NCBI GenBank assembly: GCA_002238865.1
Contig: MPNE01000016.1
Span: 1-64,000, forward strand
Source of the DNA: Gemmatimonadetes bacterium bin94
GTDB lineage: Bacteria; Gemmatimonadota; Gemmatimonadetes; Longimicrobiales; Gaopeijiaceae
DNA: 64,000 nucleotides
Direction of reading: 5' to 3'
The translations under genes and the position numbers were made by a program. The notes beneath the pieces are model-generated. The model did not search any database and was not told the DNA's origin. It was given only the letters and a program-made list of their open reading frames with translations. Shown one piece after another: positions 1 through 64,000 of the stretch. Within the stretch, counting starts at the first letter, position 1. Every line of letters starts with the position of its first letter.

Positions 1-621
1 CGCCGCCTTGAGAGCCAGGAATCCCATCGCCGCCGCCCCCCCCAGCGCGGCCTCCCATTCCCGGTTGCGGACGTAGCGGGCGAACGAGAAGCGCGGCGGG
101 GCGGACGCGGCTTTTCGGGCCCGGCCGGCGGGTGCGGGGCCCGGCGGGGCCCCCCATCCCCGGTGGCGGACGTAGCGGGCGAACGAGAGGCGCGGCGGGG
201 CGGACGCGGCTTGCGGAGCCGGGCGGTACGGTGCGAGCCGGGGCAGGAAAGCGGGAACGGCGTCCCGGTAGCGCCGGTAGCCCTCGCCGAAGCGCTCGCC
301 CAGCCTGCCGCTCTCGCGAGCCATCGTCCCCCGGTATGCCCAGATGAAGAACGCCAGAAAGACCACGCCGAGCCACAACCGCCCCCCCGCGACGGCCGCG
401 CCCACTCCAATGACGAAGCTGCCCAGGTAAAGAGGGTTGCGGGTGAAGGCGTACGGTCCCGACACGGCAAGTTCCCTGTCCTTCTCGAGGACCCCCGCCG
501 CCCAGCCGCGAAGGATCAGCCCGGCAAGGATGACCACGCCCCCGGTCCACAGGGACACGGCGTCCGGGCGCGCCAGCCAGAAGTAGAAGAGTGCGAGGAC
601 CCAGGCCCCCCAAATACGCAC
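1..621 (-). CDS. Isoprenylcysteine carboxylmethyltransferase-like membrane methyltransferase (3' end outside window)
   Basis: The frame is open from a GTG at 621 to the window edge (207 codons), so the C-terminus is missing. The segment GPYAFTRNPLYLG, about 60 residues in, is the signature of the ICMT/PEMT family of SAM-dependent membrane methyltransferases. Hydrophobic stretches flank it: one at the N-terminus, one just before the motif and a long one after it. ICMT-fold enzymes methylate lipids or isoprenoid-type substrates at the membrane; the substrate here cannot be told. GTG 621 was chosen because it lies 18 nt after the stop of the DUF3108 gene, making it the last visible gene of the operon that starts at 7435. 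No clear Shine-Dalgarno precedes it. The region after the methyltransferase core carries an unusual in-frame duplication, listed separately. Confidence 0.72.
   Translation of the reverse strand, partial: MRIWGAWVLALFYFWLARPDAVSLWTGGVVILAGLILRGWAAGVLEKDRELAVSGPYAFTRNPLYLGSFVIGVGAAVAGGRLWLGVVFLAFFIWAYRGTMARESGRLGERFGEGYRRYRDAVPAFLPRLAPYRPAPQAASAPPRLSFARYVRHRGWGAPPGPAPAGRARKAASAPPRFSFARYVRNREWEAALGGAAAMGFLALKAA
61..212. repeat. Pair of 53-bp near-identical direct repeats inside the ICMT-like gene
   Basis: Positions 61-113 and 160-212 match at 51 of 53 bases. The offset is 99 bp, exactly 33 codons, so the duplication keeps the frame. On the minus strand both copies encode a segment ending in FARYVR. 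Sequence between the copies is GC-rich and Pro/Gly/Ala coding, and looks like a diverged remainder of the same 99-bp unit. It reads as a recent slippage or recombination duplication in the C-terminal extension. Confidence 0.85.
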
Positions 622-638
622 GGCCGGGCGACGCGGTC

Positions 639-1496
639 TCAGGGAACGGCCTCCGGCTCCACTCCGCCCCCGTCACCGGTCGGCACCCCCTCCTGGAACT
701 CTTCCAGGTGCAAGGTGATGTTGAACGGCAATATCGGCCCATCCACCTTCATGTAGACGATCAGTCTCCGCTCGTCGTCGGAGAGGTGGATCTCGGCATT
801 TCCACCTTCGGCGAACAGGCTGCTCTCCGGAATGATGGGCTGCACGACAACGGTGTTGAAGGCACCCGCGCCCACTTCCAGCTTGTCCCTGCGCAGCACC
901 TTCAGGATGATCGGATTGCGTTCTTCCTTGAAGTACTGGTTGTATTCGTAGGTCTGCCCGACCTCCAGGGGGAGTGTGCGCGCGAGGTAGACGAATGCAA
1001 GGTCGTCGAGGGGCTCCGATGTCCCTATCGACCAGGTGCTGTCGCGGTGCTGGATCTGCTGGACGCGACGTTCCTCCGGAAAGAAGTCATACTCGCGTGG
1101 CCTGCCCGGGTCGTCCTTCATGAAGCGCCTGGAGAACAGTCTCCCGGTGTCGATCCAGCTGTAGAGCTTCTGATCGATGTCGTACCCAAGCACGCTGCCC
1201 TCGATGTGCATCTCGGCCGCATAGGTAGCCCACCCGCCGATCGTATCGAGCCCGGGCACGCCCAGGCTGGCCTGGCCGATCCCGAAGACCGAGTACTTGA
1301 GCTTGTACCTGAGTTCCTCGCCGATCCAGGGCTGAGCGCCAACAGCCCCGTGACCGGCCGCCATCAGCGAGTCCCGGTCGGGCGTCTCCATCTCCTGGGC
1401 CGTGGCAGCGGCCGCTGCCCACAACAGGAGGCCCACGGCGGCACTCGCCGCGCGCGCCCGCGCCGCCGCACCCCGCCGTAACTCACGCCGCGCCAT
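639..1496 (-). CDS. DUF3108-family secreted/periplasmic protein
   Basis: Predicted 285 aa. The start is taken at ATG 1496, which gives an Arg-rich n-region, a hydrophobic core (VGLLLWAAAAA) and an AQE-type signal peptidase I site; longer ORF versions only add out-of-frame GT2 sequence. The mature part, with ELRYKLKYSVFGIGQASL and later LKVLRRDKLEVGAG, is typical of DUF3108, a beta-rich periplasmic or outer-membrane-associated family of unknown function often found near cell-envelope genes. The start overlaps the end of the GT2 gene by 14 nt, so the two are translationally coupled. No catalytic residues can be proposed. The context, lipid export and glycosyl transfer, suggests an envelope role. 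Confidence 0.75.
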   Translation of the reverse strand: MARRELRRGAAARARAASAAVGLLLWAAAAATAQEMETPDRDSLMAAGHGAVGAQPWIGEELRYKLKYSVFGIGQASLGVPGLDTIGGWATYAAEMHIEGSVLGYDIDQKLYSWIDTGRLFSRRFMKDDPGRPREYDFFPEERRVQQIQHRDSTWSIGTSEPLDDLAFVYLARTLPLEVGQTYEYNQYFKEERNPIILKVLRRDKLEVGAGAFNTVVVQPIIPESSLFAEGGNAEIHLSDDERRLIVYMKVDGPILPFNITLHLEEFQEGVPTGDGGGVEPEAVP

Positions 1497-2277
1497 GACC
1501 CTCCGGCTCCAGTGGAAGGACCTTCCTGACCCGCAGAATCTGCCGCACGGTGCCGAATACGCGCACCCTCGTGCTCCGACGCCGGATATCGTAGCGCAGT
1601 TCCAGCGGTACCTCGGCAACCTGCCGGGCGAAGGGCGACAGCACCTTCATGAGCTCGGCGTTTGCGGCCCAACCGTCGGTGGAGATGAGCGGGCGGGCGG
1701 CCGCGGCCCGCAGCGCCTTCCTGATCACGATGGCGCGGTAGACGCGGAATCCCAGCAGGGGATCGCCCCCTCCGGGTCCGCCCACTCCCTTGTCCAGCAT
1801 GATCCTCGCGAGCCAGCGAGCCAGGCGGACCGCGCGGGGAGGCGATTGCCCGCTCCCGGTGCGGCCGCGCGCTTCCGCTCCCTGCTGCGCGGCCTCGGTC
1901 CCCGGCCCACCAACCACCACGTCGGCGCCCCCTTCGAACGTCTTGATCAGGGCGCGCAGATGTTCCGGATGCTCGGTGAAATCCCCCTGCATGGTGACGA
2001 TCGCGTCCCGCTTCGGGTACTTCGTCCAGCCGGCGGCGGCCCGCAGCAGCTTCTCGACGGCGGGACCGTACCCGATGGGCCGCCGCTCGGAAAGCACGGT
2101 AAGGGGCAGTATCCGCTTGTACTTTTCCAGCAGCTTCCCGGTCCCGTCGCTGGAAGCGTCGTCGAGCACGAAGACCTGGAAGTCCCGGCCCAGATCCACC
2201 ATCACCTCCCGGATCTTCCACAGGAGCACACCGATGGTGCGGTCCTCGTTCCGGCACGGAATGCAGATGTGAATCAT
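1483..2277 (-). CDS. Family 2 glycosyltransferase (dolichol-phosphate-mannose-synthase-like)
   Basis: Predicted 264 aa from ATG 2277, the residue before IHICIPCRNEDRTIG, the usual GT2 opening strand. VLDDASSDGTG carries the nucleotide-sugar-binding Asp, and MQGDFTEHPEH carries the DxD-like Asp of GT-A enzymes. These enzymes transfer a sugar from a nucleotide donor, often to a polyprenyl phosphate. No C-terminal membrane helices are visible, so it is probably a peripheral cytoplasmic-face enzyme. The ORF continues upstream only by running out of frame through the acyltransferase gene; that extension is not real. It starts 26 nt after the acyltransferase stop and overlaps the DUF3108 start by 14 nt. 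Its place behind an LpxL-like acyltransferase and an MsbA-like exporter suggests lipid glycosylation. Confidence 0.82.
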   Translation of the reverse strand: MIHICIPCRNEDRTIGVLLWKIREVMVDLGRDFQVFVLDDASSDGTGKLLEKYKRILPLTVLSERRPIGYGPAVEKLLRAAAGWTKYPKRDAIVTMQGDFTEHPEHLRALIKTFEGGADVVVGGPGTEAAQQGAEARGRTGSGQSPPRAVRLARWLARIMLDKGVGGPGGGDPLLGFRVYRAIVIRKALRAAAARPLISTDGWAANAELMKVLSPFARQVAEVPLELRYDIRRRSTRVRVFGTVRQILRVRKVLPLEPEGHGAA

Positions 2278-2303
2278 GACACGGTCCTGGTTGGCGATCG
2301 ATC

Positions 2304-3384
2304 TCAATCTATACTGATCCGCCCCGATCCGGTTCCCGTTGCCCCGGCGGCCCGGCCCGGAGGCGACGTCTTCCATCGCCTGTGCAGCCAGAAGTATTGT
2401 CCCGGGTCCTTCCTCACGCGCTCCTCGAGCCGCTTGGTGAACGCCCGGGTCCGCGCCACCACCGCGGCCGCGCGGCCACCGTCTCCGTCCCCGACTGCGA
2501 GCTCCTCGATGTACACATCGTACCGGGGACGCCACCCCGGCACGCGGATCGAGTAGAAGGTCGCGAGCACCGCCCCGGCCCGCATCGCCAGCACGGCGGG
2601 ACCTCGCGCGGTCGACGCAGGCCGTCCGAAGAAGTCCACGAACACGCCCGCCTTCCGTGCGTCCTGGTCTCCCATGATCCCCACCGCCCGCCCCGCCTTG
2701 AGCGCGGCCACCACCTCGCGCGGCGCGTTCCCGCGCGGGATCACGGTAACGCCCAGTCTCTGGCGCGAACGCGTCAGGTAGCGGTCGAAGAGAAGGTTCC
2801 TCTGCCGGGCCACGACGATGTCCATCGGGTAGCCGTGCGCCACCACGCCGGCCGCTCCCACCTCCCAGTTGCCCACATGTCCACTGACCAGCATCACCCC
2901 CCGGCCCTCGCGCGCCGCGGCGTCCAGCACGTCCCCGCCGATGAGGCGGGGGCGCCTCCCGGTCCCCCCGCCCCCCCCCGCCCCCCCCGCCCCCGGGGCC
3001 GCCCAGCCCGCCCCCGCCGATGAGGCGGGTGCGCTTCCGGATCTCGCGGCCGCCCGCTCCGGCCAGGCGGAACATGGCCACCGCCTCCGCGCCCAGGTGG
3101 GCGTAGCAACGCCGCCCCACCCTGCGCCGCCATCCCTCGTCCGCGTCGGGAAAAGCGATGCGCAGCTGCCGCGTCACCACACCCCAGCGGGGCCGCCCCA
3201 CACGCGCCACGATCCAGCCCAGCAGCGCCCCCGCCCGGTCGGCCACCACCGCGGGCACGGCGCTGCACAAGGCCGCCACCGCGCGCAGAACCACGTACTC
3301 GACGCGGTGCCGCAGCCGTCGCCGCCACCCCGTCGCGGCGGCTCGCGGTGGAACCCTCGCCGCTTTCGCACGGAGCGCGCTCAC
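2304..3384 (-). pseudogene. LpxL/HtrB-like lysophospholipid acyltransferase, reading frame broken at a poly-C tract
   Basis: The GTG at 3384 overlaps the exporter stop (GTGA). The first reading frame gives a typical N-terminal half of a lipid A late acyltransferase (RLRIAFPDADE, Arg-rich helix, up to KRTRLIGG). The frame is then lost in a Gly-rich segment. The rest lies in another frame: RLIGGDVLDAAAREG, then the H-x4-E catalytic motif (SGHVGNWE), the PRGNAPRE and GDQDARK motifs of the LPLAT family, ending at 2304. A 79-nt extra segment between two copies of an 18-nt repeat causes the shift (79 is 3n+1). All catalytic motifs are in the second half. One base fewer in any C tract would restore a single ORF with a poly-Gly linker, so this may be a true mutation, a phase-variable locus or a homopolymer sequencing error. 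Confidence 0.75.
2933..3029. repeat. 18-nt direct repeats enclosing C-homopolymer tracts (C6, C9, C8, C5)
   Basis: The sequence CCCCGCCGATGAGGCGGG occurs at 2933-2950 and 3012-3029, offset 79 nt. Between them lie runs of 6, 9, 8 and 5 C separated by single G. On the coding strand these are G runs within the acyltransferase gene. The structure fits a slippage-generated insertion. Tracts of this kind are classic contingency-locus and sequencing-error sites. Confidence 0.85.
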
Positions 3385-5189
3385 CGAAACCGAAGGTCCC
3401 GCAAACGCCGATACACACCCCCCTCTTCCATCAGCCCGGTGTGGGTTCCCTGCTGCACGATCCTGCCCTTGTCGACGACCACGATCAGATCGGCGCCCTG
3501 AATCGTCGAGAGTCGGTGCGCGATCACGAAGACCGTGCGTCCGGTGAGCAGCCGCTGCATGGCTTCCTGCACCAGCCGTTCCGACTCGGTGTCCAGCGCG
3601 CTCGTCGCCTCGTCCAGCACCAGAACCGGGGGGTCGCGCAACACGGCCCGCGCAATCGCGATCCGTTGGCGCTGGCCGCCCGACAGCGATGTGCCCCGTT
3701 CCCCGACGATCGTGTCGTATCCGTCCGGGAGCCGCTCGATGAAGTCGTGGGCGCAGGCCACCCGGGCGGCGGCGCGCACCTGCTCCAGCGACGCGCCGGG
3801 GGACCCGTAGGCGATGTTCGACCGCACGGTGTCGTGGAAGAGAACCGTCTCCTGCGACACGACCCCGAGCCCTGCGCGCAACGACCTCAGCCGAAAGTCC
3901 CGCACGTCAGTTCCGTCGATCTCGACCGCCCCTCCGGTGGGCTCGTAGAAGCGCGACAGCAGGTCGACGATGCTGGTCTTGCCGGCCCCGCTCGGCCCCA
4001 CGAGCGCCACCACCGATCCCGCCGGCACGAAGAAGTCCACATCGCGCAGAACCGGCTCACCCTCGCGGTATTCAAGGTCCACACCCCGGTAGCGGATTCC
4101 TTCCGTCACCCCCACGAAGCTCCGCGTGCCGTCCGCCCCGCGGGTCTCCGCCGGTGCGTCGAGAAACTCGAAGACCCGCCCGGCCCCCACCAGACCCGGC
4201 TGGATCAGCGCGGGAAGCTTGCTCACGTACTTGACCGGCCTGTACAGCCGCGAGCTCAGCACCATGAATCCGATGAAGCTCGCGCCGCTCAGCGACGCCT
4301 CCGCAACCACCATCGTGGCGCCGTACCAGAGGAGGATGGCCGTGCCCACCGTGACCAGGAACTCCGTGATGGGACCGGCCAGCGCGCGCAGCCGCACCGT
4401 CCTCAGGAAGGTGTCGAAGTAATGGTTCGTCAGGCCCCCGAAGCGTCGGCGCTCCAACACCTCTGCGGACGCCGACTTGACCATCCGGATCCCGGACACC
4501 GTTTCCTGGATGTGCGAACTTACCTCCCCCGCCAGGTCGAGCACCTCACGATCCCCGCGCCTCAGGCGCCGGATCAATGGTCCCCAGATCACCATGGTAA
4601 GAGGAATCACGATGAACGCCGCAGCCGTCAGCCGCCCCGAAATCTGCACCATCCAGTACAGGTAGGCCGAAAACTCCAGCACCGACTTCATCGCCCCGGT
4701 GAGCTCCTTCGTCACAAGGGTGCGGAGCTGCTCGACGTCGTGCGTGAGGCGCGAGATGATCTGGCCCGCCCGCACTCGTCCGAAGAAGGCGAGATCCAGG
4801 TCGAGCAGGTGTCCGTAGACGCGGTTGCGCAGGTCCCGGGTGACGCCCTGCTCGACGCGTGCAGTCAGGTACGCGCGCGCGAAATCCACCGCGTTCTTGA
4901 GCGCCACGAGGATCAGGATGAACACGATGATCCCTCCCACGGCTGTCTGCGGGTCACCGTTCAGGTCCACAAAGCGCCCCACGGTGGCGTCGAGGGCCCG
5001 GTCCACGCCGGCGGGTGTCCCGGCGGAGCCTCCGCTCCCGCCCACTTCGCCGAACACGGTCGCCAGGAAGGGGATCAGTACGACGAACGAAAAGGCGTCG
5101 AGCCCCGCGTACGCCGCGCTTGCCACCACCGAAAGCACCAGCATCCACCGATGAGGACGCAGGTACGAAAGAATCCGTGCCGGGATCAC
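3381..5189 (-). CDS. MsbA-like lipid ABC exporter (fused membrane and ATPase domains)
   Basis: Predicted 602 aa, a full half-transporter length. Start is GTG 5189, overlapping the stop of the PorX-like gene (GTGA); the longer open frame to 5879 is antisense shadow. The N-terminal half has six membrane segments (e.g. WMLVLSVVASAAYAGLDAFS, VGGIIVFILILVALKNAVDF). The C-terminal half has Walker A GPSGAGKT, Q-loop VVSQETVLF, signature LSGGQRQR, Walker B VLVLDEATSALD and the H-loop IAHRLST, all intact. MsbA-type exporters flip lipid A core or other lipids across the inner membrane. The neighbouring acyltransferase and glycosyltransferase support an LPS or glycolipid cargo, which is inference. A Gly/Ser-rich loop (GEVGGSGGSAG) lies between the first two membrane segments. 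Confidence 0.88.
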   Translation of the reverse strand: MIPARILSYLRPHRWMLVLSVVASAAYAGLDAFSFVVLIPFLATVFGEVGGSGGSAGTPAGVDRALDATVGRFVDLNGDPQTAVGGIIVFILILVALKNAVDFARAYLTARVEQGVTRDLRNRVYGHLLDLDLAFFGRVRAGQIISRLTHDVEQLRTLVTKELTGAMKSVLEFSAYLYWMVQISGRLTAAAFIVIPLTMVIWGPLIRRLRRGDREVLDLAGEVSSHIQETVSGIRMVKSASAEVLERRRFGGLTNHYFDTFLRTVRLRALAGPITEFLVTVGTAILLWYGATMVVAEASLSGASFIGFMVLSSRLYRPVKYVSKLPALIQPGLVGAGRVFEFLDAPAETRGADGTRSFVGVTEGIRYRGVDLEYREGEPVLRDVDFFVPAGSVVALVGPSGAGKTSIVDLLSRFYEPTGGAVEIDGTDVRDFRLRSLRAGLGVVSQETVLFHDTVRSNIAYGSPGASLEQVRAAARVACAHDFIERLPDGYDTIVGERGTSLSGGQRQRIAIARAVLRDPPVLVLDEATSALDTESERLVQEAMQRLLTGRTVFVIAHRLSTIQGADLIVVVDKGRIVQQGTHTGLMEEGGVYRRLRDLRFR

Positions 5190-6754
5190 CGGGGTCGGGG
5201 CCGCAGCACCGCCACGGGAACGATCATCTCCTCCGGCGATATTCCGCCGTGAAGGAAGGAATTGCGGTAGCGCCGCTGGTATTCTCGGAGCTTGGTGGGG
5301 TAGACGAAGAAGTAGTCGTCGAGAGCGACAAGGCAGGTCGTAGCGGGCGGCCCCGGCGGCAGGCGCAGATCCGAAGCGCGCTGCGTGGTGAAGGCGGTCC
5401 GGGGATCCTGTGCCCGCAGACTGTGGCCCATCTTGTACCGCAGGCTGGCGGTGACTCCACGGCGCGCGTACACGGTCGCGGGCCGCTTGCAGTGGATGGA
5501 TCCGTGATCCGTGGTGAGGACCACACGGTGTCCCTGGGCCGCCGCTTCCTTCAGCACCGAGAAGGCTGTCGATCGCTCGAACCACGACCGTGTCAGCTGC
5601 CTGAGCGCCGCTTCGTCCCTGGCAACCTCCATCAGGATGGGTGATTCGGAACGGCCGTGGGTCATGAGGTCCACGAAGTTGAAGACCATGGCGATCACGG
5701 TCCCCCGAACCTGTGTCGCCGAACGCAGCCGCCCGCGCACCTGCGCCTCGTTCCGGTCCGTGAACACCTTCTCGTAGTGCACCGGAATTTTCCGGCCCGT
5801 AAGGCGGTGCAGCTGCTCCCGGAGCATCTCGTCCTCGAACGCGTTCATCGACCCTTCGTCGTCGGAGAAGTCCCACCACCTGGGACGGTCCCGTGCGATC
5901 TCATCGGGGAAGAGGCCCGAGAAGATGGCGTTGCGGGCATACGGGGTGGCGGTGGGCAGGATCGAATAGTGGTAGCCCTCGTCAACGTCGAAGAACTCCC
6001 CGAGCAGGGGTGAAATGGCACGCCACTGGTCGAGTCGCATACAGTCCAGAACCACGAAATAGACCGGATCACGACCCAGGAGAGGCAGCAGGCGCCGTTC
6101 GACCACGTCCACCGACAGCTCGGGCGTGTCGCCCTGCGCCCGGACCCAGCGCGGATACTCCCGCGTGACGTAGCGGCCAAAGTCGTGGCGAAGGTCGTGG
6201 TGCAGGGATTCCACCGTGGTCAGCAACCCGGTCTCACCCGCCCTCTCCAGCCGCAAGTGCCAGTCGACGAGCTCCTGATAGATGCGGGCGAAGGCCGACG
6301 GCGAGGAGGCCCGCTCCCGGTGGCGGGCCAGCGCGGGCCACCGTGCCGCGAAGTCCTGCGCCGCTCGCTGCTGCTGAATCGAGGACCCCTCCAGGATTCG
6401 GGTGACCACCGACAACACCTGCCGCGGGCTGGTCGGCTTCACCAGGTATGCCTCAACCTGCCGGCCGATCGCCTCCGTCATGGTGCGGTCCTCCTCCGAC
6501 TTCGTCACCATGACGACACGGGCATAGGGATCGTCGCGCCGAATCAGCTCGAGAACCTCCAGGCCGCGCCGTCCGGGCATCTGCTCGTCGAGCAGGATCA
6601 GGTCGTAGGCGTGGCCGCGGAGCAGAGCCAGAGCGTCGTCGCCGTTGGTGATGGCGTCGACGTGGTACCCCCGTTGTTGCAGGAAGAGGAGGTGTGGACG
6701 CAGGAGGTCGATCTCGTCGTCCACCCAGAGGATTCTTCTGGCGGCTCGTCGCAT
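5186..6754 (-). CDS. porX: PorX-like response regulator fused to a PglZ (alkaline phosphatase superfamily) domain
   Basis: Predicted 522 aa, the usual PorX length, from ATG 6754. Residues 7-115 are a receiver domain with acidic pocket D12/D13, phospho-acceptor D56 (LILLDEQMP), T84 and K106. A helical linker follows, then a PglZ domain: VVLDCMRLDQW early and LTTDHGSIH late, the metal-ligand motifs of the alkaline phosphatase fold. In Bacteroidota, PorX with the sensor PorY controls the type IX secretion system and its PglZ domain is a zinc phosphodiesterase. Whether this organism has a T9SS is not shown here, although a PorV/PorQ-like gene lies at 41309. No histidine kinase is adjacent. The gene sits 21 nt after a TonB-like gene and is coupled to the ABC exporter. 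Confidence 0.85.
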   Translation of the reverse strand: MRRAARRILWVDDEIDLLRPHLLFLQQRGYHVDAITNGDDALALLRGHAYDLILLDEQMPGRRGLEVLELIRRDDPYARVVMVTKSEEDRTMTEAIGRQVEAYLVKPTSPRQVLSVVTRILEGSSIQQQRAAQDFAARWPALARHRERASSPSAFARIYQELVDWHLRLERAGETGLLTTVESLHHDLRHDFGRYVTREYPRWVRAQGDTPELSVDVVERRLLPLLGRDPVYFVVLDCMRLDQWRAISPLLGEFFDVDEGYHYSILPTATPYARNAIFSGLFPDEIARDRPRWWDFSDDEGSMNAFEDEMLREQLHRLTGRKIPVHYEKVFTDRNEAQVRGRLRSATQVRGTVIAMVFNFVDLMTHGRSESPILMEVARDEAALRQLTRSWFERSTAFSVLKEAAAQGHRVVLTTDHGSIHCKRPATVYARRGVTASLRYKMGHSLRAQDPRTAFTTQRASDLRLPPGPPATTCLVALDDYFFVYPTKLREYQRRYRNSFLHGGISPEEMIVPVAVLRPRPR

Positions 6755-6775
6755 GTCGTGAATGCCCCTACCCGC

Positions 6776-7435
6776 TCACATGCTGATCGTGTAGGGGAAC
6801 CAGGCCGCTACCGGCTCGCCGCCCCGTGTGCCGGGCCGAAAGACCCACTGGGCCGCCTCGCGGATCAGCTGGCGGTTGAAGCCCCTGTCCCGCGTCGGAG
6901 GATTGAGCCGCGTCGAATCGGGCACGACCTGACCTGCCTCGTCGACGAACACCCAGACTTCGATCGTGGTTCCCCTCAGTTCCCTGTTCGCGGGGGGAAT
7001 GATCATACCGCGCGGCGTCGGCGGGAGCAGTCGCCGGAGTCCCTCCGAAGCCGTGCCGGCGTCACCTTCGCCGTCGCCGTTGGCCAGTCCCGGAGGTCCG
7101 TCGAGTTCCGGCCGCTCGCCAAGCAGTGCCGCCACGTCCATTGAAATCTCGGTCTCCACCACGACGGGATCGATCTCGATGTCGACCGGCACCGGGATCC
7201 GAGGCCGTTCGATCGGGGGCCTCGGGGGCGCGACCATGTTCAGCGCCTGCATGCTACCCGCCGCAGCACGGTTGTCGCCCGCGTCGGGGCCCGCTGCCGA
7301 GTACGGCGACAGGGGCAGTGGCCTGCTTCCGGCGAAGACGAATACGAAGAGGTGCAGCAGGAACGAAGCCAGAAGGGCCTTCCTCCAGGTCTTGTCTTCG
7401 ATTCGGCGTCGAGTCCGGACGTTCGGAATATTCAT
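6776..7435 (-). CDS. TonB-like energy transducer (N-terminal anchor, TonB C-terminal domain)
   Basis: Predicted 219 aa from ATG 7435. One membrane anchor follows a basic N-terminus (ALLASFLLHLFVFVFAGS). A Pro-rich, periplasm-spanning stretch follows (PPRPPIERPRIPVPV), then a C-terminal TonB-type domain (IEVWVFVDEAGQVV to AAQWVFRPGTRGGEPVAAW). TonB couples proton motive force to outer-membrane receptors; a candidate receptor is encoded at 22313-24736. No ExbB/ExbD genes are in the window. It is the first gene of the minus-strand envelope operon, facing an SDR gene across a 154-nt divergent region that should hold both promoters. Confidence 0.75.
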   Translation of the reverse strand: MNIPNVRTRRRIEDKTWRKALLASFLLHLFVFVFAGSRPLPLSPYSAAGPDAGDNRAAAGSMQALNMVAPPRPPIERPRIPVPVDIEIDPVVVETEISMDVAALLGERPELDGPPGLANGDGEGDAGTASEGLRRLLPPTPRGMIIPPANRELRGTTIEVWVFVDEAGQVVPDSTRLNPPTRDRGFNRQLIREAAQWVFRPGTRGGEPVAAWFPYTISM

Positions 7436-7589
7436 CTCAAGCGGGTATCTTGAAGCGATTGTTACGCGAGCAGGTTCGTCCCGGCCACATGTCTACTACC
7501 ATCGGGCCGGGGGCAGGGTTTCCCGGCTGGCCGCACACTTGCGGGAACACCCGCACGCGCACTGTCCCTCCACATCGGGAAGAAAGATC

Positions 7590-8381
7590 GTGAACCTCGG
7601 GTTGAAAGATAGGGCAGCCCTTGTCACCGGCGCATCCATGGGGCTGGGCAGGGCGGTCGCCGAACGCCTTGCGCGGGAGGGTGCCGACCTCGTCGTCAAC
7701 TCCCGGTCCCCCGATGCGCTCGAAGCCACCGCGTCCGAGATCGCCCGCGACACCGGGAGACGGGTGATTGCAGTCGCCGGCAACGTCGCCGACGAAGATT
7801 TCTGCGCTCGTCTGGTCGAGCGAACGGCAGCCGAGTTCGGCCGTCTGGACGTGCTGGTCGCCAACGCCGGAGGACCCCCGCCCGGCGGGGTGGACGACTT
7901 CGCGCCGGAGGCATACCGAACCGCGCTGGACCTCAACCTCATGTCGACGGTCCAGCTCACCCTGGCGGCCCTGCCAGAGATGCGGAGAAACGGCTGGGGT
8001 CGCATCGTGGCCATTACCTCGGTCGCCGTGAAGCAGCCGGTGGACGGGCTGCTGCTGTCGAACATGGCCCGGCCCGGCGTGGTGGGATTCATCAAGACGA
8101 TCTCCCGGGAACTCGCCGCCGAGGGCATCACCTGCAATGTGGCCGCGCCCGGGTTCATCCACACGGCCCGGGTCGAGTCACTGCTGGCAAACCAGGCGGA
8201 GGCGCGCCGGACCACCCGCGAGGCGGTGCTGGAAGGGATCGCCGCGGACATCCCCGCGGGACGAATCGGCCGCCCCGATGAATTCGCCAACGGCGTCGTC
8301 TTCCTCGCATCGGAGGCCGCGTCCTACATCACCGGCCACACGATGCAGATCGACGGCGGCCTCGTGAAGGGGCTGCTGTGA
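7590..8381 (+). CDS. Short-chain dehydrogenase/reductase family protein lacking the catalytic Tyr and Lys
   Basis: Predicted 263 aa from GTG 7590, preceded by GGAAGAAAG. The open frame upstream to 6966 is TonB-gene shadow. The NAD(P)-binding motif TGASMGLG (residues 13-20) and NAGG are intact, and the C-terminus has the FabG-like ending (GHTMQIDGG). The catalytic Ser is present (S144, AITSV), but 13 residues later, where Tyr should be, there is S157, and where Lys should be there is R161 (LSNMARPGVV). A subgroup of FabG-like proteins carries this LSNxxRxG pattern; it cannot use the usual SDR mechanism. It could be a binding protein or use other chemistry. It is followed 46 nt later by cyoE. 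Confidence 0.82.
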   Translation: MNLGLKDRAALVTGASMGLGRAVAERLAREGADLVVNSRSPDALEATASEIARDTGRRVIAVAGNVADEDFCARLVERTAAEFGRLDVLVANAGGPPPGGVDDFAPEAYRTALDLNLMSTVQLTLAALPEMRRNGWGRIVAITSVAVKQPVDGLLLSNMARPGVVGFIKTISRELAAEGITCNVAAPGFIHTARVESLLANQAEARRTTREAVLEGIAADIPAGRIGRPDEFANGVVFLASEAASYITGHTMQIDGGLVKGLL

Positions 8382-8427
8382 CTCCGCCGGGCACGGTACG
8401 GATCCCCGGGAGGGCGGGACGCGGGCA

Positions 8428-9336
8428 GTGCGGGTCGGGGGCGAGGCCCAGCCCGTGACCGTGGAAGACCGGATCCGGACGGGGTGGAGCGGACGGGCGG
8501 GCGCCTATGCCGAGCTGACCAAGCCGGGAATCACCGTCTTCGTGACCGTCACGGCTGCCGTGGGATACCTGATGGCGGCCCTCCCCGCGATCGTCCTGTC
8601 CGACCTCCTTCACCTGGTACTGGGCACGGCCTTGAGCACGGCGGGCTCCCTCGCGCTGAACCAGTACCTCGAACGCGAACCCGACGCCGTCATGATGCGT
8701 ACGCGGGGGCGTCCCGTGCCCTCGGGGCGGGTCCCCGCCACCCACGCAATGCTCTTCGGCGCGGCCCTGCTGACCCTCGGGGTGGGTCACCTCTGGTACT
8801 GGCTCGGCTGGCTTCCCGCGTTCGTCGCGGCTTCCGCAGCCTTCCTGTACGACGCCGTCTACACCCCCCTCAAGCTCCGCTCCCCGCTTGCCACCCCTGT
8901 CGGCGCCGTGCCGGGAGCGCTCCCCGCGCTCATCGGCTGGACCGCCCACGCGGGCTCCATCGACGCGCGCGGCATGACGCTCTTCGGGATCCTCTTTCTA
9001 TGGCAGCTGATTCATGTGCTGGCGCTGGCCTGGAATCTGCGAAACGACTACGAGCTGGCGGGATTCCAGCTGATTCCACCGGGCTCCGTACGGCTGATTT
9101 CGGCTCTGATGGTCGGCTATTCGGTCATGCTGCTGCCGCTCAGCGTCCTGCCGGCGGTCCTGGGGATGACGGGGACCCTTTATCTTGCGGGCGCCTCCGT
9201 CCTCGGCGCGGGGATGGTGACGGTGACGATCGGCTTCCTGTTGAAACCCACGAAACAGCGGTGCGGCCGCGTGTTTCTGGGCTCGCTGCTGTATCACCCA
9301 TTGCTGCTGGCCCTGATGGTGGCCGGAGCGCTGTGA
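8428..9336 (+). CDS. cyoE: Protoheme IX farnesyltransferase (heme O synthase)
   Basis: Predicted 302 aa, the usual length for CyoE/CtaB. This UbiA-superfamily enzyme attaches a farnesyl chain to heme b to make heme O for haem-copper oxidases. The two Asp-rich substrate regions are visible: LNQYLEREPDAVMMRTRGRP and YDAVYTPLKLRSPLATPVGA. About eight or nine membrane helices can be traced. Start GTG 8428 is uncertain: GTG codons at 8455 and 8461 are alternatives, and GGGAGGG lies rather far upstream of the first. No cytochrome oxidase genes or ctaA lie in the window, so it is detached from its usual partners. Confidence 0.88.
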   Translation: MRVGGEAQPVTVEDRIRTGWSGRAGAYAELTKPGITVFVTVTAAVGYLMAALPAIVLSDLLHLVLGTALSTAGSLALNQYLEREPDAVMMRTRGRPVPSGRVPATHAMLFGAALLTLGVGHLWYWLGWLPAFVAASAAFLYDAVYTPLKLRSPLATPVGAVPGALPALIGWTAHAGSIDARGMTLFGILFLWQLIHVLALAWNLRNDYELAGFQLIPPGSVRLISALMVGYSVMLLPLSVLPAVLGMTGTLYLAGASVLGAGMVTVTIGFLLKPTKQRCGRVFLGSLLYHPLLLALMVAGAL

Positions 9337-9349
9337 CAAAGGATCCACC

Positions 9350-10591
9350 ATGTTCGCCAAGTCTGCCACCGATCGCCCTTTCGTCATATTCCTGACTTCT
9401 GCCACTATCTGGATTTCCGTCCTGTCTCCCCAGGCTGCCATGTCCCAGGAATCCGCCAGACCGCGCGCCCGTGACCTCGGCATCGCCGTCGGAGTCTTCG
9501 AACCCGGTGAGCACAACGCCATCACCGATGTGAACGGCGTGCTGGTCGGGCACACCACCGTGATCGAGGGCGACGATGTACGCACAGGGGTGACGGCGAT
9601 CCGCCCCCACGGCGGCAACGTCTACTTCGACCGCGTCCCCGCCGCGATGCACGTCGGCAACGGCTTCGGCAAGCTGCTGGGTGTCACCCAGGTCGGCGAG
9701 CTGGGTGAACTGGAGACTCCCATCCTGCTCACCTGCACGCTGTGTGTCTGGAAGGCCGCCGACGCCATGGCCGAATGGGCCCTCGAGGAGGAGGGAATGG
9801 ACCGGGTGCGGTCCATCAACCCCGTTGTTGGCGAGACGAACGACGGCGGACTCAACGACATCCGCAACCGGCCGATCACCCCGGAGCATGTGCGCGCGGC
9901 CCTGGAGGGGGCGGCCGCGGGGCCCGTCGAGGAGGGCGCGGTCGGGGCCGGCACCGGGACGGCGGCGTTCGGCTGGAAGGGCGGAATCGGGACGAGTTCC
10001 CGGGTACTGCCGGCATCGCTGGGCGGCTACACGGTCGGTGTCCTGGTCCAGTCCAACTTCGGGGGCATTCTGCAGATCGCCGGGGCACCCGTGGGACGTG
10101 AACTCGGTCGGTATGCGTTCCGGGCGCAGGTCGAGGGTGCACGGGAGCGGCCGGATGGCGGGGGAAGTGCGCAGTCGGGCGGACCACGGCGCGAAGAGCG
10201 CGATGGCGAGTCCCAGGGGTCGATCATGATGGTCGTCGCCACCGACGCGCCCCTTTCGGAGCGCAACCTCCGCCGGGTCGCCATGCGGGCGGTCATGGGG
10301 CTGTCCCGGACGGGCTCCTACGCGAGCAACGGATCCGGGGACTACGTGATCAGCTTCTCAACCGCCGAGAGCGTGCGGCGGCGGCCGGGAGACGAGGTCC
10401 GCGCCGTCGAAGACCTCTCCAACGACGACATCTCGGCCGTCTTCCAGGCGACCGTGGAGGCCATCGAAGAGGCGATCTACAACTCCATGTTCAAGGCCGT
10501 CACGGTGAGCAGCCGATGGGGAACGCGCGAGGCGCTGCCGATCGAGGCCACCCTGGAGGTGCTCAGGCGGTACGGCGTGGTGCCCCGATGA
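9350..10591 (+). CDS. P1 family peptidase (DmpA/BapA-type N-terminal-nucleophile aminopeptidase)
   Basis: Predicted 413 aa from ATG 9350 with AAAGGA upstream. A signal peptide is likely (hydrophobic FVIFLTSATIWISVL, then AAMSQE). The family signature is clear: NAITDVNGVLVGHTT near the N-terminus, VVGETNDGGLND, and the self-cleavage site QGSIMMVVATDAPL, where S291 after G290 would become the N-terminal nucleophile. DmpA-type enzymes auto-process into two chains and release N-terminal residues from peptides, D-amino-acid esters or beta-peptides. An acidic, Gly-rich insertion (residues about 265-288) lies just before the cleavage site. It starts 13 nt after cyoE, and its stop overlaps the phoD-like start (ATGA). 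Confidence 0.88.
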   Translation: MFAKSATDRPFVIFLTSATIWISVLSPQAAMSQESARPRARDLGIAVGVFEPGEHNAITDVNGVLVGHTTVIEGDDVRTGVTAIRPHGGNVYFDRVPAAMHVGNGFGKLLGVTQVGELGELETPILLTCTLCVWKAADAMAEWALEEEGMDRVRSINPVVGETNDGGLNDIRNRPITPEHVRAALEGAAAGPVEEGAVGAGTGTAAFGWKGGIGTSSRVLPASLGGYTVGVLVQSNFGGILQIAGAPVGRELGRYAFRAQVEGARERPDGGGSAQSGGPRREERDGESQGSIMMVVATDAPLSERNLRRVAMRAVMGLSRTGSYASNGSGDYVISFSTAESVRRRPGDEVRAVEDLSNDDISAVFQATVEAIEEAIYNSMFKAVTVSSRWGTREALPIEATLEVLRRYGVVPR

Positions 10592-12219
10592 GCCGGCCCG
10601 GGGCGGGACCGCGACGCTGGTACGACCTGATCGAGGGGCCCCGCCGCACGGTTCCGGAAGCCCGCCGGTTGGCAACTCGCCTCTCCCGGCGCGACTTCGT
10701 GCGGGTCGGCCGCGACCTCGCGGCGCTGATCGCGCTCGGAACCGTCGGTGCATGCCGGGGCGACCGGGGCGTGCGGCTCGCCTCGTACCCCTTTCCGCAC
10801 GGAGTGGCTTCCGGTGATCCGGGACCCGACGGCGCGGTGCTATGGACGCGCCTCTCGGCCGAGGCGCTGCGGGAAGCCGGAGCGGCCGGGCAGCCGGTAC
10901 CCGTACGGTGGGAGGTCGCGGCCGACGACGGCTTTCGGCGCATCGTGCAGAGCGGCGCACAGATGGCACTGCCCGAACTGGGCCACTCGGTCCACGTCGA
11001 GGTCGGCGGCCTCGATCCCGGGCGGCCCTACTGGTACCGCTTCGCGGCCTCGGGAGAGGCAACCCCGTCCGGGCGCACGGTCACGCTGCCGGCGCCCGGC
11101 ACTGCCGCCGACCGCCTTCGCTTCGCCTTCGCTTCGTGCCAGAACTACGAACACGGCTTCTACACGGCGTACCGACACATGGCGGGCGACGACCTCGACC
11201 TGGTGCTCCACCTCGGCGACTACATCTACGAACGGAGGTTCGGCAACGGCCAGGTCCGCCAGCACGAGGCCGGCGAGGTGTACACCCTGGACGAGTACCG
11301 CGCCCGCTACGCGCTCTATCGCTCCGACCCGGATCTGCAGGCGGCCCATGCGGCGTGCCCGTGGGTGGTCACCCCGGACGACCACGAAGTCGACAACAAC
11401 TGGGCCGGTGACACCCCCGAGGACGACCAGTTGCCCGCGCAATTCCTGCTGCGCCGTACAGCCGCGTTCCAGGCGTACTACGAGTTCATGCCGCTTCGGC
11501 GCTCGTCGGTGCCCACCGGGACGCACATTCCGCTGCATCGCCGGTTCCACTGCGGCGACCTCGCCGATCTCCACATCCTCGACAGCCGCCAGTACAGGTC
11601 CGACCAGGCGTGCGGCGACGGCCGCCGGGTGCTCTGCCCCGAGGCGCTCGTACCGGAGCGCACCATGTTGGGGTCCGAGCAGGAGCGGTGGTTGTTCGAC
11701 GGGCTCGCGGGGTCGTCGAGCCGCTGGAACGTGCTCGCCAACCAGGTCATGATCGCGCGGCTCGAGGGCGCCGCGCCGGACGGCGGGCCGCTCGTGTCCA
11801 TGGACCGCTGGGACGGCTATCCGTCCGCGCAGGAAGGGCTGTTGTCCTTCCTGGAGGGGACCCGGCCACCCAACCCGGTCGTGGTCACCGGCGACATACA
11901 CTCCAACTGGGCCGCCGACCTGAAGGCCGACTTCCGCGACCCCGCCAGCGCAACCGTCGGCGCCGAACTGGTCGGCACGTCGATCACCTCGGGAGGGGAC
12001 GGCACCGACGTGCGCGACAGTACCGAAGACACTCTGGCTCGCAACCCGCACGTCCACTTCTTCAACGGACAGCGTGGCTATGTGCGTTGCGACGTCACCC
12101 GAGAGCGGCTCGCCGCGGACTACCGCGTGCTTCCGTACGTGACGCGCCCGGACGCCGAGGCGGTCACCCGGGCGGCGTTCGTGGTGGAGGACGGGCGGGC
12201 GGGGCTGCAGCGGGCGTGA
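10588..12219 (+). CDS. PhoD-type alkaline phosphatase with Tat signal
   Basis: Predicted 543 aa from ATG 10588, overlapping the peptidase stop. The N-terminus has a twin-arginine signal (SRRDFVRVG then a hydrophobic run ending near ACRG), so export folded with its metals is expected, possibly as a lipoprotein. An Ig-like PhoD N-terminal domain (FPHGVASGDPGPDGAVLWTR) is followed by the metallophosphoesterase domain with motifs LHLGDYIYE, TPDDHEVDNNW and VVVTGDIHSNW. PhoD enzymes hydrolyse phosphomonoesters and phosphodiesters, giving phosphate from organic sources. No Pho box was recognised. It is the last gene of the 7590-12219 plus-strand run and meets the deacylase gene tail to tail. Confidence 0.9.
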   Translation: MSRPGAGPRRWYDLIEGPRRTVPEARRLATRLSRRDFVRVGRDLAALIALGTVGACRGDRGVRLASYPFPHGVASGDPGPDGAVLWTRLSAEALREAGAAGQPVPVRWEVAADDGFRRIVQSGAQMALPELGHSVHVEVGGLDPGRPYWYRFAASGEATPSGRTVTLPAPGTAADRLRFAFASCQNYEHGFYTAYRHMAGDDLDLVLHLGDYIYERRFGNGQVRQHEAGEVYTLDEYRARYALYRSDPDLQAAHAACPWVVTPDDHEVDNNWAGDTPEDDQLPAQFLLRRTAAFQAYYEFMPLRRSSVPTGTHIPLHRRFHCGDLADLHILDSRQYRSDQACGDGRRVLCPEALVPERTMLGSEQERWLFDGLAGSSSRWNVLANQVMIARLEGAAPDGGPLVSMDRWDGYPSAQEGLLSFLEGTRPPNPVVVTGDIHSNWAADLKADFRDPASATVGAELVGTSITSGGDGTDVRDSTEDTLARNPHVHFFNGQRGYVRCDVTRERLAADYRVLPYVTRPDAEAVTRAAFVVEDGRAGLQRA

Positions 12220-12245
12220 CGAGCCAGCCGTGGCGGAATCCCTCG

Positions 12246-12264
12246 ACCGGGGCTATCCCCCGGT
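12246..12264. terminator. Hairpin between convergent phoD-like and deacylase genes
   Basis: A perfect 7-bp stem (ACCGGGG / CCCCGGT) with a 5-nt loop spans the stop of the minus-strand deacylase and lies 27 nt after the plus-strand stop. No U-tract follows on either strand, so it may act as a bidirectional hairpin or Rho-assisted terminator. Confidence 0.5.
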
Positions 12265-13860
12265 TCCTCTGACCAGCACCCGCCCCGCCCGCGCGCCCGT
12301 AAACGACGAGTTCGAGACTGCGGCCTCGCCGCCCACAAAGAGGTGGACCACCCCCGCCGAGAGCTGGTGCGGTTCGGTGAAGGTCGCGTTGTCCCTGAAG
12401 TAGTCGGAGAAGACCACGATGTCGGCGACCATGCCCTCCTCGATCCGGCCCCGATCGTCCATGCCCATGACGTCCGCGGGCAGCGAGGTCATGCTGCGGA
12501 CCGCGGCTTCCAGCGACATCACCCCGTCTTCGAAGACGAACTTTCCGATCTTGCGGGCAAAGGCGCCGTACGAACGCGGGTGCGGCACGCCGATGCCGAA
12601 CTGCGGCAGGCCGCCGTCGGACGAGGTCATCGTCCACTCCTGCACCATCAGGGTCAGCAGGTCCTCCTCGCTCATGTTGAAGGAGACGATGGATGGGCCG
12701 CCCCGCAGGATCAGATCCAGCGCGACGTCGATGGGGTCCGCTTCGTGCTCTGCGGCGATGTCCGAGAGCAGGCGTCCCTCGATCGAAGGATCGGCCGTGA
12801 AGCGCCTGAACTGGATCCGGTCCGCACCACCCCGGCGGGCCAGGTTCTCGACCATGGCTTCCCGGATGCGGGCACGCGTGTCCGGACTCGCCACCCTCTC
12901 GGCGAACGCGTCGCTTCCGCCCGCCTGCGACCACCGCGGCAGCAGGGCGGCCGACAGCCCCGTGGCCGACGCGAGGTACGGGTACTGGTCGGCGTAGACC
13001 GACAGGCCCTCCGCGCGTGCCGCCTCGATCCGCTCGACGATGATCGCCGACGAACCCCACACCGGCGGACCCAGCGCCTTGATGTGCGTCACCACTCCGG
13101 TGATTCCGGCCTGGCGGGCCACATCGATCACCTCCTCGACCGCCGCGACCAACCCGATCGTATAGTTGGACTCGTCGCGGATGTGGCTGGTGTAGATGCC
13201 GCCGAACTCGCCGGCAACCCGGCCCAGTTCGATCAGCTCGACGTTCTCGGAGTAGCTGCCGGGCGTGTAGAACGTGCCGGACGAGAGTCCCCAGGCGCCC
13301 GCTTCCATGCCGGTGCGGACGAGTGCGCGCATCTGGTCGAGTTCGCCGTCGGTCGGACCCCGGTCGTCCATCGACATGACCTGGCGCCGGATGGAGCCGT
13401 GGCCGATCAGCTGGGCGGCGTTGAGGCCGAGCCCGTCGGCTTCCAGGGCAACGCGCTGCTCGTCGAGGTCGACGGGCCCGCCGCCGTCCGGATTGATCAC
13501 CACGGTCGTGAGGCCCATGGCGAGCAGGGGCTCGCCGTGACTCAGCTCCGCGCTCGCGAGGCCCGGACCCGCATGGGAGTGGGTGTCGATGAACCCGGGC
13601 GCGACGTGGAGTCCGCTCACGTCGAGGGTGGTGGCGGCCGCCGCGCCGCCGAGGTCGCCGATCGCCGCGATGCGGCCGTCAAGGATTGCGACGTCCGCCT
13701 GCCGGGCCGGGGCGCCGGTGCCGTCCACCACGCGCCCGCCCTGCAGGATCGTGTCGTATATGGGGGCCGAGCAGGAAGCAAGGGCCATTGCGGTGAAGAG
13801 GGTGAATGGAGCGAGGCCGATGGCCGCTCGTCCGGGTGGCGTGAGTGGGGTGCGATTCAC
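12253..13860 (-). CDS. N-acyl-D-amino-acid deacylase-family amidohydrolase, lipoprotein
   Basis: Predicted 535 aa. GTG 13860 is preceded by a strong AAGGAG at good spacing. The N-terminus is a lipoprotein signal with lipobox LASC. The TIM-barrel metal motif GFIDTHSHAG, the THIKALG Lys/His region and YTSHIRDES match the D-aminoacylase/N-acyl-D-glutamate deacylase group, which cleaves N-acyl groups from D-amino acids using zinc. Related secreted proteins in environmental bacteria are often annotated only as amidohydrolases, so the substrate is inferred. It is transcribed alone, divergently from the small barrel protein at 13974. Confidence 0.88.
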   Translation of the reverse strand: MNRTPLTPPGRAAIGLAPFTLFTAMALASCSAPIYDTILQGGRVVDGTGAPARQADVAILDGRIAAIGDLGGAAAATTLDVSGLHVAPGFIDTHSHAGPGLASAELSHGEPLLAMGLTTVVINPDGGGPVDLDEQRVALEADGLGLNAAQLIGHGSIRRQVMSMDDRGPTDGELDQMRALVRTGMEAGAWGLSSGTFYTPGSYSENVELIELGRVAGEFGGIYTSHIRDESNYTIGLVAAVEEVIDVARQAGITGVVTHIKALGPPVWGSSAIIVERIEAARAEGLSVYADQYPYLASATGLSAALLPRWSQAGGSDAFAERVASPDTRARIREAMVENLARRGGADRIQFRRFTADPSIEGRLLSDIAAEHEADPIDVALDLILRGGPSIVSFNMSEEDLLTLMVQEWTMTSSDGGLPQFGIGVPHPRSYGAFARKIGKFVFEDGVMSLEAAVRSMTSLPADVMGMDDRGRIEEGMVADIVVFSDYFRDNATFTEPHQLSAGVVHLFVGGEAAVSNSSFTGARAGRVLVRGTGG

Positions 13861-13973
13861 GGAGATCTCCTTGTGGTCGAACGAGTGACGAGCCGGCTCA
13901 CCAGATCCGGTTGACCCCGTAGCGGTCGAAGACTTGGTATTGTAATGCAGACTCTACATTCCCTTGTCCATGG

Positions 13974-14642
13974 ATGGACTCAAACATGAACGGTTTCAAG
14001 TCCTTCATGCTCCCCACCCTGCTCGTCCTCCATGCAGCGACGCCGCTGGCCGGGCAGGCCACCCTCGCCTTCAAAGCCGGCGCCGGCACGTCTCGAATCG
14101 CCTTCACGGGTGTGGAACTCAACGAGGTGGAACCGCGTTCGGGCATGACCGCGGGCGTTTCCGTGACCGTTCCCCTTGCGCCGCGAATCGGTTTCGAACT
14201 CTGGGGCGCTTTCACTCAGAGGGGTGCCACGGCCACCATATTCCAGTTGGGTGAAATCAGCTACAGGCTCAACTACGTGCAGTTGTCGGCACTGGGCAAA
14301 GCCACTGTCCCCGTAGCCGCCGACCGGGTCTCGGTCCACCTGTTCGTCGGTCCCGCCGCGGGCCTGGAAACATCCTGCACCGCAAGGTTCACATCTGCGC
14401 TCCAGCCGATCGAGTTGACGGACGAATGTGACAGCGACCAACTCAATACCCCATCCACAAGCGTCGATCTCGCGGTCGTCGGTGGCGCGGGCACCCAATT
14501 CGCGCTCGCGCCTCGGGTGGGGCTTTCCCTGGACGTTCTTTATACGCTGGGACTTCGGTCGACCTACGCCGGCGAGCTCGATCGGACGGCCCGCAACCGC
14601 GACATGACTGTGCAGGCAGGGCTGGTGCTGCCGATCGGTTAG
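13974..14642 (+). CDS. Small outer-membrane beta-barrel-type protein
   Basis: Predicted 222 aa from ATG 13974; ATG 13986 is equally possible and gives a shorter n-region. A signal peptide (SFMLPTLLVLHAATPLAGQA) is followed by alternating polar/hydrophobic strands (IGFELWGAFTQRG, VSVHLFVGPAAGLE, VGLSLDVLYTLGLRS) ending in LVLPIG, typical of OmpW/PorT-like eight-stranded barrels. A Cys pair in the third quarter (ETSCTARF, TDECDSD) could form a disulfide in a surface loop. No substrate can be inferred. The stop overlaps the gamma-glutamyltransferase stop on the other strand by 4 nt. Confidence 0.7.
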   Translation: MDSNMNGFKSFMLPTLLVLHAATPLAGQATLAFKAGAGTSRIAFTGVELNEVEPRSGMTAGVSVTVPLAPRIGFELWGAFTQRGATATIFQLGEISYRLNYVQLSALGKATVPVAADRVSVHLFVGPAAGLETSCTARFTSALQPIELTDECDSDQLNTPSTSVDLAVVGGAGTQFALAPRVGLSLDVLYTLGLRSTYAGELDRTARNRDMTVQAGLVLPIG

Positions 14643-16561
14643 GGCGCCCCGGGAACGATTGCCGCGCCCTCCCAGTCGGGGTCGGCCACGCCTACCAATT
14701 CACCCGTCCCCGGGTCCACCCAGATCCCGTGGATCCGCCCGAACGCGCCCGCTCTCTCGACCTCCTGCACCTGCAGGCCCCAGGACGCCACCTCGGCTAC
14801 ATCCGCGGACGACCACCCGATCCCGGGCGAGGTTTCCATGGCGATGCCCCCGTCGATGGGGTGCACGCGGGCCGCCGCCAGCGCGTCGGGGAGGCTCATG
14901 CCATGGTCCACGACGCGCAGCACCGCCTGTACCACCGCCGAGATGATCCTGGCGCCGCCCGCCGCCCCGAGGACCAGTACGGGCTGGCCGTCTCTCGCCA
15001 CCATCAGGGGAGAGATGCTGGAGCGTGCCCGCTCACCCGGTTCCATGTGGCCCAGGTAACCGCCCAGCGTTGCGGCGTAGAGAAAGCCGAGCCCGGGTGT
15101 CGCGACCCTGGATCCCAGGTTGGGGCCGATGGTTTGCGTCAGTGACACGTACATGCCGTCCCCGTCGGCGGCGGAAAGGTGCGTGGTGTGGCTGCTCGCG
15201 ACGCCCCAGGTGGAGCCGTCCCAGTCCGTGGTCGTGGCGCCCGAGGGGGTGAACGGGTCCGTCGGCCCACCGAGCCGCGACGCCGGAGCGGGCTCGCGCG
15301 GCGCGGGCGTGAGAGATCCGGGCAACGTGCGTGTGGACAACGCGGGCGCAAGCGACCTGGGCAACGCCGGCGTGGCAGCCGCGGCTGCCCTGACGAAGAC
15401 CGCGCCGGGCACATCGATCCCCGCCGCGACGTCCGCCGCCCACCCCTTGTCCGTCATGAACGCGAGGTCACCGAAGCCGCTTCCTCTGGCCAGGGCGCGC
15501 TCCTCGAAGGCGCGGGCCACGACCGTGCCGACCAGTGCAGCCCAGCTGTCGCTGTCCAGGGAGGCCATGTCGAAGTTCTCCAGGATGTGCAGGATCCCGA
15601 TCGTCGCTGCGCCGGAGGCCGGGATATCGGTGCCGACGAGGTCGTATCCCCGGTAGCTCCCATGCACGATGGGGACGTCGAGTGCGCGGTAGTCGGCCAG
15701 TGCGGACGCGGTCACCGCCCCGCCGTGCGCTTCCATGTCCGCGACGATGCGCTGGGCGATGGGACCTCGATAGAAGGCGTCCTCGCCGCCCTCGGCAATG
15801 GTTCGAAAGGTCGCCGCGAGATCCGGCTGCGTGAACAGGTCGCCCGCCTCGCGCGCGTTCCCGTCCGGGGTGAGGAAGTGGGCTCGGGAGCCGTCGAACT
15901 CGGCCAGCTGCTCGGCACCCATTCCCTGCCGTATCGCCTCCCCGGGCAGCAGGCGGTAGCCGTTCTCGGCCAGCGCGATCGCCGGCGCCATCACGTCGGC
16001 CAGCGGCAGGGTTCCGTGGTCGCGCAGCAGGCGGCCGAGTCCGGCAACAGCCCCCGGGACGCCCACGGTCGGATAGCCGTAGGACGCCTGTGGCGCGGTC
16101 TCGGGGTCGTAGGTGGCGGGCGCCTGCGTGGTCGCGTCGATCCCGGCGTAGGTGCCGTCCGGCAACCGTAACAGGATCTGGGTACGGCCCCCGATGCTGT
16201 TCATGGACGGCTCCACAACCGATATGGCGAAGGCCGCCGCCACCGCCGCGTCCGCCGCGTTCCCCCCGGCGGTGAGCATCTGCGCCCCAGCCGCCGCGGC
16301 AAGCGGCTGCGCCGCCACCACCACCCCCTCCATCGACGAGGCCACCTGGGGTGCGCCGGCGAGTTCTCCCGGCGCCGACCCGGATTCGACGGCGCACCCC
16401 CACACGCCCGCCAGCGCGAGCGCGGCAGCGGCCCGGGCGGCGCGACGGGTGCCGAGCCGGACGGTCGCCGCCCGGAGCGAGGATCCGGCGACGGCCGGTC
16501 GACGTGAGGCGCCGTGTGGCTGGCACGGGGCGGCGGCGTGGCTGCTCTTTCGGTGCGGCAT
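14639..16561 (-). CDS. ggt: Gamma-glutamyltransferase / glutathione hydrolase, lipoprotein
   Basis: Predicted 640 aa. ATG 16561 was chosen because it overlaps the preceding stop as TGATG; an in-frame ATG at 16576 is possible. The N-terminus ends in a lipobox-like GVWGC. The Ntn-hydrolase GGT fold is clear: ASSMEGVVVAAQPLAA, GGNAADAAVAAAFA, and the autocleavage/nucleophile Thr in SSHTTHLSAADGDG, followed by the small-subunit LGAAGGARI. The enzyme hydrolyses or transfers gamma-glutamyl groups of glutathione in the periplasm. A stretch of about 45 Ala/Pro/Thr-rich residues sits just before the cleavage site, longer and more repetitive than usual. It is last in an operon with a barrel protein and a DUF3179 protein. 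Confidence 0.88.
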   Translation of the reverse strand: MPHRKSSHAAAPCQPHGASRRPAVAGSSLRAATVRLGTRRAARAAAALALAGVWGCAVESGSAPGELAGAPQVASSMEGVVVAAQPLAAAAGAQMLTAGGNAADAAVAAAFAISVVEPSMNSIGGRTQILLRLPDGTYAGIDATTQAPATYDPETAPQASYGYPTVGVPGAVAGLGRLLRDHGTLPLADVMAPAIALAENGYRLLPGEAIRQGMGAEQLAEFDGSRAHFLTPDGNAREAGDLFTQPDLAATFRTIAEGGEDAFYRGPIAQRIVADMEAHGGAVTASALADYRALDVPIVHGSYRGYDLVGTDIPASGAATIGILHILENFDMASLDSDSWAALVGTVVARAFEERALARGSGFGDLAFMTDKGWAADVAAGIDVPGAVFVRAAAAATPALPRSLAPALSTRTLPGSLTPAPREPAPASRLGGPTDPFTPSGATTTDWDGSTWGVASSHTTHLSAADGDGMYVSLTQTIGPNLGSRVATPGLGFLYAATLGGYLGHMEPGERARSSISPLMVARDGQPVLVLGAAGGARIISAVVQAVLRVVDHGMSLPDALAAARVHPIDGGIAMETSPGIGWSSADVAEVASWGLQVQEVERAGAFGRIHGIWVDPGTGELVGVADPDWEGAAIVPGAP

Positions 16562-17454
16562 CAGAACGGTTCCCATCGGCTGAAGTACTGGAACATGAGC
16601 GCGGTCCCGGCAGGCAGGTTCCTGCCCCGCAGCGCGAAGCGGGCCCCAGCCTCGATCTGCCCGGGACCAACATCATACAGCAGCGAGGGCTGCAACTGCA
16701 CAAGCTCACGCTGAAAACTCGGGATCGGGATCCCCTCCGTCACGCCCGAGGCCCCGTCCCAGCCGTCAAGCGCCAACTTGTAGCCCAGTGGCCCCCAGCG
16801 GCCCCCCAACTGCAGGAAGTAGAAAACCTCGTTGCCGAAGTCCTTCCTCGACTCGGTGTTCTCTTCACGCCACCTGTGCCCAACCCAGCCCGAGACGTAG
16901 AGGGAGCGCGGCCAGAACGAATACCCCAGCTCGGCCATCACCTCCCAGTCGCGCTGGCCGTCACCCAGCGGGATGATCTCGGCGTCGACATCGAAGTCTC
17001 CGAGCGGCACCTTCGCGCCTCCGCGGATCGCGAACGGCACCTCCGAGCCGAACCACTGCAGGGGAGCCAGCCGCAACCAGAATCGGGTGTCGCCTATACC
17101 CGTGGACGAGCGGTCACCCGCCAGGTCGTCGTAGCGCAGCCGGTGGAACGAGAACTGGCTCCACACGTCGAGCCCCGGCGCAAGCCCGAACGCGGCCGTC
17201 AGGAAAGACGACGTCGTGACGGCTCTGCCCTGGGCGAACAGCTCCCGGACCTCGCCGCTGGACCCGAACCGTTCGCGGGTATCCTGATGGTACGCGGCCA
17301 GCGCCAGCCAACCCTTGCCCGGATCCTCGACCCACTGGGCATGAGCACCAACGTCGAGCGGAACCGCCAGAAGCCCGGCCAACACCACGAGAACACGACA
17401 CCGGCGCTCCCCCGGGGTCCGGCGTGGCCCGCCGGGTCCCGCATCACTCAACAA
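16561..17454 (-). CDS. Outer-membrane beta-barrel protein, transporter-like
   Basis: Predicted 297 aa. Start TTG 17454 overlaps the DUF3179 gene by 11 nt; a GTG deeper in the signal region is an alternative. After a signal-like hydrophobic segment (VLVVLAGLLAVPLDVGAHAQW) the protein is a series of amphipathic strands (WLALAAYHQDT, GDTRFWLRLAPLQW, LYVSGWVGHRWRE) ending in FQYFSRWEPF with a terminal aromatic residue, the outer-membrane insertion signal. It resembles transporter-like barrels annotated beside degradation genes, but no specific family motif is recognised. Its position between DUF3179 and GGT suggests co-expression; any substrate link is a guess. Confidence 0.68.
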   Translation of the reverse strand: MLSDAGPGGPRRTPGERRCRVLVVLAGLLAVPLDVGAHAQWVEDPGKGWLALAAYHQDTRERFGSSGEVRELFAQGRAVTTSSFLTAAFGLAPGLDVWSQFSFHRLRYDDLAGDRSSTGIGDTRFWLRLAPLQWFGSEVPFAIRGGAKVPLGDFDVDAEIIPLGDGQRDWEVMAELGYSFWPRSLYVSGWVGHRWREENTESRKDFGNEVFYFLQLGGRWGPLGYKLALDGWDGASGVTEGIPIPSFQRELVQLQPSLLYDVGPGQIEAGARFALRGRNLPAGTALMFQYFSRWEPF

Positions 17455-18544
17455 CCAGCTCCGTGCCCGGGTGGAAGGCGGCCCACGGCTGCCAGAATGC
17501 CACGTAGGCCTCCGGAATTATCGCGAGCTGCTCGCCTTCGAGCGGCCCCCTCACCGCCTGGCCCGCGACGGACCACTCCGACCCGGTTTCGTTGTCCACC
17601 ACGGCTTCGCCGGCGACCCTGAACGTGAGAGACCGACCCCCGGCCACCGGACGCACGGCAACGGCCGCGGACAGGTTGAGGTCCCACAGAACGGCTGCGG
17701 GCTCTCCTCCGTACTGGAACTCCCCCACCCACCGGCTTCCCAGCGCTTCCAATGCAAGGAAGGGGAACGCCATCGGCGCCCGGCCACCCATGGCGGGAAG
17801 CCCCAGAACCCGCTCCTTGGGCAGCCTCCGGCGGTCGTCTCTCGGCATCGGAAAGCCCAGAAAATCCCCGTTGCCCGGACTCTCGTACGACTCTCCGTAG
17901 GGACTGGTCCTGTAGGCGTCCACATCCGGGAGGCCGACCCCGACAACCATCGACCCGGGAAACAGGGACTGCCAGCCGCCCCACGTCATTTCGATGACCG
18001 GATGGCGCGCAAGAGCCTGGCCCTGCCTCGAGCCGCACGCGGCGTCGCCGAACATCTGAGGCCAGAAGGAATCGTCCGTGTTTCGGTCGTACATGATGAG
18101 GTTGGATTGAAAAAGGAGGCCCGAAACCCCGAACTCGGCACCGCCCACCGACGATCGGTCGAAGGTCAGCGCCGAGCCGGTCAGGGGACAGTAGGTGACC
18201 GCGACCTGGTCCGAACCGCGATTGAGATTCACGATTTCGTGTCGGTACATCAGGTTGTGCGGGATCGCGAGCCACTCGCCGTCGACCTTCACCCCGATCA
18301 CCCTCGACTGGTCGGACAGATAGGCCGTCTCGTCGTGCGGTTCGGTCGTGAAGAACGTGGGGTCGGTGAGCGCGGGGATCCCGTCGCGTCCCACTCCGCC
18401 ATCGGCCAGCAGATTCGGGTTCAGGTCTCCGCAAGTCAGTTCTTCCGGCACGAGACCGACCCTGATCTCGGTGTTACACCCGTAGGCCAGACTGGCAGCC
18501 GCCACGGCCAGCACTGTCCGGGAGCCATATTTGAAACGGCACAT
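17444..18544 (-). CDS. DUF3179 domain lipoprotein
   Basis: Predicted 366 aa. ATG 18544 was chosen because GGAGG lies 7 nt upstream and the resulting N-terminus is a compact lipoprotein signal with lipobox LAYGC. The body has the DUF3179 hallmarks: VIGVKVDGEWLAIPHNLM, VTYCPLTGSALTF, GLLFQSNLIMYDR, DSFWPQMFGDA. DUF3179 proteins are secreted, of unknown function; the conserved Cys in TYCPLTG suggests metal or thiol chemistry, not demonstrated. It heads a three-gene operon (DUF3179, barrel, GGT). Its start lies only 25 nt from the divergent ATPase gene, so the promoters must lie inside the opposing genes or overlap. Confidence 0.83.
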   Translation of the reverse strand: MCRFKYGSRTVLAVAAASLAYGCNTEIRVGLVPEELTCGDLNPNLLADGGVGRDGIPALTDPTFFTTEPHDETAYLSDQSRVIGVKVDGEWLAIPHNLMYRHEIVNLNRGSDQVAVTYCPLTGSALTFDRSSVGGAEFGVSGLLFQSNLIMYDRNTDDSFWPQMFGDAACGSRQGQALARHPVIEMTWGGWQSLFPGSMVVGVGLPDVDAYRTSPYGESYESPGNGDFLGFPMPRDDRRRLPKERVLGLPAMGGRAPMAFPFLALEALGSRWVGEFQYGGEPAAVLWDLNLSAAVAVRPVAGGRSLTFRVAGEAVVDNETGSEWSVAGQAVRGPLEGEQLAIIPEAYVAFWQPWAAFHPGTELVVE

Positions 18545-18569
18545 TGGCAAACCTCCTGGACCGGAGCCC

Positions 18570-20288
18570 ATGAACAGAACGGAAGACGACCTTAGACGCA
18601 CCTTGCGCAGAATCGACGGGCGGGGCTACCCCGCGTACCGGGAACTCAAGGGACCCTGGACCCTCCCACCCTACACATTGGTGGTTCGGAGGGTCCAGGG
18701 CGACCCCTTCGCGGCTCCCAGCCGCCTCGCGGTCCTGCTCGATCCCGCCCGTGCCGGCTTCGACGCGGCGACCGTGGCCACCCGATCCCGGCGAACGGGC
18801 CTTTCCTGCCTCCTCGCGCGAACCTTCGCGGCAAGGGCCCGGAGCATCCGAACGGGCGGGTCCGGGAGCGGCAGGAGCGGCGAGGTCGCGATGACGGACC
18901 CGGGTCAGGTCGTCCTCCCCAACACGGCAGTGATCGTCGGCGAGGACGGAGCGATCGAGGCACGCTTCACCGTGGGGCTGCCCGCGGCGGGGCGCCGTGT
19001 GCTCGGCCGGCAGGCAGAGCGGCTTCTCCTGGACACGCTGCCGGATCTGGTCAGATCCACGCTGGCAAGTGCCAGCCACTCACCCGCCGAGATCGCCCGC
19101 CACGTGGACGTCAACGAGGACGCCGATCTTCTGCGCGGCCAACTCGCCGAGCGGGGGCTCGTGGCCTTCATCGCGGACGGCGCGCTCCTCCCGCGGCGAA
19201 GCGGCATCGACGACCACCCCCTCGCGGACGGCCAGGCCACGCTCTTCGAATCGCCGCCCGGCCTCCGGGTCACCCTGGAACGAGGCAGTGGACCGCCCGT
19301 CACCGGGATGGGGATCCCCCGGGGCGTAACCCTCCTCGTCGGTGGCGGCTATCACGGCAAATCGACGGTCCTGGACGCCATCGCCCAGGGAGTCTACAAC
19401 CACCGGCCCGGTGACGGCCGGGAACAGGTCGTGACCGATCCGACCGCGATGAAGGTCCAGGCCGAAGACGGCCGTTCGGTGGCCGGAGTCGATATCTCGC
19501 CGTTCATCGGTGCGCTTCCCGGCGGTCAGAACACGGCCGCCTTTTCCACGCCGAACGCATCGGGGTCCACCAGCCAGGCGGCGGCGATCATCGAGGCACT
19601 CGAGGCGGACTCACGCCTGCTGCTGATCGACGAGGACACGGCGGCCACCAACTTCATGATCCGCGACCGGCGCATGCAGGCCCTGGTGAAGGGCGACGAC
19701 GAACCCATCACCCCCTTCATCGACCGGGTGAGGAGTCTGCACCGGGACGCGGGCGTCAGCACGATCCTGGTGATCGGGGGCTCGGGCGACTACCTGGACG
19801 TCGCGGACCGGGTCCTCGCCATGATCCGGTATCGCCCGTACGACCTGTCAATGGATGCCAGGGAGGTTGCCGCCGCCCACCCCACGGGCCGGCTGACCTC
19901 CTCGGGCACCGTGGGCTGGCCATCCCGCCACCGGTATCCGGATCCGCGCGGCGTCGATCCCCGGCGCGGCCGTCGGCAGCGAGCGATCAGGGTCAGGGAC
20001 CGAAGTACCGTCGACTTCGGCAACGAGCGCATCGACCTGGCTGGCGTCCGGCAGATCGTGTCACGTGCCCAGACCCGCGCGATCGCGCTGGCAATCCATC
20101 ACGCTCGATCGTTCATGAGCGAAGGGAGGGCCGTGGAGGATGTTCTCGCGGCACTCGGGGATTCGCTGGACCAGCACGGCCTGGACGTCCTGGATTCGGG
20201 ACGGACGGGCGACCTCGCCCTGCCGCGCTTGCAGGATGTCGCGGCCGCGCTCAGCCGACTGCGCACCCTTGTCGTGAGGCGCTGCTAG
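18570..20288 (+). CDS. Predicted ABC-class ATPase (COG3044 / ABC_ATPase family)
   Basis: Predicted 572 aa from ATG 18570 with GGAG at 5-nt spacing; the in-frame upstream codons overlap the DUF3179 start. The N-terminal region (YPAYRELKGPW, VQGDPFAAPSRLAV) is the family's own conserved domain. The ATPase part has Walker A GGGYHGKST, a GVDISPFI segment, a SGSTSQAAAIIEAL stretch in place of the ABC signature, and Walker B LLLIDEDTAATNFMIRD. It lacks membrane segments. The cellular role of this family is not established. The stop codon overlaps the opposite small gene's stop within CTAG. Confidence 0.85.
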   Translation: MNRTEDDLRRTLRRIDGRGYPAYRELKGPWTLPPYTLVVRRVQGDPFAAPSRLAVLLDPARAGFDAATVATRSRRTGLSCLLARTFAARARSIRTGGSGSGRSGEVAMTDPGQVVLPNTAVIVGEDGAIEARFTVGLPAAGRRVLGRQAERLLLDTLPDLVRSTLASASHSPAEIARHVDVNEDADLLRGQLAERGLVAFIADGALLPRRSGIDDHPLADGQATLFESPPGLRVTLERGSGPPVTGMGIPRGVTLLVGGGYHGKSTVLDAIAQGVYNHRPGDGREQVVTDPTAMKVQAEDGRSVAGVDISPFIGALPGGQNTAAFSTPNASGSTSQAAAIIEALEADSRLLLIDEDTAATNFMIRDRRMQALVKGDDEPITPFIDRVRSLHRDAGVSTILVIGGSGDYLDVADRVLAMIRYRPYDLSMDAREVAAAHPTGRLTSSGTVGWPSRHRYPDPRGVDPRRGRRQRAIRVRDRSTVDFGNERIDLAGVRQIVSRAQTRAIALAIHHARSFMSEGRAVEDVLAALGDSLDQHGLDVLDSGRTGDLALPRLQDVAAALSRLRTLVVRRC

Positions 20289-20479
20289 GCCGGCGCTCCC
20301 ATCAGGCCCGCTTTCACAAGCATCTTGCGAAGGTGCGCCTCCCGCTCCGGCAGCGGGGTTCGGGCCACCTCGCGGGCAAGTCGGATGCGCTCTTCCTTGG
20401 TCACCTTGTCGAGCACTGAAATCGGGGTGCCGTAGCGCAGGAGAATGCGCTTGGCGTCGATGGCTACGGAGTCTTCCAA
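20285..20479 (-). CDS. Small hypothetical protein, 64 aa
   Basis: Predicted 64 aa from TTG 20479, preceded at ideal spacing by AGGAGG. It is charged and helical (KVTKEERIRLAREVA, LPEREAHLRKMLVKAG) with no Cys, membrane segment or recognisable domain. A good sigma-70-like promoter lies just upstream. Strong ribosome site plus promoter argue for a real gene despite its size. It is convergent with the ATPase gene (4-nt overlap) and divergent from the DtxR-family regulator. Confidence 0.6.
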   Translation of the reverse strand: MEDSVAIDAKRILLRYGTPISVLDKVTKEERIRLAREVARTPLPEREAHLRKMLVKAGLMGAPA

Positions 20480-20517
20480 CCGGTCCTCCTCAGGGGCAAA
20501 TCACAAAACCACACACC

Positions 20518-20545
20518 ATAATAATACCGTCGGCGGCGTTGCCAA
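20518..20545 (-). promoter_or_regulatory. Sigma-70-like promoter for the 64-aa gene, AT-rich island
   Basis: Read on the minus strand, TTGGCA (20545-20540) and TATTAT (20523-20518) are separated by 16 nt. Both are close to consensus and stand out in a locally AT-rich patch (20497-20527) in otherwise very GC-rich DNA. The same patch lies about 50 nt before the DtxR-family gene on the plus strand and could hold its promoter or a metal-regulator site; no convincing palindrome was seen. Confidence 0.5.
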
Positions 20546-20574
20546 CGTCCACATGGCTTCACCATGATTCCGTC

Positions 20575-21246
20575 ATGACGATCACCGGCCTGTCGCGCTC
20601 CGTCGAAGACTACCTGAAGGCGGTCTACTCCCTGAACGAACGGGGCGGCTCCGCGAGCACGAACGACCTGGCACGCACGCTCGACATCCAGCCCGCGTCG
20701 GTCAGCGGCATGATCCGCCGCCTCGCGGAAGACGGGCTCCTGGAACACGAGCCCTACCGGGGCGTGCGCCTCACCGCCGAAGGCAGCCGCCAGGCTCTGA
20801 AGATCCTGCGACGCCACCGAATCATCGAGTCGTTCCTCGTGCACCGCCTCGGCTACGCCTGGGACGATGTCCACGACGAGGCGGAGCGCATGGAACACGC
20901 TGCGTCGGACACCCTGATCGACCGCATGGCCGACGCGCTGGGCAACCCCTCCACCGATCCGCACGGCGCACCCATCCCCACCCGCGCCGGCGAGATCGAC
21001 CCCACACCGCACCACACCCTCGACGAGGTCGCCGCCGGTGTCCGCGTCGTGGTGCGGTCCGTCTCGGACGAGAACCCGAAACGCCTCCGCTACTTCAAGG
21101 CGGTGGGAGTGGTCCCCGGCGCGAAGGTGCTGGTGCAGGCGGGGGGAGCCGCGCACAATCCCCTGAAGGTGCTCATCGGCGACGACCCGGAGCCGCTGCA
21201 CATGAAGAGTGAGGTGGCGAAGCGGGTGACCGTCTCGGCGGTCTGA
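20575..21246 (+). CDS. DtxR/MntR-family metal-dependent transcriptional regulator
   Basis: Predicted 223 aa from ATG 20575 (M-T-I-T-G-L-S). The N-terminal winged helix is typical (VEDYLKAVYSLNERGG, ASTNDLARTLDIQPASVSGMI). The dimerisation/metal domain has RRHRIIESFL and DEAERMEHAASD, where Glu and His ligands of the family's metal sites are conserved. A C-terminal FeoA/SH3-like domain is present (VVRSVSDENPKRLRYFKAVGVVPGAKVLV), so it is the long, DtxR-type architecture. Such proteins repress iron or manganese uptake genes when metal is bound. No metal transporter is adjacent. The convergent lipoprotein/TonB-receptor pair (21252-24736) is a possible target, which is inference. Confidence 0.88.
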   Translation: MTITGLSRSVEDYLKAVYSLNERGGSASTNDLARTLDIQPASVSGMIRRLAEDGLLEHEPYRGVRLTAEGSRQALKILRRHRIIESFLVHRLGYAWDDVHDEAERMEHAASDTLIDRMADALGNPSTDPHGAPIPTRAGEIDPTPHHTLDEVAAGVRVVVRSVSDENPKRLRYFKAVGVVPGAKVLVQAGGAAHNPLKVLIGDDPEPLHMKSEVAKRVTVSAV

Positions 21247-21251
21247 CCCGC

Positions 21252-22313
21252 CTACGTAGCCGCCGGGGGTCCGCAGAGCGGTGGCACGCCGTCTCCCCCA
21301 GGGGCCGAAACGATCGACACGATCCTTTGCACCCCGGTGCCGAAGACACCGGTCCCGTCGCCGAGCACCGAAGGGATGCGCACGAGCCCGGACGGATTGA
21401 AGTTGCCCCCCCGGGCCCAGTTCGTGAGGTTGCGGTCCACGGCGGACAGCGAGACCGCGGCCCGGGTGTCCCCCGGAAGCCCGTCCTCCAGCGCCCGGAT
21501 GACGTCCTGGATGTCGTCGTCGAAGAAGTCGAAGAGGCCGAAGTCGTGGGGGAAGACGATTTCCGTGTCTTCCCTGCCGATGGCGAGAGCGGAAAGGTAG
21601 AGGGAGTCGGGCGCCTCGATGTCCTGCCCGGCCAGCGCCTCGGCGAGTCCTTCGATTCTCGAATCCGCGATGTACGCCCAGGTGCCTTCGGAAGGTGTCC
21701 ACTCGAAGCCGTAGTGCGTATCGGGTTCGACGCGGCACTGACCGTCTTCCCGGGTGAGCCCGATGAACGAGAAGGCACCGGGGGTCCGGCTTGCACCGGT
21801 CAGCACACGGCCGTCGGGCACCACGACTTCCATGGAGAGCGGCTCACCCGGGGAAAACGGCGAACCCGCCTGGTCGGCGCGGTAGCACGAGGCGTCATCG
21901 AACGGCTCCAGGACGCCGCCCTTGATCGTCAGCTCTTCGTCGCGCGGAATCAGGCAGGTTGATGCGGTTTCCTGTTCCACGAGGCGGACAACCTGACCCG
22001 ATTGTCCGGTGACGCGCACCGTCGCGCCCCGAACCTTCCGGCTTCCCCCGGCCTGGAACGTGCGGTGCAGCAGTGCCAGCGCGGACATGGAGACGTCTCC
22101 CGCCCCGTCGGCGTCCAGGGTCAGCACCACCTGCACCTCGGCGATGATCACGTCCTCGGGTTGGGCCACGGTGATCTCGGTGAGTTCGCAGCCCTGGGTG
22201 AAGAGTGCCGCAAGGGCCGGCAGTGCCCAACCGGTGCCGGAACGCCACGGACCCGGTGGACCAGGGCGAATCGGCGCACTGGCGGGGCTCGCGGCCCTGG
22301 TCCGTGCCATCAT
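21252..22313 (-). CDS. Lipoprotein partner of TonB receptor (DUF4249-like arrangement)
   Basis: Predicted 353 aa. ATG 22313 overlaps the receptor stop as TGATG. The N-terminus has a long Arg/Pro n-region, then LPALAALFTQGCELTE with a lipobox Cys. The body has a beta-rich N-terminal part with VRGATVRVTGQSGQ and SMEVVVPDGRVLTGAS, like the Ig-type part of DUF4249 proteins that accompany TonB receptors in Bacteroidota. Assignment to that family is by position and general features only. It probably sits in the outer membrane and helps the receptor bind its ligand. Confidence 0.66.
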   Translation of the reverse strand: MMARTRAASPASAPIRPGPPGPWRSGTGWALPALAALFTQGCELTEITVAQPEDVIIAEVQVVLTLDADGAGDVSMSALALLHRTFQAGGSRKVRGATVRVTGQSGQVVRLVEQETASTCLIPRDEELTIKGGVLEPFDDASCYRADQAGSPFSPGEPLSMEVVVPDGRVLTGASRTPGAFSFIGLTREDGQCRVEPDTHYGFEWTPSEGTWAYIADSRIEGLAEALAGQDIEAPDSLYLSALAIGREDTEIVFPHDFGLFDFFDDDIQDVIRALEDGLPGDTRAAVSLSAVDRNLTNWARGGNFNPSGLVRIPSVLGDGTGVFGTGVQRIVSIVSAPGGDGVPPLCGPPAAT

Positions 22314-24736
22314 CAGAACGACAGGTCCAGGCCCAGGGTCGGGAGGAAGGGAATCATGGACACTCCCGAGCGTGTGGGTGGGCTGGCCTCGTAGTCGTAC
22401 AGGTAGAAGAGCACGTTCTTCTGGTTGTACGCGTTGATGACGCTCAGGTAGGGGACCAGTCGTCCCCAGTCCCTCTCGATGGGTTTCCTGAAGGATACGT
22501 CGAGCCGGTGGCGGGACGGATAGCGCGCTCCGTTTCGCGGACCGAGCACGACGGCGGTTTCGTTGTCGTACTCCAACTGTCCCTCCACAAGCCGTCTGCG
22601 ATAGACATCGAAGGTCCCGAGCGGGCGGGTGAACGGCAGTCCGGTGCCGAAATTGGCGCGCAGACCAGCTTCAAGGCCCCACCATCCAAGCGGGCGGCGA
22701 AGCACCACGTCGATGTCCAGGCGCCGATCGAAAACAGGCGGATAGGTAAGATCGGGGAAGGGTTCGTACCCCGTGCGGGTTTCGGGGAAGGTTCTCTCCG
22801 TCTTGAGGAACGAGACCGCAACCCACCCGGTGGTCAGACCGAGATCACGCTTGACGAAGAGGTCGACCCCGTAGGCCGATCCATCTCCGGCGAGGAGGTC
22901 GTCCAGGTCGTCATTGGGATCCTCCGCGGCGTTCAGGGTGATCACGCCGTCAAAGGTCCTGTAGTAGCCTTCCAGAGACGCGAACCACTCGTCGTCGTCG
23001 CCGAAGAGGCTCTCGATTCCGAACTGCAGCTGATCCGAGAAGACCCGGGGTGCGCGGTCACCGGCCAACACCCAGATGTCGATCCCGATCGGGAATTCTT
23101 CGTCCCGAAGGGAGTGAAGGAACTGAGAATAGCGGCCGCCGGCGAGCCGGATCGCCGCACCCCGGTCGCGGATGAACCGCTTGACGGCGAAGCGCGGCGA
23201 CAAGGTTGTTTCGCTGACGCCCGGATCGGGGACCCAGCGGTCGATCCGCAGCCCGCCTTCGACCAGCCAGCGCGAATTGGGATCCCAGGTGAGTTGGCTG
23301 TAGGCTGCCGCCTCCCAGCCGTTTCCGGTGTCCTCGGCGAACACGGTGCCACCGGCCACGATACTGTTGTCGTACTCGAGCCGGTCGAGCGCGACGCCGG
23401 ATTTCCACCGTGTCCGAGCGGTCGGGCGCCGCTCCAGGTCAGCCCGGAAGGTCGCCTGCTGGATGTCGCTCGCGAAATCCGTCTCCAGGTCCGAGAAGGT
23501 GAAGTCGGTCGTGAAGCGCGAGAAGGATGCCTGGACGTTCATCGCCCCGCCTCCCCTCATCGGATTCGTGAACGTGGCACCGACGACGTCATTCCCCCAC
23601 CCCCACGTGATGCCGAGCGGGCTGTCACCCGCATCGGCCAGGTCGATGACGTCACGACCCGTGTACGTCGAGATTCGGAACCGATTCCCGCCTTTCGTCC
23701 ATGCTTCGAAGACGCCCTGCACATCCGTCAGGTGGTAGGGGAAGTCCGTCCATGGCTTCAGCAGCACATCGAAGTAGGAGCGGCGACCGGAGACGCGCCA
23801 CCGGGTGGTGGCCAGACCGAGTGCGCTGGCCGCGCCGTCGGGAAGCGACCCGTCAACCGCCACGCGCGTGGCGAGGAGGCTCACTCCGGCGTCAACGCTT
23901 GTTTCGCCGTCGCCCGCATCCGACTCGATGGCCAGCACCGATGAGACACGGCCGCCGTACTCGGCGGGGAACCCACCGGCACGGAGTTCGGCCCGCCCGA
24001 CCATATCCGCGTTGAACACGGAGAAAATCCCCCCGAGGTGGAACGGGTTGAAGATCGGCACGTTGTCGAGCAGGATCAGGTTCTGGTCCGCCGACCCCCC
24101 ACGAACGTTGAACGCCGCCGAGAAGTCGGACACGGTGCTGACCCCCGGCAGAACCTCGACGACCCTGATGGGATCCGTCTCCGCGAGCCCCGGGATCGCC
24201 TTCATGGCATCCTGGTTGATGTCCTGGACGGTAACGCCGACAGACTCTTCGAAACGGACGCGGGCCCGGCTTCGTTCCGCCTCGATCTCAAGGCCCTCCA
24301 ACTCGATGGCCTGGCGGGTCAGTGTAATCTCGAGTTCGGCGCTTGCCGCTCCGGCAACCCGCACCTCCTCCTGGTACTGCGCGTAGCCGATCAGCGTCAG
24401 GGTAAGCACGTAGTCGCCGGGAGCCAGGTCGCGGAAGAAGAAGAACCCCAGACGATCCGTCTCGGTGAAGCGCGTCCGGGTCGAGTCCGCGACCGGGGAA
24501 ACGCGAGCGGTGGCGCCGACGATGAGCAGGCCGTCGTCGGACCACACGCGGCCGCTGATGACGTCGTCCTGGGCGGCAGCGGCGGAGGGGACGGCAACGG
24601 CCAGCAGGGCAACTGCCCGCACGACTGCCCGGCGGCGACCGCGCAACCCCGGCCGCACCGGGCCACGCGACCTCGGCCGTGCTCTGCCGCGCGACTCGAC
24701 CCGCGGCCCGCCACGGCAATTCGATGATTGTTGCAA
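22313..24736 (-). CDS. TonB-dependent receptor with N-terminal carboxypeptidase-regulatory-like domain
   Basis: Predicted about 807 aa from TTG 24736. GTG 24658 is a good alternative giving a tighter signal peptide (VVRAVALLAVAVPSAAAAQ). After the signal comes a CarboxypepD_reg-like domain (VISGRVWSDDGLLIVGATARV to YVLTLTLIGYAQYQEEV), then a plug domain (VEVLPGVSTVSDFSAAFNVRGGSADQNLILLDNVPIF) and a 22-strand-type barrel ending LGLDLSF with terminal Phe. The domain order matches SusC/FecA-like receptors of Bacteroidota and Gemmatimonadota. The substrate is unknown; siderophore, metal or oligomer are possible. It pairs with the downstream lipoprotein, and the DtxR-family gene next door suggests metal control. 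Confidence 0.88.
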   Translation of the reverse strand: MQQSSNCRGGPRVESRGRARPRSRGPVRPGLRGRRRAVVRAVALLAVAVPSAAAAQDDVISGRVWSDDGLLIVGATARVSPVADSTRTRFTETDRLGFFFFRDLAPGDYVLTLTLIGYAQYQEEVRVAGAASAELEITLTRQAIELEGLEIEAERSRARVRFEESVGVTVQDINQDAMKAIPGLAETDPIRVVEVLPGVSTVSDFSAAFNVRGGSADQNLILLDNVPIFNPFHLGGIFSVFNADMVGRAELRAGGFPAEYGGRVSSVLAIESDAGDGETSVDAGVSLLATRVAVDGSLPDGAASALGLATTRWRVSGRRSYFDVLLKPWTDFPYHLTDVQGVFEAWTKGGNRFRISTYTGRDVIDLADAGDSPLGITWGWGNDVVGATFTNPMRGGGAMNVQASFSRFTTDFTFSDLETDFASDIQQATFRADLERRPTARTRWKSGVALDRLEYDNSIVAGGTVFAEDTGNGWEAAAYSQLTWDPNSRWLVEGGLRIDRWVPDPGVSETTLSPRFAVKRFIRDRGAAIRLAGGRYSQFLHSLRDEEFPIGIDIWVLAGDRAPRVFSDQLQFGIESLFGDDDEWFASLEGYYRTFDGVITLNAAEDPNDDLDDLLAGDGSAYGVDLFVKRDLGLTTGWVAVSFLKTERTFPETRTGYEPFPDLTYPPVFDRRLDIDVVLRRPLGWWGLEAGLRANFGTGLPFTRPLGTFDVYRRRLVEGQLEYDNETAVVLGPRNGARYPSRHRLDVSFRKPIERDWGRLVPYLSVINAYNQKNVLFYLYDYEASPPTRSGVSMIPFLPTLGLDLSF

Positions 24737-24867
24737 GCTGCCCCGATCTCCCTCCGGCGACGTTTGATTCCAAAACGCGAGATGGATTCAGTACCTTTAG
24801 CCGAATCCGAGACCGCCTGAATTCTAACCGATACGTTCACCATTTGATCCACGTAACCGGCCACGAG

Positions 24868-25881
24868 ATGTCCTCCAGCCCACCATCATCCGCAGTTCTC
24901 GCGCGCCTGGCCTCCGTGCCGCGCACCCGACTGGCATGCACCCCCACGCCCCTTTTTCCGGTGCCTGCGCTGGCTGCCCATCTGGGGACGGCGGCGCGCC
25001 TCTCGGTCAAGGCCGACGCCTGGACCGGTCTGGGGCTGGGCGGCAACAAGGTGCGCAAGCTGGAATACGAGCTGGCTCCGCCCCGGCTGCAGGGGATCAC
25101 CGACCTCGTCACGGGGGGCGGGCCGCACTCGAATCACTGCCGGGTGACAGCGGCGGCGGCGGCGCGGCTGGGCCTTGGGTGCACACTGGTCGTCAATGGC
25201 GAGCCGGACGACGAGCGCCGCGGCAATGCCCGCCTCCACCGGCTCCTGGGTGCGCGGATCGTCACAGTCGCGGACCGGGTGGACCGTGATTGGGCCATGA
25301 CCGAAGAGGCGGACCGGATCGGGGCGGGAGGCGGCAGGGCGCTGGTGGTTCCCATCGGTGCCTCCACCGCTCGGGGCGCGCTCGGGTATGTGCACGCCCT
25401 GGTGGAACTGCACACCGAGGCCGGCAAGGCGCGGCCCTCGATCTTCACGTCGTCGTCGTCCGGCGGCACCCTCGCCGGCCTGATTCTCGGCTGCGCGATC
25501 CTGGGGTGGCGGCCCGGGCTGGTCGGGGTGAGCGCCGACGAGACTGCGGCGCACGTCAAGGAGACGGCGACCGGGTTGGCGGTTTCGGCGGCACGACTCC
25601 TGCAGGACGGCGACGGTCGGGCCCTCGTCAGCCGTGTCCTCGAGGTCGCCGAAGCCGTGATCACGACGGATGACTTCGTCGGACCCGGGTACGGGAACGC
25701 CACACCGGAAAGTGACGAAGCCATCGCCCTGTTCGGAGCCCGGGCCGGCGTGATCCTCGACCCGGTCTACACGGGCAAGGCCGCCGCCGCGATGATCGCG
25801 TGGATCCGGGACGGACGCATCCGGGAAGGAGACCACGCCATCTTCCTGCACACCGGCGGCCACCCCGCGCTGTTTCGCTGA
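24868..25881 (+). CDS. PLP-dependent D-cysteine desulfhydrase / ACC-deaminase family enzyme
   Basis: Predicted 337 aa from ATG 24868; the frame upstream overlaps the receptor gene region and is not used. LGLGGNKVRKLEYE carries the PLP Lys (K61) in the family's GGNKxRK motif. GGGPHSNHCR is the substrate-binding SNH motif, SSSSGGTLAGL binds the PLP phosphate, and VGPGYGNATPE plus DPVYTGKA are family-specific. These separate D-cysteine desulfhydrase-like enzymes from most fold-II enzymes. The reaction would be D-cysteine to pyruvate, sulfide and ammonia, or deamination of a related amino acid. It stands alone between a divergent receptor and a convergent lipoprotein. Confidence 0.85.
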   Translation: MSSSPPSSAVLARLASVPRTRLACTPTPLFPVPALAAHLGTAARLSVKADAWTGLGLGGNKVRKLEYELAPPRLQGITDLVTGGGPHSNHCRVTAAAAARLGLGCTLVVNGEPDDERRGNARLHRLLGARIVTVADRVDRDWAMTEEADRIGAGGGRALVVPIGASTARGALGYVHALVELHTEAGKARPSIFTSSSSGGTLAGLILGCAILGWRPGLVGVSADETAAHVKETATGLAVSAARLLQDGDGRALVSRVLEVAEAVITTDDFVGPGYGNATPESDEAIALFGARAGVILDPVYTGKAAAAMIAWIRDGRIREGDHAIFLHTGGHPALFR

Positions 25882-25884
25882 TGC

Positions 25885-25907
25885 GCCGGGCCGGTCATCG
25901 GCCCGGC
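25885..25907 (+). terminator. Perfect 9-bp hairpin after the desulfhydrase-like gene
   Basis: GCCGGGCCG, loop GTCAT, CGGCCCGGC begins 4 nt after the TGA at 25881. No T-run follows. Position and stem stability support a terminator. It could also serve the convergent gene that ends at 25972. Confidence 0.6.
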
Positions 25908-25971
25908 TCCGCGTCCGTTGCAATCCCCGCGCCTCTCGAATGCGGCGCCGGAACCTGCGCCCGTCAGCGTC

Positions 25972-27198
25972 CTACCGATCCAGCGAAACCAGCCTGACCA
26001 CCCTGACGCTCCGAACATCGAACTCGTCGGTCTCGATGTAGGCCAAAAGTCCGTCGGGCCCGAAAGCGTCGGGGATCCGCGGCCCATCGGCGGGCAGTGT
26101 CCCGACGTAGCCTCCGTCGGGCGTCACGATGTCGATGAACTCGGCCTCGACACCCATCTCGTCGTGGCGCGCCACCCAGATCCGGTCATCCCAATCGACG
26201 GCAATCGCGTCGATGACGGGGATTTCGTCGGCGAAGGTCATGTCATCGACCGAGCCGTATCTGAATGACAGCGGGCCACGCTCGGCCTGAGCGTTCAGTT
26301 CGTCGTGCCGGGCACGCCGACGTTCGCGCTCCGCGTCCTGGACGTCCTCTGTCACGGCCCTCGGAGGGATCGGGCGTTCTATGACTCCTGTCACCGCTCC
26401 ATCGATCCCGATCAACTTCACCCGGTATCCGATGGAATCCGCCACGGCGACCCGGCCATCCGACATCACCTCGCTGTGGAGCCCGGGCGCAAAGGCACGG
26501 GGAGGAGGCATCTGGAAGACTCCGGAACTGGACTCCAGCGTCCCTTCGTCCCGTTCGTCCGGAAGTACCCAGGCCGTGTACAGGACCTCCGGGTCGCTTC
26601 CGTCGAGCGGGAAGGCCTCAATGGGCCGCCCCTCCGTCTCGGGGACGATTCCGGATTCCTCCCTTTCCTCCGGCCTGTTCATCCGCATTACGCCGGTCGT
26701 GAGAACCCGGCCGGCCGACACACCCTTCGCCCCCATCGGCAGTCCCTGGAACGGGTCGAACCCGACGCTCCGCACGTACTCGCCCTCGGCGCCCAGGATC
26801 TCGAGGCCATTCATGCTCGTCACCACGTATCCGCCGTCCCGGTCCACGATCATGCCGGTTGGCGACCGGAACTCGCCCGGCCCTTCGCCCGGTCCACCCA
26901 CCGTGCGCAGAAAGCCCCCGTCCGGGGCCACCACCACGATCCGGTCGGCCTGCGTGTCCAGTATGTGGAGATTGCCCGTGCCATCGAACGCGACCGCCCG
27001 GATGCTTCCGAACGTCTCCCAGTCCTCGCCCTGGAGGGCACCGACGGAGTACACGTCCTCGGTGGCCGCCGCGAGCATGATGTCAGGGCCGTCGAGCGTG
27101 CCGGCCGCGCCATCGGCGCCGGTCGAACCGGAATCGTCGCCGCACGCGAGCACAAGCAGGACCGGGAGGACGATCGAAGGGGGTGCAGCGGATCTCAT
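25972..27198 (-). CDS. 6-bladed beta-propeller (NHL-type) lipoprotein
   Basis: Predicted 408 aa from ATG 27198 with GAGG upstream. The N-terminal lipoprotein signal ends at lipobox LACG. Propeller blades are visible as repeating units: RAVAFDGTGNLHILDTQADRI, GGPGEGPGEFRSPTGMIVDRDG, HSEVMSDGRVAVADSIGYRV and DAIAVDWDDRIWVARHD. This group is very common in Gemmatimonadota; functions are unproven, with ligand or protein binding at the cell surface most likely. It is divergent from the S9 peptidase gene over a 308-nt intergenic region. Confidence 0.8.
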   Translation of the reverse strand: MRSAAPPSIVLPVLLVLACGDDSGSTGADGAAGTLDGPDIMLAAATEDVYSVGALQGEDWETFGSIRAVAFDGTGNLHILDTQADRIVVVAPDGGFLRTVGGPGEGPGEFRSPTGMIVDRDGGYVVTSMNGLEILGAEGEYVRSVGFDPFQGLPMGAKGVSAGRVLTTGVMRMNRPEEREESGIVPETEGRPIEAFPLDGSDPEVLYTAWVLPDERDEGTLESSSGVFQMPPPRAFAPGLHSEVMSDGRVAVADSIGYRVKLIGIDGAVTGVIERPIPPRAVTEDVQDAERERRRARHDELNAQAERGPLSFRYGSVDDMTFADEIPVIDAIAVDWDDRIWVARHDEMGVEAEFIDIVTPDGGYVGTLPADGPRIPDAFGPDGLLAYIETDEFDVRSVRVVRLVSLDR

Positions 27199-27506
27199 TG
27201 GGGGTTCCTCTCGAAAGGTGTACGGCTCAAACGCCGATGGGAGGCCGTGCGTCCACCGGGAACCGCAGGTTCCGCGCGGACCCCCGGGCGAACCGGGACA
27301 TCCCCGGTTTGATACCCTTCAGACCCCGGGAGTTCCGTCAAGGGTTGTCACCGCTCTCGCCAAACCATCTGCGTTCTCCCACCCATGCAATTCGTTCCGG
27401 CCACGGGTGACGCGAAGGAACCGCCTTTCGGCATTCAGCCGCGCCCCCTACTTTCTCCGGGTCCGGCCCGCAAACCGGGCCATACAGCCGAACCCCGGAG
27501 GAACCG
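27199..27506. other. 308-nt divergent intergenic region
   Basis: This is the longest non-coding stretch in the window. It holds the start regions of the propeller lipoprotein (minus) and the S9 peptidase (plus). A perfect 6-bp hairpin (GGCCCG, loop CAAAC, CGGGCC) lies at 27465-27481, 26 nt before the peptidase ATG, and the plus-strand ribosome site GGAGG follows it. Several CCGGG/CCCGG inverted segments occur around 27260-27330. No near-consensus -35/-10 pair or small gene was recognised. Confidence 0.5.
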
Positions 27507-29531
27507 ATGTACAAGCCGCGCGCGACCATGACCCCGCTGCTCCTCTCCCTCTTGCTGCTCCCCATGGCGCTGGCTGCCCAGAACGAGCCCGACGGGACGC
27601 TCAAGCTACAGACCTACCTGGACTGGGAAACGGTGTCGAACCCCGAGATCTCCCCCGACGGCAGCCAGATCATCTACACGCGCGGCTGGGTCGACAAGAT
27701 CAACGACCGGCGAGCGTCGGAGATCTGGATCATGGACGCCGATGGCGGCAGGAAGCGGCGCCTGACGAAGGGGTCCTCTCCCACGTGGTCGCCGAGTGGA
27801 GACCGGATCGCGTTCACCGATGAAGGCGAGCCCGAAGGCACCCAGGTATTCGTTCGCTGGATGGACGACGAGGGAGCCAGAACCCAGATCACGCACGTGG
27901 AGAACTCCCCGGGGAACGTGGAGTGGTCCCCCGACGGGCGGCAGATCGCATTCACGATGTCCGTCGACTCCGACAACCCGTGGCCCATCAGCCTGCCCGG
28001 ACGCCCCGAAGGCGCCAACTGGACCGAGGCCCCGAAGGTGGTGGACCGTCTCCAGTACCGCCGGGACCGGCGCGGCTACATCGACGAGGGCTACTCGCAC
28101 CTGTTCGTTGTTCCGGCCAGTGGCGGGACGCCCCGCCAGCTCACCGACGGCGACTGGAATCACAACGGCGTCGCCTGGACGCCCGACGGTGAGGAGATCC
28201 TCTTCACGTCGCTGCGGGTAGAGGACGCCGAGCACGAATGGCGCCAGTCGGACATCTACTCGGTGGCGGTGGCCAGCGGGGAGATCACGCAGTTGACGGA
28301 CCGGTCGGGACCGGACGGGTCCCCCCTGCCTTCCCCGGACGGCCGGCTGATCGCCTACACCGGCAACGACCTGACCACGGACACCTACATCACGCGCAAG
28401 CTGTACGTAATGAATCGCGACGGGTCCAACGCGCGCATGATCAGCGAAGGCTTCGACCGCCAGCCCGGCGGGATGATCTGGGCATCCGACGGCAGCGGCC
28501 TCTACTTGACGGTAAGCAGCGAGGGGACCAGGAACATCCACTTCGCGTCGGTGGACGGGGGCGTGACGCAGGTCACCGAGGGCAACCACATGCTGGGCGT
28601 GTCGTCGATCGGGTCCGGGATCGCCGTGGGGACGCTGTCGGACTATCACAGTCCCGGGGACATCGTCTCCTTCCCGCTGAGCAACCCGGGTGAAATCACC
28701 CAGCTCACCGAAATGAACGCCGACGTGCTCGCCGGGGTCCAGCTGGGCGAGGTCGAGGAGATCTGGTACAAGTCGGTTGAGGACTTCGACATCCAGGGAT
28801 GGATCATCAAACCCCCCGACTTCGACCCGTCGAACAGGTACCCGCTGATCCTCGCCATCCACGGCGGGCCTCACGGCATGTACAACGTGGGCTTCAACTT
28901 CGGGTGGCAGAACCACGCCGCGAACGGCTACGTGGTCCTCTACACGAATCCGCGCGGCTCATCCGGCTACGGCAGCGCCTTCGGCAACTCGATCAAGAAC
29001 GCGTATCCGGACAAGGACTTCGACGACCTGATGGCCGGTGTCGACCTGGTTGTGGACCGCGGCTACATCGACGACCAGAACATGTTCGTCTACGGATGCT
29101 CCGGAGGCGGCGTCCTGACGTCCTGGGTCGTGGGGCACACGGACCGTTTCGCGGCCGCGTCGGCCAACTGCCCGGTCACCAACTGGCTCTCCTTCGTCGG
29201 CACCACGGACGGCGCCAGCTGGTACCGGAACTTCGAGCACTTCCCGTGGGACGATCCCAGCGAGCACCTGCGCCGCTCCCCCCTCATGTACGTCGGCAAC
29301 GTCACGACTCCGACCATGCTCATGACCGGAGAAGGCGACCTGCGCACCCCGATGCCCCAGACGGAGGAGTACTACCAGGCGCTACGCGTGCTCAAGGTTC
29401 CGACGGCGATGATCCGCTTCAAGAACGAGTGGCACGGCACCAGCTCGATGCCGTCGAACTTCCTGCGCACACAGATCTACCTGCGCGAGTGGTTCGAGAA
29501 GCACCGGCGCGGAGGGCCGGTTACCGACTAG
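27507..29531 (+). CDS. S9 family (dipeptidyl-peptidase / prolyl-oligopeptidase-like) secreted serine peptidase
   Basis: Predicted 674 aa from ATG 27507 with GGAGG at 5-nt spacing. A signal peptide (LLLSLLLLPMALAAQN) precedes a seven-to-eight-bladed TolB/DPP-like propeller with repeated SPDG units (ISPDGSQIIYT, WSPSGDRIAF, WSPDGRQIAF). The alpha/beta-hydrolase domain begins about residue 415 (GWIIKPPDFDPSNRYPLILAIHGGPH). The triad can be placed: Ser in YGCSGGGV, Asp in GEGDLRTP, His in NEWHGTS. The Asp and His neighbourhoods differ slightly from the usual GExD and EGH patterns. It likely degrades peptides in the periplasm. Its end overlaps the convergent vapC by 11 nt. Confidence 0.9.
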   Translation: MYKPRATMTPLLLSLLLLPMALAAQNEPDGTLKLQTYLDWETVSNPEISPDGSQIIYTRGWVDKINDRRASEIWIMDADGGRKRRLTKGSSPTWSPSGDRIAFTDEGEPEGTQVFVRWMDDEGARTQITHVENSPGNVEWSPDGRQIAFTMSVDSDNPWPISLPGRPEGANWTEAPKVVDRLQYRRDRRGYIDEGYSHLFVVPASGGTPRQLTDGDWNHNGVAWTPDGEEILFTSLRVEDAEHEWRQSDIYSVAVASGEITQLTDRSGPDGSPLPSPDGRLIAYTGNDLTTDTYITRKLYVMNRDGSNARMISEGFDRQPGGMIWASDGSGLYLTVSSEGTRNIHFASVDGGVTQVTEGNHMLGVSSIGSGIAVGTLSDYHSPGDIVSFPLSNPGEITQLTEMNADVLAGVQLGEVEEIWYKSVEDFDIQGWIIKPPDFDPSNRYPLILAIHGGPHGMYNVGFNFGWQNHAANGYVVLYTNPRGSSGYGSAFGNSIKNAYPDKDFDDLMAGVDLVVDRGYIDDQNMFVYGCSGGGVLTSWVVGHTDRFAAASANCPVTNWLSFVGTTDGASWYRNFEHFPWDDPSEHLRRSPLMYVGNVTTPTMLMTGEGDLRTPMPQTEEYYQALRVLKVPTAMIRFKNEWHGTSSMPSNFLRTQIYLREWFEKHRRGGPVTD

Positions 29532-29898
29532 GCCGGCGGTACTCCACACCGTCCAGCCCCGCGAAGTCGGCGTCCTGGGTCCAGAGCGCGGCATCGTGTG
29601 CACGGGCGGTCGCCAGGATGATGCTGTCCGCCATGGGCAGCCCCGAATCGGCACTCAGGACGGCCGCGGCGACCGCCAGGTCGCCATCGAGGTCCACGAC
29701 CCTTCCGCGGCGCATCTGGGCCACCGCATACAGCGCGGCGGCGGGGTCCCGCTGGACCCGGATGCGCTTGAAGACTTCGAAGAGGGTGATGCTCGGCACG
29801 ATCAGTCCGTCGGTCGCGGCGACCGCCCCGGCGAATTCACCGGCGTTCGGTCCATCGGCGAAGTACTCCAGCCACGCGGACGAATCAACGACGTTCAC
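29521..29898 (-). CDS. vapC: VapC-type PIN-domain ribonuclease toxin
   Basis: Predicted 125 aa. GTG 29898 overlaps the antitoxin stop as GTGA. The four acidic PIN active-site residues can be placed at D5 (VVDSSAW), E41 (LFEVFK), D91 (MADSIIL) and D109 (TQDADF). The family cuts tRNA or rRNA in a Mg-dependent manner and is held inactive by its VapB partner. The pair sits tail-to-tail with the S9 peptidase, overlapping it by 11 nt. All key residues are present, so it should be active. Confidence 0.88.
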   Translation of the reverse strand: MNVVDSSAWLEYFADGPNAGEFAGAVAATDGLIVPSITLFEVFKRIRVQRDPAAALYAVAQMRRGRVVDLDGDLAVAAAVLSADSGLPMADSIILATARAHDAALWTQDADFAGLDGVEYRRPSR

Positions 29899-30101
29899 AC
29901 CCGGTCCCCCTCTCGCGGAACGGTCGTATCCAGGCCCCGCAGAAAGCCCCGGGCAGCCTCGATGGGCTCCAGCGGGATCAGCTCCACCCGCCCCTTGTAC
30001 GGCAGTGCCTGCATCTTCTGCCCCGCCTTCAGGTCCAGGCGCTCCCGCACGTCCTTGGGGATCACGATCTGGTAGCGGGAAGAAATGGTCACAATGGTCA
30101 T
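29895..30101 (-). CDS. vapB: VapB-type AbrB/MazE-fold antitoxin
   Basis: Predicted 68 aa from ATG 30101. The N-terminal AbrB swapped-hairpin motif is clear (TISSRYQIVIPKDVRERLDLKAGQKM). The C-terminal tail (EAARGFLRGLDTTVPREGD) should wrap the toxin. It would repress its own operon by binding DNA upstream, cooperatively with VapC. Its start codon is the last of three copies of a 17-nt repeat, each carrying a GGAG and an ATG (see the leader entry), which is unusual. Confidence 0.87.
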   Translation of the reverse strand: MTIVTISSRYQIVIPKDVRERLDLKAGQKMQALPYKGRVELIPLEPIEAARGFLRGLDTTVPREGDRV

Positions 30102-30151
30102 CTCGATTCTCCGGTCATCTCGACGCTCCGGTCATGACTGATTCTCCAGGG
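30099..30151 (-). promoter_or_regulatory. vapBC leader: 17-nt tandem repeats giving three successive ribosome-site/ATG units
   Basis: On the minus strand a 17-nt unit beginning ATGACCGGAG and ending CGAG occurs twice in tandem (starts at 30135 and 30118), followed by ATGACC of vapB at 30101. A degraded unit precedes them (GGAGAATCAGTC before 30135). Each unit supplies GGAG about 7 nt before the next ATG. The ATGs at 30135 and 30118 each open a 6-codon mini-ORF whose TGA overlaps the following ATG as ATGA. This could feed ribosomes into vapB by reinitiation, or be an operator repeat for VapB. It is read directly from sequence; function is inference. Confidence 0.6.
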
Positions 30152-30189
30152 GGGAGTTCGGTCCCGGTCCGGGGGCAGCTTCGCAAGAC

Positions 30190-30282
30190 GATATCGCTAT
30201 CGAACGACCATGCGCAAGACGAGAATGGGTTCGACGCCGATATCGCAAGACGCACATACGTTCGATGCCGATACCGCAAGAC
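30190..30282. repeat. Tandem 31-bp repeat array upstream of vapBC
   Basis: The heptamer GCAAGAC occurs at 30183, 30214, 30245 and 30276, an exact 31-bp period. The last two units (30221-30251 and 30252-30282) share the core TTCGAYGCCGATAYCGCAAGAC; the unit at 30190-30220 is more diverged, and only its preceding end (30181-30189) matches before that. Thirty-one bp is about three helical turns, so the sites face the same side of DNA. It lies between the 134-aa gene stop and the vapB leader. Confidence 0.7.
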
Positions 30283-30309
30283 AGCCGCCCCCCTGAAGCC
30301 CCCGGCGAC

Positions 30310-30710
30310 CTATCCTGCCCGGTAGACGGCCACTTTCAGCGGCGGATCCACCCACCAGTGGAAGTGGAAACGGTTCTCGCCGTCCACGATCACGGCTTCC
30401 TTGCGTTCCCGCGTCTTGGGCCAGTCGTCCCGTTCGTTTCGGACAATGATGACCTGCCCGTCTTCCAGGCTCCCGACCCGCTCGGCCAGGGCTCGCTCCA
30501 GCTTCTCCAGGAGGTCCCGTTCGGCGTGACGCTGCACCGTGGCGTCCGCCTCGGCACCCAGCTCCTCCTCGTCCACTAGCCCGTATCGCGCGTCGAAGTC
30601 GTCGGCCCGGATGGTACGGGCCCGGTCGCGCATGAAGCCGATCTCGGTGATCGCCGTCGGGTTGAAGTTTGGCGTGACGCTGTGGTAGGAGGTGCCGTAC
30701 CGCTTGAGGA

Positions 30711-30714
<4 letters not shown>
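30310..30714 (-). CDS. Hypothetical protein, 134 aa, coupled to a DEAD-box helicase
   Basis: Predicted 134 aa from ATG 30714, overlapping the helicase stop (ATGA). It is not recognised. The N-terminal part (YGTSYHSVTPNFNPTAITEIGFMRDR) is followed by an acidic helix (EEELGAEADATVQRHAERDLLEKLERAL) and a C-terminal beta segment rich in Trp/His (FHFHWWVDPPLKVAVYRAG). There is no signal peptide or membrane segment. The coupling suggests a role with the helicase in RNA metabolism; that is inference only. Confidence 0.68.
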
Positions 30715-31982
<1,268 letters not shown>

Positions 31983-32135
31983 AAGCTGCTACGGTCCACT
32001 CTGCGATTCCGGGCCGCTCCCCAGAGGCGGAAAACGATCCCTCGCGACCAATGTAATGGAGTCGCACGACCAGCATGAACACCGCCGCCGCCGGCGAACG
32101 GTGACGCCGGGTGCCGGACTCGCCATCTTTGGGGC

Positions 32136-32624
32136 ATGTCTTCCAAGCGCACGTCCGTACTCTTCGTCTGTCTCGGCAACATCTGCCGCTCTCCACTTGC
32201 CGAAGGAATCTTTGCGAGCCTCGCGGAGTCCCGTGGCATGTCGGACCGGTTCCACGTCGACTCCGCCGGTACCGGGGCCTACCACGCCGGAGAGCCTCCG
32301 GACCGGCGTGCCGTCGGGGTCGCCGCCTCCCACGGGATCCACCTGCCCAGCGTCGCCCGACAGGTGACGCGCCGGGACTTCGACCGGTTCGACCTGATCG
32401 TCGCCATGGATCGCAGCAACCGCCGTTCCCTGGAGCGCACCGGCCGCGGGCGGGGGCATCGGGCCGAAGTCGTCATGATGCGTGACTACGATCCCCGCAC
32501 GCATGACCCCGACGTTCCCGACCCCTACTACGGCGGGCCCGGCGGCTTCGAGCGCGTGTACCGGATTCTGGAACGCTCCTGCGAGAGTCTTCTCGACGAA
32601 CTGACCGACCCCGGTCCGGGGTGA
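32136..32624 (+). CDS. Low-molecular-weight protein-tyrosine phosphatase
   Basis: Predicted 162 aa from ATG 32136. The catalytic P-loop is C12-LGNIC-R18-S (C-x5-R) at the N-terminus, and the general acid Asp lies in VPDPYYGGPGGF, both textbook positions. Such enzymes dephosphorylate tyrosine on proteins, often regulating exopolysaccharide export; some act on low-molecular-weight phosphates. It is followed 43 nt later by a fructosamine-kinase-like gene, an arrangement that in several bacteria links the phosphatase to glycated-protein repair. No BY-kinase lies nearby. Confidence 0.93.
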   Translation: MSSKRTSVLFVCLGNICRSPLAEGIFASLAESRGMSDRFHVDSAGTGAYHAGEPPDRRAVGVAASHGIHLPSVARQVTRRDFDRFDLIVAMDRSNRRSLERTGRGRGHRAEVVMMRDYDPRTHDPDVPDPYYGGPGGFERVYRILERSCESLLDELTDPGPG

Positions 32625-32667
32625 TGACGCCGCCCCCATTCGGCGTCACCGGGTTCACGAGCCCCAG

Positions 32668-33690
32668 ATGACCGAGGCGGCGGTAAGCCGGGCGTGCAGC
32701 GCCCTCGGCCTGGATCGATCCCGGGTGCTTGGAGCGACGCCCGTGGGGGGCGGCTGCATCAACGACGCCTTGCGTCTGCACACGACGGCCGGGACTTTTT
32801 TCCTGAAGTGCAACGTGCGCGCCGGGCATCGCTTCTTCCAGGTGGAAGCGGAGGGGTTGGCGGCGCTGGCCCGGGCCGGTGCCGTGAAGACTCCCGCCGT
32901 CGTCGCCCGGAGCCGCGACAGCGACCCGGTGCCCTGGCTGCTGCTCGAATGGATCGAGGAGCGACGGCCCGACCGCGCCGCCTGGCGCAGGCTGGGGCGC
33001 GAGCTGGGGGCGTTGCACAGGCATGAGCCGGGGGCGATCCACGGGCGCGCGGGCGCGAAGGCGCCGGACGCCGGAAGCACCACACCACCGGGCGACCCGT
33101 GCTACGGCTGGCACATCGACAACGTCATCGGGTCGCTTCCGCAGCCGAATCGGTGGACCGACGACTGGGGAGCGTTCTGGGCGGAGCTGAGGATCCTGCC
33201 CCTGGCCCGCGAGCTCCACGGCAGCGGCGCGATGTCGGCAGGGCAGCTGGCCGTGATCGACAGGGCGGCGGCACGAATGGGCGCCCTGATCGGCCCCGCC
33301 GCCGAAGCCGACGGGGGTTCACTCCTGCACGGCGACCTGTGGTCCGGCAACGTCATGTTCGGCGAGGTGGAAGGCGGGGCCGGCGACGAGCCGGCCGGCG
33401 ATGGAGCTGCCGGCAGCCGGACGCCACCCGTCCGGACCCCGGTTCTCATCGACCCTGCCGTGTACATCGGACATCGTGAAGTGGACCTCGCCATGTGCCG
33501 ACTGTTCGGTGGCTTCCCGGCGGCGTTCCATGCGAGCTACGAAGCGACCTGGCCCCTCCAGCCGGGTCACGAGCGCCGGCTTGCCGCGTACCAGCTGTAC
33601 CCTCTGCTCGTGCACGCGCGGCTGTTCGGGGGCGGATACGTGATGTCCGCGTTGCGGGCGGCCGAAGCGTCGCTCGCCGCGTGCCGGTGA
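32668..33690 (+). CDS. Fructosamine kinase / FN3K-related protein
   Basis: Predicted 340 aa from ATG 32668. The protein-kinase-like fold is identified by GGGCINDALRL at the N-terminus, FFLKCN carrying the ATP Lys, LLEWIEE, then LLHGDLWSGNVMF (catalytic loop) and VLIDPAVYIGHREVDLAM (Mg-binding DP motif). FN3K enzymes phosphorylate sugars attached to protein amines so that they detach. An acidic Gly/Ala insertion (EGGAGDEPAGDGAAGS) sits between the catalytic loop and the DP motif, longer than in most relatives. Pairing with the LMW phosphatase supports a shared deglycation function. Confidence 0.88.
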   Translation: MTEAAVSRACSALGLDRSRVLGATPVGGGCINDALRLHTTAGTFFLKCNVRAGHRFFQVEAEGLAALARAGAVKTPAVVARSRDSDPVPWLLLEWIEERRPDRAAWRRLGRELGALHRHEPGAIHGRAGAKAPDAGSTTPPGDPCYGWHIDNVIGSLPQPNRWTDDWGAFWAELRILPLARELHGSGAMSAGQLAVIDRAAARMGALIGPAAEADGGSLLHGDLWSGNVMFGEVEGGAGDEPAGDGAAGSRTPPVRTPVLIDPAVYIGHREVDLAMCRLFGGFPAAFHASYEATWPLQPGHERRLAAYQLYPLLVHARLFGGGYVMSALRAAEASLAACR

Positions 33691-33693
33691 GCG

Positions 33694-34389
33694 TCAGTCC
33701 CTGACCCCGAGCATGAGCCCGTCACCAACAGGCAGGATGGTGGCCTCGAACCGCGGATCCCTTGCGACGAGGCGGTTGAAGCGGTTGAGCTGCGCCGCGA
33801 CCTCGCCGCCGTCGGGATCCAGCACGCGGCCCGACCAGAACGCGTTGTCTGCAAGGAGGAGGCCACCGGGCCGCAGCAGGCGGGCCGCCTCTTCCAGGTA
33901 GACCGGGTAGCGCTCCTTGTCGGCATCGAGGAACACCACGTCGAAGGCGCCGTCGGGCCCCAGGGCGGCCAGCAACGCGGCGGCATCGCCGACGCGCACC
34001 TCCACCCGGTCCGCGACCCCCGCGGCGGCAAGGGACCGGCGCGCAACCGCGGCGTGGTCCGGATTGATCTCCAGGGTGATCAGCCTGCCACTCGGGGGGA
34101 GCGCCCGCGCAATCCACAGGGCCGAGTACCCCGCCAGCGTCCCGACCTCCACCACCCGGCGCGCCCCGGCAGCCGCAACGAGGATCTGCAGCGCCCGCGC
34201 GGTGGCCGGCGGGAGCTGTATGCGCGGCATGCCCGCCCTGTCGGCACGGGCGCGAACCGCGCGCAAGTGGTCGTCCTCATCGGCGAAGAGCCGCTGTACG
34301 TACAGGTCGAGCGCATCGTGATCGAGCGCCGAGGGCAGTGGCGCGCCGGATGGAACCCGATCGATCTCGCGCTCCCGCCACTCAGCCAC
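33694..34389 (-). CDS. Class I SAM-dependent O-methyltransferase (caffeoyl-CoA OMT family)
   Basis: Predicted 231 aa from GTG 34389, overlapping the aminotransferase stop by 8 nt. SAM-binding motif I is VVEVGTLAGYSALW, followed by LITLEINPDHAAVARR (acidic residue at the end of strand 2), VEVRVGDAAALL and FDVVFLDADKERYPVYLEEA with the metal-binding Asp. LADNAFWSG supplies the second metal ligand region. Family members methylate catechol-type hydroxyls; the bacterial substrate is unknown. It is co-transcribed with the aspartate aminotransferase. Confidence 0.88.
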   Translation of the reverse strand: MAEWREREIDRVPSGAPLPSALDHDALDLYVQRLFADEDDHLRAVRARADRAGMPRIQLPPATARALQILVAAAGARRVVEVGTLAGYSALWIARALPPSGRLITLEINPDHAAVARRSLAAAGVADRVEVRVGDAAALLAALGPDGAFDVVFLDADKERYPVYLEEAARLLRPGGLLLADNAFWSGRVLDPDGGEVAAQLNRFNRLVARDPRFEATILPVGDGLMLGVRD

Positions 34390-35572
34390 CCCGCAGCACC
34401 CGCGCCATCCGGCGCACGCCCTGCTCGATGTCCTCGTCGGACGAAGCCGTGCTCATGCGCGCGTAGCGGGCGTCACCGAACGCCTCACCCGGGACGATTG
34501 CCACGCCCGCCTCTTCCAGGATGCGCGTGCAGACATCGCTGGCCGACTTCATCTCGCCGTTGAAGACCCCGTCCACGCGAAAATACAGGTAGAAGGCGCC
34601 CTCGGGCCGGACATAGGAGCAACCGGGAAGGAGTTCGTCGAACAACCGCGTGACCAGACCGCGGCGGCGACGGAACGCGGCCAGCATACGGTCCCTGTCG
34701 CGTGCACCCTCCTCGCCCCGCGTGAGGCCTTCCAGGGCCGCCACCTGTGACGGGGTGGCCGCGTTCAGCGACACATGGCTCTGCAGCGCCGACATCCTGG
34801 CCGCCAGTTCCCGCGAGGTGTACGAGAATCCGACCCGCCACCCGGTCATCGCGAACGCCTTCGACATCCCGTTCGTCACGACAAGGTCCCCGGCCGCATC
34901 CGGATCCAGATCGAGCGCGCCCGGCGCCCGGTCGCCCTCACCGTAGTAGATCTCCTGGTAGATCTCGTCGCTGATGAGGGTCACACCGCGCGCCTTGGCC
35001 CATTCAGCCATTGCGCCCAGCTCGGCCTTCGTGTACACGGCGCCTGTCGGGTTCGACGGAGACGAAATGATCAATCCCTTCGTCCTGGCCGTCGCCGCCC
35101 CCTCGAGGTCGTCGGGCGTGAGCAGGAAGTCGCGGCCCTCACTCCCGGCGACCGGCACCGGCTCGGCCCTGGCCAGAGTCACCATTTCGGGGTAGGAGGT
35201 CCAGTATGGAGCCCCGATCAGCACCTCGTCCCCCGGCCCGAAGAGGCAGAAGCAGGCGTTGAAGAGAGACTGCTTCGCGCCGGCAGAGACAACCACGCGC
35301 GCGGCTTCGGAAGGGAACGCCGTGCCCGCGGTCATGTATGCGGCGGCGGCGGCGCGCAGTTCGGGCAGCCCCGGAGCCGGGGTATACCTTGTCCGGCCCT
35401 CCCGGATGCCCTCGATTCCAGCCTGTGAAATCCCCTCGGGGGTGCGGAAGTCGGGCTCTCCCGCACTCAGGTTGATGATGTCGCGTCCTTCGGCCGACAG
35501 CTTCTTGGCCAGCGTACTTACCGCAACGGTCGCAGATGGCTGTAGCCTGGCGATGTTTTCGGAGTAGGTCAT
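34382..35572 (-). CDS. Class I aminotransferase (aspartate/aromatic aminotransferase type)
   Basis: Predicted 396 aa from ATG 35572, the common length of the Thermus-type Iγ group. Features: NLSAGEPDFRTPEGI (substrate loop), YTPAPGLPELRAAAAAY, SSPSNPTGAVY (Asn that binds PLP O3), SDEIYQEIYY (Asp/Tyr pair) and the Schiff-base Lys K238 in GMSKAFAMTGWRVG. C-terminal Arg in ARMSTASSDEDIEQG region binds the substrate carboxylate. It should transfer amino groups between aspartate and 2-oxoglutarate, perhaps with prephenate activity as in some relatives. Confidence 0.92.
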   Translation of the reverse strand: MTYSENIARLQPSATVAVSTLAKKLSAEGRDIINLSAGEPDFRTPEGISQAGIEGIREGRTRYTPAPGLPELRAAAAAYMTAGTAFPSEAARVVVSAGAKQSLFNACFCLFGPGDEVLIGAPYWTSYPEMVTLARAEPVPVAGSEGRDFLLTPDDLEGAATARTKGLIISSPSNPTGAVYTKAELGAMAEWAKARGVTLISDEIYQEIYYGEGDRAPGALDLDPDAAGDLVVTNGMSKAFAMTGWRVGFSYTSRELAARMSALQSHVSLNAATPSQVAALEGLTRGEEGARDRDRMLAAFRRRRGLVTRLFDELLPGCSYVRPEGAFYLYFRVDGVFNGEMKSASDVCTRILEEAGVAIVPGEAFGDARYARMSTASSDEDIEQGVRRMARVLRGG

Positions 35573-35714
35573 GGGTTAGTCTTAGTGGGAATCCGTCAGA
35601 ATCGAGTCGCACAATCGGTACGGCGGGGAGCGTTGGCAACCCCGGGCGGCGCTTCCGGCCGGCTCCGGGCCGCGCCGGGAGAGCGGCACGAATGTCGGGA
35701 AGGCCCATCCAACC

Positions 35715-36320
35715 ATGCTGACCAGCCCGGGTCCCACCCTGTTTTTTGATTTCATCGACCCCGGCTCCTACCTCGCCAGCCTCATGATCGACGAGGCGGG
35801 CGCCGCGGACAACGTCCACTGGCGCGGTTTCGAACTCCACCCCCCTCCCCTGCCGCTCATGGATCCCGGCACCGACGACTGGCAACGCTACCACGCCTTC
35901 GCCGCGGAAGAAGCGGGCGCAATGGGTGCCGAATTGCACACCCCCGACCTGCTCCCGTGGACTCGAAAGGCCCACGAGCTCACCGAGTTCGCGCGGGACA
36001 GGGATTGTTACCACGCCGTCAGACGTGCACTGTTCATGGCCCACTTCGTCGACCGCACCGACATTGGGCGGATAGATTTGCTGGTCGCTGTGGCGCACGC
36101 TGCCGGCCTCGACAGATCCGAGGCCAAGGCTGCGCTCGACGTGGACCGTTACGCCGACGCCGTCTCGGCGCACCGCGACACCGCCGGCAGAGCCGCGATC
36201 GACAGCGTGCCGGCACTGGTGTCGGGGACCTGGCGCGTCGAGGGGTGGACGTCGAGCGCTGGCGCCGCCCGATGGACGGACCGGATCACGAAACAGCTGA
36301 CGGCAACAACCGAGGAGTAA
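35715..36320 (+). CDS. DsbA-fold protein related to FrnE/HCCA isomerase, without CxxC
   Basis: Predicted 201 aa from ATG 35715. FFDFIDPGSYLASL is the first strand and helix of the DsbA-like fold, where redox members have Cys-x-x-Cys; here the residues are D15-P-G-S18. The helical insert and the cis-Pro segment (IDSVPALVSG) before the last strands are present. Without cysteines it cannot be a thiol oxidoreductase. The Ser in this position resembles glutathione-dependent 2-hydroxychromene-2-carboxylate isomerases, whose Ser activates glutathione. No signal peptide, so cytoplasmic. It is followed 11 nt later by a 100-aa gene. Confidence 0.75.
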   Translation: MLTSPGPTLFFDFIDPGSYLASLMIDEAGAADNVHWRGFELHPPPLPLMDPGTDDWQRYHAFAAEEAGAMGAELHTPDLLPWTRKAHELTEFARDRDCYHAVRRALFMAHFVDRTDIGRIDLLVAVAHAAGLDRSEAKAALDVDRYADAVSAHRDTAGRAAIDSVPALVSGTWRVEGWTSSAGAARWTDRITKQLTATTEE

Positions 36321-36331
36321 GGAAGAGAGAC

Positions 36332-36634
36332 ATGGCAGGATACGAGCGGAAGACGGCGCTCGCTCCGGCAGACGTGCTGGCCCGGGCGGAAGATCACCTC
36401 CCCGTCTACATCGGCCTCACCCGGTCCAGGCAGTCCTCCCATGGGGCCACCTACACGGGAGAGGAGGGCACGGTCGTCCTCGCCGCCCACCGGCACGGGG
36501 CCTACACCGACGTAACGGCCCGCACGGATCGCCTTCGCACATCGCGCATGGACTACGAGATCCAGCGCTTCCTCAACCATCTCCCCTACGAGTACGGCGA
36601 CGCCGGCGGCCCCGGTGCGGGCGACCCCGGCTAG
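36332..36634 (+). CDS. Hypothetical protein, 100 aa
   Basis: Predicted 100 aa from ATG 36332, with AAGGA upstream. Not recognised. It is hydrophilic: a helix (APADVLARAEDHLPVYIGLT), then a beta-rich centre (GTVVLAAHRHGAYTDVTART), then RLRTSRMDYEIQRFLNHLPYEYGD and a Gly/Pro tail. No signal, membrane segment or Cys. It probably belongs to an operon with the DsbA-fold protein before it and the degenerate helicase 26 nt after it. Confidence 0.68.
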   Translation: MAGYERKTALAPADVLARAEDHLPVYIGLTRSRQSSHGATYTGEEGTVVLAAHRHGAYTDVTARTDRLRTSRMDYEIQRFLNHLPYEYGDAGGPGAGDPG

Positions 36635-36660
36635 CGCGGCTCCGAGGCCGCCCCACCTAC

Positions 36661-38361
36661 ATGACATCCTTCGACGATCTGCCTCTCGGCCCGGAGACCG
36701 TGGCTGCCCTGGCGGCAAACGGAATCGAGACCCCCACCCCGTTCCAGGCCGTGGCAATCCCGGTCATCGCCCGGGGCAACGACGTTATCGGAAGGGCCGG
36801 TCCGGGAAGCGGCACGATGGTGGCCTACGGGGCGCCCCTTGTCGATCGTCTCGAGGGAGGCGCGGATGCTCCGGTGTGCGTGGTCTTGTGCACGGGGCAG
36901 CGGCAGGCCACCGAGCTCGCCCGGTCCCTTGTCCGCATCTCGGAAGGCTCCGGGCTCCGGGTCGCCGCGCTGGCCGACAACTGGAACCTTCCCGAGCGCG
37001 CCGACTTCCTGTTCGTGCCCGCGGACCGATTCACGGCTCTCTACGACCGGTCGGTGACGGTGGATCGCGTGCGGGCCGTCGTCCTTCACGACGGCGACGG
37101 GGTGGTGAACACCGTTCCGAGCGACCACCTGGAGACATTCCTGGGAGCGCTTCCCGCCGACTGCCAACGGATCTTCTGCGGCCTGCCCCTCGGGCCGGCG
37201 CTGCTTTCGGTCGCCCGCCGCTTCGCGCGACGGCCCGTCACCGTACCCTCCGGCTCGTCGCTCCGGATCGCGCGCGGGCCCGTGAAGGGCGGCAGGGAAC
37301 TCAACCTCAAGGTGGCGGAAGGGGATCGCTGGGAAGCGGTGCTGGCGCTGGCGGGGGAGCTGCTGGAGGAGCCGGTGCGCCACCTCCTCGTCTTCGCGGC
37401 GTCCGCGGACCACGCCGCCGATCTGGGCGACTTCCTGGCCATGCACGGCTTCGCCTCGGGCCAACCCGGCGACGAAGCGGTGCCCGTGTGGCTGTCGCCC
37501 GGCGAAGACGAGGAGGCGCGTGAAGTACTGGACGGCCTCCCCGACGCCACCGCGGTTGCGACGCTTTCCTGCTCGGTGCCATCCGGCGCGGCCGCGGCGG
37601 CCACCCGTCACCGGGCCGGAGGACCTGCCTGGGTGCTGGCCGCCGTGCGGGAACTGGGACACTTGAAGGAAGCCGCGGCGGGAGCGGGACTGGCGCTCAA
37701 GCGTGCCCGTCCGACTCGGCCTCCGCGCGTTTCCGCATCCCTCGATGCGCTGACCGACAGTCTTCACGAAGCCGCGCGCGCCCCCGAGATGGCGTCCTAC
37801 TATCTGCTCGTCGAGTCGATGCTGGACCGATTCTCGGTCGCGGAAGTGGCGGCGGCGGCCCTGCTGCTCCTCGATCGGAAGAGCCCCAAGGCGAGGACCG
37901 CGGCGGTCGGCGCCGGAAAGTCCGCGCCGCCCGAGAGCTGGGTGCGACTCTTCGTGTCGGCCGGACAGCGTGACGATATCGGGCCGGGAGAGCTGCTGGG
38001 AGCGGTCACGAGCCAGTCACAGGTGGCGGGCAACCGGATCGGGCGCATCGATGTGCGGGAGAGCCACTCCCTGGTGGAGGTGCGGGAGAGCGATGCGATG
38101 AAGGTGATCTCGGCGCTGAACGGGAGCACGTTGGGCGGGCGCAGCCTTCGCGTCGACTATGACAGGGCGAAGGACCGGAGGCCCGGAGGCAGGGAGCGGC
38201 CGCCGGCAGGCAGAGACCGGCGGCCGGGTTCGGGAAAGGGCGGGCCGGGAAGGCCCCGCAGCGGCCCTAGGCCACCATTTCGTCGCGGCGACGGCGGAAC
38301 ATCCGGTACAGCAGGAAGCCGGCCGCGACCACCAGGCCGATCTTCAAGGCAATCGCCATAA
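36661..38361 (+). CDS. Degenerate DEAD-box helicase homologue with intact DbpA-type RNA-binding domain
   Basis: Predicted 566 aa from ATG 36661. The fold opens like a DEAD-box protein (Q-motif region IETPTPFQAVAIPVIARGND), but Walker A is AGPGSGTM with T52 in place of the essential Lys, motif II is H143-D-G-D146 instead of DEAD, motif III SAT is CGL, and motif VI is not recognisable. Residues about 427-501 (WVRLFVSAG, DIGPGELLGAVT, GNRIGRIDV, ALNGSTLGGRSLRVDY) are a good DbpA RNA-binding domain. The last 65 residues are an Arg/Gly/Pro-rich tail. It probably binds RNA without ATP-driven unwinding. The tail-coding region overlaps a small gene on the other strand by 95 nt. Confidence 0.8.
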   Translation: MTSFDDLPLGPETVAALAANGIETPTPFQAVAIPVIARGNDVIGRAGPGSGTMVAYGAPLVDRLEGGADAPVCVVLCTGQRQATELARSLVRISEGSGLRVAALADNWNLPERADFLFVPADRFTALYDRSVTVDRVRAVVLHDGDGVVNTVPSDHLETFLGALPADCQRIFCGLPLGPALLSVARRFARRPVTVPSGSSLRIARGPVKGGRELNLKVAEGDRWEAVLALAGELLEEPVRHLLVFAASADHAADLGDFLAMHGFASGQPGDEAVPVWLSPGEDEEAREVLDGLPDATAVATLSCSVPSGAAAAATRHRAGGPAWVLAAVRELGHLKEAAAGAGLALKRARPTRPPRVSASLDALTDSLHEAARAPEMASYYLLVESMLDRFSVAEVAAAALLLLDRKSPKARTAAVGAGKSAPPESWVRLFVSAGQRDDIGPGELLGAVTSQSQVAGNRIGRIDVRESHSLVEVRESDAMKVISALNGSTLGGRSLRVDYDRAKDRRPGGRERPPAGRDRRPGSGKGGPGRPRSGPRPPFRRGDGGTSGTAGSRPRPPGRSSRQSP

Positions 38362-38473
38362 AGCCGAAGAACATCCCGAGAAGCGGAATCGCGGCGGCCG
38401 CGAGCAGCTTCAAAAGCACTACGCTCACCACACCGGTCGCCGCCACCGCACCAAGAGTTCTCACCATGTGCAT
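38267..38473 (-). CDS. Small membrane protein, 68 aa
   Basis: Predicted 68 aa from ATG 38473, with AAAGGAG at good spacing. Two hydrophobic segments (VVSVVLLKLLAAAAIPLLGMFF and ALKIGLVVAAGFLLYRMF) and a basic C-terminus (RRRRDE) suggest a two-helix inner-membrane hairpin. Function unknown. Its 3' half is antisense to the last 31 codons of the helicase-like gene. Upstream it follows the DUF5916 gene on the same strand by 53 nt, so co-transcription with it is likely. Confidence 0.66.
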   Translation of the reverse strand: MHMVRTLGAVAATGVVSVVLLKLLAAAAIPLLGMFFGFMAIALKIGLVVAAGFLLYRMFRRRRDEMVA

Positions 38474-38526
38474 TCTATCGTCTCCTTTGTTGCCCGGGTA
38501 ATCCTTTTGCCCGGGTCGTACCCCTC

Positions 38527-40941
38527 CTACCCGCGGAACCGGTAGGAAAGTTTCACGAAGACCCCTTCGGCCTGGGGGCGCAGCTCGTGGAAGCGGAAGG
38601 CCTCCATGTCGTCCATGAGTCGCGTGTAGCCCACGAAGAAGACAGTCCCGGGGGTCGGCTCGAAGCTCAGGAGCGTTTCGACCGAGAAGTCGTTCGACTC
38701 CGAGCCCTGGATCTCGAAGCACGACTCGCCCGAGCAGTAGGACACCTCGCGTCCCGTGGTCGGAGTCAGCAGAGAGCCCCGGCGCTGGCTGCCGTATTCG
38801 ACGATCGCCCTGACGAAGAGGGAACGGTTGAACTGGTACTGGGCCCTCGCCCTCGGGATCGTCGCCCGGGAATACAGCGAGCCGTCCCGCTTTCTGTACA
38901 GATGGGTGTGCCGGACGCCCACTTCGCCGCTGAGGTTCGTCGTGGGAAACAGATTCAGGCTCGCGTCTCCGGACCATGAGTCGGCGAGGTCCACCGGAGT
39001 GTCCGTGCTGAAGTCGAAAAGAGGGGACTCCGACCGGGTGAACCGCACATTCCCGCGGACGCGGTCGAAGGAGTTGACCCAAAGGAAGACCGTCCCCGAA
39101 CTCAGGCCCTTGAACATGGACTGATCCGCGTGGAAGGGTTCGGTATGCCCGCCGGGTCCCTTGAAGAAAAGGCCGTCGTAGTCCTCGGGTGCAAAGTTGT
39201 AGTACGAGCGGGAGTAGTTGCCGAACAGGGTAAGGTTCCCACGGAACGAAACGCTGCCGCCCAGCCGCATCCTGCTCTCCTGAGCCCATCGTCCCGCCCA
39301 GAACCCGTCATGCTCCCAGAACCCCTCCGTCTCGAAGCTCGGACCCCATCGTTCGATGAGGTCGCCGGGCTTGCCGCGGAAGTTGTAGCTGACGTTGGTC
39401 TTCGCCTGGGCTGTCCCCGTCCGGCGGATGAAGCCGCTGCCGGCGACGAAGCCGTTGCTCAGATCCTGCACGTTCGCCGATAGCTGGAAGTTGCGACCCG
39501 AGCGCGCGAACTGCGCCGACCATAGTCCGCCGCTGCGGCGATCGGGCACACCCTCCGCCGTGCGGCTGCCGGCGGCGAGCAGCGTCAACGTGTAGCGCTC
39601 ACTGAACTGGAAGCGCCCGTCGACCCCGACCAGCCGGTTGAACCTCTCGGTGTGATATGTCCGATCGGTGTAGACGAGTCCCAGGGTCGATGTGGTCCCG
39701 AGGTCGCGCCGGAGACGGAAGATGTTCACCACCGGCTTGGTGTTGGCGCCCGGGTTGTCCGGATCGGCCACATCGTCCACCGCGCCCAGGTATCCTGCGT
39801 TGAAGTTCCCGATCTTGCCCTGCAGCTTCGCGCCCGCTACCGGGTTCACGATCGAGCGCGTGTAGACAAGCTGCTGCGGGAGACGGAAGATCTCGGTCCC
39901 TTCGAGGAAGAACGGGCGCTTCTCACGAAGGAAGATGGCGAAACGCTCATTGACTCTGATCTGTCCGGCGTCGGCTTCAACCTGGGAGAAGTCCGGGTTG
40001 TAGGTCCCGTCCAGCGTCAGGTTCGACGTGACTCCGTACGTCAGGTTGAGCCCGAAGTCACCGTCGACTCCATCCCGTTGGAACGCGCCCAGGTCACTGT
40101 TGTACGCTCCCTGCTTCGTGAACGTCTGCACCGGGTTGACCTCGAAGAACAGCCCCTGGTCCAGCTCCTGGAGCCCGGTCAGCCTGCCGAACTGCTCCAT
40201 CTTGTTGGCCACGTTGGCCGTCACGGGAGCCCACGACTCGGAATAGCCGTTCCGCGCGATCCTGCGCTCGATCTGCAGTCCCCAATCCTGCACCGCCTCC
40301 TCGCGGAAGCGAATGCTCTTGAAGGGCAGCTTCACCTCCACCGAGTAGCCGCCGTCGAAGAGGTAGCCACCCGAGTCCCACACGAAGTCCGGATTCCAGT
40401 CGATGGGGGGACCGTACCGATCCCTCCCGCCCCTGCTCCCAACCACCCATAGGCCGTCCTGCTGGACCCCGTGCGGGTTGACCATGATGACGTAGCCGCG
40501 GCGGTTGTCGTTGAACGTGTCCAGGATGAAGCGCACGTAGTCGTCGGACATGGCGAACGAGTCACGGTCGCCGAGCGTCGCGCGCACGCCGCCCTCCACA
40601 TCGTCGTACGCCGTCACGGCAAGGTAGATGGCCTCGTCGGTGACCAGCACCCGCGCTTCGGTGCGCTGGGTCGCGGGCACTCCCTCGACCGGGTCGAACT
40701 GGGTGAAGCCGGTGAGCACCGGCGCGTTCAGCCAGACGGCCTCGTCAATCCGGCCATCGACCGTGACGTCGGCCTCCTCCACCCAGGGGTTCGGCACTTC
40801 GAGCTGCCCGGCGCTGCCGTCGTAGACGACCACCGGCGGCGCGCCGCCCCCGGGTGGGGCCGCGCCCTGTTCCCTCTGGATGCCCGCTTCCTGCCCGAAC
40901 CCTGCCGTAGCGGCGCTCATCGCCGCCAGAAGTACTATCAT
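38527..40941 (-). CDS. DUF5916 / carbohydrate-binding-module-9-like outer-membrane protein
   Basis: Predicted 804 aa from ATG 40941, with AGAGGGA upstream. The N-terminus is a signal peptide (IVLLAAMSAATAGFGQE). A CBM9-like domain follows (VDGRIDEAVWLNAPVLTGFTQ, DEAIYLAVTAYDD, VEVKLPFKSIRF), then DUF5916 with VNERFAIFLREKRPFFLEG, and then a long barrel of amphipathic strands ending in LSYRFRG. The family is common in Bacteroidota and Gemmatimonadota and is thought to act at the outer membrane, perhaps on polysaccharide; function is unproven. A Cys pair (SYCSGESCFE) sits in a probable surface loop. Confidence 0.87.
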   Translation of the reverse strand: MIVLLAAMSAATAGFGQEAGIQREQGAAPPGGGAPPVVVYDGSAGQLEVPNPWVEEADVTVDGRIDEAVWLNAPVLTGFTQFDPVEGVPATQRTEARVLVTDEAIYLAVTAYDDVEGGVRATLGDRDSFAMSDDYVRFILDTFNDNRRGYVIMVNPHGVQQDGLWVVGSRGGRDRYGPPIDWNPDFVWDSGGYLFDGGYSVEVKLPFKSIRFREEAVQDWGLQIERRIARNGYSESWAPVTANVANKMEQFGRLTGLQELDQGLFFEVNPVQTFTKQGAYNSDLGAFQRDGVDGDFGLNLTYGVTSNLTLDGTYNPDFSQVEADAGQIRVNERFAIFLREKRPFFLEGTEIFRLPQQLVYTRSIVNPVAGAKLQGKIGNFNAGYLGAVDDVADPDNPGANTKPVVNIFRLRRDLGTTSTLGLVYTDRTYHTERFNRLVGVDGRFQFSERYTLTLLAAGSRTAEGVPDRRSGGLWSAQFARSGRNFQLSANVQDLSNGFVAGSGFIRRTGTAQAKTNVSYNFRGKPGDLIERWGPSFETEGFWEHDGFWAGRWAQESRMRLGGSVSFRGNLTLFGNYSRSYYNFAPEDYDGLFFKGPGGHTEPFHADQSMFKGLSSGTVFLWVNSFDRVRGNVRFTRSESPLFDFSTDTPVDLADSWSGDASLNLFPTTNLSGEVGVRHTHLYRKRDGSLYSRATIPRARAQYQFNRSLFVRAIVEYGSQRRGSLLTPTTGREVSYCSGESCFEIQGSESNDFSVETLLSFEPTPGTVFFVGYTRLMDDMEAFRFHELRPQAEGVFVKLSYRFRG

Positions 40942-41032
40942 CTATTGCGTCCCTCTCGCTCGGCTCACGAGCGCTGCTGTCGTTTTGTCACCAGACCCAT
41001 TAAGACACCCCGGGTGCCGGCTTCGTTGAAAG

Positions 41033-41248
41033 ATGGACCCCTACACCGATCGAGAAAAGCGGGACCTCCTGAAACGGGTGGCCGACGGTGAGCCCGGTCC
41101 GCGGTGTCCAAGGTGCCAGGCTCCGTGCGCGGTCATCCGCACCGGACCCCGGGACGACGTCTCGTATGTGCGCGACCGGGTCGTGATGCGGTGCTCCGGG
41201 TGCACGCGGGGGTTCGGTGTGGAAGCGGGGGACGTACAAGCCCGGTAG
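41033..41248 (+). CDS. Small zinc-ribbon-like protein, 71 aa
   Basis: Predicted 71 aa from ATG 41033. CPRCQAPC near residue 25 and CSGCTRGF near residue 54 form two CxxC knuckles suited to zinc. It is highly charged elsewhere (DREKRDLLKRVADGE). No DNA-binding motif is recognised. It lies between a divergent DUF5916 gene and the PorV/PorQ-like gene. The paired CxxC spacing makes a chance ORF unlikely. Confidence 0.6.
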   Translation: MDPYTDREKRDLLKRVADGEPGPRCPRCQAPCAVIRTGPRDDVSYVRDRVVMRCSGCTRGFGVEAGDVQAR

Positions 41249-41308
41249 CCAGGCCGGTGTCCGCGGACTATCGTTCCGGTCTCCCCCATTCAAGCCGAAC
41301 GGACCGGA

Positions 41309-42286
41309 ATGCCGATTCACCACAGCCGCGACTCCCGCACCCCGGCTTTCTTCACGCCGGTGCTTTGCGCACTGGTGCTGCTGATGCTGCAGCCCGTTCC
41401 CCTGGCGGGCGGACAGGCGCAGTCGCAACCCGGACCGGCACCCGGCCCCGTGGTCCTTGCGCTGTCCGCGAGTACCCGCGCCCTCGCTCTCGGAGGCGCC
41501 TTCTGGACCGCCGGCGACGGCGGCCACGCGATCTTCCATCACCCGGCATTGATTTCGGGTGCGGGCTTCTCCGCTTCTCGCCAGCGCTTCGGCGGCGCCA
41601 CGAACATCGCGGTGAGCGGCAGCGGCGGCTGGATGGGCGGAACGGCCGCCGCGGGAGTTTCCTTCCTGGAGTATGGGACATCGGTCGATTCGCCGCTGGA
41701 CCTTCCCCGCGAGGCGGCCGCGCTGATCGGGGGCGGGGACCTGGCCGCAGCCGAGTACGCCGCGACGGCGGGGTTCGCGGCCGGGCTGCTCGGCGGGGAG
41801 GTGGGCGCAGCCGTGAAGCTGATCGGCCAGCGTCTGGGGGGACTCCGCGGCAGCACGTTTGCGGTCGATCTGGGGGTGGGGAGGGAGATCGGCCCCGTGT
41901 CCGCGGCTCTGACCCTGCAGAACCTGGGCCCCGGACTGACCGTGGGCCGCCATGAGGTGCCCCTGGCGCGACGCATGATCGCGGGATTCGGGACGCGGCG
42001 GGCGCCGGTTGGACCGCTCGACATCGGCGGCGCATTCCAGGTGGTGCGCGAAGGGAACGGCGATGTCGTACCGGGGGGAGGGGTGGAGATCGCGTGGTGG
42101 CCGGTCCAGCGCAGGGTCTTCATCGTCCGGATCGGGGCGGTCCGGGTGGTGGAGGGGGAAAGCTCGCCGCTCTCGTTCGGGGCCGGATTCGAAGGAGATC
42201 GCATCCGCATCGACTTCGGCTACCGCGACTTCCAGCACACCGACCTTCGCGTGGGGTCGCACCGGATCGGAATCGCGATTCGTTAG
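41309..42286 (+). CDS. PorV/PorQ-like outer-membrane barrel protein
   Basis: Predicted 325 aa from ATG 41309. A signal peptide (LCALVLLMLQPVPLAGGQA) is followed by STRALALGGAFWTAGDGGHAIFHHPALISG. That is the pattern of the PorV/PorQ (FadL-like) group, normally RALGMGGAF.A..DD..A...NPAGL. The rest consists of amphipathic strands with Gly-rich turns (GGWMGGTAAAGVSFLEYG, VGAAVKLIGQRLGG), ending HRIGIAIR. In Bacteroidota, PorV is a T9SS shuttle and PorQ a surface attachment component; other homologues have unrelated roles. With the PorX-like gene at 5186 it hints at a T9SS-like system, which the window cannot confirm. Confidence 0.68.
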   Translation: MPIHHSRDSRTPAFFTPVLCALVLLMLQPVPLAGGQAQSQPGPAPGPVVLALSASTRALALGGAFWTAGDGGHAIFHHPALISGAGFSASRQRFGGATNIAVSGSGGWMGGTAAAGVSFLEYGTSVDSPLDLPREAAALIGGGDLAAAEYAATAGFAAGLLGGEVGAAVKLIGQRLGGLRGSTFAVDLGVGREIGPVSAALTLQNLGPGLTVGRHEVPLARRMIAGFGTRRAPVGPLDIGGAFQVVREGNGDVVPGGGVEIAWWPVQRRVFIVRIGAVRVVEGESSPLSFGAGFEGDRIRIDFGYRDFQHTDLRVGSHRIGIAIR

Positions 42287-42291
42287 CCGGG

Positions 42292-42801
42292 CTACCAGGC
42301 GTCCGGAATCCCCCGGCTGGTGAGGACAACAATGTCCGGCTCCGCCGCGAGCGCCGCCAAACGGTCCGCGGCCTCCGCCGATCCCAACGAATCGCGGAAG
42401 ATGCCCCGTATCTGTCCGGTTCGCCGGTTGCGCACGATTGTCACCGGCCTGTCCGTGTCCTCGTTCAACGTGGCCGTTCCCCCGGGTCCGGACAGCGTGA
42501 TGCTGGCAAGATTCCCCGCCCAACCGGACTGTACCGGAAGAATGAAGACAAAGCCGGAACTGCCATCGCCATCGGCGACCTTCGGCATGTCGAATCGCAA
42601 GGAAAACAGGGTCTCACCGCTGACGGACCGTCCCGAGACCTCGTACGCGCCCTCCGACTCGGGGAGAGCGGGCTCCGCGTCGATGACGAACGCGGGCTCC
42701 AGGTAGGGTTGACCGCCAGCGTCCACTCCGCCCCAGAGCAGGAGCGACGTGACCGGGGAAGCGACGGTTACCGCAACCAGGCTGATGAGGACTCGTCCCA
42801 C
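42292..42801 (-). CDS. Hypothetical secreted or anchored protein, 169 aa
   Basis: Predicted 169 aa from GTG 42801. An N-terminal hydrophobic segment (LISLVAVTVASPVTSLLLWGG) may be a signal or anchor. The mature part is beta-rich (LFSLRFDMPKV, GFVFILPVQSGWAGNLASITLSGPGG, RPVTIVRNRRTGQIRGIFRD), like C-terminal Ig/propeptide-type domains of secreted proteases; no family is certain. It starts 3 nt after the stop of the large alpha/beta-hydrolase gene, so the two are very likely expressed together and may interact. Confidence 0.7.
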   Translation of the reverse strand: MGRVLISLVAVTVASPVTSLLLWGGVDAGGQPYLEPAFVIDAEPALPESEGAYEVSGRSVSGETLFSLRFDMPKVADGDGSSGFVFILPVQSGWAGNLASITLSGPGGTATLNEDTDRPVTIVRNRRTGQIRGIFRDSLGSAEAADRLAALAAEPDIVVLTSRGIPDAW

Positions 42802-42804
42802 GTG

Positions 42805-44784
42805 TCACTCCCGTGGCACCCTCGCGCCCCGGAACCCGGGGTGCAGCCTGGCCAGCCCCACATCGTCCACCACCACCGTCCCGGCATCGGTTCCATCGAA
42901 AACCAGCGCGACCGACCGCAACGTCCCGGGATCGAAGGCGGGATTCTCCGCCGCAAAGTCCGACAGCGGGATGGAAAAGTGCTGCAGGATCAGCTCCCAC
43001 GGATTCGCGAAGCGGCCGTCCTCGATGTCGCGCCTGCGCAGCACCCGAATCGTGAGGGGTCGCCGCAGGACCCCGTAGTGGGTCAGGCCCACCCGCGCGG
43101 TGTCGCCGTCCGCGTCGACGGCCTGGACGGTCAGCTCCAGCGGCGGCTTTTCCTCGTCCGTGGAGGCGCGGTCCTCGCGGCGGTCTTCGCGGCGGTCCTG
43201 GTCGGCATTGCCGTCCTTCTCGGCGTCGGGGTGCGTCCGGGGGCCCGGTTCGTCGTCAAGTCCCCCTACATGCATCTCCAGGCTCGTTTCGGGGCCGGTG
43301 GACCATTCCTCCGCCAGCCCGTCGGGCAGGGTGAAGGTGAAGATGGCGGGCGGCGCAGGGTCGTCGGAGCTCCGGTAGCCGTTGTTCCACCCCAGCCAGA
43401 GCGCCTGATTCAGCTGTGACGAGGAGGTGTTGGTGCGGTTGCTGGAGCGGAGGTCGAGCTGTCCCTCGCGCCAGGTGCTGAAGTCGGCGCCGTGGAGGGT
43501 AACGCCGTCAGCGGACCCCGTGGTGACGTCGATGTCCTCTTCGAAGTCGGCAAGCGGGCGGAAGGAGGCGTCCATGAACCGCGTGATGTACATGGTCTTC
43601 GGCAGCCAGGCGCCGGCCACGCGGTGGTCGCGGAAGAGGGGGCGGTAGCGGTCGTCCCCCTTCAGGGTGATGTCCAGGAAGGACGAGACGAACACGCGGC
43701 CGAACTCGCGCTGGTCCTCCGGCGGCAACAGTCCGTCCAGCTCCAGGATGCGGGGACTGCGCGGGCCGTTGTCGTGCGCACCCCACACGGTGTTCCACTG
43801 GCCGTGGTTGGCGCGGTAGACGTACACGGCCGATTTGAACATGCCGCTGCCCGCGCCACCCCCCGTATCGGCGTCTTCCCCCGCGCGCTCGGAGAACCGC
43901 ACCCGGTTGAAGATGCGCAGACCGTGGAAGCTGGTGACGTCCCCGTCGTGCGAGCCGTGGAAGACGAGGTAGTTGAAGTCGTTCAGCGGGGCGCGCTGGT
44001 CGGCGGGCAGGTACTGGCCGTCCACGGGGGCGATCGAGATCACGGCCTTGATGTCGAAGCCGAAGTCGAATTCCAGGGAGGCGTCGTCCGGGTAGCGGGT
44101 CAGGCGGTTGAAGGCGCCCGCCAGAGCAACCGCCTCGCCGCCGCGGGAGTGTCCGATGAGCCCGACGTTGCCCATGTCGACCCGGCCGCCGAAGGGCCCG
44201 TCCGGGTCGTCGTTGAAGCGCTGCCACGCCTGCAGGTGCTTGAGGAGGAGCCAGCCGCGCCCGTCGTTCTCCCCGCGGATGCCGCCGTTGATGAAGTTCA
44301 TGTCCACCGACGCCAGGATGTATCCCCGGCTGGCGAGGAGCTCGCCGAGCCAGTCGTATCCGGGGTCCGAGAAGTCGCGCATGTTGTGATTGCCGTGCAC
44401 GACCAGGACGAGGGGATGGGGACCGGGGTCGTCGGGGTACCAGACGCGCGCGTTGATCGGGAAGCTGTCGGGCGAGAACCCCCAGTACTCGTTCCGGGAC
44501 TTCGCCGAGTTGCCCAGGCTGACCAGCTTCGAGGCGTCGACCGGCTGCGTCACGATCGACACCGAGTCGCGGTACTCGGCGCGGTTCCTGTCCGTGCCGC
44601 TGCCGTAGTAGAGGGTGAGGACGTCGTGGGGGCCGGGAAGGGCCGGGTTGGGGTGGTCGAGGTGGTGTCCGGACAGGACCGTGGCCGCGTCCGAGGGGGT
44701 GAGTTCGAGGGAGCCCGCGCAGGCGGAGGTGGCCGCGGCGAGGGCGCCGGCCAGCGTCGCGAGTGTGGCGGGAAGGATTCTCAT
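42805..44784 (-). CDS. Large secreted alpha/beta-hydrolase lipoprotein
   Basis: Predicted 659 aa from ATG 44784, chosen because it gives a lipoprotein signal (LATLAGALAAATSACAG, lipobox SAC). The hydrolase core has the oxyanion HGNHNMRDFS, the nucleophile elbow GHSRGGEAV, and SIAPVDGQY plus FHGSHDGDVTSF for the acid region; the His is likely in ANHGQWNT. A C-terminal beta-sandwich-like part (LTVQAVDADGDTARVGLTHYG, SVALVFDGTDAGTVVVDDVGL) resembles carbohydrate- or surface-binding modules. Between them is a charged repeat (DRREDRREDRASTDEE). The substrate, perhaps a polyester or carbohydrate ester, is unknown. Confidence 0.8.
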   Translation of the reverse strand: MRILPATLATLAGALAAATSACAGSLELTPSDAATVLSGHHLDHPNPALPGPHDVLTLYYGSGTDRNRAEYRDSVSIVTQPVDASKLVSLGNSAKSRNEYWGFSPDSFPINARVWYPDDPGPHPLVLVVHGNHNMRDFSDPGYDWLGELLASRGYILASVDMNFINGGIRGENDGRGWLLLKHLQAWQRFNDDPDGPFGGRVDMGNVGLIGHSRGGEAVALAGAFNRLTRYPDDASLEFDFGFDIKAVISIAPVDGQYLPADQRAPLNDFNYLVFHGSHDGDVTSFHGLRIFNRVRFSERAGEDADTGGGAGSGMFKSAVYVYRANHGQWNTVWGAHDNGPRSPRILELDGLLPPEDQREFGRVFVSSFLDITLKGDDRYRPLFRDHRVAGAWLPKTMYITRFMDASFRPLADFEEDIDVTTGSADGVTLHGADFSTWREGQLDLRSSNRTNTSSSQLNQALWLGWNNGYRSSDDPAPPAIFTFTLPDGLAEEWSTGPETSLEMHVGGLDDEPGPRTHPDAEKDGNADQDRREDRREDRASTDEEKPPLELTVQAVDADGDTARVGLTHYGVLRRPLTIRVLRRRDIEDGRFANPWELILQHFSIPLSDFAAENPAFDPGTLRSVALVFDGTDAGTVVVDDVGLARLHPGFRGARVPRE

Positions 44785-44851
44785 GTGGACATGATAGGGT
44801 GATGGCGGGGGCTGGACCATTCACGGAAACGCACGGGAGGGAGCAAGTCGC

Positions 44852-45559
44852 ATGGCTGAGCCGAGACTCTGGACCGGTACCAGCGGGTTCTCCTACAAGG
44901 AGTGGAAGGGGAGCTTCTACCCCGAAAAGCTGCCGGCGAACCGGATGCTGGAGTACTACTCGCGGCAACTGAGCAGCGTCGAGATCAACAACACCTTCTA
45001 CCGCCTGCCGCGGGCCGAGATGCTGGAGAAGTGGGCGTCGACGGTGCCCGACGACTTCGCGTTCGTGCTGAAGGCGAGCCGCAGGATCACCCACATGAAG
45101 CGGCTGAAGGACGCAGGCGATCCGCTGGACTACCTCGTGACGACCGCCGTGGGTGCCCTGGGCGCGCGGCTCGGCCCGATCCTCTTCCAGCTGCCGCCCT
45201 ACCTGCGCAAGGACGTGGAGCGTCTGCGCGATTTCCTGGCCATCGTCCCGGACACCGTTCGCGCCGCCTTCGAGTTTCGCCACGAGAGCTGGTTCGGCGA
45301 CGATGTGTACCAGGCGCTGGCCGACCGCGGGGCCGCGCTGGTCACGGCCGACACGGGCGAGGGCGAGGCCCCCGTGGTGGAGACGGCGGGATTCGGGTAT
45401 GCGCGGCTGAGGCGGCCCGGGTACGGGGAGGCGGAGTTGCGTGACTGGGCAGCCGCGCTGAGGCGGTCGGCGTGGAGCGATGTCTTCGTCTTCTTCAAGC
45501 ACGAGGACGAGGGGGCCGGACCGCGCATGGCGGCGGGGTTTCGGGGGGTGTGGGGGTAG
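44852..45559 (+). CDS. DUF72-family protein
   Basis: Predicted 235 aa from ATG 44852, with GGGAGGGAG upstream. Hallmarks: WTGTSGFSYKEWKGSFYPE at the N-terminus, VEINNTFYRLP, FAFVLKASRRITHMKRL, FQLPPYLRKD and FEFRHESWF. DUF72 is a TIM-barrel family found widely; its biochemical role is not settled, and structural similarity suggests sugar or nucleic-acid-related chemistry. No signal peptide, so cytoplasmic. It stands alone between the alpha/beta-hydrolase (divergent) and hipA (convergent). Confidence 0.92.
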   Translation: MAEPRLWTGTSGFSYKEWKGSFYPEKLPANRMLEYYSRQLSSVEINNTFYRLPRAEMLEKWASTVPDDFAFVLKASRRITHMKRLKDAGDPLDYLVTTAVGALGARLGPILFQLPPYLRKDVERLRDFLAIVPDTVRAAFEFRHESWFGDDVYQALADRGAALVTADTGEGEAPVVETAGFGYARLRRPGYGEAELRDWAAALRRSAWSDVFVFFKHEDEGAGPRMAAGFRGVWG

Positions 45560-45580
45560 CGTCGCCTGAAGGTCTGTACG

Positions 45581-46849
45581 TCACACCACCAGCGGCACCC
45601 GCCCCAGGTTCGCCTCGATCGCCTCGACGACGCCGCGCGAGATCTCCAGGGTCACTTTCTCACCACCCCAAGCCTCCATGAACCTCTCAACCGTCTCACG
45701 GCCGGCCATCACCACCGGCCTACGCGGCAACCGGGCTTTCGCGGCCAGTCGGGCAAGCAACTCCTCCGACACATCGCCGAACCGGTGTACCTCGTCCACC
45801 CAGCGGAGCGCCATTCGGTCGTCGTCGAGGTACGGCAGGGTGGACACGAGGTCGTAGGCGGGCGCGAGCGCGGGAGCGCACCGGTCCGGGTAGATCAGCG
45901 CCCAGTTCTTCAGGTGTGCGTCGCCGTTGCCGATCAGCACACAGAACACCAGGCGCCGGATGAACTCGGCCACCGCGTCGTCCCCGACTTCCCGCCCGAT
46001 CACTTCGACGATGTCCCGATAACCGGCCTTGACGTACTTCTGCTCCGGGTGCGCGCCGAGAACCTGCGCGAAGTCCTCGACATGGACTCGTGTGCCATCG
46101 GCCAACCTGTCGAAACGCCGAATCGCGAGGGCGTGGCCCCGGCCCAGGCCCATCCCGCGCGGGAGGCTCTCGATCGAATCCACCGGAACGAGGCGCGTCT
46201 CGGGCACGTCGATCCCGACCCGTCCGGCAAGGGTCATCATCGAGTGCTCCTGCTCGGGCAGCCCGGGGAAGGCCGACGACGGGAACTTGACGATCCAGGA
46301 TCCACCGACACCCCCCGCCGGGATCGTCAGTCGATCGCTGGCCGACATCGCCGCGGACAACTTCGGCTGGACACCGGGAAGCGAGAAGCGGAGTGCCGGG
46401 AGTGGGGCGGGCATCGGCTCGAAAGCTGCGTCCGGGGTGGCCCGATCCCGAGGACTGTGCCGGCCCTGGCGGGCGCTGGCGCTGGTGACCGGATCCCGAT
46501 CGCTTCCGACGGGGACGACCGCAACGGCTCCCGGGAGATCCTGGCCGAGGGTGGCCAGCAACGGGAACTCGCGTCGAGGATCGATTCCGGCGGCCCGCGC
46601 AAGGTAGTCTCGAAGCGGACCCTCCGGCAGGAGATTCGCGAAGAATGGCGGTGCCCATGTGCGCGTCGGAGGAATGTCGGTGATCAGGTGGCCGAACGGG
46701 TCCTTGAAGGAGAGGCTCAGGGTGGCCCGCGCCGGATCGTCCGCGTAGGCGGGGTCGAAGGCAAAGACGATCCTGTCGCGTCCAAGCCTGGTGAGCGTCC
46801 CGATCGACCGACCGTGAAGACGGACATCGAGGACGTCGAAGTCAGCCAT
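45581..46849 (-). CDS. hipA: HipA-family serine/threonine kinase toxin
   Basis: Predicted 422 aa from ATG 46849. An N-terminal HipA domain (FKDPFGHLITDIPPTRTWAPPFFANLLPEG) precedes the kinase core: PGVQPKLSA, WIVKFPS with the ATP Lys, GNGDAHLKNW with the catalytic Asp, and APAYDLVST with the Mg-binding Asp. E. coli HipA phosphorylates glutamyl-tRNA synthetase and causes persistence. The length and intact motifs suggest a functional kinase. It overlaps hipB by 8 nt. An Arg/Pro-rich linker (residues about 127-150) is longer than usual. Confidence 0.9.
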   Translation of the reverse strand: MADFDVLDVRLHGRSIGTLTRLGRDRIVFAFDPAYADDPARATLSLSFKDPFGHLITDIPPTRTWAPPFFANLLPEGPLRDYLARAAGIDPRREFPLLATLGQDLPGAVAVVPVGSDRDPVTSASARQGRHSPRDRATPDAAFEPMPAPLPALRFSLPGVQPKLSAAMSASDRLTIPAGGVGGSWIVKFPSSAFPGLPEQEHSMMTLAGRVGIDVPETRLVPVDSIESLPRGMGLGRGHALAIRRFDRLADGTRVHVEDFAQVLGAHPEQKYVKAGYRDIVEVIGREVGDDAVAEFIRRLVFCVLIGNGDAHLKNWALIYPDRCAPALAPAYDLVSTLPYLDDDRMALRWVDEVHRFGDVSEELLARLAAKARLPRRPVVMAGRETVERFMEAWGGEKVTLEISRGVVEAIEANLGRVPLVV

Positions 46850-47126
46850 CCGGTGAATCCTCGCTGGCCGGGCCCGTGTCGGTCACAGCGAGGCGGAGCG
46901 CCTGGACGGCGGGGACGGACCTTCGCGAAACGAGCATGAGTTCCAGGCCCGTGCCCCGGGCCAGTTCGACAAGGCTCGACAGCCTCAGCTCGGCCCGGCC
47001 GTGTTCGAACCGTGAGATCTGGGCCTGGGTGAGGCCGAGGCGTTCGGCGAGTTGGCGCTGGCTGAGGCCCCGGGCCCTGCGGGCCGCGCGGAGGGTGAGG
47101 GCGATGTCGAGGACGGTTGGGTGCAT
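46842..47126 (-). CDS. hipB: HipB-family XRE helix-turn-helix antitoxin
   Basis: Predicted 94 aa from ATG 47126. The HTH is clear: ARGLSQRQLAERLGLTQAQISRFEHGRAEL. A C-terminal segment (LELMLVSRRSVPAVQALRL) should contact HipA. HipB neutralises HipA and represses the operon. Directly upstream lies a strong AT-rich promoter and an inverted repeat, listed separately. Operon order antitoxin then toxin, with an 8-nt overlap, is the classic hipBA layout. Confidence 0.9.
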   Translation of the reverse strand: MHPTVLDIALTLRAARRARGLSQRQLAERLGLTQAQISRFEHGRAELRLSSLVELARGTGLELMLVSRRSVPAVQALRLAVTDTGPASEDSPDG

Positions 47127-47143
47127 GAGATTGGTAGGGTGCT

Positions 47144-47210
47144 TATGGACGTGATATGGACAGTATGATATGATATGTTATTATATATCTCACGTCATAA
47201 AGAGCGTCAA
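47144..47210 (-). promoter_or_regulatory. hipBA promoter and candidate HipB operator
   Basis: On the minus strand TTGACG (47210-47205) is followed by TATATA (47187-47182, 17-nt spacing) or TATAAT (47185-47180, 19-nt spacing). This is the best sigma-70-like promoter seen in the window. The DNA is strikingly AT-rich. An imperfect inverted repeat flanks the -10: TATGACGTGA (47199-47190) and TCACGTCCATA (47154-47144). The arms are placed to let bound HipB block RNA polymerase. Confidence 0.7.
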
Positions 47211-47644
47211 GGAGACGGCTTTGTCTGGGGCCAACGGAGAAGTGCCGTCACGGCAACGTTGTCCGCCATTTCGGGGGCAAAGTGGCCAACAACGGGACGT
47301 TTCACCTGAAACGTTCGAAGCCCTATGGAAACCCTCGAACCATCCGGCAACGGTACGTTCTCGAAGAGCTTTCTGCCCGTATGGCGGTCATAGGCCTCCA
47401 CCGCCACGTCAAGTTCCTTGAAGGGATACCAGGGCCTTGACTCGTCCAGCTTGCCCACCGTGAACACCAGATAGTCGCCGTCCACGATGTCCAGGCTCGT
47501 CACGAGGTCGAAGCTCTCGATCAGCCGCTTCATCGGGTTGCCGGTCTGGGCGGCCGGTCCCTCTGCGCTGGTGAACGCGAAAGCCCCCGGCCCGATCTCC
47601 GGCACTCTGCGGAATCCCGGCGGCGGCACCCCGATGGTTCCCAC
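47207..47644 (-). pseudogene. Probable C-terminal remnant of a secreted protein (propeller-like)
   Basis: An open frame of 145 codons from GTG 47644, with no good ribosome site and an in-frame stop near 47705. The translation looks protein-like rather than random (SLDIVDGDYLVFTVGKLDE, VAVEAYDRHTGRKLFENVPLPDG) and resembles the last blade region of 6-bladed propeller proteins, but there is no start, signal peptide or complete fold. Its stop overlaps the hipBA -35 box. It may be the tail of a gene truncated when hipBA or the msrP region arrived. A short functional protein cannot be excluded. Confidence 0.42.
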
Positions 47645-47744
47645 CGAATCGCCGGCACCGTTGAGGATTGTCGCGGATACGGTCTCGCATGGGATTGATG
47701 GTAGTCAAGAGCACTCGATCCCGCGATCGGTGGCCGCCGCCATC

Positions 47745-47774
47745 TTGACACACCGCGAACCCCGGACCGAACAT
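47745..47774 (+). promoter_or_regulatory. Candidate promoter for msrPQ
   Basis: A perfect -35 hexamer TTGACA at 47745-47750 is followed after 18 nt by GAACAT (47769-47774), a poor -10. It lies 60 nt before the msrP start, in the right place and orientation. Only the -35 is convincing. Confidence 0.35.
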
Positions 47775-47833
47775 CTACCTTTGGTGTACCCCAACGCGGC
47801 GCAGGACAACCCGGCAGGCAGGCAGGAGCCCCC

Positions 47834-48799
47834 ATGATCATCCGCATCAGGAATAACAGCGACATCCCCTCCTCGGAGATCACACCCGAGTCGGCGTACA
47901 TCAACCGCCGCAAGTTCCTGGGAGCGTCCGCCGGCATCGGCGCGGCCGCCTTCCTGGCGCGCGGCGCGGCCGCGGCACCCTCCGGCGCGCCTGCGCACGC
48001 CGCCCACCTGGCCGCCCGGCAGGACGAGGAGCCCAACACCTTCGAGGAGATCACCAGCTACAACAACTTCTACGAGTTCGGTCTCGACAAGAAGGATCCG
48101 TCGAAGTACGCGCCGAGCAGGCTCGTCACCGAACCGTGGACCGTCAAGGTCGACGGGCTCTGCAACAACCCGGCCGACTACCAGCTCGAGGACTTCATCA
48201 AGCCGTCGACGATCGAGGACCGCACCTACCGGCTGCGCTGCGTGGAAGCCTGGTCGATGGTCGTCCCCTGGCGGGGCTTCCCGCTGGCGGACGTGATCAG
48301 GCGTGCCGAACCCACCGCCGCCGCAAAGTACGTCTCCTTCGCGACGCTGTGGGACCCGGAGCAGATGCCCGAGCGTCGCTGGCGGCCGGTAATCGACTGG
48401 CCCTACCGCGAAGGGCTGCGCCTGGACGAGGCGCTCCATCCCCTTTCGCTCCTCGTCACGGGCCTGTACGGCAAGGACCTCCCCGCCCAGAACGGGGCGC
48501 CGCTCAGGCTGATAGTGCCGTGGAAGTACGGCTTCAAGAGCATCAAGTCGATCGTGGGCATCACGTTCACCGAAGACGAGCCACCCACGACCTGGGCGAC
48601 CCAGAGCCCCCGCGAGTACGGCTTCTATTCGAACGTCAATCCCGACGTGAGCCACCCGCGCTGGAGCCAGGCGACCGAAAAGCGGATCGACAGCAGCAAG
48701 CTCTTCGGGTACCGCCGTATCGACACGCAGTTCCTGAACGGATACGCGGACGAGGTGGCGCACATGTACGAGGGGATGGACCTCCAGAAGCACTTCTGA
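47834..48799 (+). CDS. msrP: MsrP, molybdopterin protein-methionine-sulfoxide reductase catalytic subunit
   Basis: Predicted 321 aa from ATG 47834, with AGGAG 6 nt upstream. A Tat signal is present (N24-RR-KFLGASAG), as needed for a folded molybdoenzyme. The Mo-ligand Cys is C136 in YRLRCVEAWSMVVPW, and the family motifs YGFKSIKSIVGI, PREYGFYSNVNP and ending near YEGMDLQKHF match YedY/MsrP closely. MsrP repairs oxidised methionine in periplasmic proteins, using electrons delivered by MsrQ from the respiratory chain. The msrQ gene follows after 2 nt. Confidence 0.95.
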   Translation: MIIRIRNNSDIPSSEITPESAYINRRKFLGASAGIGAAAFLARGAAAAPSGAPAHAAHLAARQDEEPNTFEEITSYNNFYEFGLDKKDPSKYAPSRLVTEPWTVKVDGLCNNPADYQLEDFIKPSTIEDRTYRLRCVEAWSMVVPWRGFPLADVIRRAEPTAAAKYVSFATLWDPEQMPERRWRPVIDWPYREGLRLDEALHPLSLLVTGLYGKDLPAQNGAPLRLIVPWKYGFKSIKSIVGITFTEDEPPTTWATQSPREYGFYSNVNPDVSHPRWSQATEKRIDSSKLFGYRRIDTQFLNGYADEVAHMYEGMDLQKHF

Positions 48800-48801
48800 C
48801 G

Positions 48802-49554
48802 GTGGAGCCGACGAAGGCGGCGGCAACGGTCGGATCCACGGGGGCGGCCCGTCGGCCACAAGCGGCTGGTCAGCCACGAGCGGCCCATCGGTCGGGAGCG
48901 GCCCGGTCGGCCAACCCGAAGCGCCAGATCCTCCTCATCAAGACCGCGGTCTGGATCATAGGGCTGACGCCGCCCATCTGGCTCACCGCAGGCCTCTTCC
49001 GCCGCACCCTCGGTATCAACCCCGTCGAGACCATCATCCTCGTCGAGGGGCGCTGGACCCTTGTTTTCCTCATCGCGACGATGGCCGTCACGCCCATCCG
49101 CCGCCTCTCGAAGTGGAACCGCGTCGTCCAGCTCCGGCGCCTTCTGGGCCTCTTCGCCTTCTTCCACGCCTGCGTGCATTTCCTGTCGTACTTCGGGATC
49201 GATCAGCTTTTCCAGCTGCAGTACATCCTCGAGGACGTCCTGGAGCGCCGCTACATCACGGCCGGGTTCTCGGCGCTGGTCCTGATGATCCCCCTTGCGG
49301 TAACATCGACGAAGGGCTGGATCCGGCGTCTGGGGAAGCGCTGGCAGAAGCTTCACCGGCTTTCCTACGTTGCGGCATCCCTGGGGGTGCTTCACTTCTA
49401 TTGGAAGGTCAAGGCGGACACCTTCTGGCCCCTCGTGGCAGCCGTTACCCTGGCCGGACTCTTCGCCGTCAGGTACGCCTACCGGAAGCGGGGGCCGAAG
49501 AGGACCGCCCGGGCCCGCGAGGCAGCGCCGCCGAAGCGGACCGCCCGGGCCTGA
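48802..49554 (+). CDS. msrQ: MsrQ, heme-binding membrane subunit of the MsrPQ system
   Basis: Predicted 250 aa from GTG 48802, 2 nt after the msrP stop. A non-conserved Ala/Arg N-terminal extension precedes about six membrane helices (IKTAVWIIGLTPPIWLTAGLF, WTLVFLIATMAVTPIRRL, LLGLFAFFHACVHFLSYF, ITAGFSALVLMIPLAVTS). His residues in FFHACVHFLSYF, KLHRLSYVAASLGVLHFYW are the expected heme b ligands of the ferric-reductase-like family. TSTKGWIRRLGKRWQKLHRLSY is a strong MsrQ signature. The C-terminus is a basic tail with a repeated PKRTARA element. Confidence 0.94.
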   Translation: MEPTKAAATVGSTGAARRPQAAGQPRAAHRSGAARSANPKRQILLIKTAVWIIGLTPPIWLTAGLFRRTLGINPVETIILVEGRWTLVFLIATMAVTPIRRLSKWNRVVQLRRLLGLFAFFHACVHFLSYFGIDQLFQLQYILEDVLERRYITAGFSALVLMIPLAVTSTKGWIRRLGKRWQKLHRLSYVAASLGVLHFYWKVKADTFWPLVAAVTLAGLFAVRYAYRKRGPKRTARAREAAPPKRTARA

Positions 49555-49627
49555 CTTGCGCGAGCGGCGAACCCGGGGGACCGTTCAGGGGTACGTACGT
49601 TCGTTACCGCAGCGGAGGAAGGCGAGG

Positions 49628-50518
49628 TTGGCAGGTTCACGGTGGGTTCGCGCCGGGTGGTTGGCGGCGCTGGGCGGGGTCCTCGGACTCGTTGCGGTGA
49701 CCGGTCCGCACGGACACGGCGACGAGATCGAGGCCGGCACCGGCCACACGGCCGCCTCCGCGCCGGCACCGGCGGTTGCGCTCGAATCCGCATCCGCACC
49801 GGCCACTCCCGTCCCGCTCCGGCCCGCCGCATTGAAGCTCCAGCGCCCACCCTCCGAGTGGCACGAGTTCTACTTCACCCGGGCGGCCTACTCGTCCGGC
49901 CGGGGGGGCTGGGGCCGGCGTGGCAATTCGTGGGCGATCGACTATCCCAAGGCCGACCGGCAGTTCCTTACGGTCCTGAAGCGGCTCACCAACCTGGACG
50001 CCTACAGCGACGAAAACGCGGTCCTGCTGACCGACCCTTCCATTCGCCGCTACCCCTTCCTCTACGCCCTTGAAGTCGGCTACATGAGCATGTCGCCTGA
50101 CGAAATCCTGGGGCTTCGCGAATACCTGATGGCGGGCGGCTTCCTGGTGATCGACGACTTCTGGGGATCGCGGGAGTGGGCGCAGTTCGAGTACCAGATG
50201 GGCCTGGTCTTCCCGAACCGTCCCATCATCGAGCTGGACCTCGACCACCCCGTCTTCAGCACCTTCTACGACATCGACGAGATCCTTCAGGTGCCCGCCT
50301 ACGGGCGGTGGGGCGGCCGGACCAGCGAGCGCGACGGGTTCGTGCCGCATGTCAGGGGAATCGAGGACGACGACGGGCGGCTCATGGTCCTCATCAACTG
50401 GAACACGGACCTGGGTGACGCCTGGGAGTGGGCCGAGCAACCCGACTACCCGTTGCACTTCTCGACATTCGCGTTCCAGATGGGCGTGAACATGATCATC
50501 TACGGCATGAGCCACTGA
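49628..50518 (+). CDS. DUF4159 protein (first of two), exported
   Basis: Predicted 296 aa from TTG 49628, chosen because GGAGGAAGG lies 5 nt upstream and the result is a proper signal/anchor (GWLAALGGVLGLVAVTG). After a Pro/Ala-rich spacer comes the DUF4159 domain: WHEFYFTRAAYSSGRGGWGRRG, DYPKADRQFLTVLKRLTNLD, VLLTDPSIRRYPFLYALEVG, LREYLMAGGFLVIDDFWGS and the C-terminal GVNMIIYGMSH. DUF4159 has a class I amidotransferase-like fold without the catalytic Cys. It is typical near MoxR/VWA clusters in Bacteroidota, Planctomycetota and Gemmatimonadota; function unknown. Followed 7 nt later by the VWA protein. Confidence 0.83.
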   Translation: MAGSRWVRAGWLAALGGVLGLVAVTGPHGHGDEIEAGTGHTAASAPAPAVALESASAPATPVPLRPAALKLQRPPSEWHEFYFTRAAYSSGRGGWGRRGNSWAIDYPKADRQFLTVLKRLTNLDAYSDENAVLLTDPSIRRYPFLYALEVGYMSMSPDEILGLREYLMAGGFLVIDDFWGSREWAQFEYQMGLVFPNRPIIELDLDHPVFSTFYDIDEILQVPAYGRWGGRTSERDGFVPHVRGIEDDDGRLMVLINWNTDLGDAWEWAEQPDYPLHFSTFAFQMGVNMIIYGMSH

Positions 50519-50525
50519 GGGCCCC

Positions 50526-52823
50526 ATGAGCGGCGTCTTCGAGTTCCTCTTCAAGTACCGTCCCGTCCTCTACCAGGAGGGCGACTTCACGTTTCTTTCG
50601 CCCTGGCCGCTGGGAACGATGGCGATCATCGCCGCGGTGCTCGCGGTGCCCGCGGTGCTCACCTACGCCCGCGCCCGCGGCAAGAGCCGGGCAGCCGACC
50701 GCTGGGTGCTGGCAACTCTCCGGGGCGCGGCGTTCATCCTGCTGTTCTTCATCGTCATGCAACCGGGGCTGGTGCTGACGTCGGTCGTGCCGCAGCGGAA
50801 CTTCCTGGCCGTGCTCGTCGACGACTCCCGCAGCATGACCATCGACGACCGGGACGGATCCTCCCGCGCGGAGAAGGCCGCGGGGCTCCTCGATCCGGAG
50901 GGCGACCTGGTCGATGCGCTCAACGAGGACTTCGCCGTCCGCTACTTCCGCTTCTCGTCCGCGCCGGCAAGGATCGACGGCGTGGACGCGCTGACGTTCG
51001 ACGGCAGCAACACGCGGATCGGCAGTGCGCTGGACTACGCCCGCAACGAGCTGCAGGGCGTGCCGCTCTCGGGCGTGGTGGTCGTCTCCGACGGCGGGGA
51101 CAACACCGACGAAGCCCTCAGCGAGGCGCTGCTCCCGCTCCGCGCCGCGTCGGTGCCCGTCTTCACGGTCGGATTGGGGGACGAAGAGATGGAAGCCGAC
51201 GTGCAGGCCAGCCGCGCGGAGGTGCCGGAGCAGGCGCTGGCAGGCACCTCGATGGTGGTCACCGTGATCGTGGACGCCCGCGGGTTCGCGGGGCGCACGG
51301 TTCCTATCGTGGTCGAGGACATGGGCCGGATCGTCGCCACCGAGGAAGTGACCCTACCGGACGACGGGCAGCCACTCGTCGCACCGATCGCGATCACGCT
51401 GGACACCGAGGGCGCCCGCGAGCTGACCTTCAGGATCCCGGGGCAGCCGGGCGAACGCGTCCTGGAGAACAACGAACTGCACGCGGTGGTGCAGGTCCGG
51501 AACCGTACCGAGAAGATCCTCTACTTCGAGGGCGAGCCCCGCCACGAGGTCGCCTTCATGCTCCGCGCCGTGCGCCACGACGAGAACCTGCAGGTCGTGC
51601 TTCTCCAGCGCACCGCCGAGAACAAGTTCTTCCGTCGCAACCTGGATGACCCGCTCGAACTCGTGCAGGGCTTCCCCACGACCCGCGAAGAGCTCTACCG
51701 CTACCGCGCGCTCGTGCTGGGGTCGGTCGAGGCCAGCTTCTTCACCCACGACCAGCTCGACATGATCGCGGACTTCGTGAGCGCCCGCGGCGGCACGCTG
51801 CTCATGCTGGGAGGCCGCCGCGCCCTTTCCGAGGGGGGCTACCAGGGGACCCCGCTCGAAGACGTCCTCCCGGTCGTGCTGAACGAACCCGGGTCGTCCA
51901 CGCCGACCGAACGGCTGGCCTTCGTCAAGGTCGCGCCCACCCCCGCCGGAGCGAACCACCCGGCCACAAGGATCGAAGGCACGGTCGAGCAGTCCGCCGC
52001 GAGGTGGGACTCGCTGCCGCCGGTGACCACGACCAACGTCGTGACGGGGCTGAAGCCGGGGGCGACCGAACTGCTCGAGGGCACGGTGGTCGACGGGGGC
52101 GACGGGGTGGAACCGGACCGCGTGGTGATGGCGTTCCAGGGGTACGGCAAGGGTCGCTCGATGGTGCTCGCGGTGCAGGACACCTGGCTGTGGCAGATGG
52201 ACCACACGGTCCCGATCGAGGACCAGAGCCACGAGACCTTCTGGAAGCAGCTGCTGCGCTGGCTGGTGTCCGAGACGCCGGACCCGGTCGAGGCCCAGCC
52301 CGAGCGCGAGTCGGTGGAGGTCGGCGAGCCGGTTACCCTCGAGGCCACCGTGCTGGACGAGGGCTTCGTGGAGGTGAACGGCGCACTCGTGACTGCCCGC
52401 GTGACAACCCCCACCGGCGAGGCGCGCGACCTGCCGATGGAGTGGTCGGTCACCGAAGACGGCAAGTACGCCGTTTCGTTCACGCCCGATATGGAAGGGC
52501 TCTTCGAGGTGTCGGTGGACGCTGGCCGGGACACGGTCGCTCTCGGTTCGGCCGACACGAGCGTGCGCGTGGCCCCCGGCGGCGAGGAGTACCGCAATCC
52601 TCACCAGCGCCGAAGCCTCATGGAGCGCATCGCCGATGAGACCGGCGGCCGCTACTACACCGCGGAAACCGCAAACCGGCTGCCCGAGGACCTGCAGTTC
52701 AGCGGCGGCGGCGTCACCGTCACCGAGGAGCGCGACCTGTGGGACATGCCGGTCCTCTTCCTGCTGCTCGCAGGGTTGCTGGGGGCGGAGTGGGGATACA
52801 GGCGGAAGCGGGGGTTGGCGTGA
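50526..52823 (+). CDS. Membrane protein with VWA and amidotransferase-like domains
   Basis: Predicted 765 aa from ATG 50526. Two N-terminal helices (LGTMAIIAAVLAVPAVLTYA and TLRGAAFILLFFIVMQPGLVL) and one at the C-terminus (MPVLFLLLAGLLGAEWGY) anchor it. The VWA domain has a complete MIDAS-type DxSxS (VDDSRSMTIDD) and VVVVSDGGDNTDEA. A class I glutamine-amidotransferase-like domain follows (YRALVLGSVEASFFTHDQLDMIADFVSARGG, LLMLGGRRALSEGG), then beta-sandwich domains. The architecture matches BatA-like proteins expected to work with MoxR ATPases. The stop overlaps the caspase-like start (GTGA). Confidence 0.84.
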   Translation: MSGVFEFLFKYRPVLYQEGDFTFLSPWPLGTMAIIAAVLAVPAVLTYARARGKSRAADRWVLATLRGAAFILLFFIVMQPGLVLTSVVPQRNFLAVLVDDSRSMTIDDRDGSSRAEKAAGLLDPEGDLVDALNEDFAVRYFRFSSAPARIDGVDALTFDGSNTRIGSALDYARNELQGVPLSGVVVVSDGGDNTDEALSEALLPLRAASVPVFTVGLGDEEMEADVQASRAEVPEQALAGTSMVVTVIVDARGFAGRTVPIVVEDMGRIVATEEVTLPDDGQPLVAPIAITLDTEGARELTFRIPGQPGERVLENNELHAVVQVRNRTEKILYFEGEPRHEVAFMLRAVRHDENLQVVLLQRTAENKFFRRNLDDPLELVQGFPTTREELYRYRALVLGSVEASFFTHDQLDMIADFVSARGGTLLMLGGRRALSEGGYQGTPLEDVLPVVLNEPGSSTPTERLAFVKVAPTPAGANHPATRIEGTVEQSAARWDSLPPVTTTNVVTGLKPGATELLEGTVVDGGDGVEPDRVVMAFQGYGKGRSMVLAVQDTWLWQMDHTVPIEDQSHETFWKQLLRWLVSETPDPVEAQPERESVEVGEPVTLEATVLDEGFVEVNGALVTARVTTPTGEARDLPMEWSVTEDGKYAVSFTPDMEGLFEVSVDAGRDTVALGSADTSVRVAPGGEEYRNPHQRRSLMERIADETGGRYYTAETANRLPEDLQFSGGGVTVTEERDLWDMPVLFLLLAGLLGAEWGYRRKRGLA

Positions 52824-53830
52824 AGAGCGGCGCGGGCCTCCCGGCCGCCACGGCGGCGCTCCTGGCCACCGCCCTGCTTCCGGCGGCGCTCATCGCGCAG
52901 AACACCCATGTGCTCCTGATCTCGGGGCTGGGCGGCGAAGCTCGCTACTCGGAAGCGTTTCACGGCTGGCTGAGCCGCTTCGCCGACGCGGCGACGGAGA
53001 AGCACGGCGTCCCCCCGGAGAGGATCACCTATCTGGGCGAGAACACCGACCTCGACCCCACGCGCATCCGCGCGCGGTCGACCGCCGACAACATCCGGGC
53101 CGCGTTTGCGGAGATCGCCGCCTCCATGGCCCCCGCGGACGAGTTCGTCGTCCTCCTCGCGGGCCACGGGACGTTCAGAGACGAGACGGCGCGCTTCAAC
53201 ATCCCGGGACCGGACCTGACCCCCGACGAATGGAACGGCCTGCTGGCGGGTCTCGGGGACCGCCGCGTCACCTTCGTCAACACGGCGAGCGCCTCGGGGC
53301 CATTCGTCGGGGCGCTGTCCGCGCCGAACCGGACCATCATCACCGCGACCCGGACCGGGAGGGAGCGCAACATGACCCGCTTCGGGCTCCATTTCGTGGA
53401 CGCGTTCGCGGACGACGGCGCCGACGCGGACAAGGATTCCCGCATCTCGATGCTGGAGGCGTTCGGCTACGCGCTGCGAGAGGTCCAGCGCGAGTACGAG
53501 GGCGACAACCAGCTCCTGACCGAGCACGCTGTACTGGACGACAACGGCGACAGCGAGGGCAGCCGGGAGATGGACGACCTGGAGGGAGACGGCGCGCTGG
53601 CCCGCACGGTTTTCCTGGCGTCGATGGGAGGAGCCGCGGGCGACGACGCCGTGACCCCGGCGCTGCGCGCGCTCTACCAGGAAAAGGCCGCCATCGAGGC
53701 GCGGATCGCCGAGTTGCGGAGCGTGAAGGCGCAGCTGCCGCTGGAGCGGTACGAGGACGAGCTGGAAGCGCTTCTGGTGGAGCTCGCGCTCAAGAATCGT
53801 GAGATTCGGGCGGGCGGGGGGAGTGGGTAG
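52820..53830 (+). CDS. Caspase/legumain-like (C13-type) fold protein lacking the catalytic Cys
   Basis: Predicted 336 aa from GTG 52820. A signal peptide (AATAALLATALLPAALIAQ) is followed by HVLLISGLGGEARYSEAF, the peptidase C13-like opening strand. The His of the dyad is H116 (LLAGHGTFRDE). The second strand, where a catalytic Cys should follow the hydrophobic run, reads RVTFVNTASASGPFVGAL, with no Cys. The protein is therefore probably inactive as a protease, although the fold is kept. A C-terminal coiled coil (YQEKAAIEARIAELRSVKAQLPLERYEDELEALLVELAL) suggests oligomerisation. It sits between the VWA protein and the TPR metalloprotease. Confidence 0.76.
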   Translation: MKSGAGLPAATAALLATALLPAALIAQNTHVLLISGLGGEARYSEAFHGWLSRFADAATEKHGVPPERITYLGENTDLDPTRIRARSTADNIRAAFAEIAASMAPADEFVVLLAGHGTFRDETARFNIPGPDLTPDEWNGLLAGLGDRRVTFVNTASASGPFVGALSAPNRTIITATRTGRERNMTRFGLHFVDAFADDGADADKDSRISMLEAFGYALREVQREYEGDNQLLTEHAVLDDNGDSEGSREMDDLEGDGALARTVFLASMGGAAGDDAVTPALRALYQEKAAIEARIAELRSVKAQLPLERYEDELEALLVELALKNREIRAGGGSG

Positions 53831-53840
53831 GGCTCCCGGC

Positions 53841-56534
53841 ATGCGTGCGGCTCCAACCCTTCTGCTCGGCCTCGCCAGCGGCGCGATTCTGGTGGTGGCA
53901 TCGCCGCCGGATGTCCTGGCTGCCGCCGCGCCGCACGCCCCACAAGCCGCGGCCGTGGGCCAGGAAGCCGCCGGGTTTGCCGCGCTGCGGGCAGGGCGCT
54001 ACGACGAGGCCGTGCGGGAGTTGCGCCCGGCAGCCCTCGATGGGGGCGCCGCCGCGGTATCCGGGTGGGTCACGGCGCTGCGGGAGACCGGCGACTACGA
54101 GAGCGCCGTCGAGGCAGCCGAACGGGGGGTGCAGCGCGGCGTGACCGGAGCGCGCGCGCTCCTCGGGGCCGCGCTGATGGACGTTGGCCGTGTGCGCGAG
54201 GCGCGCACCGCGCTGGAGGCGGGGGCCGGGGAGCGGGGGGTGGCGGGAGCGCTGGCACGGGTCGAACTGGGGATCCTGGAGTACCGCTACGGCGACCGTG
54301 ACGTCGCCCGCGCCCTCTTCGACGGATTCATCGACTACTACAACAGCGCACGGAGCCTCTCGGCGGCGGAGCTCACGGCGGTGGGGCGCGCGCTCGTCCA
54401 CCTGTCCCGCTGGAACTACGAGTACGCCCACGACGCGCTGACCGCCCTGGTCGAAGCGGTCGCGGCCGGGCCCCTGGACCACACGGCCCGGCTCGCCATC
54501 GCCCAGCTCTTCCTGGAACGCTACGACGCCAACGAGGCGGCGGCCGCCTTCCAGGAAGTCCTCGCGGAAAACCCGTCCCACCCGGCGGCGCTTCTCGGCC
54601 TGGCCCGCGTGGCGCGCCTTGAAGGCGGCGGCGATCCGGTGGCGGCGCTGGAAGGGGCGCTGGCCACCAACCCGAAGCTGGCGGGTGCCCGCACCCTCAT
54701 GTCCCGCCTGCGCCTCATGGACGGGAACCGGGGCGAGGCGCTGGAGGAAGTGGACCGCGTCCTGGAGGTCAACGGAAGCGACCTGGACGCGCTGGGGACA
54801 AGGGCCGCGATCCTGCACCTGGCAGGGGACGATTCCGGATTCGGCGCAGTCATGCGGCGGATCCGCTCGCTCACCGGGTCGCCCACCGCGCCCTACCTGG
54901 TCCTCGCCGAGCTCGCCGCCGACCATCGCAAGTACCGAGACGCGCTCGCTTTTGCGCGCGCCGCCACCGAGGCCGACGCCGACAGCTGGACCGGGTGGGG
55001 CCTCATGGGGTTGAACCAGGTCCGCCTGGGACGGGTCGAGGAGGGCCGGATCAACCTGGAGCGGGCGTTCGCCGGAGATCCCTTCAACCTCTGGTTCAAG
55101 AACACCCTGGACCTGTTGGACACCTTCACCGAGTATCGCGTGGTCGAGACGCCGCACTTCCGGCTGGTGCTGCACACTTCGGAGGCCGACCTCCTGGCGC
55201 CATACATGGAGCCCATCGCCGAACGCGCGTACGAGGAGATGTCACGGCGGTACGGCTACACTCCCGCCGAACCGATCCGGGTCGAGGTCTACCCGCGCCA
55301 CGCCGACTTCTCGGTACGCACGGTCGGCCTGGTGGGGATCGGCGCGCTGGGGGTGAGCTTCGGGCCCGCGCTCGCCATGGACTCGCCGGCCGCGCGGGGC
55401 CGGGGCGACTTCAACTGGGCCTCCACCCTGTGGCACGAGATCGCCCACTCATTCCACATCGGCGTGTCCGACAGCGAGGTGCCGAGATGGTTCTCGGAAG
55501 GGTTGGCCGTGCACGAGCAGCGCAAGGCGGCCGCCGGTTGGGGGCATCAGGCCGGCGTTGGCTTCATCCGGTCGCTGGCGTCGGGGGAGATGCGGCCCGT
55601 GAGCGAGCTGGACAGGGGGTTTTCGAGCCCGCGCCACCCCGGAGAAGTGGTCGAGAGCTACTACCAGGCCTCGCTCGTCTTCGAACTCATCGAGGAGCGG
55701 CACGGCTTTGGGGCCATCGTGGAGATGCTGCTGGCGTACCGTGACGGAGCCACCAACGCCGACGCGTTCGAGACCGCGCTGGGGGTCCGCCTGGAGGACT
55801 TCGACGACGACTTCGAGGACTTCCTGAAGGACCGCTTCGCGGCCGCGCTGGCCTCGGTGGGAGGGGAGCAGCCCGACGGGATGGTCGGTCCGATGGGCCT
55901 CGTGGCCGTACCCGACATCGCCACCCTCGAGGCCGCGGTCGTGCGCAATCCCCGCCGCTTCGCGCCCCGCATGGCCCTCGGGCAGGCCCTGTTCCGGGAA
56001 GATCGCCGCGCGGAGGCGGCGGAACACTTCGAGGCCGCGCTCGAGATGTTCCCCCAGTACGGCGGTCCCGACGGCGCGCACTGGTTCCTGGGCCGGATCA
56101 GGGAGGCGGAGGGCGACGCGGCGGCGGCGATCGCGCACTACCGGGCCCTCCTCGGCCTCAACGAGAGCCACTACGACGCGCGCACGGCGCTGGCCGGGCT
56201 CCTGAGCGGCGGAGGGGACCCGGCGGGGGCGGCCGAGGCGTTGCGACACGTCGCCTACATCCACCCCTACGAGATCGAGGACCACGAGCGCCTGGCCACC
56301 TGGATGGAAGCGGCAGGCGACCTTGACGGCGCCGTCGCCGAGCGGCGCGCGATCGTCGCGCTCGACCCCGTGGACAGGGCGGCTGCCCACTTCCGGCTGG
56401 CACTCGCCCTCCATCTGAACGGAGACCCGGCCGGGGCGCGAAGCGCGGTGCTCGCAGCGCTCGAGATCGCCCCCAACTACGAGGCAGCGCTCGATCTGCT
56501 GCTGGAGCTGCGCCGGGGAGGGCAGCGCCGATGA
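53841..56534 (+). CDS. TPR-repeat protein with a peptidase-MA-like zinc protease domain
   Basis: Predicted 897 aa from ATG 53841; a GTG at 53823 is possible. After a signal peptide (LLLGLASGAILVVASP) there are TPR-like repeats (residues about 45-400), then a gluzincin domain: TLWHEIAHSFHIG with H532, E533, H536, followed by WFSEGLAVHEQ supplying the third ligand Glu. More TPRs close the protein (AAEHFEAALEMFPQYGG and later). This is the peptidase_MA_2/TPR arrangement of exported proteins of unknown substrate. Unlike its neighbours it keeps a full catalytic motif. ATGA overlap with the second DUF4159 gene. Confidence 0.85.
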   Translation: MRAAPTLLLGLASGAILVVASPPDVLAAAAPHAPQAAAVGQEAAGFAALRAGRYDEAVRELRPAALDGGAAAVSGWVTALRETGDYESAVEAAERGVQRGVTGARALLGAALMDVGRVREARTALEAGAGERGVAGALARVELGILEYRYGDRDVARALFDGFIDYYNSARSLSAAELTAVGRALVHLSRWNYEYAHDALTALVEAVAAGPLDHTARLAIAQLFLERYDANEAAAAFQEVLAENPSHPAALLGLARVARLEGGGDPVAALEGALATNPKLAGARTLMSRLRLMDGNRGEALEEVDRVLEVNGSDLDALGTRAAILHLAGDDSGFGAVMRRIRSLTGSPTAPYLVLAELAADHRKYRDALAFARAATEADADSWTGWGLMGLNQVRLGRVEEGRINLERAFAGDPFNLWFKNTLDLLDTFTEYRVVETPHFRLVLHTSEADLLAPYMEPIAERAYEEMSRRYGYTPAEPIRVEVYPRHADFSVRTVGLVGIGALGVSFGPALAMDSPAARGRGDFNWASTLWHEIAHSFHIGVSDSEVPRWFSEGLAVHEQRKAAAGWGHQAGVGFIRSLASGEMRPVSELDRGFSSPRHPGEVVESYYQASLVFELIEERHGFGAIVEMLLAYRDGATNADAFETALGVRLEDFDDDFEDFLKDRFAAALASVGGEQPDGMVGPMGLVAVPDIATLEAAVVRNPRRFAPRMALGQALFREDRRAEAAEHFEAALEMFPQYGGPDGAHWFLGRIREAEGDAAAAIAHYRALLGLNESHYDARTALAGLLSGGGDPAGAAEALRHVAYIHPYEIEDHERLATWMEAAGDLDGAVAERRAIVALDPVDRAAAHFRLALALHLNGDPAGARSAVLAALEIAPNYEAALDLLLELRRGGQRR

Positions 56535-57409
56535 CGAAGCCGTCCCTTGCCCGGCTCGCCGTGTTTGCAGGGCTCGGGATCCTCGTGGCGGGCACCGGGC
56601 TGCTCGCCGGCGGACCCGAAAAGCGGTCCGCCGACCGGACCGGGGCCCTCGCCAACGACACGCACGCATTCCGGGAATCCGCACCCGCCCCGGTTTTCGC
56701 GGCCGACCCGTCGAGTTCGGTCCAGGACTTCCCAGGAGTGCCCTACGACGGCACCTACACCTTCGTCCGCATCCGCTTCAACACCCGGGGCAACCGGGGC
56801 TTTCGCCGGGGCTTCGGTCGCGGCGGCGGCCCGGGCTGGGCGCACGACTACCCGTACGCCGACGACAATTTCATCAAGATCCTCGACGAGGTGACGCTGC
56901 TGGGCCCCAACACCGAGGGCACGAACGTCCTCGACGCGAGCGACCCCGAGCTGCACCGCTACCCGATCGCGTACGTCTCGGAGCCGGGGGAGTGGGCTCC
57001 CACCCAGGCCGAGGCCGACAACCTGGCCGCGTACCTGCGGAAGGGCGGCTTTCTGATCCTCGACGACTTCCGCAGCGACTACGAATGGAGCAACGTCGAG
57101 GCCATCTTCAATGTGCTCCTCCCGGGCCACCGCTTCCGCGTGCTCGACGTCGAGGAGCCCATCTTCAGCTCGTTCTTCGAGATCGAGACCCTTGAGCTTC
57201 CGCCGCCCACATTCCAGCAGTACGAGCCCCTGTTTCTCGGTCTCCACGAGGACGACGACCCCGAAGGCCGCCTGATGGTCATCGCCAACTTCAACAACGA
57301 CATCGGCGACTACTGGGAGTACTCGGACCTGGGCTACGTCCCCATCGACCTGTCCAACGAGGCGTACAAGTTCGGCGTCAACTACGTGATTTACGCGATG
57401 AACCGGTAG
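56531..57409 (+). CDS. DUF4159 protein (second of two), exported
   Basis: Predicted 292 aa from ATG 56531, overlapping the TPR-protease stop. A signal/anchor (LAVFAGLGILVAGTGLLAGG) precedes the domain: YTFVRIRFNTRGNRGF, DYPYADDNFIKILDEVTLLG, VLDASDPELHRYPIAYVSE, LAAYLRKGGFLILDDFRSDYEW and ending FGVNYVIYAMNR. It is clearly paralogous to the gene at 49628 but well diverged. The Arg/Gly-rich motif NRGFRRGFGRGGGPG corresponds to the GRGGWGRRG of the first copy. A gap of about 200 nt separates it from the MoxR gene, which probably has its own promoter. Confidence 0.84.
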   Translation: MTKPSLARLAVFAGLGILVAGTGLLAGGPEKRSADRTGALANDTHAFRESAPAPVFAADPSSSVQDFPGVPYDGTYTFVRIRFNTRGNRGFRRGFGRGGGPGWAHDYPYADDNFIKILDEVTLLGPNTEGTNVLDASDPELHRYPIAYVSEPGEWAPTQAEADNLAAYLRKGGFLILDDFRSDYEWSNVEAIFNVLLPGHRFRVLDVEEPIFSSFFEIETLELPPPTFQQYEPLFLGLHEDDDPEGRLMVIANFNNDIGDYWEYSDLGYVPIDLSNEAYKFGVNYVIYAMNR

Positions 57410-57606
57410 GACGCTTCGCTGCGGCGCGCGGTGGTCAGCCAACGGATCGCACGTCCCGGCTGTCATACACATGGACTGCGCGTTCCGTTTGTCCGCCCAA
57501 CATTCGACCGATTAGCTTTCCCGCATGCCGCCGTGGCGCGGGCCGCTCTACAGGAGCGCCTGCCCCGGCATTGCCGACCAACAGACCCCTTCAGCGCTGG
57601 CCGACC

Positions 57607-58638
57607 GTGACCGAAACCCTGACAGCCCCCGCCCCCGAGCCCATGGCCGACGTCGCCCTCGCCCGCCGCATCCAGGAGGGGCGCGAGAAGATCCTCGACG
57701 AGGTCCGCAAGATCATCATCGGACAGGACGAAGCCGTCGAGCAGGTTCTGCTGACCCTGTTCGTGGGCGGCAACAGCCTCCTGGTCGGGGTGCCCGGACT
57801 TGCCAAGACGCTGCTGATCCACTCGATCGCACAGGTGCTGGATCTGGACTTCTCCCGCATCCAGTTCACGCCGGACCTGATGCCGTCGGACATCACGGGC
57901 ACCGATATCATCCAGCAGCGGGGAGACGGAAGCCGCGGGCTGGAATTCGCGGCCGGGCCCATCTTCGCCAACGTGGTCCTCGCCGACGAGATCAACCGCA
58001 CGCCGCCGAAGACCCAGGCCGCCCTTCTGGAGGCCATGCAGGAGCATCGGGTCACCGTGCAGGCCAACACCTACGAACTCGACCCGCCCTTCTATGTCTT
58101 TGCGACACAGAACCCGATCGAACTGGAAGGCACCTACCCGCTGCCCGAGGCACAGCTGGACCGGTTCATGTTCCACATCCGAATGGAACACCTCGAAGAG
58201 GACGAGGAGATGCAGGTCGTTCAGGAGACCACTGACGAGGAGGAGCCCGAGCTGAGCCCGGTGGTCTCCAAGGCTGACCTGATCGCCTTTCAGGATCTGG
58301 TGCGCCGCGTCCCGGTCGCAGAGCCGGTCATGCGCTACGCGGTCAACCTGGTGCGCGCCAGCCGGCCGAGTCCGAACGGTGGACATGACTTCGTGAAGAA
58401 GTGGATCTCGCACGGAGCCAGCGTGCGGGCGGCCCAGTACCTGATCCTGGGGGGAAAGGCCCGCGCGCTTACCCAGGGACGACTGACGGTGAGCTTCGAG
58501 GACATCCAGGCGCTCGCCCAGCCGGTCATGCGGCACCGCATCATCACGAACTTCCACGCCGAGTCGGAGGGGCGGACGACAGACGAGCTGGTGGCCTTGC
58601 TGCTCAAGGCGGTTCCACTCCCTGCATCCGGGATGTAG
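57607..58638 (+). CDS. MoxR-family AAA+ ATPase
   Basis: Predicted 343 aa from GTG 57607; TTG 57571 and ATG 57643 are alternatives and none has a good ribosome site. AAA motifs: Walker A GVPGLAKT, Walker B VVLADEIN, sensor 1 FATQNPIELEG, and the MoxR-specific TPDLMPSDITGTDI and PLPEAQLDRFMF with the Arg finger region. MoxR ATPases act as chaperones that load metal or remodel VWA partner proteins. Three VWA proteins are encoded around it (50526, 58696, 59607). A stretch of acidic residues (TTDEEEPELSP) marks the lid insertion. Confidence 0.92.
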   Translation: MTETLTAPAPEPMADVALARRIQEGREKILDEVRKIIIGQDEAVEQVLLTLFVGGNSLLVGVPGLAKTLLIHSIAQVLDLDFSRIQFTPDLMPSDITGTDIIQQRGDGSRGLEFAAGPIFANVVLADEINRTPPKTQAALLEAMQEHRVTVQANTYELDPPFYVFATQNPIELEGTYPLPEAQLDRFMFHIRMEHLEEDEEMQVVQETTDEEEPELSPVVSKADLIAFQDLVRRVPVAEPVMRYAVNLVRASRPSPNGGHDFVKKWISHGASVRAAQYLILGGKARALTQGRLTVSFEDIQALAQPVMRHRIITNFHAESEGRTTDELVALLLKAVPLPASGM

Positions 58639-58695
58639 GGGGCGATGACCCACACGCTCACGGAGCCCACTGGCCCACAGGCCGACGGGTAAGCG

Positions 58696-59610
58696 ATGGC
58701 CACCACATCGCCGTCGGTGCGCGCGTCCTTCCTCGATCCCACCGTGCTGGCGAGGATCGACAACCTGGAGCTGCTCGCGCGGACGGTGGTCGACGGGTTC
58801 CTGCAGGGCATCCACCGCTCTCCCTACCTGGGCGTGAGCATGGACTTCGCCGAGCACCGCCAGTACATGCCCGGCGACGACATCCGCAGGATCGACTGGC
58901 GATTGTACGCCCGCACCGACCGGTTCTACATCAAGCAGTTCGAAGCCGAGACCAACGCCGATGTCGCGTTCCTTCTGGACACGTCGGCGTCCATGGGGTA
59001 CGGCTCCGGCGAGACGAGCAAGCTGGACTACGCCCGCTACCTGACCGCCAGCCTGGCCTACTTCTCGGCCGGGCAGAAGGACCGAGTGGGGCTCTACGCC
59101 TTCGACGACGACGTCGTGGAACACGTGCGGCCGTCGGGTGCCCACCTCGACAAGGTGCTGCACGCCGTGGCGCGGGTGAAGGCGAACCGGAAGGGAAGCT
59201 GGGACAAGCCGCTGGCGCGTGTTGCCAACACCTTCCGCCGCCGGGGAATCCTGGTCGTCGCGTCCGACTTCTACGACGATCCGAACGAGATATCCGCCGC
59301 CCTCGGCTTCTTCCGCGCCCAGGGTCACGATATGGTCGCCTTCCACATCCTGGACCCCGCCGAGATCGATTTCCCGTTCTTCCAGGCGGCCAACTTCCAG
59401 GACCTCGAAACGCGTGAAATCCTCCCCGTGACCCCGGAGAAGTACGCCACCGAGTATCAGCGGCACGTGCGTGCCCACATCGATGCGCTGGGCAAGCTGT
59501 GCGGCAAGCACGGGGTCGACTACGTGCTCCTGAACAGCTCCGAGCCCCTGGACGAGGCGCTGTATGCGTACCTGGCCTTCCGCCAGAAGAGAGTGAGGAG
59601 TCCGCGTTGA
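58696..59610 (+). CDS. DUF58 protein (VWA-like, MoxR partner)
   Basis: Predicted 304 aa from ATG 58696. The DUF58 signature YMPGDDIRRIDWRLYARTDR is exact, followed by FYIKQFEAETNADVAFLLDTSASM, which contains a MIDAS-type DTSAS. Additional motifs: KDRVGLYAFDDDV and GILVVASDFYDDP. No transmembrane segments, so it is probably cytoplasmic and membrane-associated through partners. The MoxR-DUF58-BatA order is a classic conserved cassette. Its stop overlaps the BatA-like start as TTGA. Confidence 0.92.
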   Translation: MATTSPSVRASFLDPTVLARIDNLELLARTVVDGFLQGIHRSPYLGVSMDFAEHRQYMPGDDIRRIDWRLYARTDRFYIKQFEAETNADVAFLLDTSASMGYGSGETSKLDYARYLTASLAYFSAGQKDRVGLYAFDDDVVEHVRPSGAHLDKVLHAVARVKANRKGSWDKPLARVANTFRRRGILVVASDFYDDPNEISAALGFFRAQGHDMVAFHILDPAEIDFPFFQAANFQDLETREILPVTPEKYATEYQRHVRAHIDALGKLCGKHGVDYVLLNSSEPLDEALYAYLAFRQKRVRSPR

Positions 59611-61694
59611 GCTTCCTCACTCCTCTTTTCCTGATCGCGCTGGCCGGACTGGCGATCCCGGTGCTGATTCACCTGACCCGCCACGAGCGCGGCAAGCCGT
59701 TGCGGTTCCCTTCCCTGATGTTCCTTGAACGGATCCCGTTCCAGGAGTCGTCCAGGCGGCGCATCAGGCACTGGCTCCTTCTGGCGATCCGCCTGACCGC
59801 CCTTGCGCTGCTGGTCGCCGCTTTCGCGCGTCCCTTCGTGCGCGGAGGCCGCCTTGCGTCGGTCGGGGGACCCGGGCCCGAGGAGGTGGTCATCCTGCTC
59901 GACCGCTCCTATTCCATGGAGTTCGGCGACAACTGGAACCAGGCCGTCGCGCAGGCGCGGGCAGTTGCCGGGACGCTGAGGCCGCAGGACCGCGTGTCGC
60001 TCATCACCTTCTCCGAGACTCCGACCCTCGTCCACCGCTCGATCAACGACCCGCAGAGGGTCGCGGCCACGCTGGACACCCTCCGCACCGGCTCTCTCTC
60101 CACGCGTCTGGCACCGGCCGTGAAGCTCGCGGCGTCGACCCTCGCGGCTTCCACTCTGCCCAGGCAGCGCGTTGTCCTGATCAGCGACTTCCAGCGCACG
60201 GGGTGGCGGCCCGATCCCGACGCGACCCTCCCCGAGGCCGTGACCGTCGAGCCCGTCGTGATCGGGACCGAGAGCACCGGGAACCTGGCGCTGTCCGACC
60301 TCGAACTTCGCCGCGAGGCCGCCGGGGGGCGCGAACGGGTCACCGTGCAGGCGCGGCTTGTGAACACCGGCGTGAGCGACGCGGCCACCGATGTCACGCT
60401 GTCGGTGGACGAGACCGACATCGGCACCGTGTCGGTCTCGGCTCCGGCCGGGGGCGCGACGCCGGTCGCCTTCGATCCCTTCACGCTGACGACGACCTTC
60501 ACGCGCGGCGAAGTACGCCTCGCCGACGAAGCCGGACTGCGGCAGGACAACACGCTCAACTTCGTCGCCTCACCGGGCGGCGATCTCGAGGTTCTCGTCG
60601 TCGATCCCCTGGGCACGGGCACCTCCAACCTCTACCTGCGCGGCGCGCTCGGGATCGCGGAAGGCGCGGGGTTCGCCCCCCGGGTCGTGCGGGGCGCTCC
60701 CACCGAGGAGCAGCTGGCTGCCGCGGACGTGGTCGTCCTGAACGGCGGGCCCTTCCCCGGCGGAAACCCCGGCGACCGCCTGCGCGCTTTCGTCGAGGGC
60801 GGCGGGGGCGTGCTCTTCGTCCTCGGGGAGCGCAGCCTGGTCCCGTCGGTGCACGCCGATTTCCTTCCGGCCACGGTCGGACCGGTTTCGGGCGCGGACA
60901 GCGAGCGCCGGCTCGGCTTTGTCGACTACGACCACGTGATTTTCGAGGCATTCCGCGGACCGCGGTCGGGGGATTTTTCACGGGCCGCCTTCTACCGTAC
61001 CCGCACACTCGATGTAACGGACGGACAGGTGGTGGCGCGCTTCGACGACGGGTCTGCGGCACTGGTGGAAGGCAGGCGCGGCAAGGGGCGGATCCTCGTG
61101 TGGGCCACCGGGATGGACCGGTTCTGGAACAACCTGCCTCTGCAGCCCGTCTACCTGCCTTTCGTGCACCGGATCACCCGGTACCTGGGCGGTGGCGGCG
61201 AAGTTCCGCCCTGGCACGTCGCGGGCTCGACGGTAAATCTTGCTACACTGGCGGATGCGGCCGGATCGTTGGAACTTCCCGAGGGCGCAGTGGCCATGGA
61301 GCCGGGTGGCGGCTCGGTAGCGCTGGACGAAACCAATGCTCTGCTGAGGCTGGATGCCCGGGGGATCTGGGAGATCAGGCCCCCGGGGCAGCGGCCGGAC
61401 CACCCCTTCGCCCTGGCCGTCAACGTTGATGTGGCAGAGTCGGACATGACGAAGCTGGATGTGGAGGAGTTCCTCGGCGCGCTCGGTGGCGAGGAAGTGA
61501 CGGACGGGCCCTCGGATCAGGCGGAGGCGGCGGGCGACGTGACTGCCGAGGTGGAGGCGGCGGACTTCGAGAAGAGGCAGTCGTTCTGGCGCTACTTGCT
61601 TGCAGCGGCTTTCATGCTGATGCTCTCCGAGACGGTGCTTGCCAACCGGCTGTCGAAGGATCCGATCAAGGAGGGGTCGGCCGTGGTGGGCTGA
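59607..61694 (+). CDS. BatA-like membrane protein with VWA and amidotransferase-like domains
   Basis: Predicted 695 aa from TTG 59607, overlapping the DUF58 stop, with GTGAGGAG upstream. N-terminal BatA domain: FLTPLFLIALAGLAIPVLIHL, then IRHWLLLAIRLTALALLVAAFA. The VWA MIDAS is LLDRSYSMEFG (DxSxS complete) with RVVLISDFQRTGW. Ig-like domains follow, then an amidotransferase-like fold (VVVLNGGPFPGGNPGDRLRAFVEGGGG, FVLGERSLVPS) and a C-terminal helix (YLLAAAFMLMLSETVLAN). It is the larger paralogue of the type seen at 50526. Expected topology places the VWA in the periplasm. Confidence 0.86.
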   Translation: MSFLTPLFLIALAGLAIPVLIHLTRHERGKPLRFPSLMFLERIPFQESSRRRIRHWLLLAIRLTALALLVAAFARPFVRGGRLASVGGPGPEEVVILLDRSYSMEFGDNWNQAVAQARAVAGTLRPQDRVSLITFSETPTLVHRSINDPQRVAATLDTLRTGSLSTRLAPAVKLAASTLAASTLPRQRVVLISDFQRTGWRPDPDATLPEAVTVEPVVIGTESTGNLALSDLELRREAAGGRERVTVQARLVNTGVSDAATDVTLSVDETDIGTVSVSAPAGGATPVAFDPFTLTTTFTRGEVRLADEAGLRQDNTLNFVASPGGDLEVLVVDPLGTGTSNLYLRGALGIAEGAGFAPRVVRGAPTEEQLAAADVVVLNGGPFPGGNPGDRLRAFVEGGGGVLFVLGERSLVPSVHADFLPATVGPVSGADSERRLGFVDYDHVIFEAFRGPRSGDFSRAAFYRTRTLDVTDGQVVARFDDGSAALVEGRRGKGRILVWATGMDRFWNNLPLQPVYLPFVHRITRYLGGGGEVPPWHVAGSTVNLATLADAAGSLELPEGAVAMEPGGGSVALDETNALLRLDARGIWEIRPPGQRPDHPFALAVNVDVAESDMTKLDVEEFLGALGGEEVTDGPSDQAEAAGDVTAEVEAADFEKRQSFWRYLLAAAFMLMLSETVLANRLSKDPIKEGSAVVG

Positions 61695-61760
61695 GCAGGG
61701 CTGCCCGAGGAGGCATGGGGCGGGATCGTGACAGATTCCGTGACAGATAAGGGGGGGAAT

Positions 61761-64000
61761 ATGTCGTACGCGGATAACCTGAGGGCCACAAACAGCATTC
61801 TGGGAGTAGTGCGAGGGGTTCGGCGGCGCTGGCGCCTCAAGCTTCTGCTGCGAGGGCTCGCCCTCACGCTCGGGGGCGCGCTCCTCACCTTCCTGGTGTC
61901 GGCCTCCAGTCTGGAATTCCTGCGCTTCCAGCCGGAAGCCGTAACCGCTTTCCGCATTGTCCTCTGGCTCGTTGTCGGCTTCTTCCTCGTCCGCGCGGTC
62001 TTCTGGCCGCTGTTGCGGCCCATCTCCGATGACCGCGTCGCGCTCTACCTCGAGGAACACGAACCCTCGCTGCAATCCCGGGTTCTCACGGCTGTCGAGT
62101 CGGCAAGGCGGGGCGAGGAGCTGAAGCGCTCGGAGCTGCTGCAGGAAGTCGTGCGGCACGCGGTGCGCGAGTGCCGCACGATCGACTACGGGAAGAGAAT
62201 CGAGCGGACATCCATCCGCCGCTCGACGGGGGCGCTCGGGGGACTCACCCTCGCGTCCGTCGTACTCGTCTTGCTCGGCCCCGGCTTCTTTCGGCACGGC
62301 ATGTCGGCGCTGTTCTTCCCGGCGCGTGCGGCAGAAGAGGTGAACCCGTACAGCGTGTCGGTGGAGCCCGGCGACACCACGATCTCGCGAAACTCCGACC
62401 TGGTGATCACGGCTTCCCTGAACGGCTTCGACTCCGAAGACGTCGTCCTGTTCGTTCGCGAGGCGGAGACGAGCGGCTTCCTCCCCCTGCCCATGATCGA
62501 AGACGGCACTGGGGCCTTCGAGGGGTTGCTGCTCAACGTCGCGGAGGAGACCACCTACTACGTCGAGTCGAACGGAGTGCGCTCCGGGACCTTCACCCTG
62601 GGCGTCGCCGACCTGCCCGCCGTGGACAGACTCGAGATGGTCTATCACTTCCCGCGCTACACGGGCCTGACACCGCGCCGCTACGAATACGGCGGGGACG
62701 TGGCGGCTCTTGCCGGAACCCGCGTCGAGTTGACGGTGACCCCGACGCTCGCCGCGCCGGACGCCCTCCTCGTGATGGACGCCGGAGACACGATCGCGAT
62801 GGAAGCCGGGCCGGATGGAAGCTTCGGCGGGTCCTTCACAGTCCGTGAAGACGGCTTCTACGGCATCAAGTTCCTCACGCGGGAAGGCTTGTGGGTAGCC
62901 GGAGCGCCCGACTATCGGATCGATGTGCTTGCGGACCAGGGGCCGTCAATCTCGTTCAGCAAGCCCGGGCGCGACATCGAGGTCAGCTCGATCGAAGAGG
63001 TGTTCATCGAAGCGCGGGCCGACGACGATCTGGGCCTCGCCGAGATCCTTTGGGTGTACAACGTCAACGGTGGTCCCTGGGACACCGTGCGCGTCCACAC
63101 ATCCACCGGCGCACCGATGACGGAAGTGACGGCCGGTCACACGGTCTTCATGGAGGACTACGAGCTGGAGACGGGCGACATCATTGCCTACCACGCGATT
63201 GCGCGTGACAACGCTCCCTCGCCCGGCGAGGCCCTGACGGACATCTACTTCCTGCAGGTTCGGCCATTCCGTCGCGACTTCCGCGAAGCCGAGGGCGGTG
63301 GCGGCGGGGGCGGGGGCGGGGGCGACCAGGGGATGGACCAGGACCTGTCGGCGATTCAGCGACAGATCATAGCCGCCAGCTTCAACCTGATACGGGACCG
63401 TGACAGCTATTCCCCCGATGTATGGGAGGAAAACGTCGTCAGCATCGCACTCAACCAGCAGCGTCTGCGGGAACAGGTGGAGACGCTGTCCACGCGGATC
63501 CTGAACCGGGGGATCACCTCGGCGGACGAGGCGTTCAAGCGCATCTCCGAAGCCTTGCCCATCGCCGTCGAGGAGATGAACGTGGCCACCGACTCGCTTC
63601 GTGCCCTGAGCCCAAGCGGTGCGATCGGGCCCGAGCAACGTGCGCTGAGACAGCTCCAGAAGGCCGAAGAGACGTATGAGCGCTTCGTCTCGCAGGAGAG
63701 GCAGCAGGGAGGTGGCGGAGGCGGTCGACAGCAGAGGCCCAGCGCCGAGGATCTGGCCGACCTGTTCGAGCTGGAGACCGACAAGCTCCGCAACCAGTAC
63801 GAAACCGTGCAGCGGAGCCAGCAGGAGACGGCCGACCAGGCCGTTGACGAGGCGCTGGAGAAGCTCCGCGAACTGGCCCGCCGCCAGGAGCAGGAACTCG
63901 AGCGGCAGCGTAGGCGCGCATCGGCCCAGCAGGGCGGACAGAGCGGCGGCGGAAGCCAGGCCGCGAGGGATCTGGCCGAGCAGGCGGAGGAAGCCGCCCG
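61761..64000 (+). CDS. DUF4175-like large membrane protein (3' end outside window)
   Basis: Open from ATG 61761, preceded by a G-run and a start context 66 nt after the BatA stop, to the window end; 746 codons are visible. Two or three N-terminal helices (LALTLGGALLTFLVSASSL, FRIVLWLVVGFFLVRAVFW, LGGLTLASVVLVLLGPGFF) are followed by beta-sandwich segments (YSVSVEPGDTTISRNSDLVI, YHFPRYTGLTPRRYE) and then a Gln/Glu/Arg-rich coiled-coil region (SRQRLREQVETL-like; ETVQRSQQETADQAVDEALEKLRELARRQ is its densest part). A poly-Gly run of about ten residues lies at 63294-63330. This matches the DUF4175 proteins that often end MoxR/Bat clusters. Confidence 0.78.
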   Translation, partial: MSYADNLRATNSILGVVRGVRRRWRLKLLLRGLALTLGGALLTFLVSASSLEFLRFQPEAVTAFRIVLWLVVGFFLVRAVFWPLLRPISDDRVALYLEEHEPSLQSRVLTAVESARRGEELKRSELLQEVVRHAVRECRTIDYGKRIERTSIRRSTGALGGLTLASVVLVLLGPGFFRHGMSALFFPARAAEEVNPYSVSVEPGDTTISRNSDLVITASLNGFDSEDVVLFVREAETSGFLPLPMIEDGTGAFEGLLLNVAEETTYYVESNGVRSGTFTLGVADLPAVDRLEMVYHFPRYTGLTPRRYEYGGDVAALAGTRVELTVTPTLAAPDALLVMDAGDTIAMEAGPDGSFGGSFTVREDGFYGIKFLTREGLWVAGAPDYRIDVLADQGPSISFSKPGRDIEVSSIEEVFIEARADDDLGLAEILWVYNVNGGPWDTVRVHTSTGAPMTEVTAGHTVFMEDYELETGDIIAYHAIARDNAPSPGEALTDIYFLQVRPFRRDFREAEGGGGGGGGGGDQGMDQDLSAIQRQIIAASFNLIRDRDSYSPDVWEENVVSIALNQQRLREQVETLSTRILNRGITSADEAFKRISEALPIAVEEMNVATDSLRALSPSGAIGPEQRALRQLQKAEETYERFVSQERQQGGGGGGRQQRPSAEDLADLFELETDKLRNQYETVQRSQQETADQAVDEALEKLRELARRQEQELERQRRRASAQQGGQSGGGSQAARDLAEQAEEAA

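Follow-up and report, generated by a model that had tools for sequence, protein, structure and literature searches.

Cys-less legumain/metacaspase-like proteins encoded next to VWA genes in Gemmatimonadota and Acidobacteriota

The analyzed window, a stretch of 64,000 nucleotides from Gemmatimonadetes bacterium bin94, encodes a protein that matches the clan CD fold and is missing the catalytic Cys. The pocket-side loops of this protein are conserved, an EF-hand-like loop is present, and a gene for a VWA protein is the immediate neighbor. We propose, with a probability of roughly 0.58, that the protein is a pseudo-legumain that is exported, binds a peptide or a protein terminus without cutting it, is stabilized by Ca2+, and acts as a companion of the VWA protein in a MoxR-DUF58-VWA-DUF4159 complex. 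The gene and the signal predicted at the start of its product are located as follows:

52820..53830, + strand: Cys-less legumain/metacaspase-like protein, 336 aa, GTG start; homologues in 148 of the 298 sampled genomes of the phylum
52820..52900, + strand: predicted export signal, residues ~1-27, with a hydrophobic stretch at residues 6-27

The coding sequence ends with a TAG stop codon (53828-53830), and 4 bases are shared between its GTG start and the TGA stop of the VWA gene. No families were matched by this protein in Pfam and NCBIfam. The reading frame is real, since homologues reach down to ~30% identity, mostly with the same gene order; a chance or false reading frame is ruled out by these homologues and by synteny. 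The N-terminus is hydrophobic in 114 of 120 family members, and the protein is probably exported, judging from its sequence.

Homologues in Gemmatimonadota, the phylum of the window, were counted at a limit of E 1e-3, and loci were taken from 110 of the 148 matching genomes. In the second phylum, Acidobacteriota, strong family members (E <1e-60) were found in 53 of the 199 sampled genomes. In total, 65 Acidobacteriota genomes had matches: these 53, one genome with a partial match (G455, E 1.3e-14), and 11 genomes with weak matches only (E >=2e-10). Four of the latter were examined (L171-L174), and all contain other caspase-like proteins. The Acidobacteriota sample comprised 30 loci and 20 regions (16 strong, 4 distant). 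A plasmid search for the family yielded one Gemmatirosa record only. Among viral contigs, 22 stretches were matched, none of them a relative, and a viral structure library gave distant matches only, including caspase-domain proteins of giant viruses.

The predicted domain occupies most of the mature protein:

52901..53566, + strand: caspase-fold (clan CD) domain, residues ~28-249, assigned by VIA structure matches of two models

A legumain/metacaspase-type (clan CD) fold is suggested by two models of modest quality (mean pLDDT 61.6 and 61.2), in which several loops, including 118-125 and 178-185, score below 50. For the AlphaFold model of the window protein, the top VIA match was metacaspase-4 (6w8s_C; Z 18.4, rmsd 2.9, 195 aligned residues, model 28-244). 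Human legumain (5lua_A) was among the other matches, with Z 16.9 and rmsd 3.1 over 194 aligned residues (model 24-243). The second model, that of a 52% identical homologue (L040), agrees with the first, with Z scores of 17.5 and 16.8. The top Foldseek match was legumain 7fql_E (E 3.7e-6). In profile searches, metacaspase-4 was matched at E 1.8e-5 and legumain weakly, at 0.14. The PF01650 (Peptidase C13) model matches 31 of 61 family members at E<=0.1, and three family members (genomes G085, G458, and G431) pass its cut-off; the window protein itself has no PF01650 match. The Peptidase_C14 profile had no match on the window protein and matched only one of the 61 members (E 0.017). Thus, of the caspase-like label given in a preliminary description of this DNA, the caspase fold stands, whereas the closest relatives with a name are legumain (C13) and metacaspase, not caspases proper.

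For the conservation counts, 170 rows above 150 bits were aligned; 146 were left at <90% identity, with L111 dropped as partial. Three positions are central to the question of catalysis:

53165..53167, + strand: His116, catalytic-His position (GHG); H in 145 of 146 rows
53288..53290, + strand: Ser157, catalytic-Cys column; S 124, T 14, P 4, A 2, D 1, E 1, C 0 (n=146)
53294..53296, + strand: Ser159 of the xSG motif; S in 144 of 146 rows, and Ser also in four of five Cys-bearing relatives

His116 sits in LLAGHGTF, where G117 is kept in 144 of 146 rows. The predicted Cys strand of the window protein reads VTFVNTASASGPF, with no Cys nearby. The reading that the His was kept and the Cys lost was therefore borne out by the counts at both positions. 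Column 157 was assigned through five relatives (L171-L174 and L176), whose Cys falls in this column; in two of the five, a one-residue indel immediately precedes it. Close homologues with a catalytic Cys were sought, and none of the 146 rows has one in this column, at the end of strand 4; a point loss of Cys specific to this MAG is ruled out by the same count. The motif NxxSASGPF, put forward earlier as possibly conserved, is partly retained (N154 in 109 of 146 rows, S157 in 124 with T in 14, A158 in 105, S159 in 144, G160 in 134, and F162 in 121), except for P161, which is kept in only 32. We infer that the protein is a pseudo-enzyme without catalysis.

It is very unlikely that the protein is a cysteine protease after all, its site being completed by a Cys elsewhere or by a Cys from a partner. 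Such a site is suggested by three Acidobacteriota rows (L152, L158, and L163) with TCSG or SCSG, which place a Cys at column 158; however, the Cys of the five relatives lies one column earlier, and the other 143 rows, including the window protein, have no Cys at 156-160.

Somewhat less improbable, but still unlikely, is a serine hydrolase built on the clan CD fold, in which His116 would activate Ser157 or Ser159 in an active protease, esterase, or transpeptidase. The near-constancy of His116 (145/146) and Ser159 (144/146), the Ser or Thr found at 157 in 138 of 146 rows, and the strongly conserved pocket-side loops all agree with such an enzyme. Column 157 is itself still well conserved, ranking 52 of 325 by entropy, which speaks against the preferred pseudo-legumain reading. 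The exceptions in this column argue against the hydrolase. In 8 rows, the residue found there is P, A, D, or E, and on a quick tree of the family, with SH-aLRT support only, this state must have been gained or lost at least six times, which is hardly compatible with a required Ser nucleophile. Ser157 as a strict nucleophile was set aside on these changes. Thr, which occupies column 157 in 14 rows, is seldom found as a nucleophile in place of Ser. Ser159 follows the Cys column by two residues and seems inherited and structural, since Ser is already present in four of the five Cys-bearing relatives and the model helix starts at 160. To our knowledge, clan CD is known solely as cysteine peptidases. 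The specific proposal that His116 with Ser159 (or Ser157), under Ca2+ control, would hydrolyze or transfer a peptide or an ester in the Gemmatimonadota/Acidobacteriota envelope is likewise improbable.

The preferred reading, a pocket that binds without cleaving, draws on the conservation around the site. In this pseudo-legumain, the clan CD domain would have lost its nucleophile and kept the His and the substrate-side pocket, in which a peptide or a protein terminus would be bound. The mean entropy is 1.26 bits in the pocket-side loops and 2.45 bits for the strand ends on the opposite side (p 2.6e-5; 133 rows <80% identity), in a comparison that was not blind, as the strand ends were taken from the model after the conservation table (94 rows) had been seen. 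Residues G130, D202, E213, and E235 lie outside the compared loops and are equally fixed. Three further elements were found in the second half of the protein:

53423..53458, + strand: EF-hand-like loop, residues 202-213 (DADKDSRISMLE); strict pattern in 131 of 146 rows
53534..53554, + strand: second acidic loop, residues 239-245 (LDDNGDS); D241 in 139 and G243 in 116 of 146 rows
53657..53812, + strand: C-terminal two-helix hairpin, residues ~280-331; model helices 280-301 and 308-331

D202 and E213 of the EF-hand-like loop are present in all 146 rows. No other 12-mer among 46824 matches its strict pattern, DxDxDGxxSxxE. The Pfam model EF-hand_5 gives weak matches, at E<=0.1, to 6 of the 61 members, and the loop is also common to the Cys-bearing bacterial relatives. 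By its residue pattern, the loop probably binds Ca2+, which may maintain the shape of the domain. The segment following the domain, described earlier as a coiled coil, is instead a conserved two-helix hairpin in the model. Its residues L285, L299, Y311, L315, and E316 are among the 40 lowest-entropy columns, and the hairpin is a likely site of partner contact.

The hairpin also bears on a further reading, in which the protein is a structural part of the VWA complex and binds no free ligand; its pocket side would then be conserved only as a protein-protein interface, e.g., with the VWA or TPR protein. This reading is a doubtful possibility. Pseudo-proteases can serve as scaffolds, as stated in a study of orthocaspases (PMC6426788), and the near-constant VWA neighbor also fits; however, conservation extends beyond the hairpin to the catalytic His and its surrounding loops. 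Ligand binding is favored over an inert scaffold because the pocket-side loops are conserved. His116 (145/146) and Ser159 (144/146) are also kept more strictly than a pure scaffold would need, and catalysis by another residue is possible for this reason.

The gene lies in a cluster with the following neighbors:

49739..50518, + strand: DUF4159 protein, first copy, start not fixed (PF13709, E 2e-45)
50526..52823, + strand: VWA protein with hydrophobic segments 21-39 and 59-80 (PF00092 above cut-off; GATase1_like E 5.3e-5, below cut-off)
53841..56534, + strand: TPR protein with a Peptidase_MA_2-like metalloprotease domain (PF13432 above cut-off; PF13485 E 1.7e-6, below cut-off)
56531..57409, + strand: DUF4159 protein, second copy (PF13709, E 2.1e-41)
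57571..58638, + strand: MoxR AAA+ ATPase, start not fixed (PF07726, E 1.2e-60)
58696..59610, + strand: DUF58 protein (PF01882, E 8.8e-49)
59610..61694, + strand: BatA-type VWA membrane protein, start approximate (PF07584, E 9.6e-19)

The MoxR protein also passes the PF20030 (bpMoxR) cut-off (42.6 vs 27 bits), behind PF07726. After merging of 11 pairs of identical loci, the VWA gene was found directly upstream of the caspase-like gene in 151 of 155 distinct loci. The exceptions are L111, L151, L160, and L161, and in the last three the TPR protease is upstream instead. Among the 298 Gemmatimonadota genomes, both genes were found in 146, one of them alone in 2 and 4, and neither in 146; this count used a VWA limit of E 1e-20 with three candidates scored per genome and ignores the kinship of genomes. 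The TPR metalloprotease was found downstream in 123 of 150 loci, upstream in 3, and nowhere within the examined locus DNA in 24. In 13 genomes chosen because the adjacency was unseen in their first loci, the protease domain was present in all 13. Of these, 11 belong to Gemmatimonadota, and 6 of the 11 have the protease on the same strand, no more than ~6 kb downstream. Thus, 123 of 150 understates the linkage of the TPR protease. The position between a VWA protein and a metalloprotease, earlier taken to fit a docking role, therefore holds near-constantly on the VWA side and less strictly on the protease side. Docking to the TPR metalloprotease is possible. The protein would be a near-obligate companion of a membrane-anchored VWA protein, possibly in a physical complex with it.

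Several known systems resemble the family in part. Peptidase family C13, which includes legumain and the catalytic subunit of GPI transamidase, shares the fold, the HG motif, and the xSG past the Cys column; unlike C13, the family lacks the catalytic Cys throughout, and the window protein is not recognized by the C13 model. Pseudo-orthocaspases (C14B; Klemencic et al., 2019) have a p20-type domain with a broken HC dyad and a conserved specificity pocket; their dyads are mostly YS, also YA, FS, QC, and HA, and they occur in Alphaproteobacteria and Cyanobacteria, according to that paper (PMC6426788). These features of a bacterial p20-type domain are common to both groups. In the family described here, however, the His is kept and Ser/Thr stands for Cys (H-S in the window protein), the phyla and the operon are different, and there is no Pfam C14 match. 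Trypanosoma brucei MCA4 is described as an inactive pseudopeptidase that still retains a function (PMC6657590), and Plasmodium falciparum SERA5, with Ser for Cys, as having no detectable proteolysis, an indispensable non-enzymatic role, and peptide binding (PMC4671257). These two proteins and the present family have a Ser where the nucleophilic Cys would be, as an analogy only: both proteins are eukaryotic, and SERA5 is papain-like.

The MoxR-vWA ternary systems (eLife, 2020) likewise bring MoxR, vWA, and caspase-like peptidase domains together in one neighborhood. Their effectors are interchangeable, according to the paper (PMC7159879), whereas here the gene pair is near-fixed over two phyla. 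DUF4159 and legumain are absent from the main text of that paper. Literature searches on clan CD and caspases with a serine nucleophile, on legumain with MoxR, and on pseudo-legumain gave no match. In searches that mostly lie outside subscription journals, the family is unnamed in the titles and abstract starts of the matches listed, Peptidase C13 with Gemmatimonadota returned plant genes and none from Gemmatimonadota, and DUF4159 appears in none of the best matches listed for DUF4159/MoxR.

If the pseudo-legumain reading is right, two phyla share a pseudo-protease family that is widely retained and near-constantly neighbored by VWA/MoxR genes, and no Pfam or NCBIfam model matches its member in the window. 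We know of no identified clients of the membrane-type MoxR-VWA complexes. A peptide-binding companion, if true, would give a handle on what these complexes recognize. Across the 146 natural variants, the nucleophile column has drifted and the pocket side has stayed steady, and this set is well suited to asking why the pocket of a dead protease is kept.

The caspase-like protein is encoded at 52820-53830 (+), and the VWA gene upstream ends in a stop codon that overlaps the GTG start of this gene. It contains 336 residues and has a hydrophobic N-terminus (residues 6-27), which was likewise found in 114 of 120 family members. Pfam and NCBIfam searches with the window protein matched no family.

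Features of the window protein and its partner genes
50526..52823 (+), VWA gene
53841..56534 (+), TPR metalloprotease gene
Residues 115-117, window protein, GHG motif
Residues 154-162, window protein, NTASASGPF
C-terminal part, window protein, helix hairpin in the AlphaFold model

For the first AlphaFold model, built from 11 sequences (pLDDT 61.6, pTM 0.60), the leading PDB matches in Foldseek were legumain, metacaspase, and a SAVED-CHAT protein. VIA-align gave Z 18.4 with metacaspase-4 (195 aligned, rmsd 2.9) and Z 16.9 with human legumain (rmsd 3.1 over 194 aligned residues). The other model, with the homologue L040 as its lead sequence (pLDDT 61.2), gave Z of 17.5 and 16.8. When 61 members were combined into a sequence profile, it hit metacaspase-4 with E 1.8e-5 and legumain with E 0.14. 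PF01650 (C13) was matched by 31 of the 61 members at E<=0.1, and its cut-off was passed by members in the genomes G085, G458, and G431. Neither C13 at E<=1e-5 nor C14 at E<=0.01 finds a match in the window's genome.

In an alignment with the family profile, the Cys of the relatives L171, L172, L173, and L174 falls on Ser157; L173 has a one-residue insertion just before this position, and its second Cys is the aligned one. The C13-like relative L176 (MEQCYSGAF) shows the same register by profile comparison (probability 94.3, E 9.7e-8), with a one-residue gap ahead of the motif. The preliminary description had claimed that the His is kept and the Cys absent, and across the 146 rows with < 90% identity this holds for the Cys in all and for the His in all but one: position 116 is His in 145 and Gln in 1, and column 157 contains Ser (124), Thr (14), Pro (4), Ala (2), Asp (1), or Glu (1). 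Column 158 is occupied by Ala (105), Ser (19), Gly (14), Cys (3), Val (3), and Thr (2), position 159 by Ser (144) and Ala (2), and position 160 by Gly (134), Phe (7), Ala (4), and Ser (1). On a quick tree, residues other than Ser and Thr at 157 require at least 6 changes and Ser at least 11. The sole row with Gln for His116, L113 (G269), also has Pro at 157, both catalytic positions being lost together in an otherwise syntenic gene. At column 158, immediately after the catalytic column, three Acidobacteriota rows (L152, L158, and L163) carry Cys, within TCSG or SCSG, and the tree joins them in a single supported group.

The active site of clan CD enzymes is carried by loops at the C-terminal strand ends. 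Mean entropy in these loops was 1.26 bits, compared with 2.45 at the opposite ends (p 2.6e-5) and with 1.95 elsewhere in the domain (p 5e-4), in a test that was not blind, the conserved columns being known beforehand. Among 325 columns, H116 ranks 6, S159 11, and S157 52; thus, the Cys column itself is better kept than most columns. Almost fixed are G36, G39, H116, G117, G130, D132, S159, R171, T177, D202, E213, and E235; among them, G130, D132, R171, D202, E213, and E235 are not part of the compared loops. A bold alternative would be a serine nucleophile in place of the Cys; however, S157 is variable, and the equivalent of S159 is already present in four of the five Cys-bearing relatives. In 131 of 146 rows, the loop 202-213 fits the EF-hand loop pattern, as does no other 12-mer of 46824. 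Since a looser form occurs in the Cys-bearing L171-L174 and L176, this EF-hand-like loop is probably ancestral.

The family was found in 148 of 298 genomes in an evenly drawn sample of Gemmatimonadota. Eleven relatives come from records titled Gemmatimonadetes or Gemmatimonadota (8), Longimicrobiales (1), and Acidobacteria (2). In the phylum of the genome G298, taken as Acidobacteriota from its record title (Acidobacteria), 65 of 199 genomes match: 53 have strong hits (E < 1e-60), 11 have weak hits only (E 2e-10 or more), and G455 has a partial hit (E 1.3e-14). Of the weak hits, four were inspected (L171-L174) and rejected as members, the sequences being other caspase-like proteins. The genomes G298 and G299 have two copies each. 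The divergent homologue L110, from a contig attributed to G279, a member of the window's own taxonomic family, groups with Acidobacteriota rows in the tree, reflecting either transfer or contamination.

The gene order DUF4159, VWA, gene under study, TPR metalloprotease, DUF4159, MoxR, DUF58, BatA is widely kept; in some loci, parts of it are absent or lie elsewhere. After merging of identical loci, VWA lies directly upstream in 151 of 155 loci with enough flank. At the genome level, both genes occur in 146 genomes, VWA only in 4, the gene under study only in 2, and neither in 146; among the six single-gene genomes, the matches in G142, G092, and G169 are at or near contig ends. The TPR protease is downstream in 123 of 150 loci and upstream in 3, many of the remaining 24, where none is visible, having only ~1.5 kb of downstream DNA. 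Its domain was found in all 13 genomes checked (11 Gemmatimonadota, G298, and G299). Among the 11, six have its start 2.8-6.0 kb downstream on the same strand, G017 has it ~21 kb downstream, and the remaining four have it on other contigs; from these positions, the protease is linked to the gene as well.

Several neighboring genes were also recorded. At L037:6930-8735 (same genus; the locus is identical to L007 of G017), the usual metalloprotease place is taken by an ATPase that matches AAA_21/AAA_15. Directly upstream of the operon (47834-49551) are a molybdopterin oxidoreductase (PF00174) and then a ferric-reductase-like membrane protein (PF01794), a pair that we take to resemble the periplasmic methionine sulfoxide reductase MsrPQ. 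A HipA-type kinase gene (PF07804, PF13657; 45581-46849, -) adjoins a DUF72 gene (44852-45559, +). At 61728-63998 and beyond, the gene row goes on into a DUF4175 protein (PF13779) running off the window.

Clan CD enzymes have known pseudo-variants, most of which are Tyr-Ser and come from other phyla (PMC6426788). A literature search, judged mostly from titles and abstract starts, found no paper on the present family. PMC7159879 links MoxR-vWA with caspase-like domains in conflict systems, whose effectors are interchangeable. MoxR ATPases with VWA partners mediate target-protein remodelling and metal-ion insertion (PMC9976466, PMC13036017).

The catalytic column drifts, and the His and the pocket side stay, which would look like the pattern of a ligand-binding pseudo-protease; SERA5 (PMC4671257) and TbMCA4 (PMC6657590) offer parallels. 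Based on this drift, the kept pocket, and these parallels, we propose that the gene product may be a peptide-binding companion of the membrane VWA protein, probably Ca2+-stabilised through the EF-hand-like loop. If the protein is exported, MoxR would need to act via the membrane VWA proteins.
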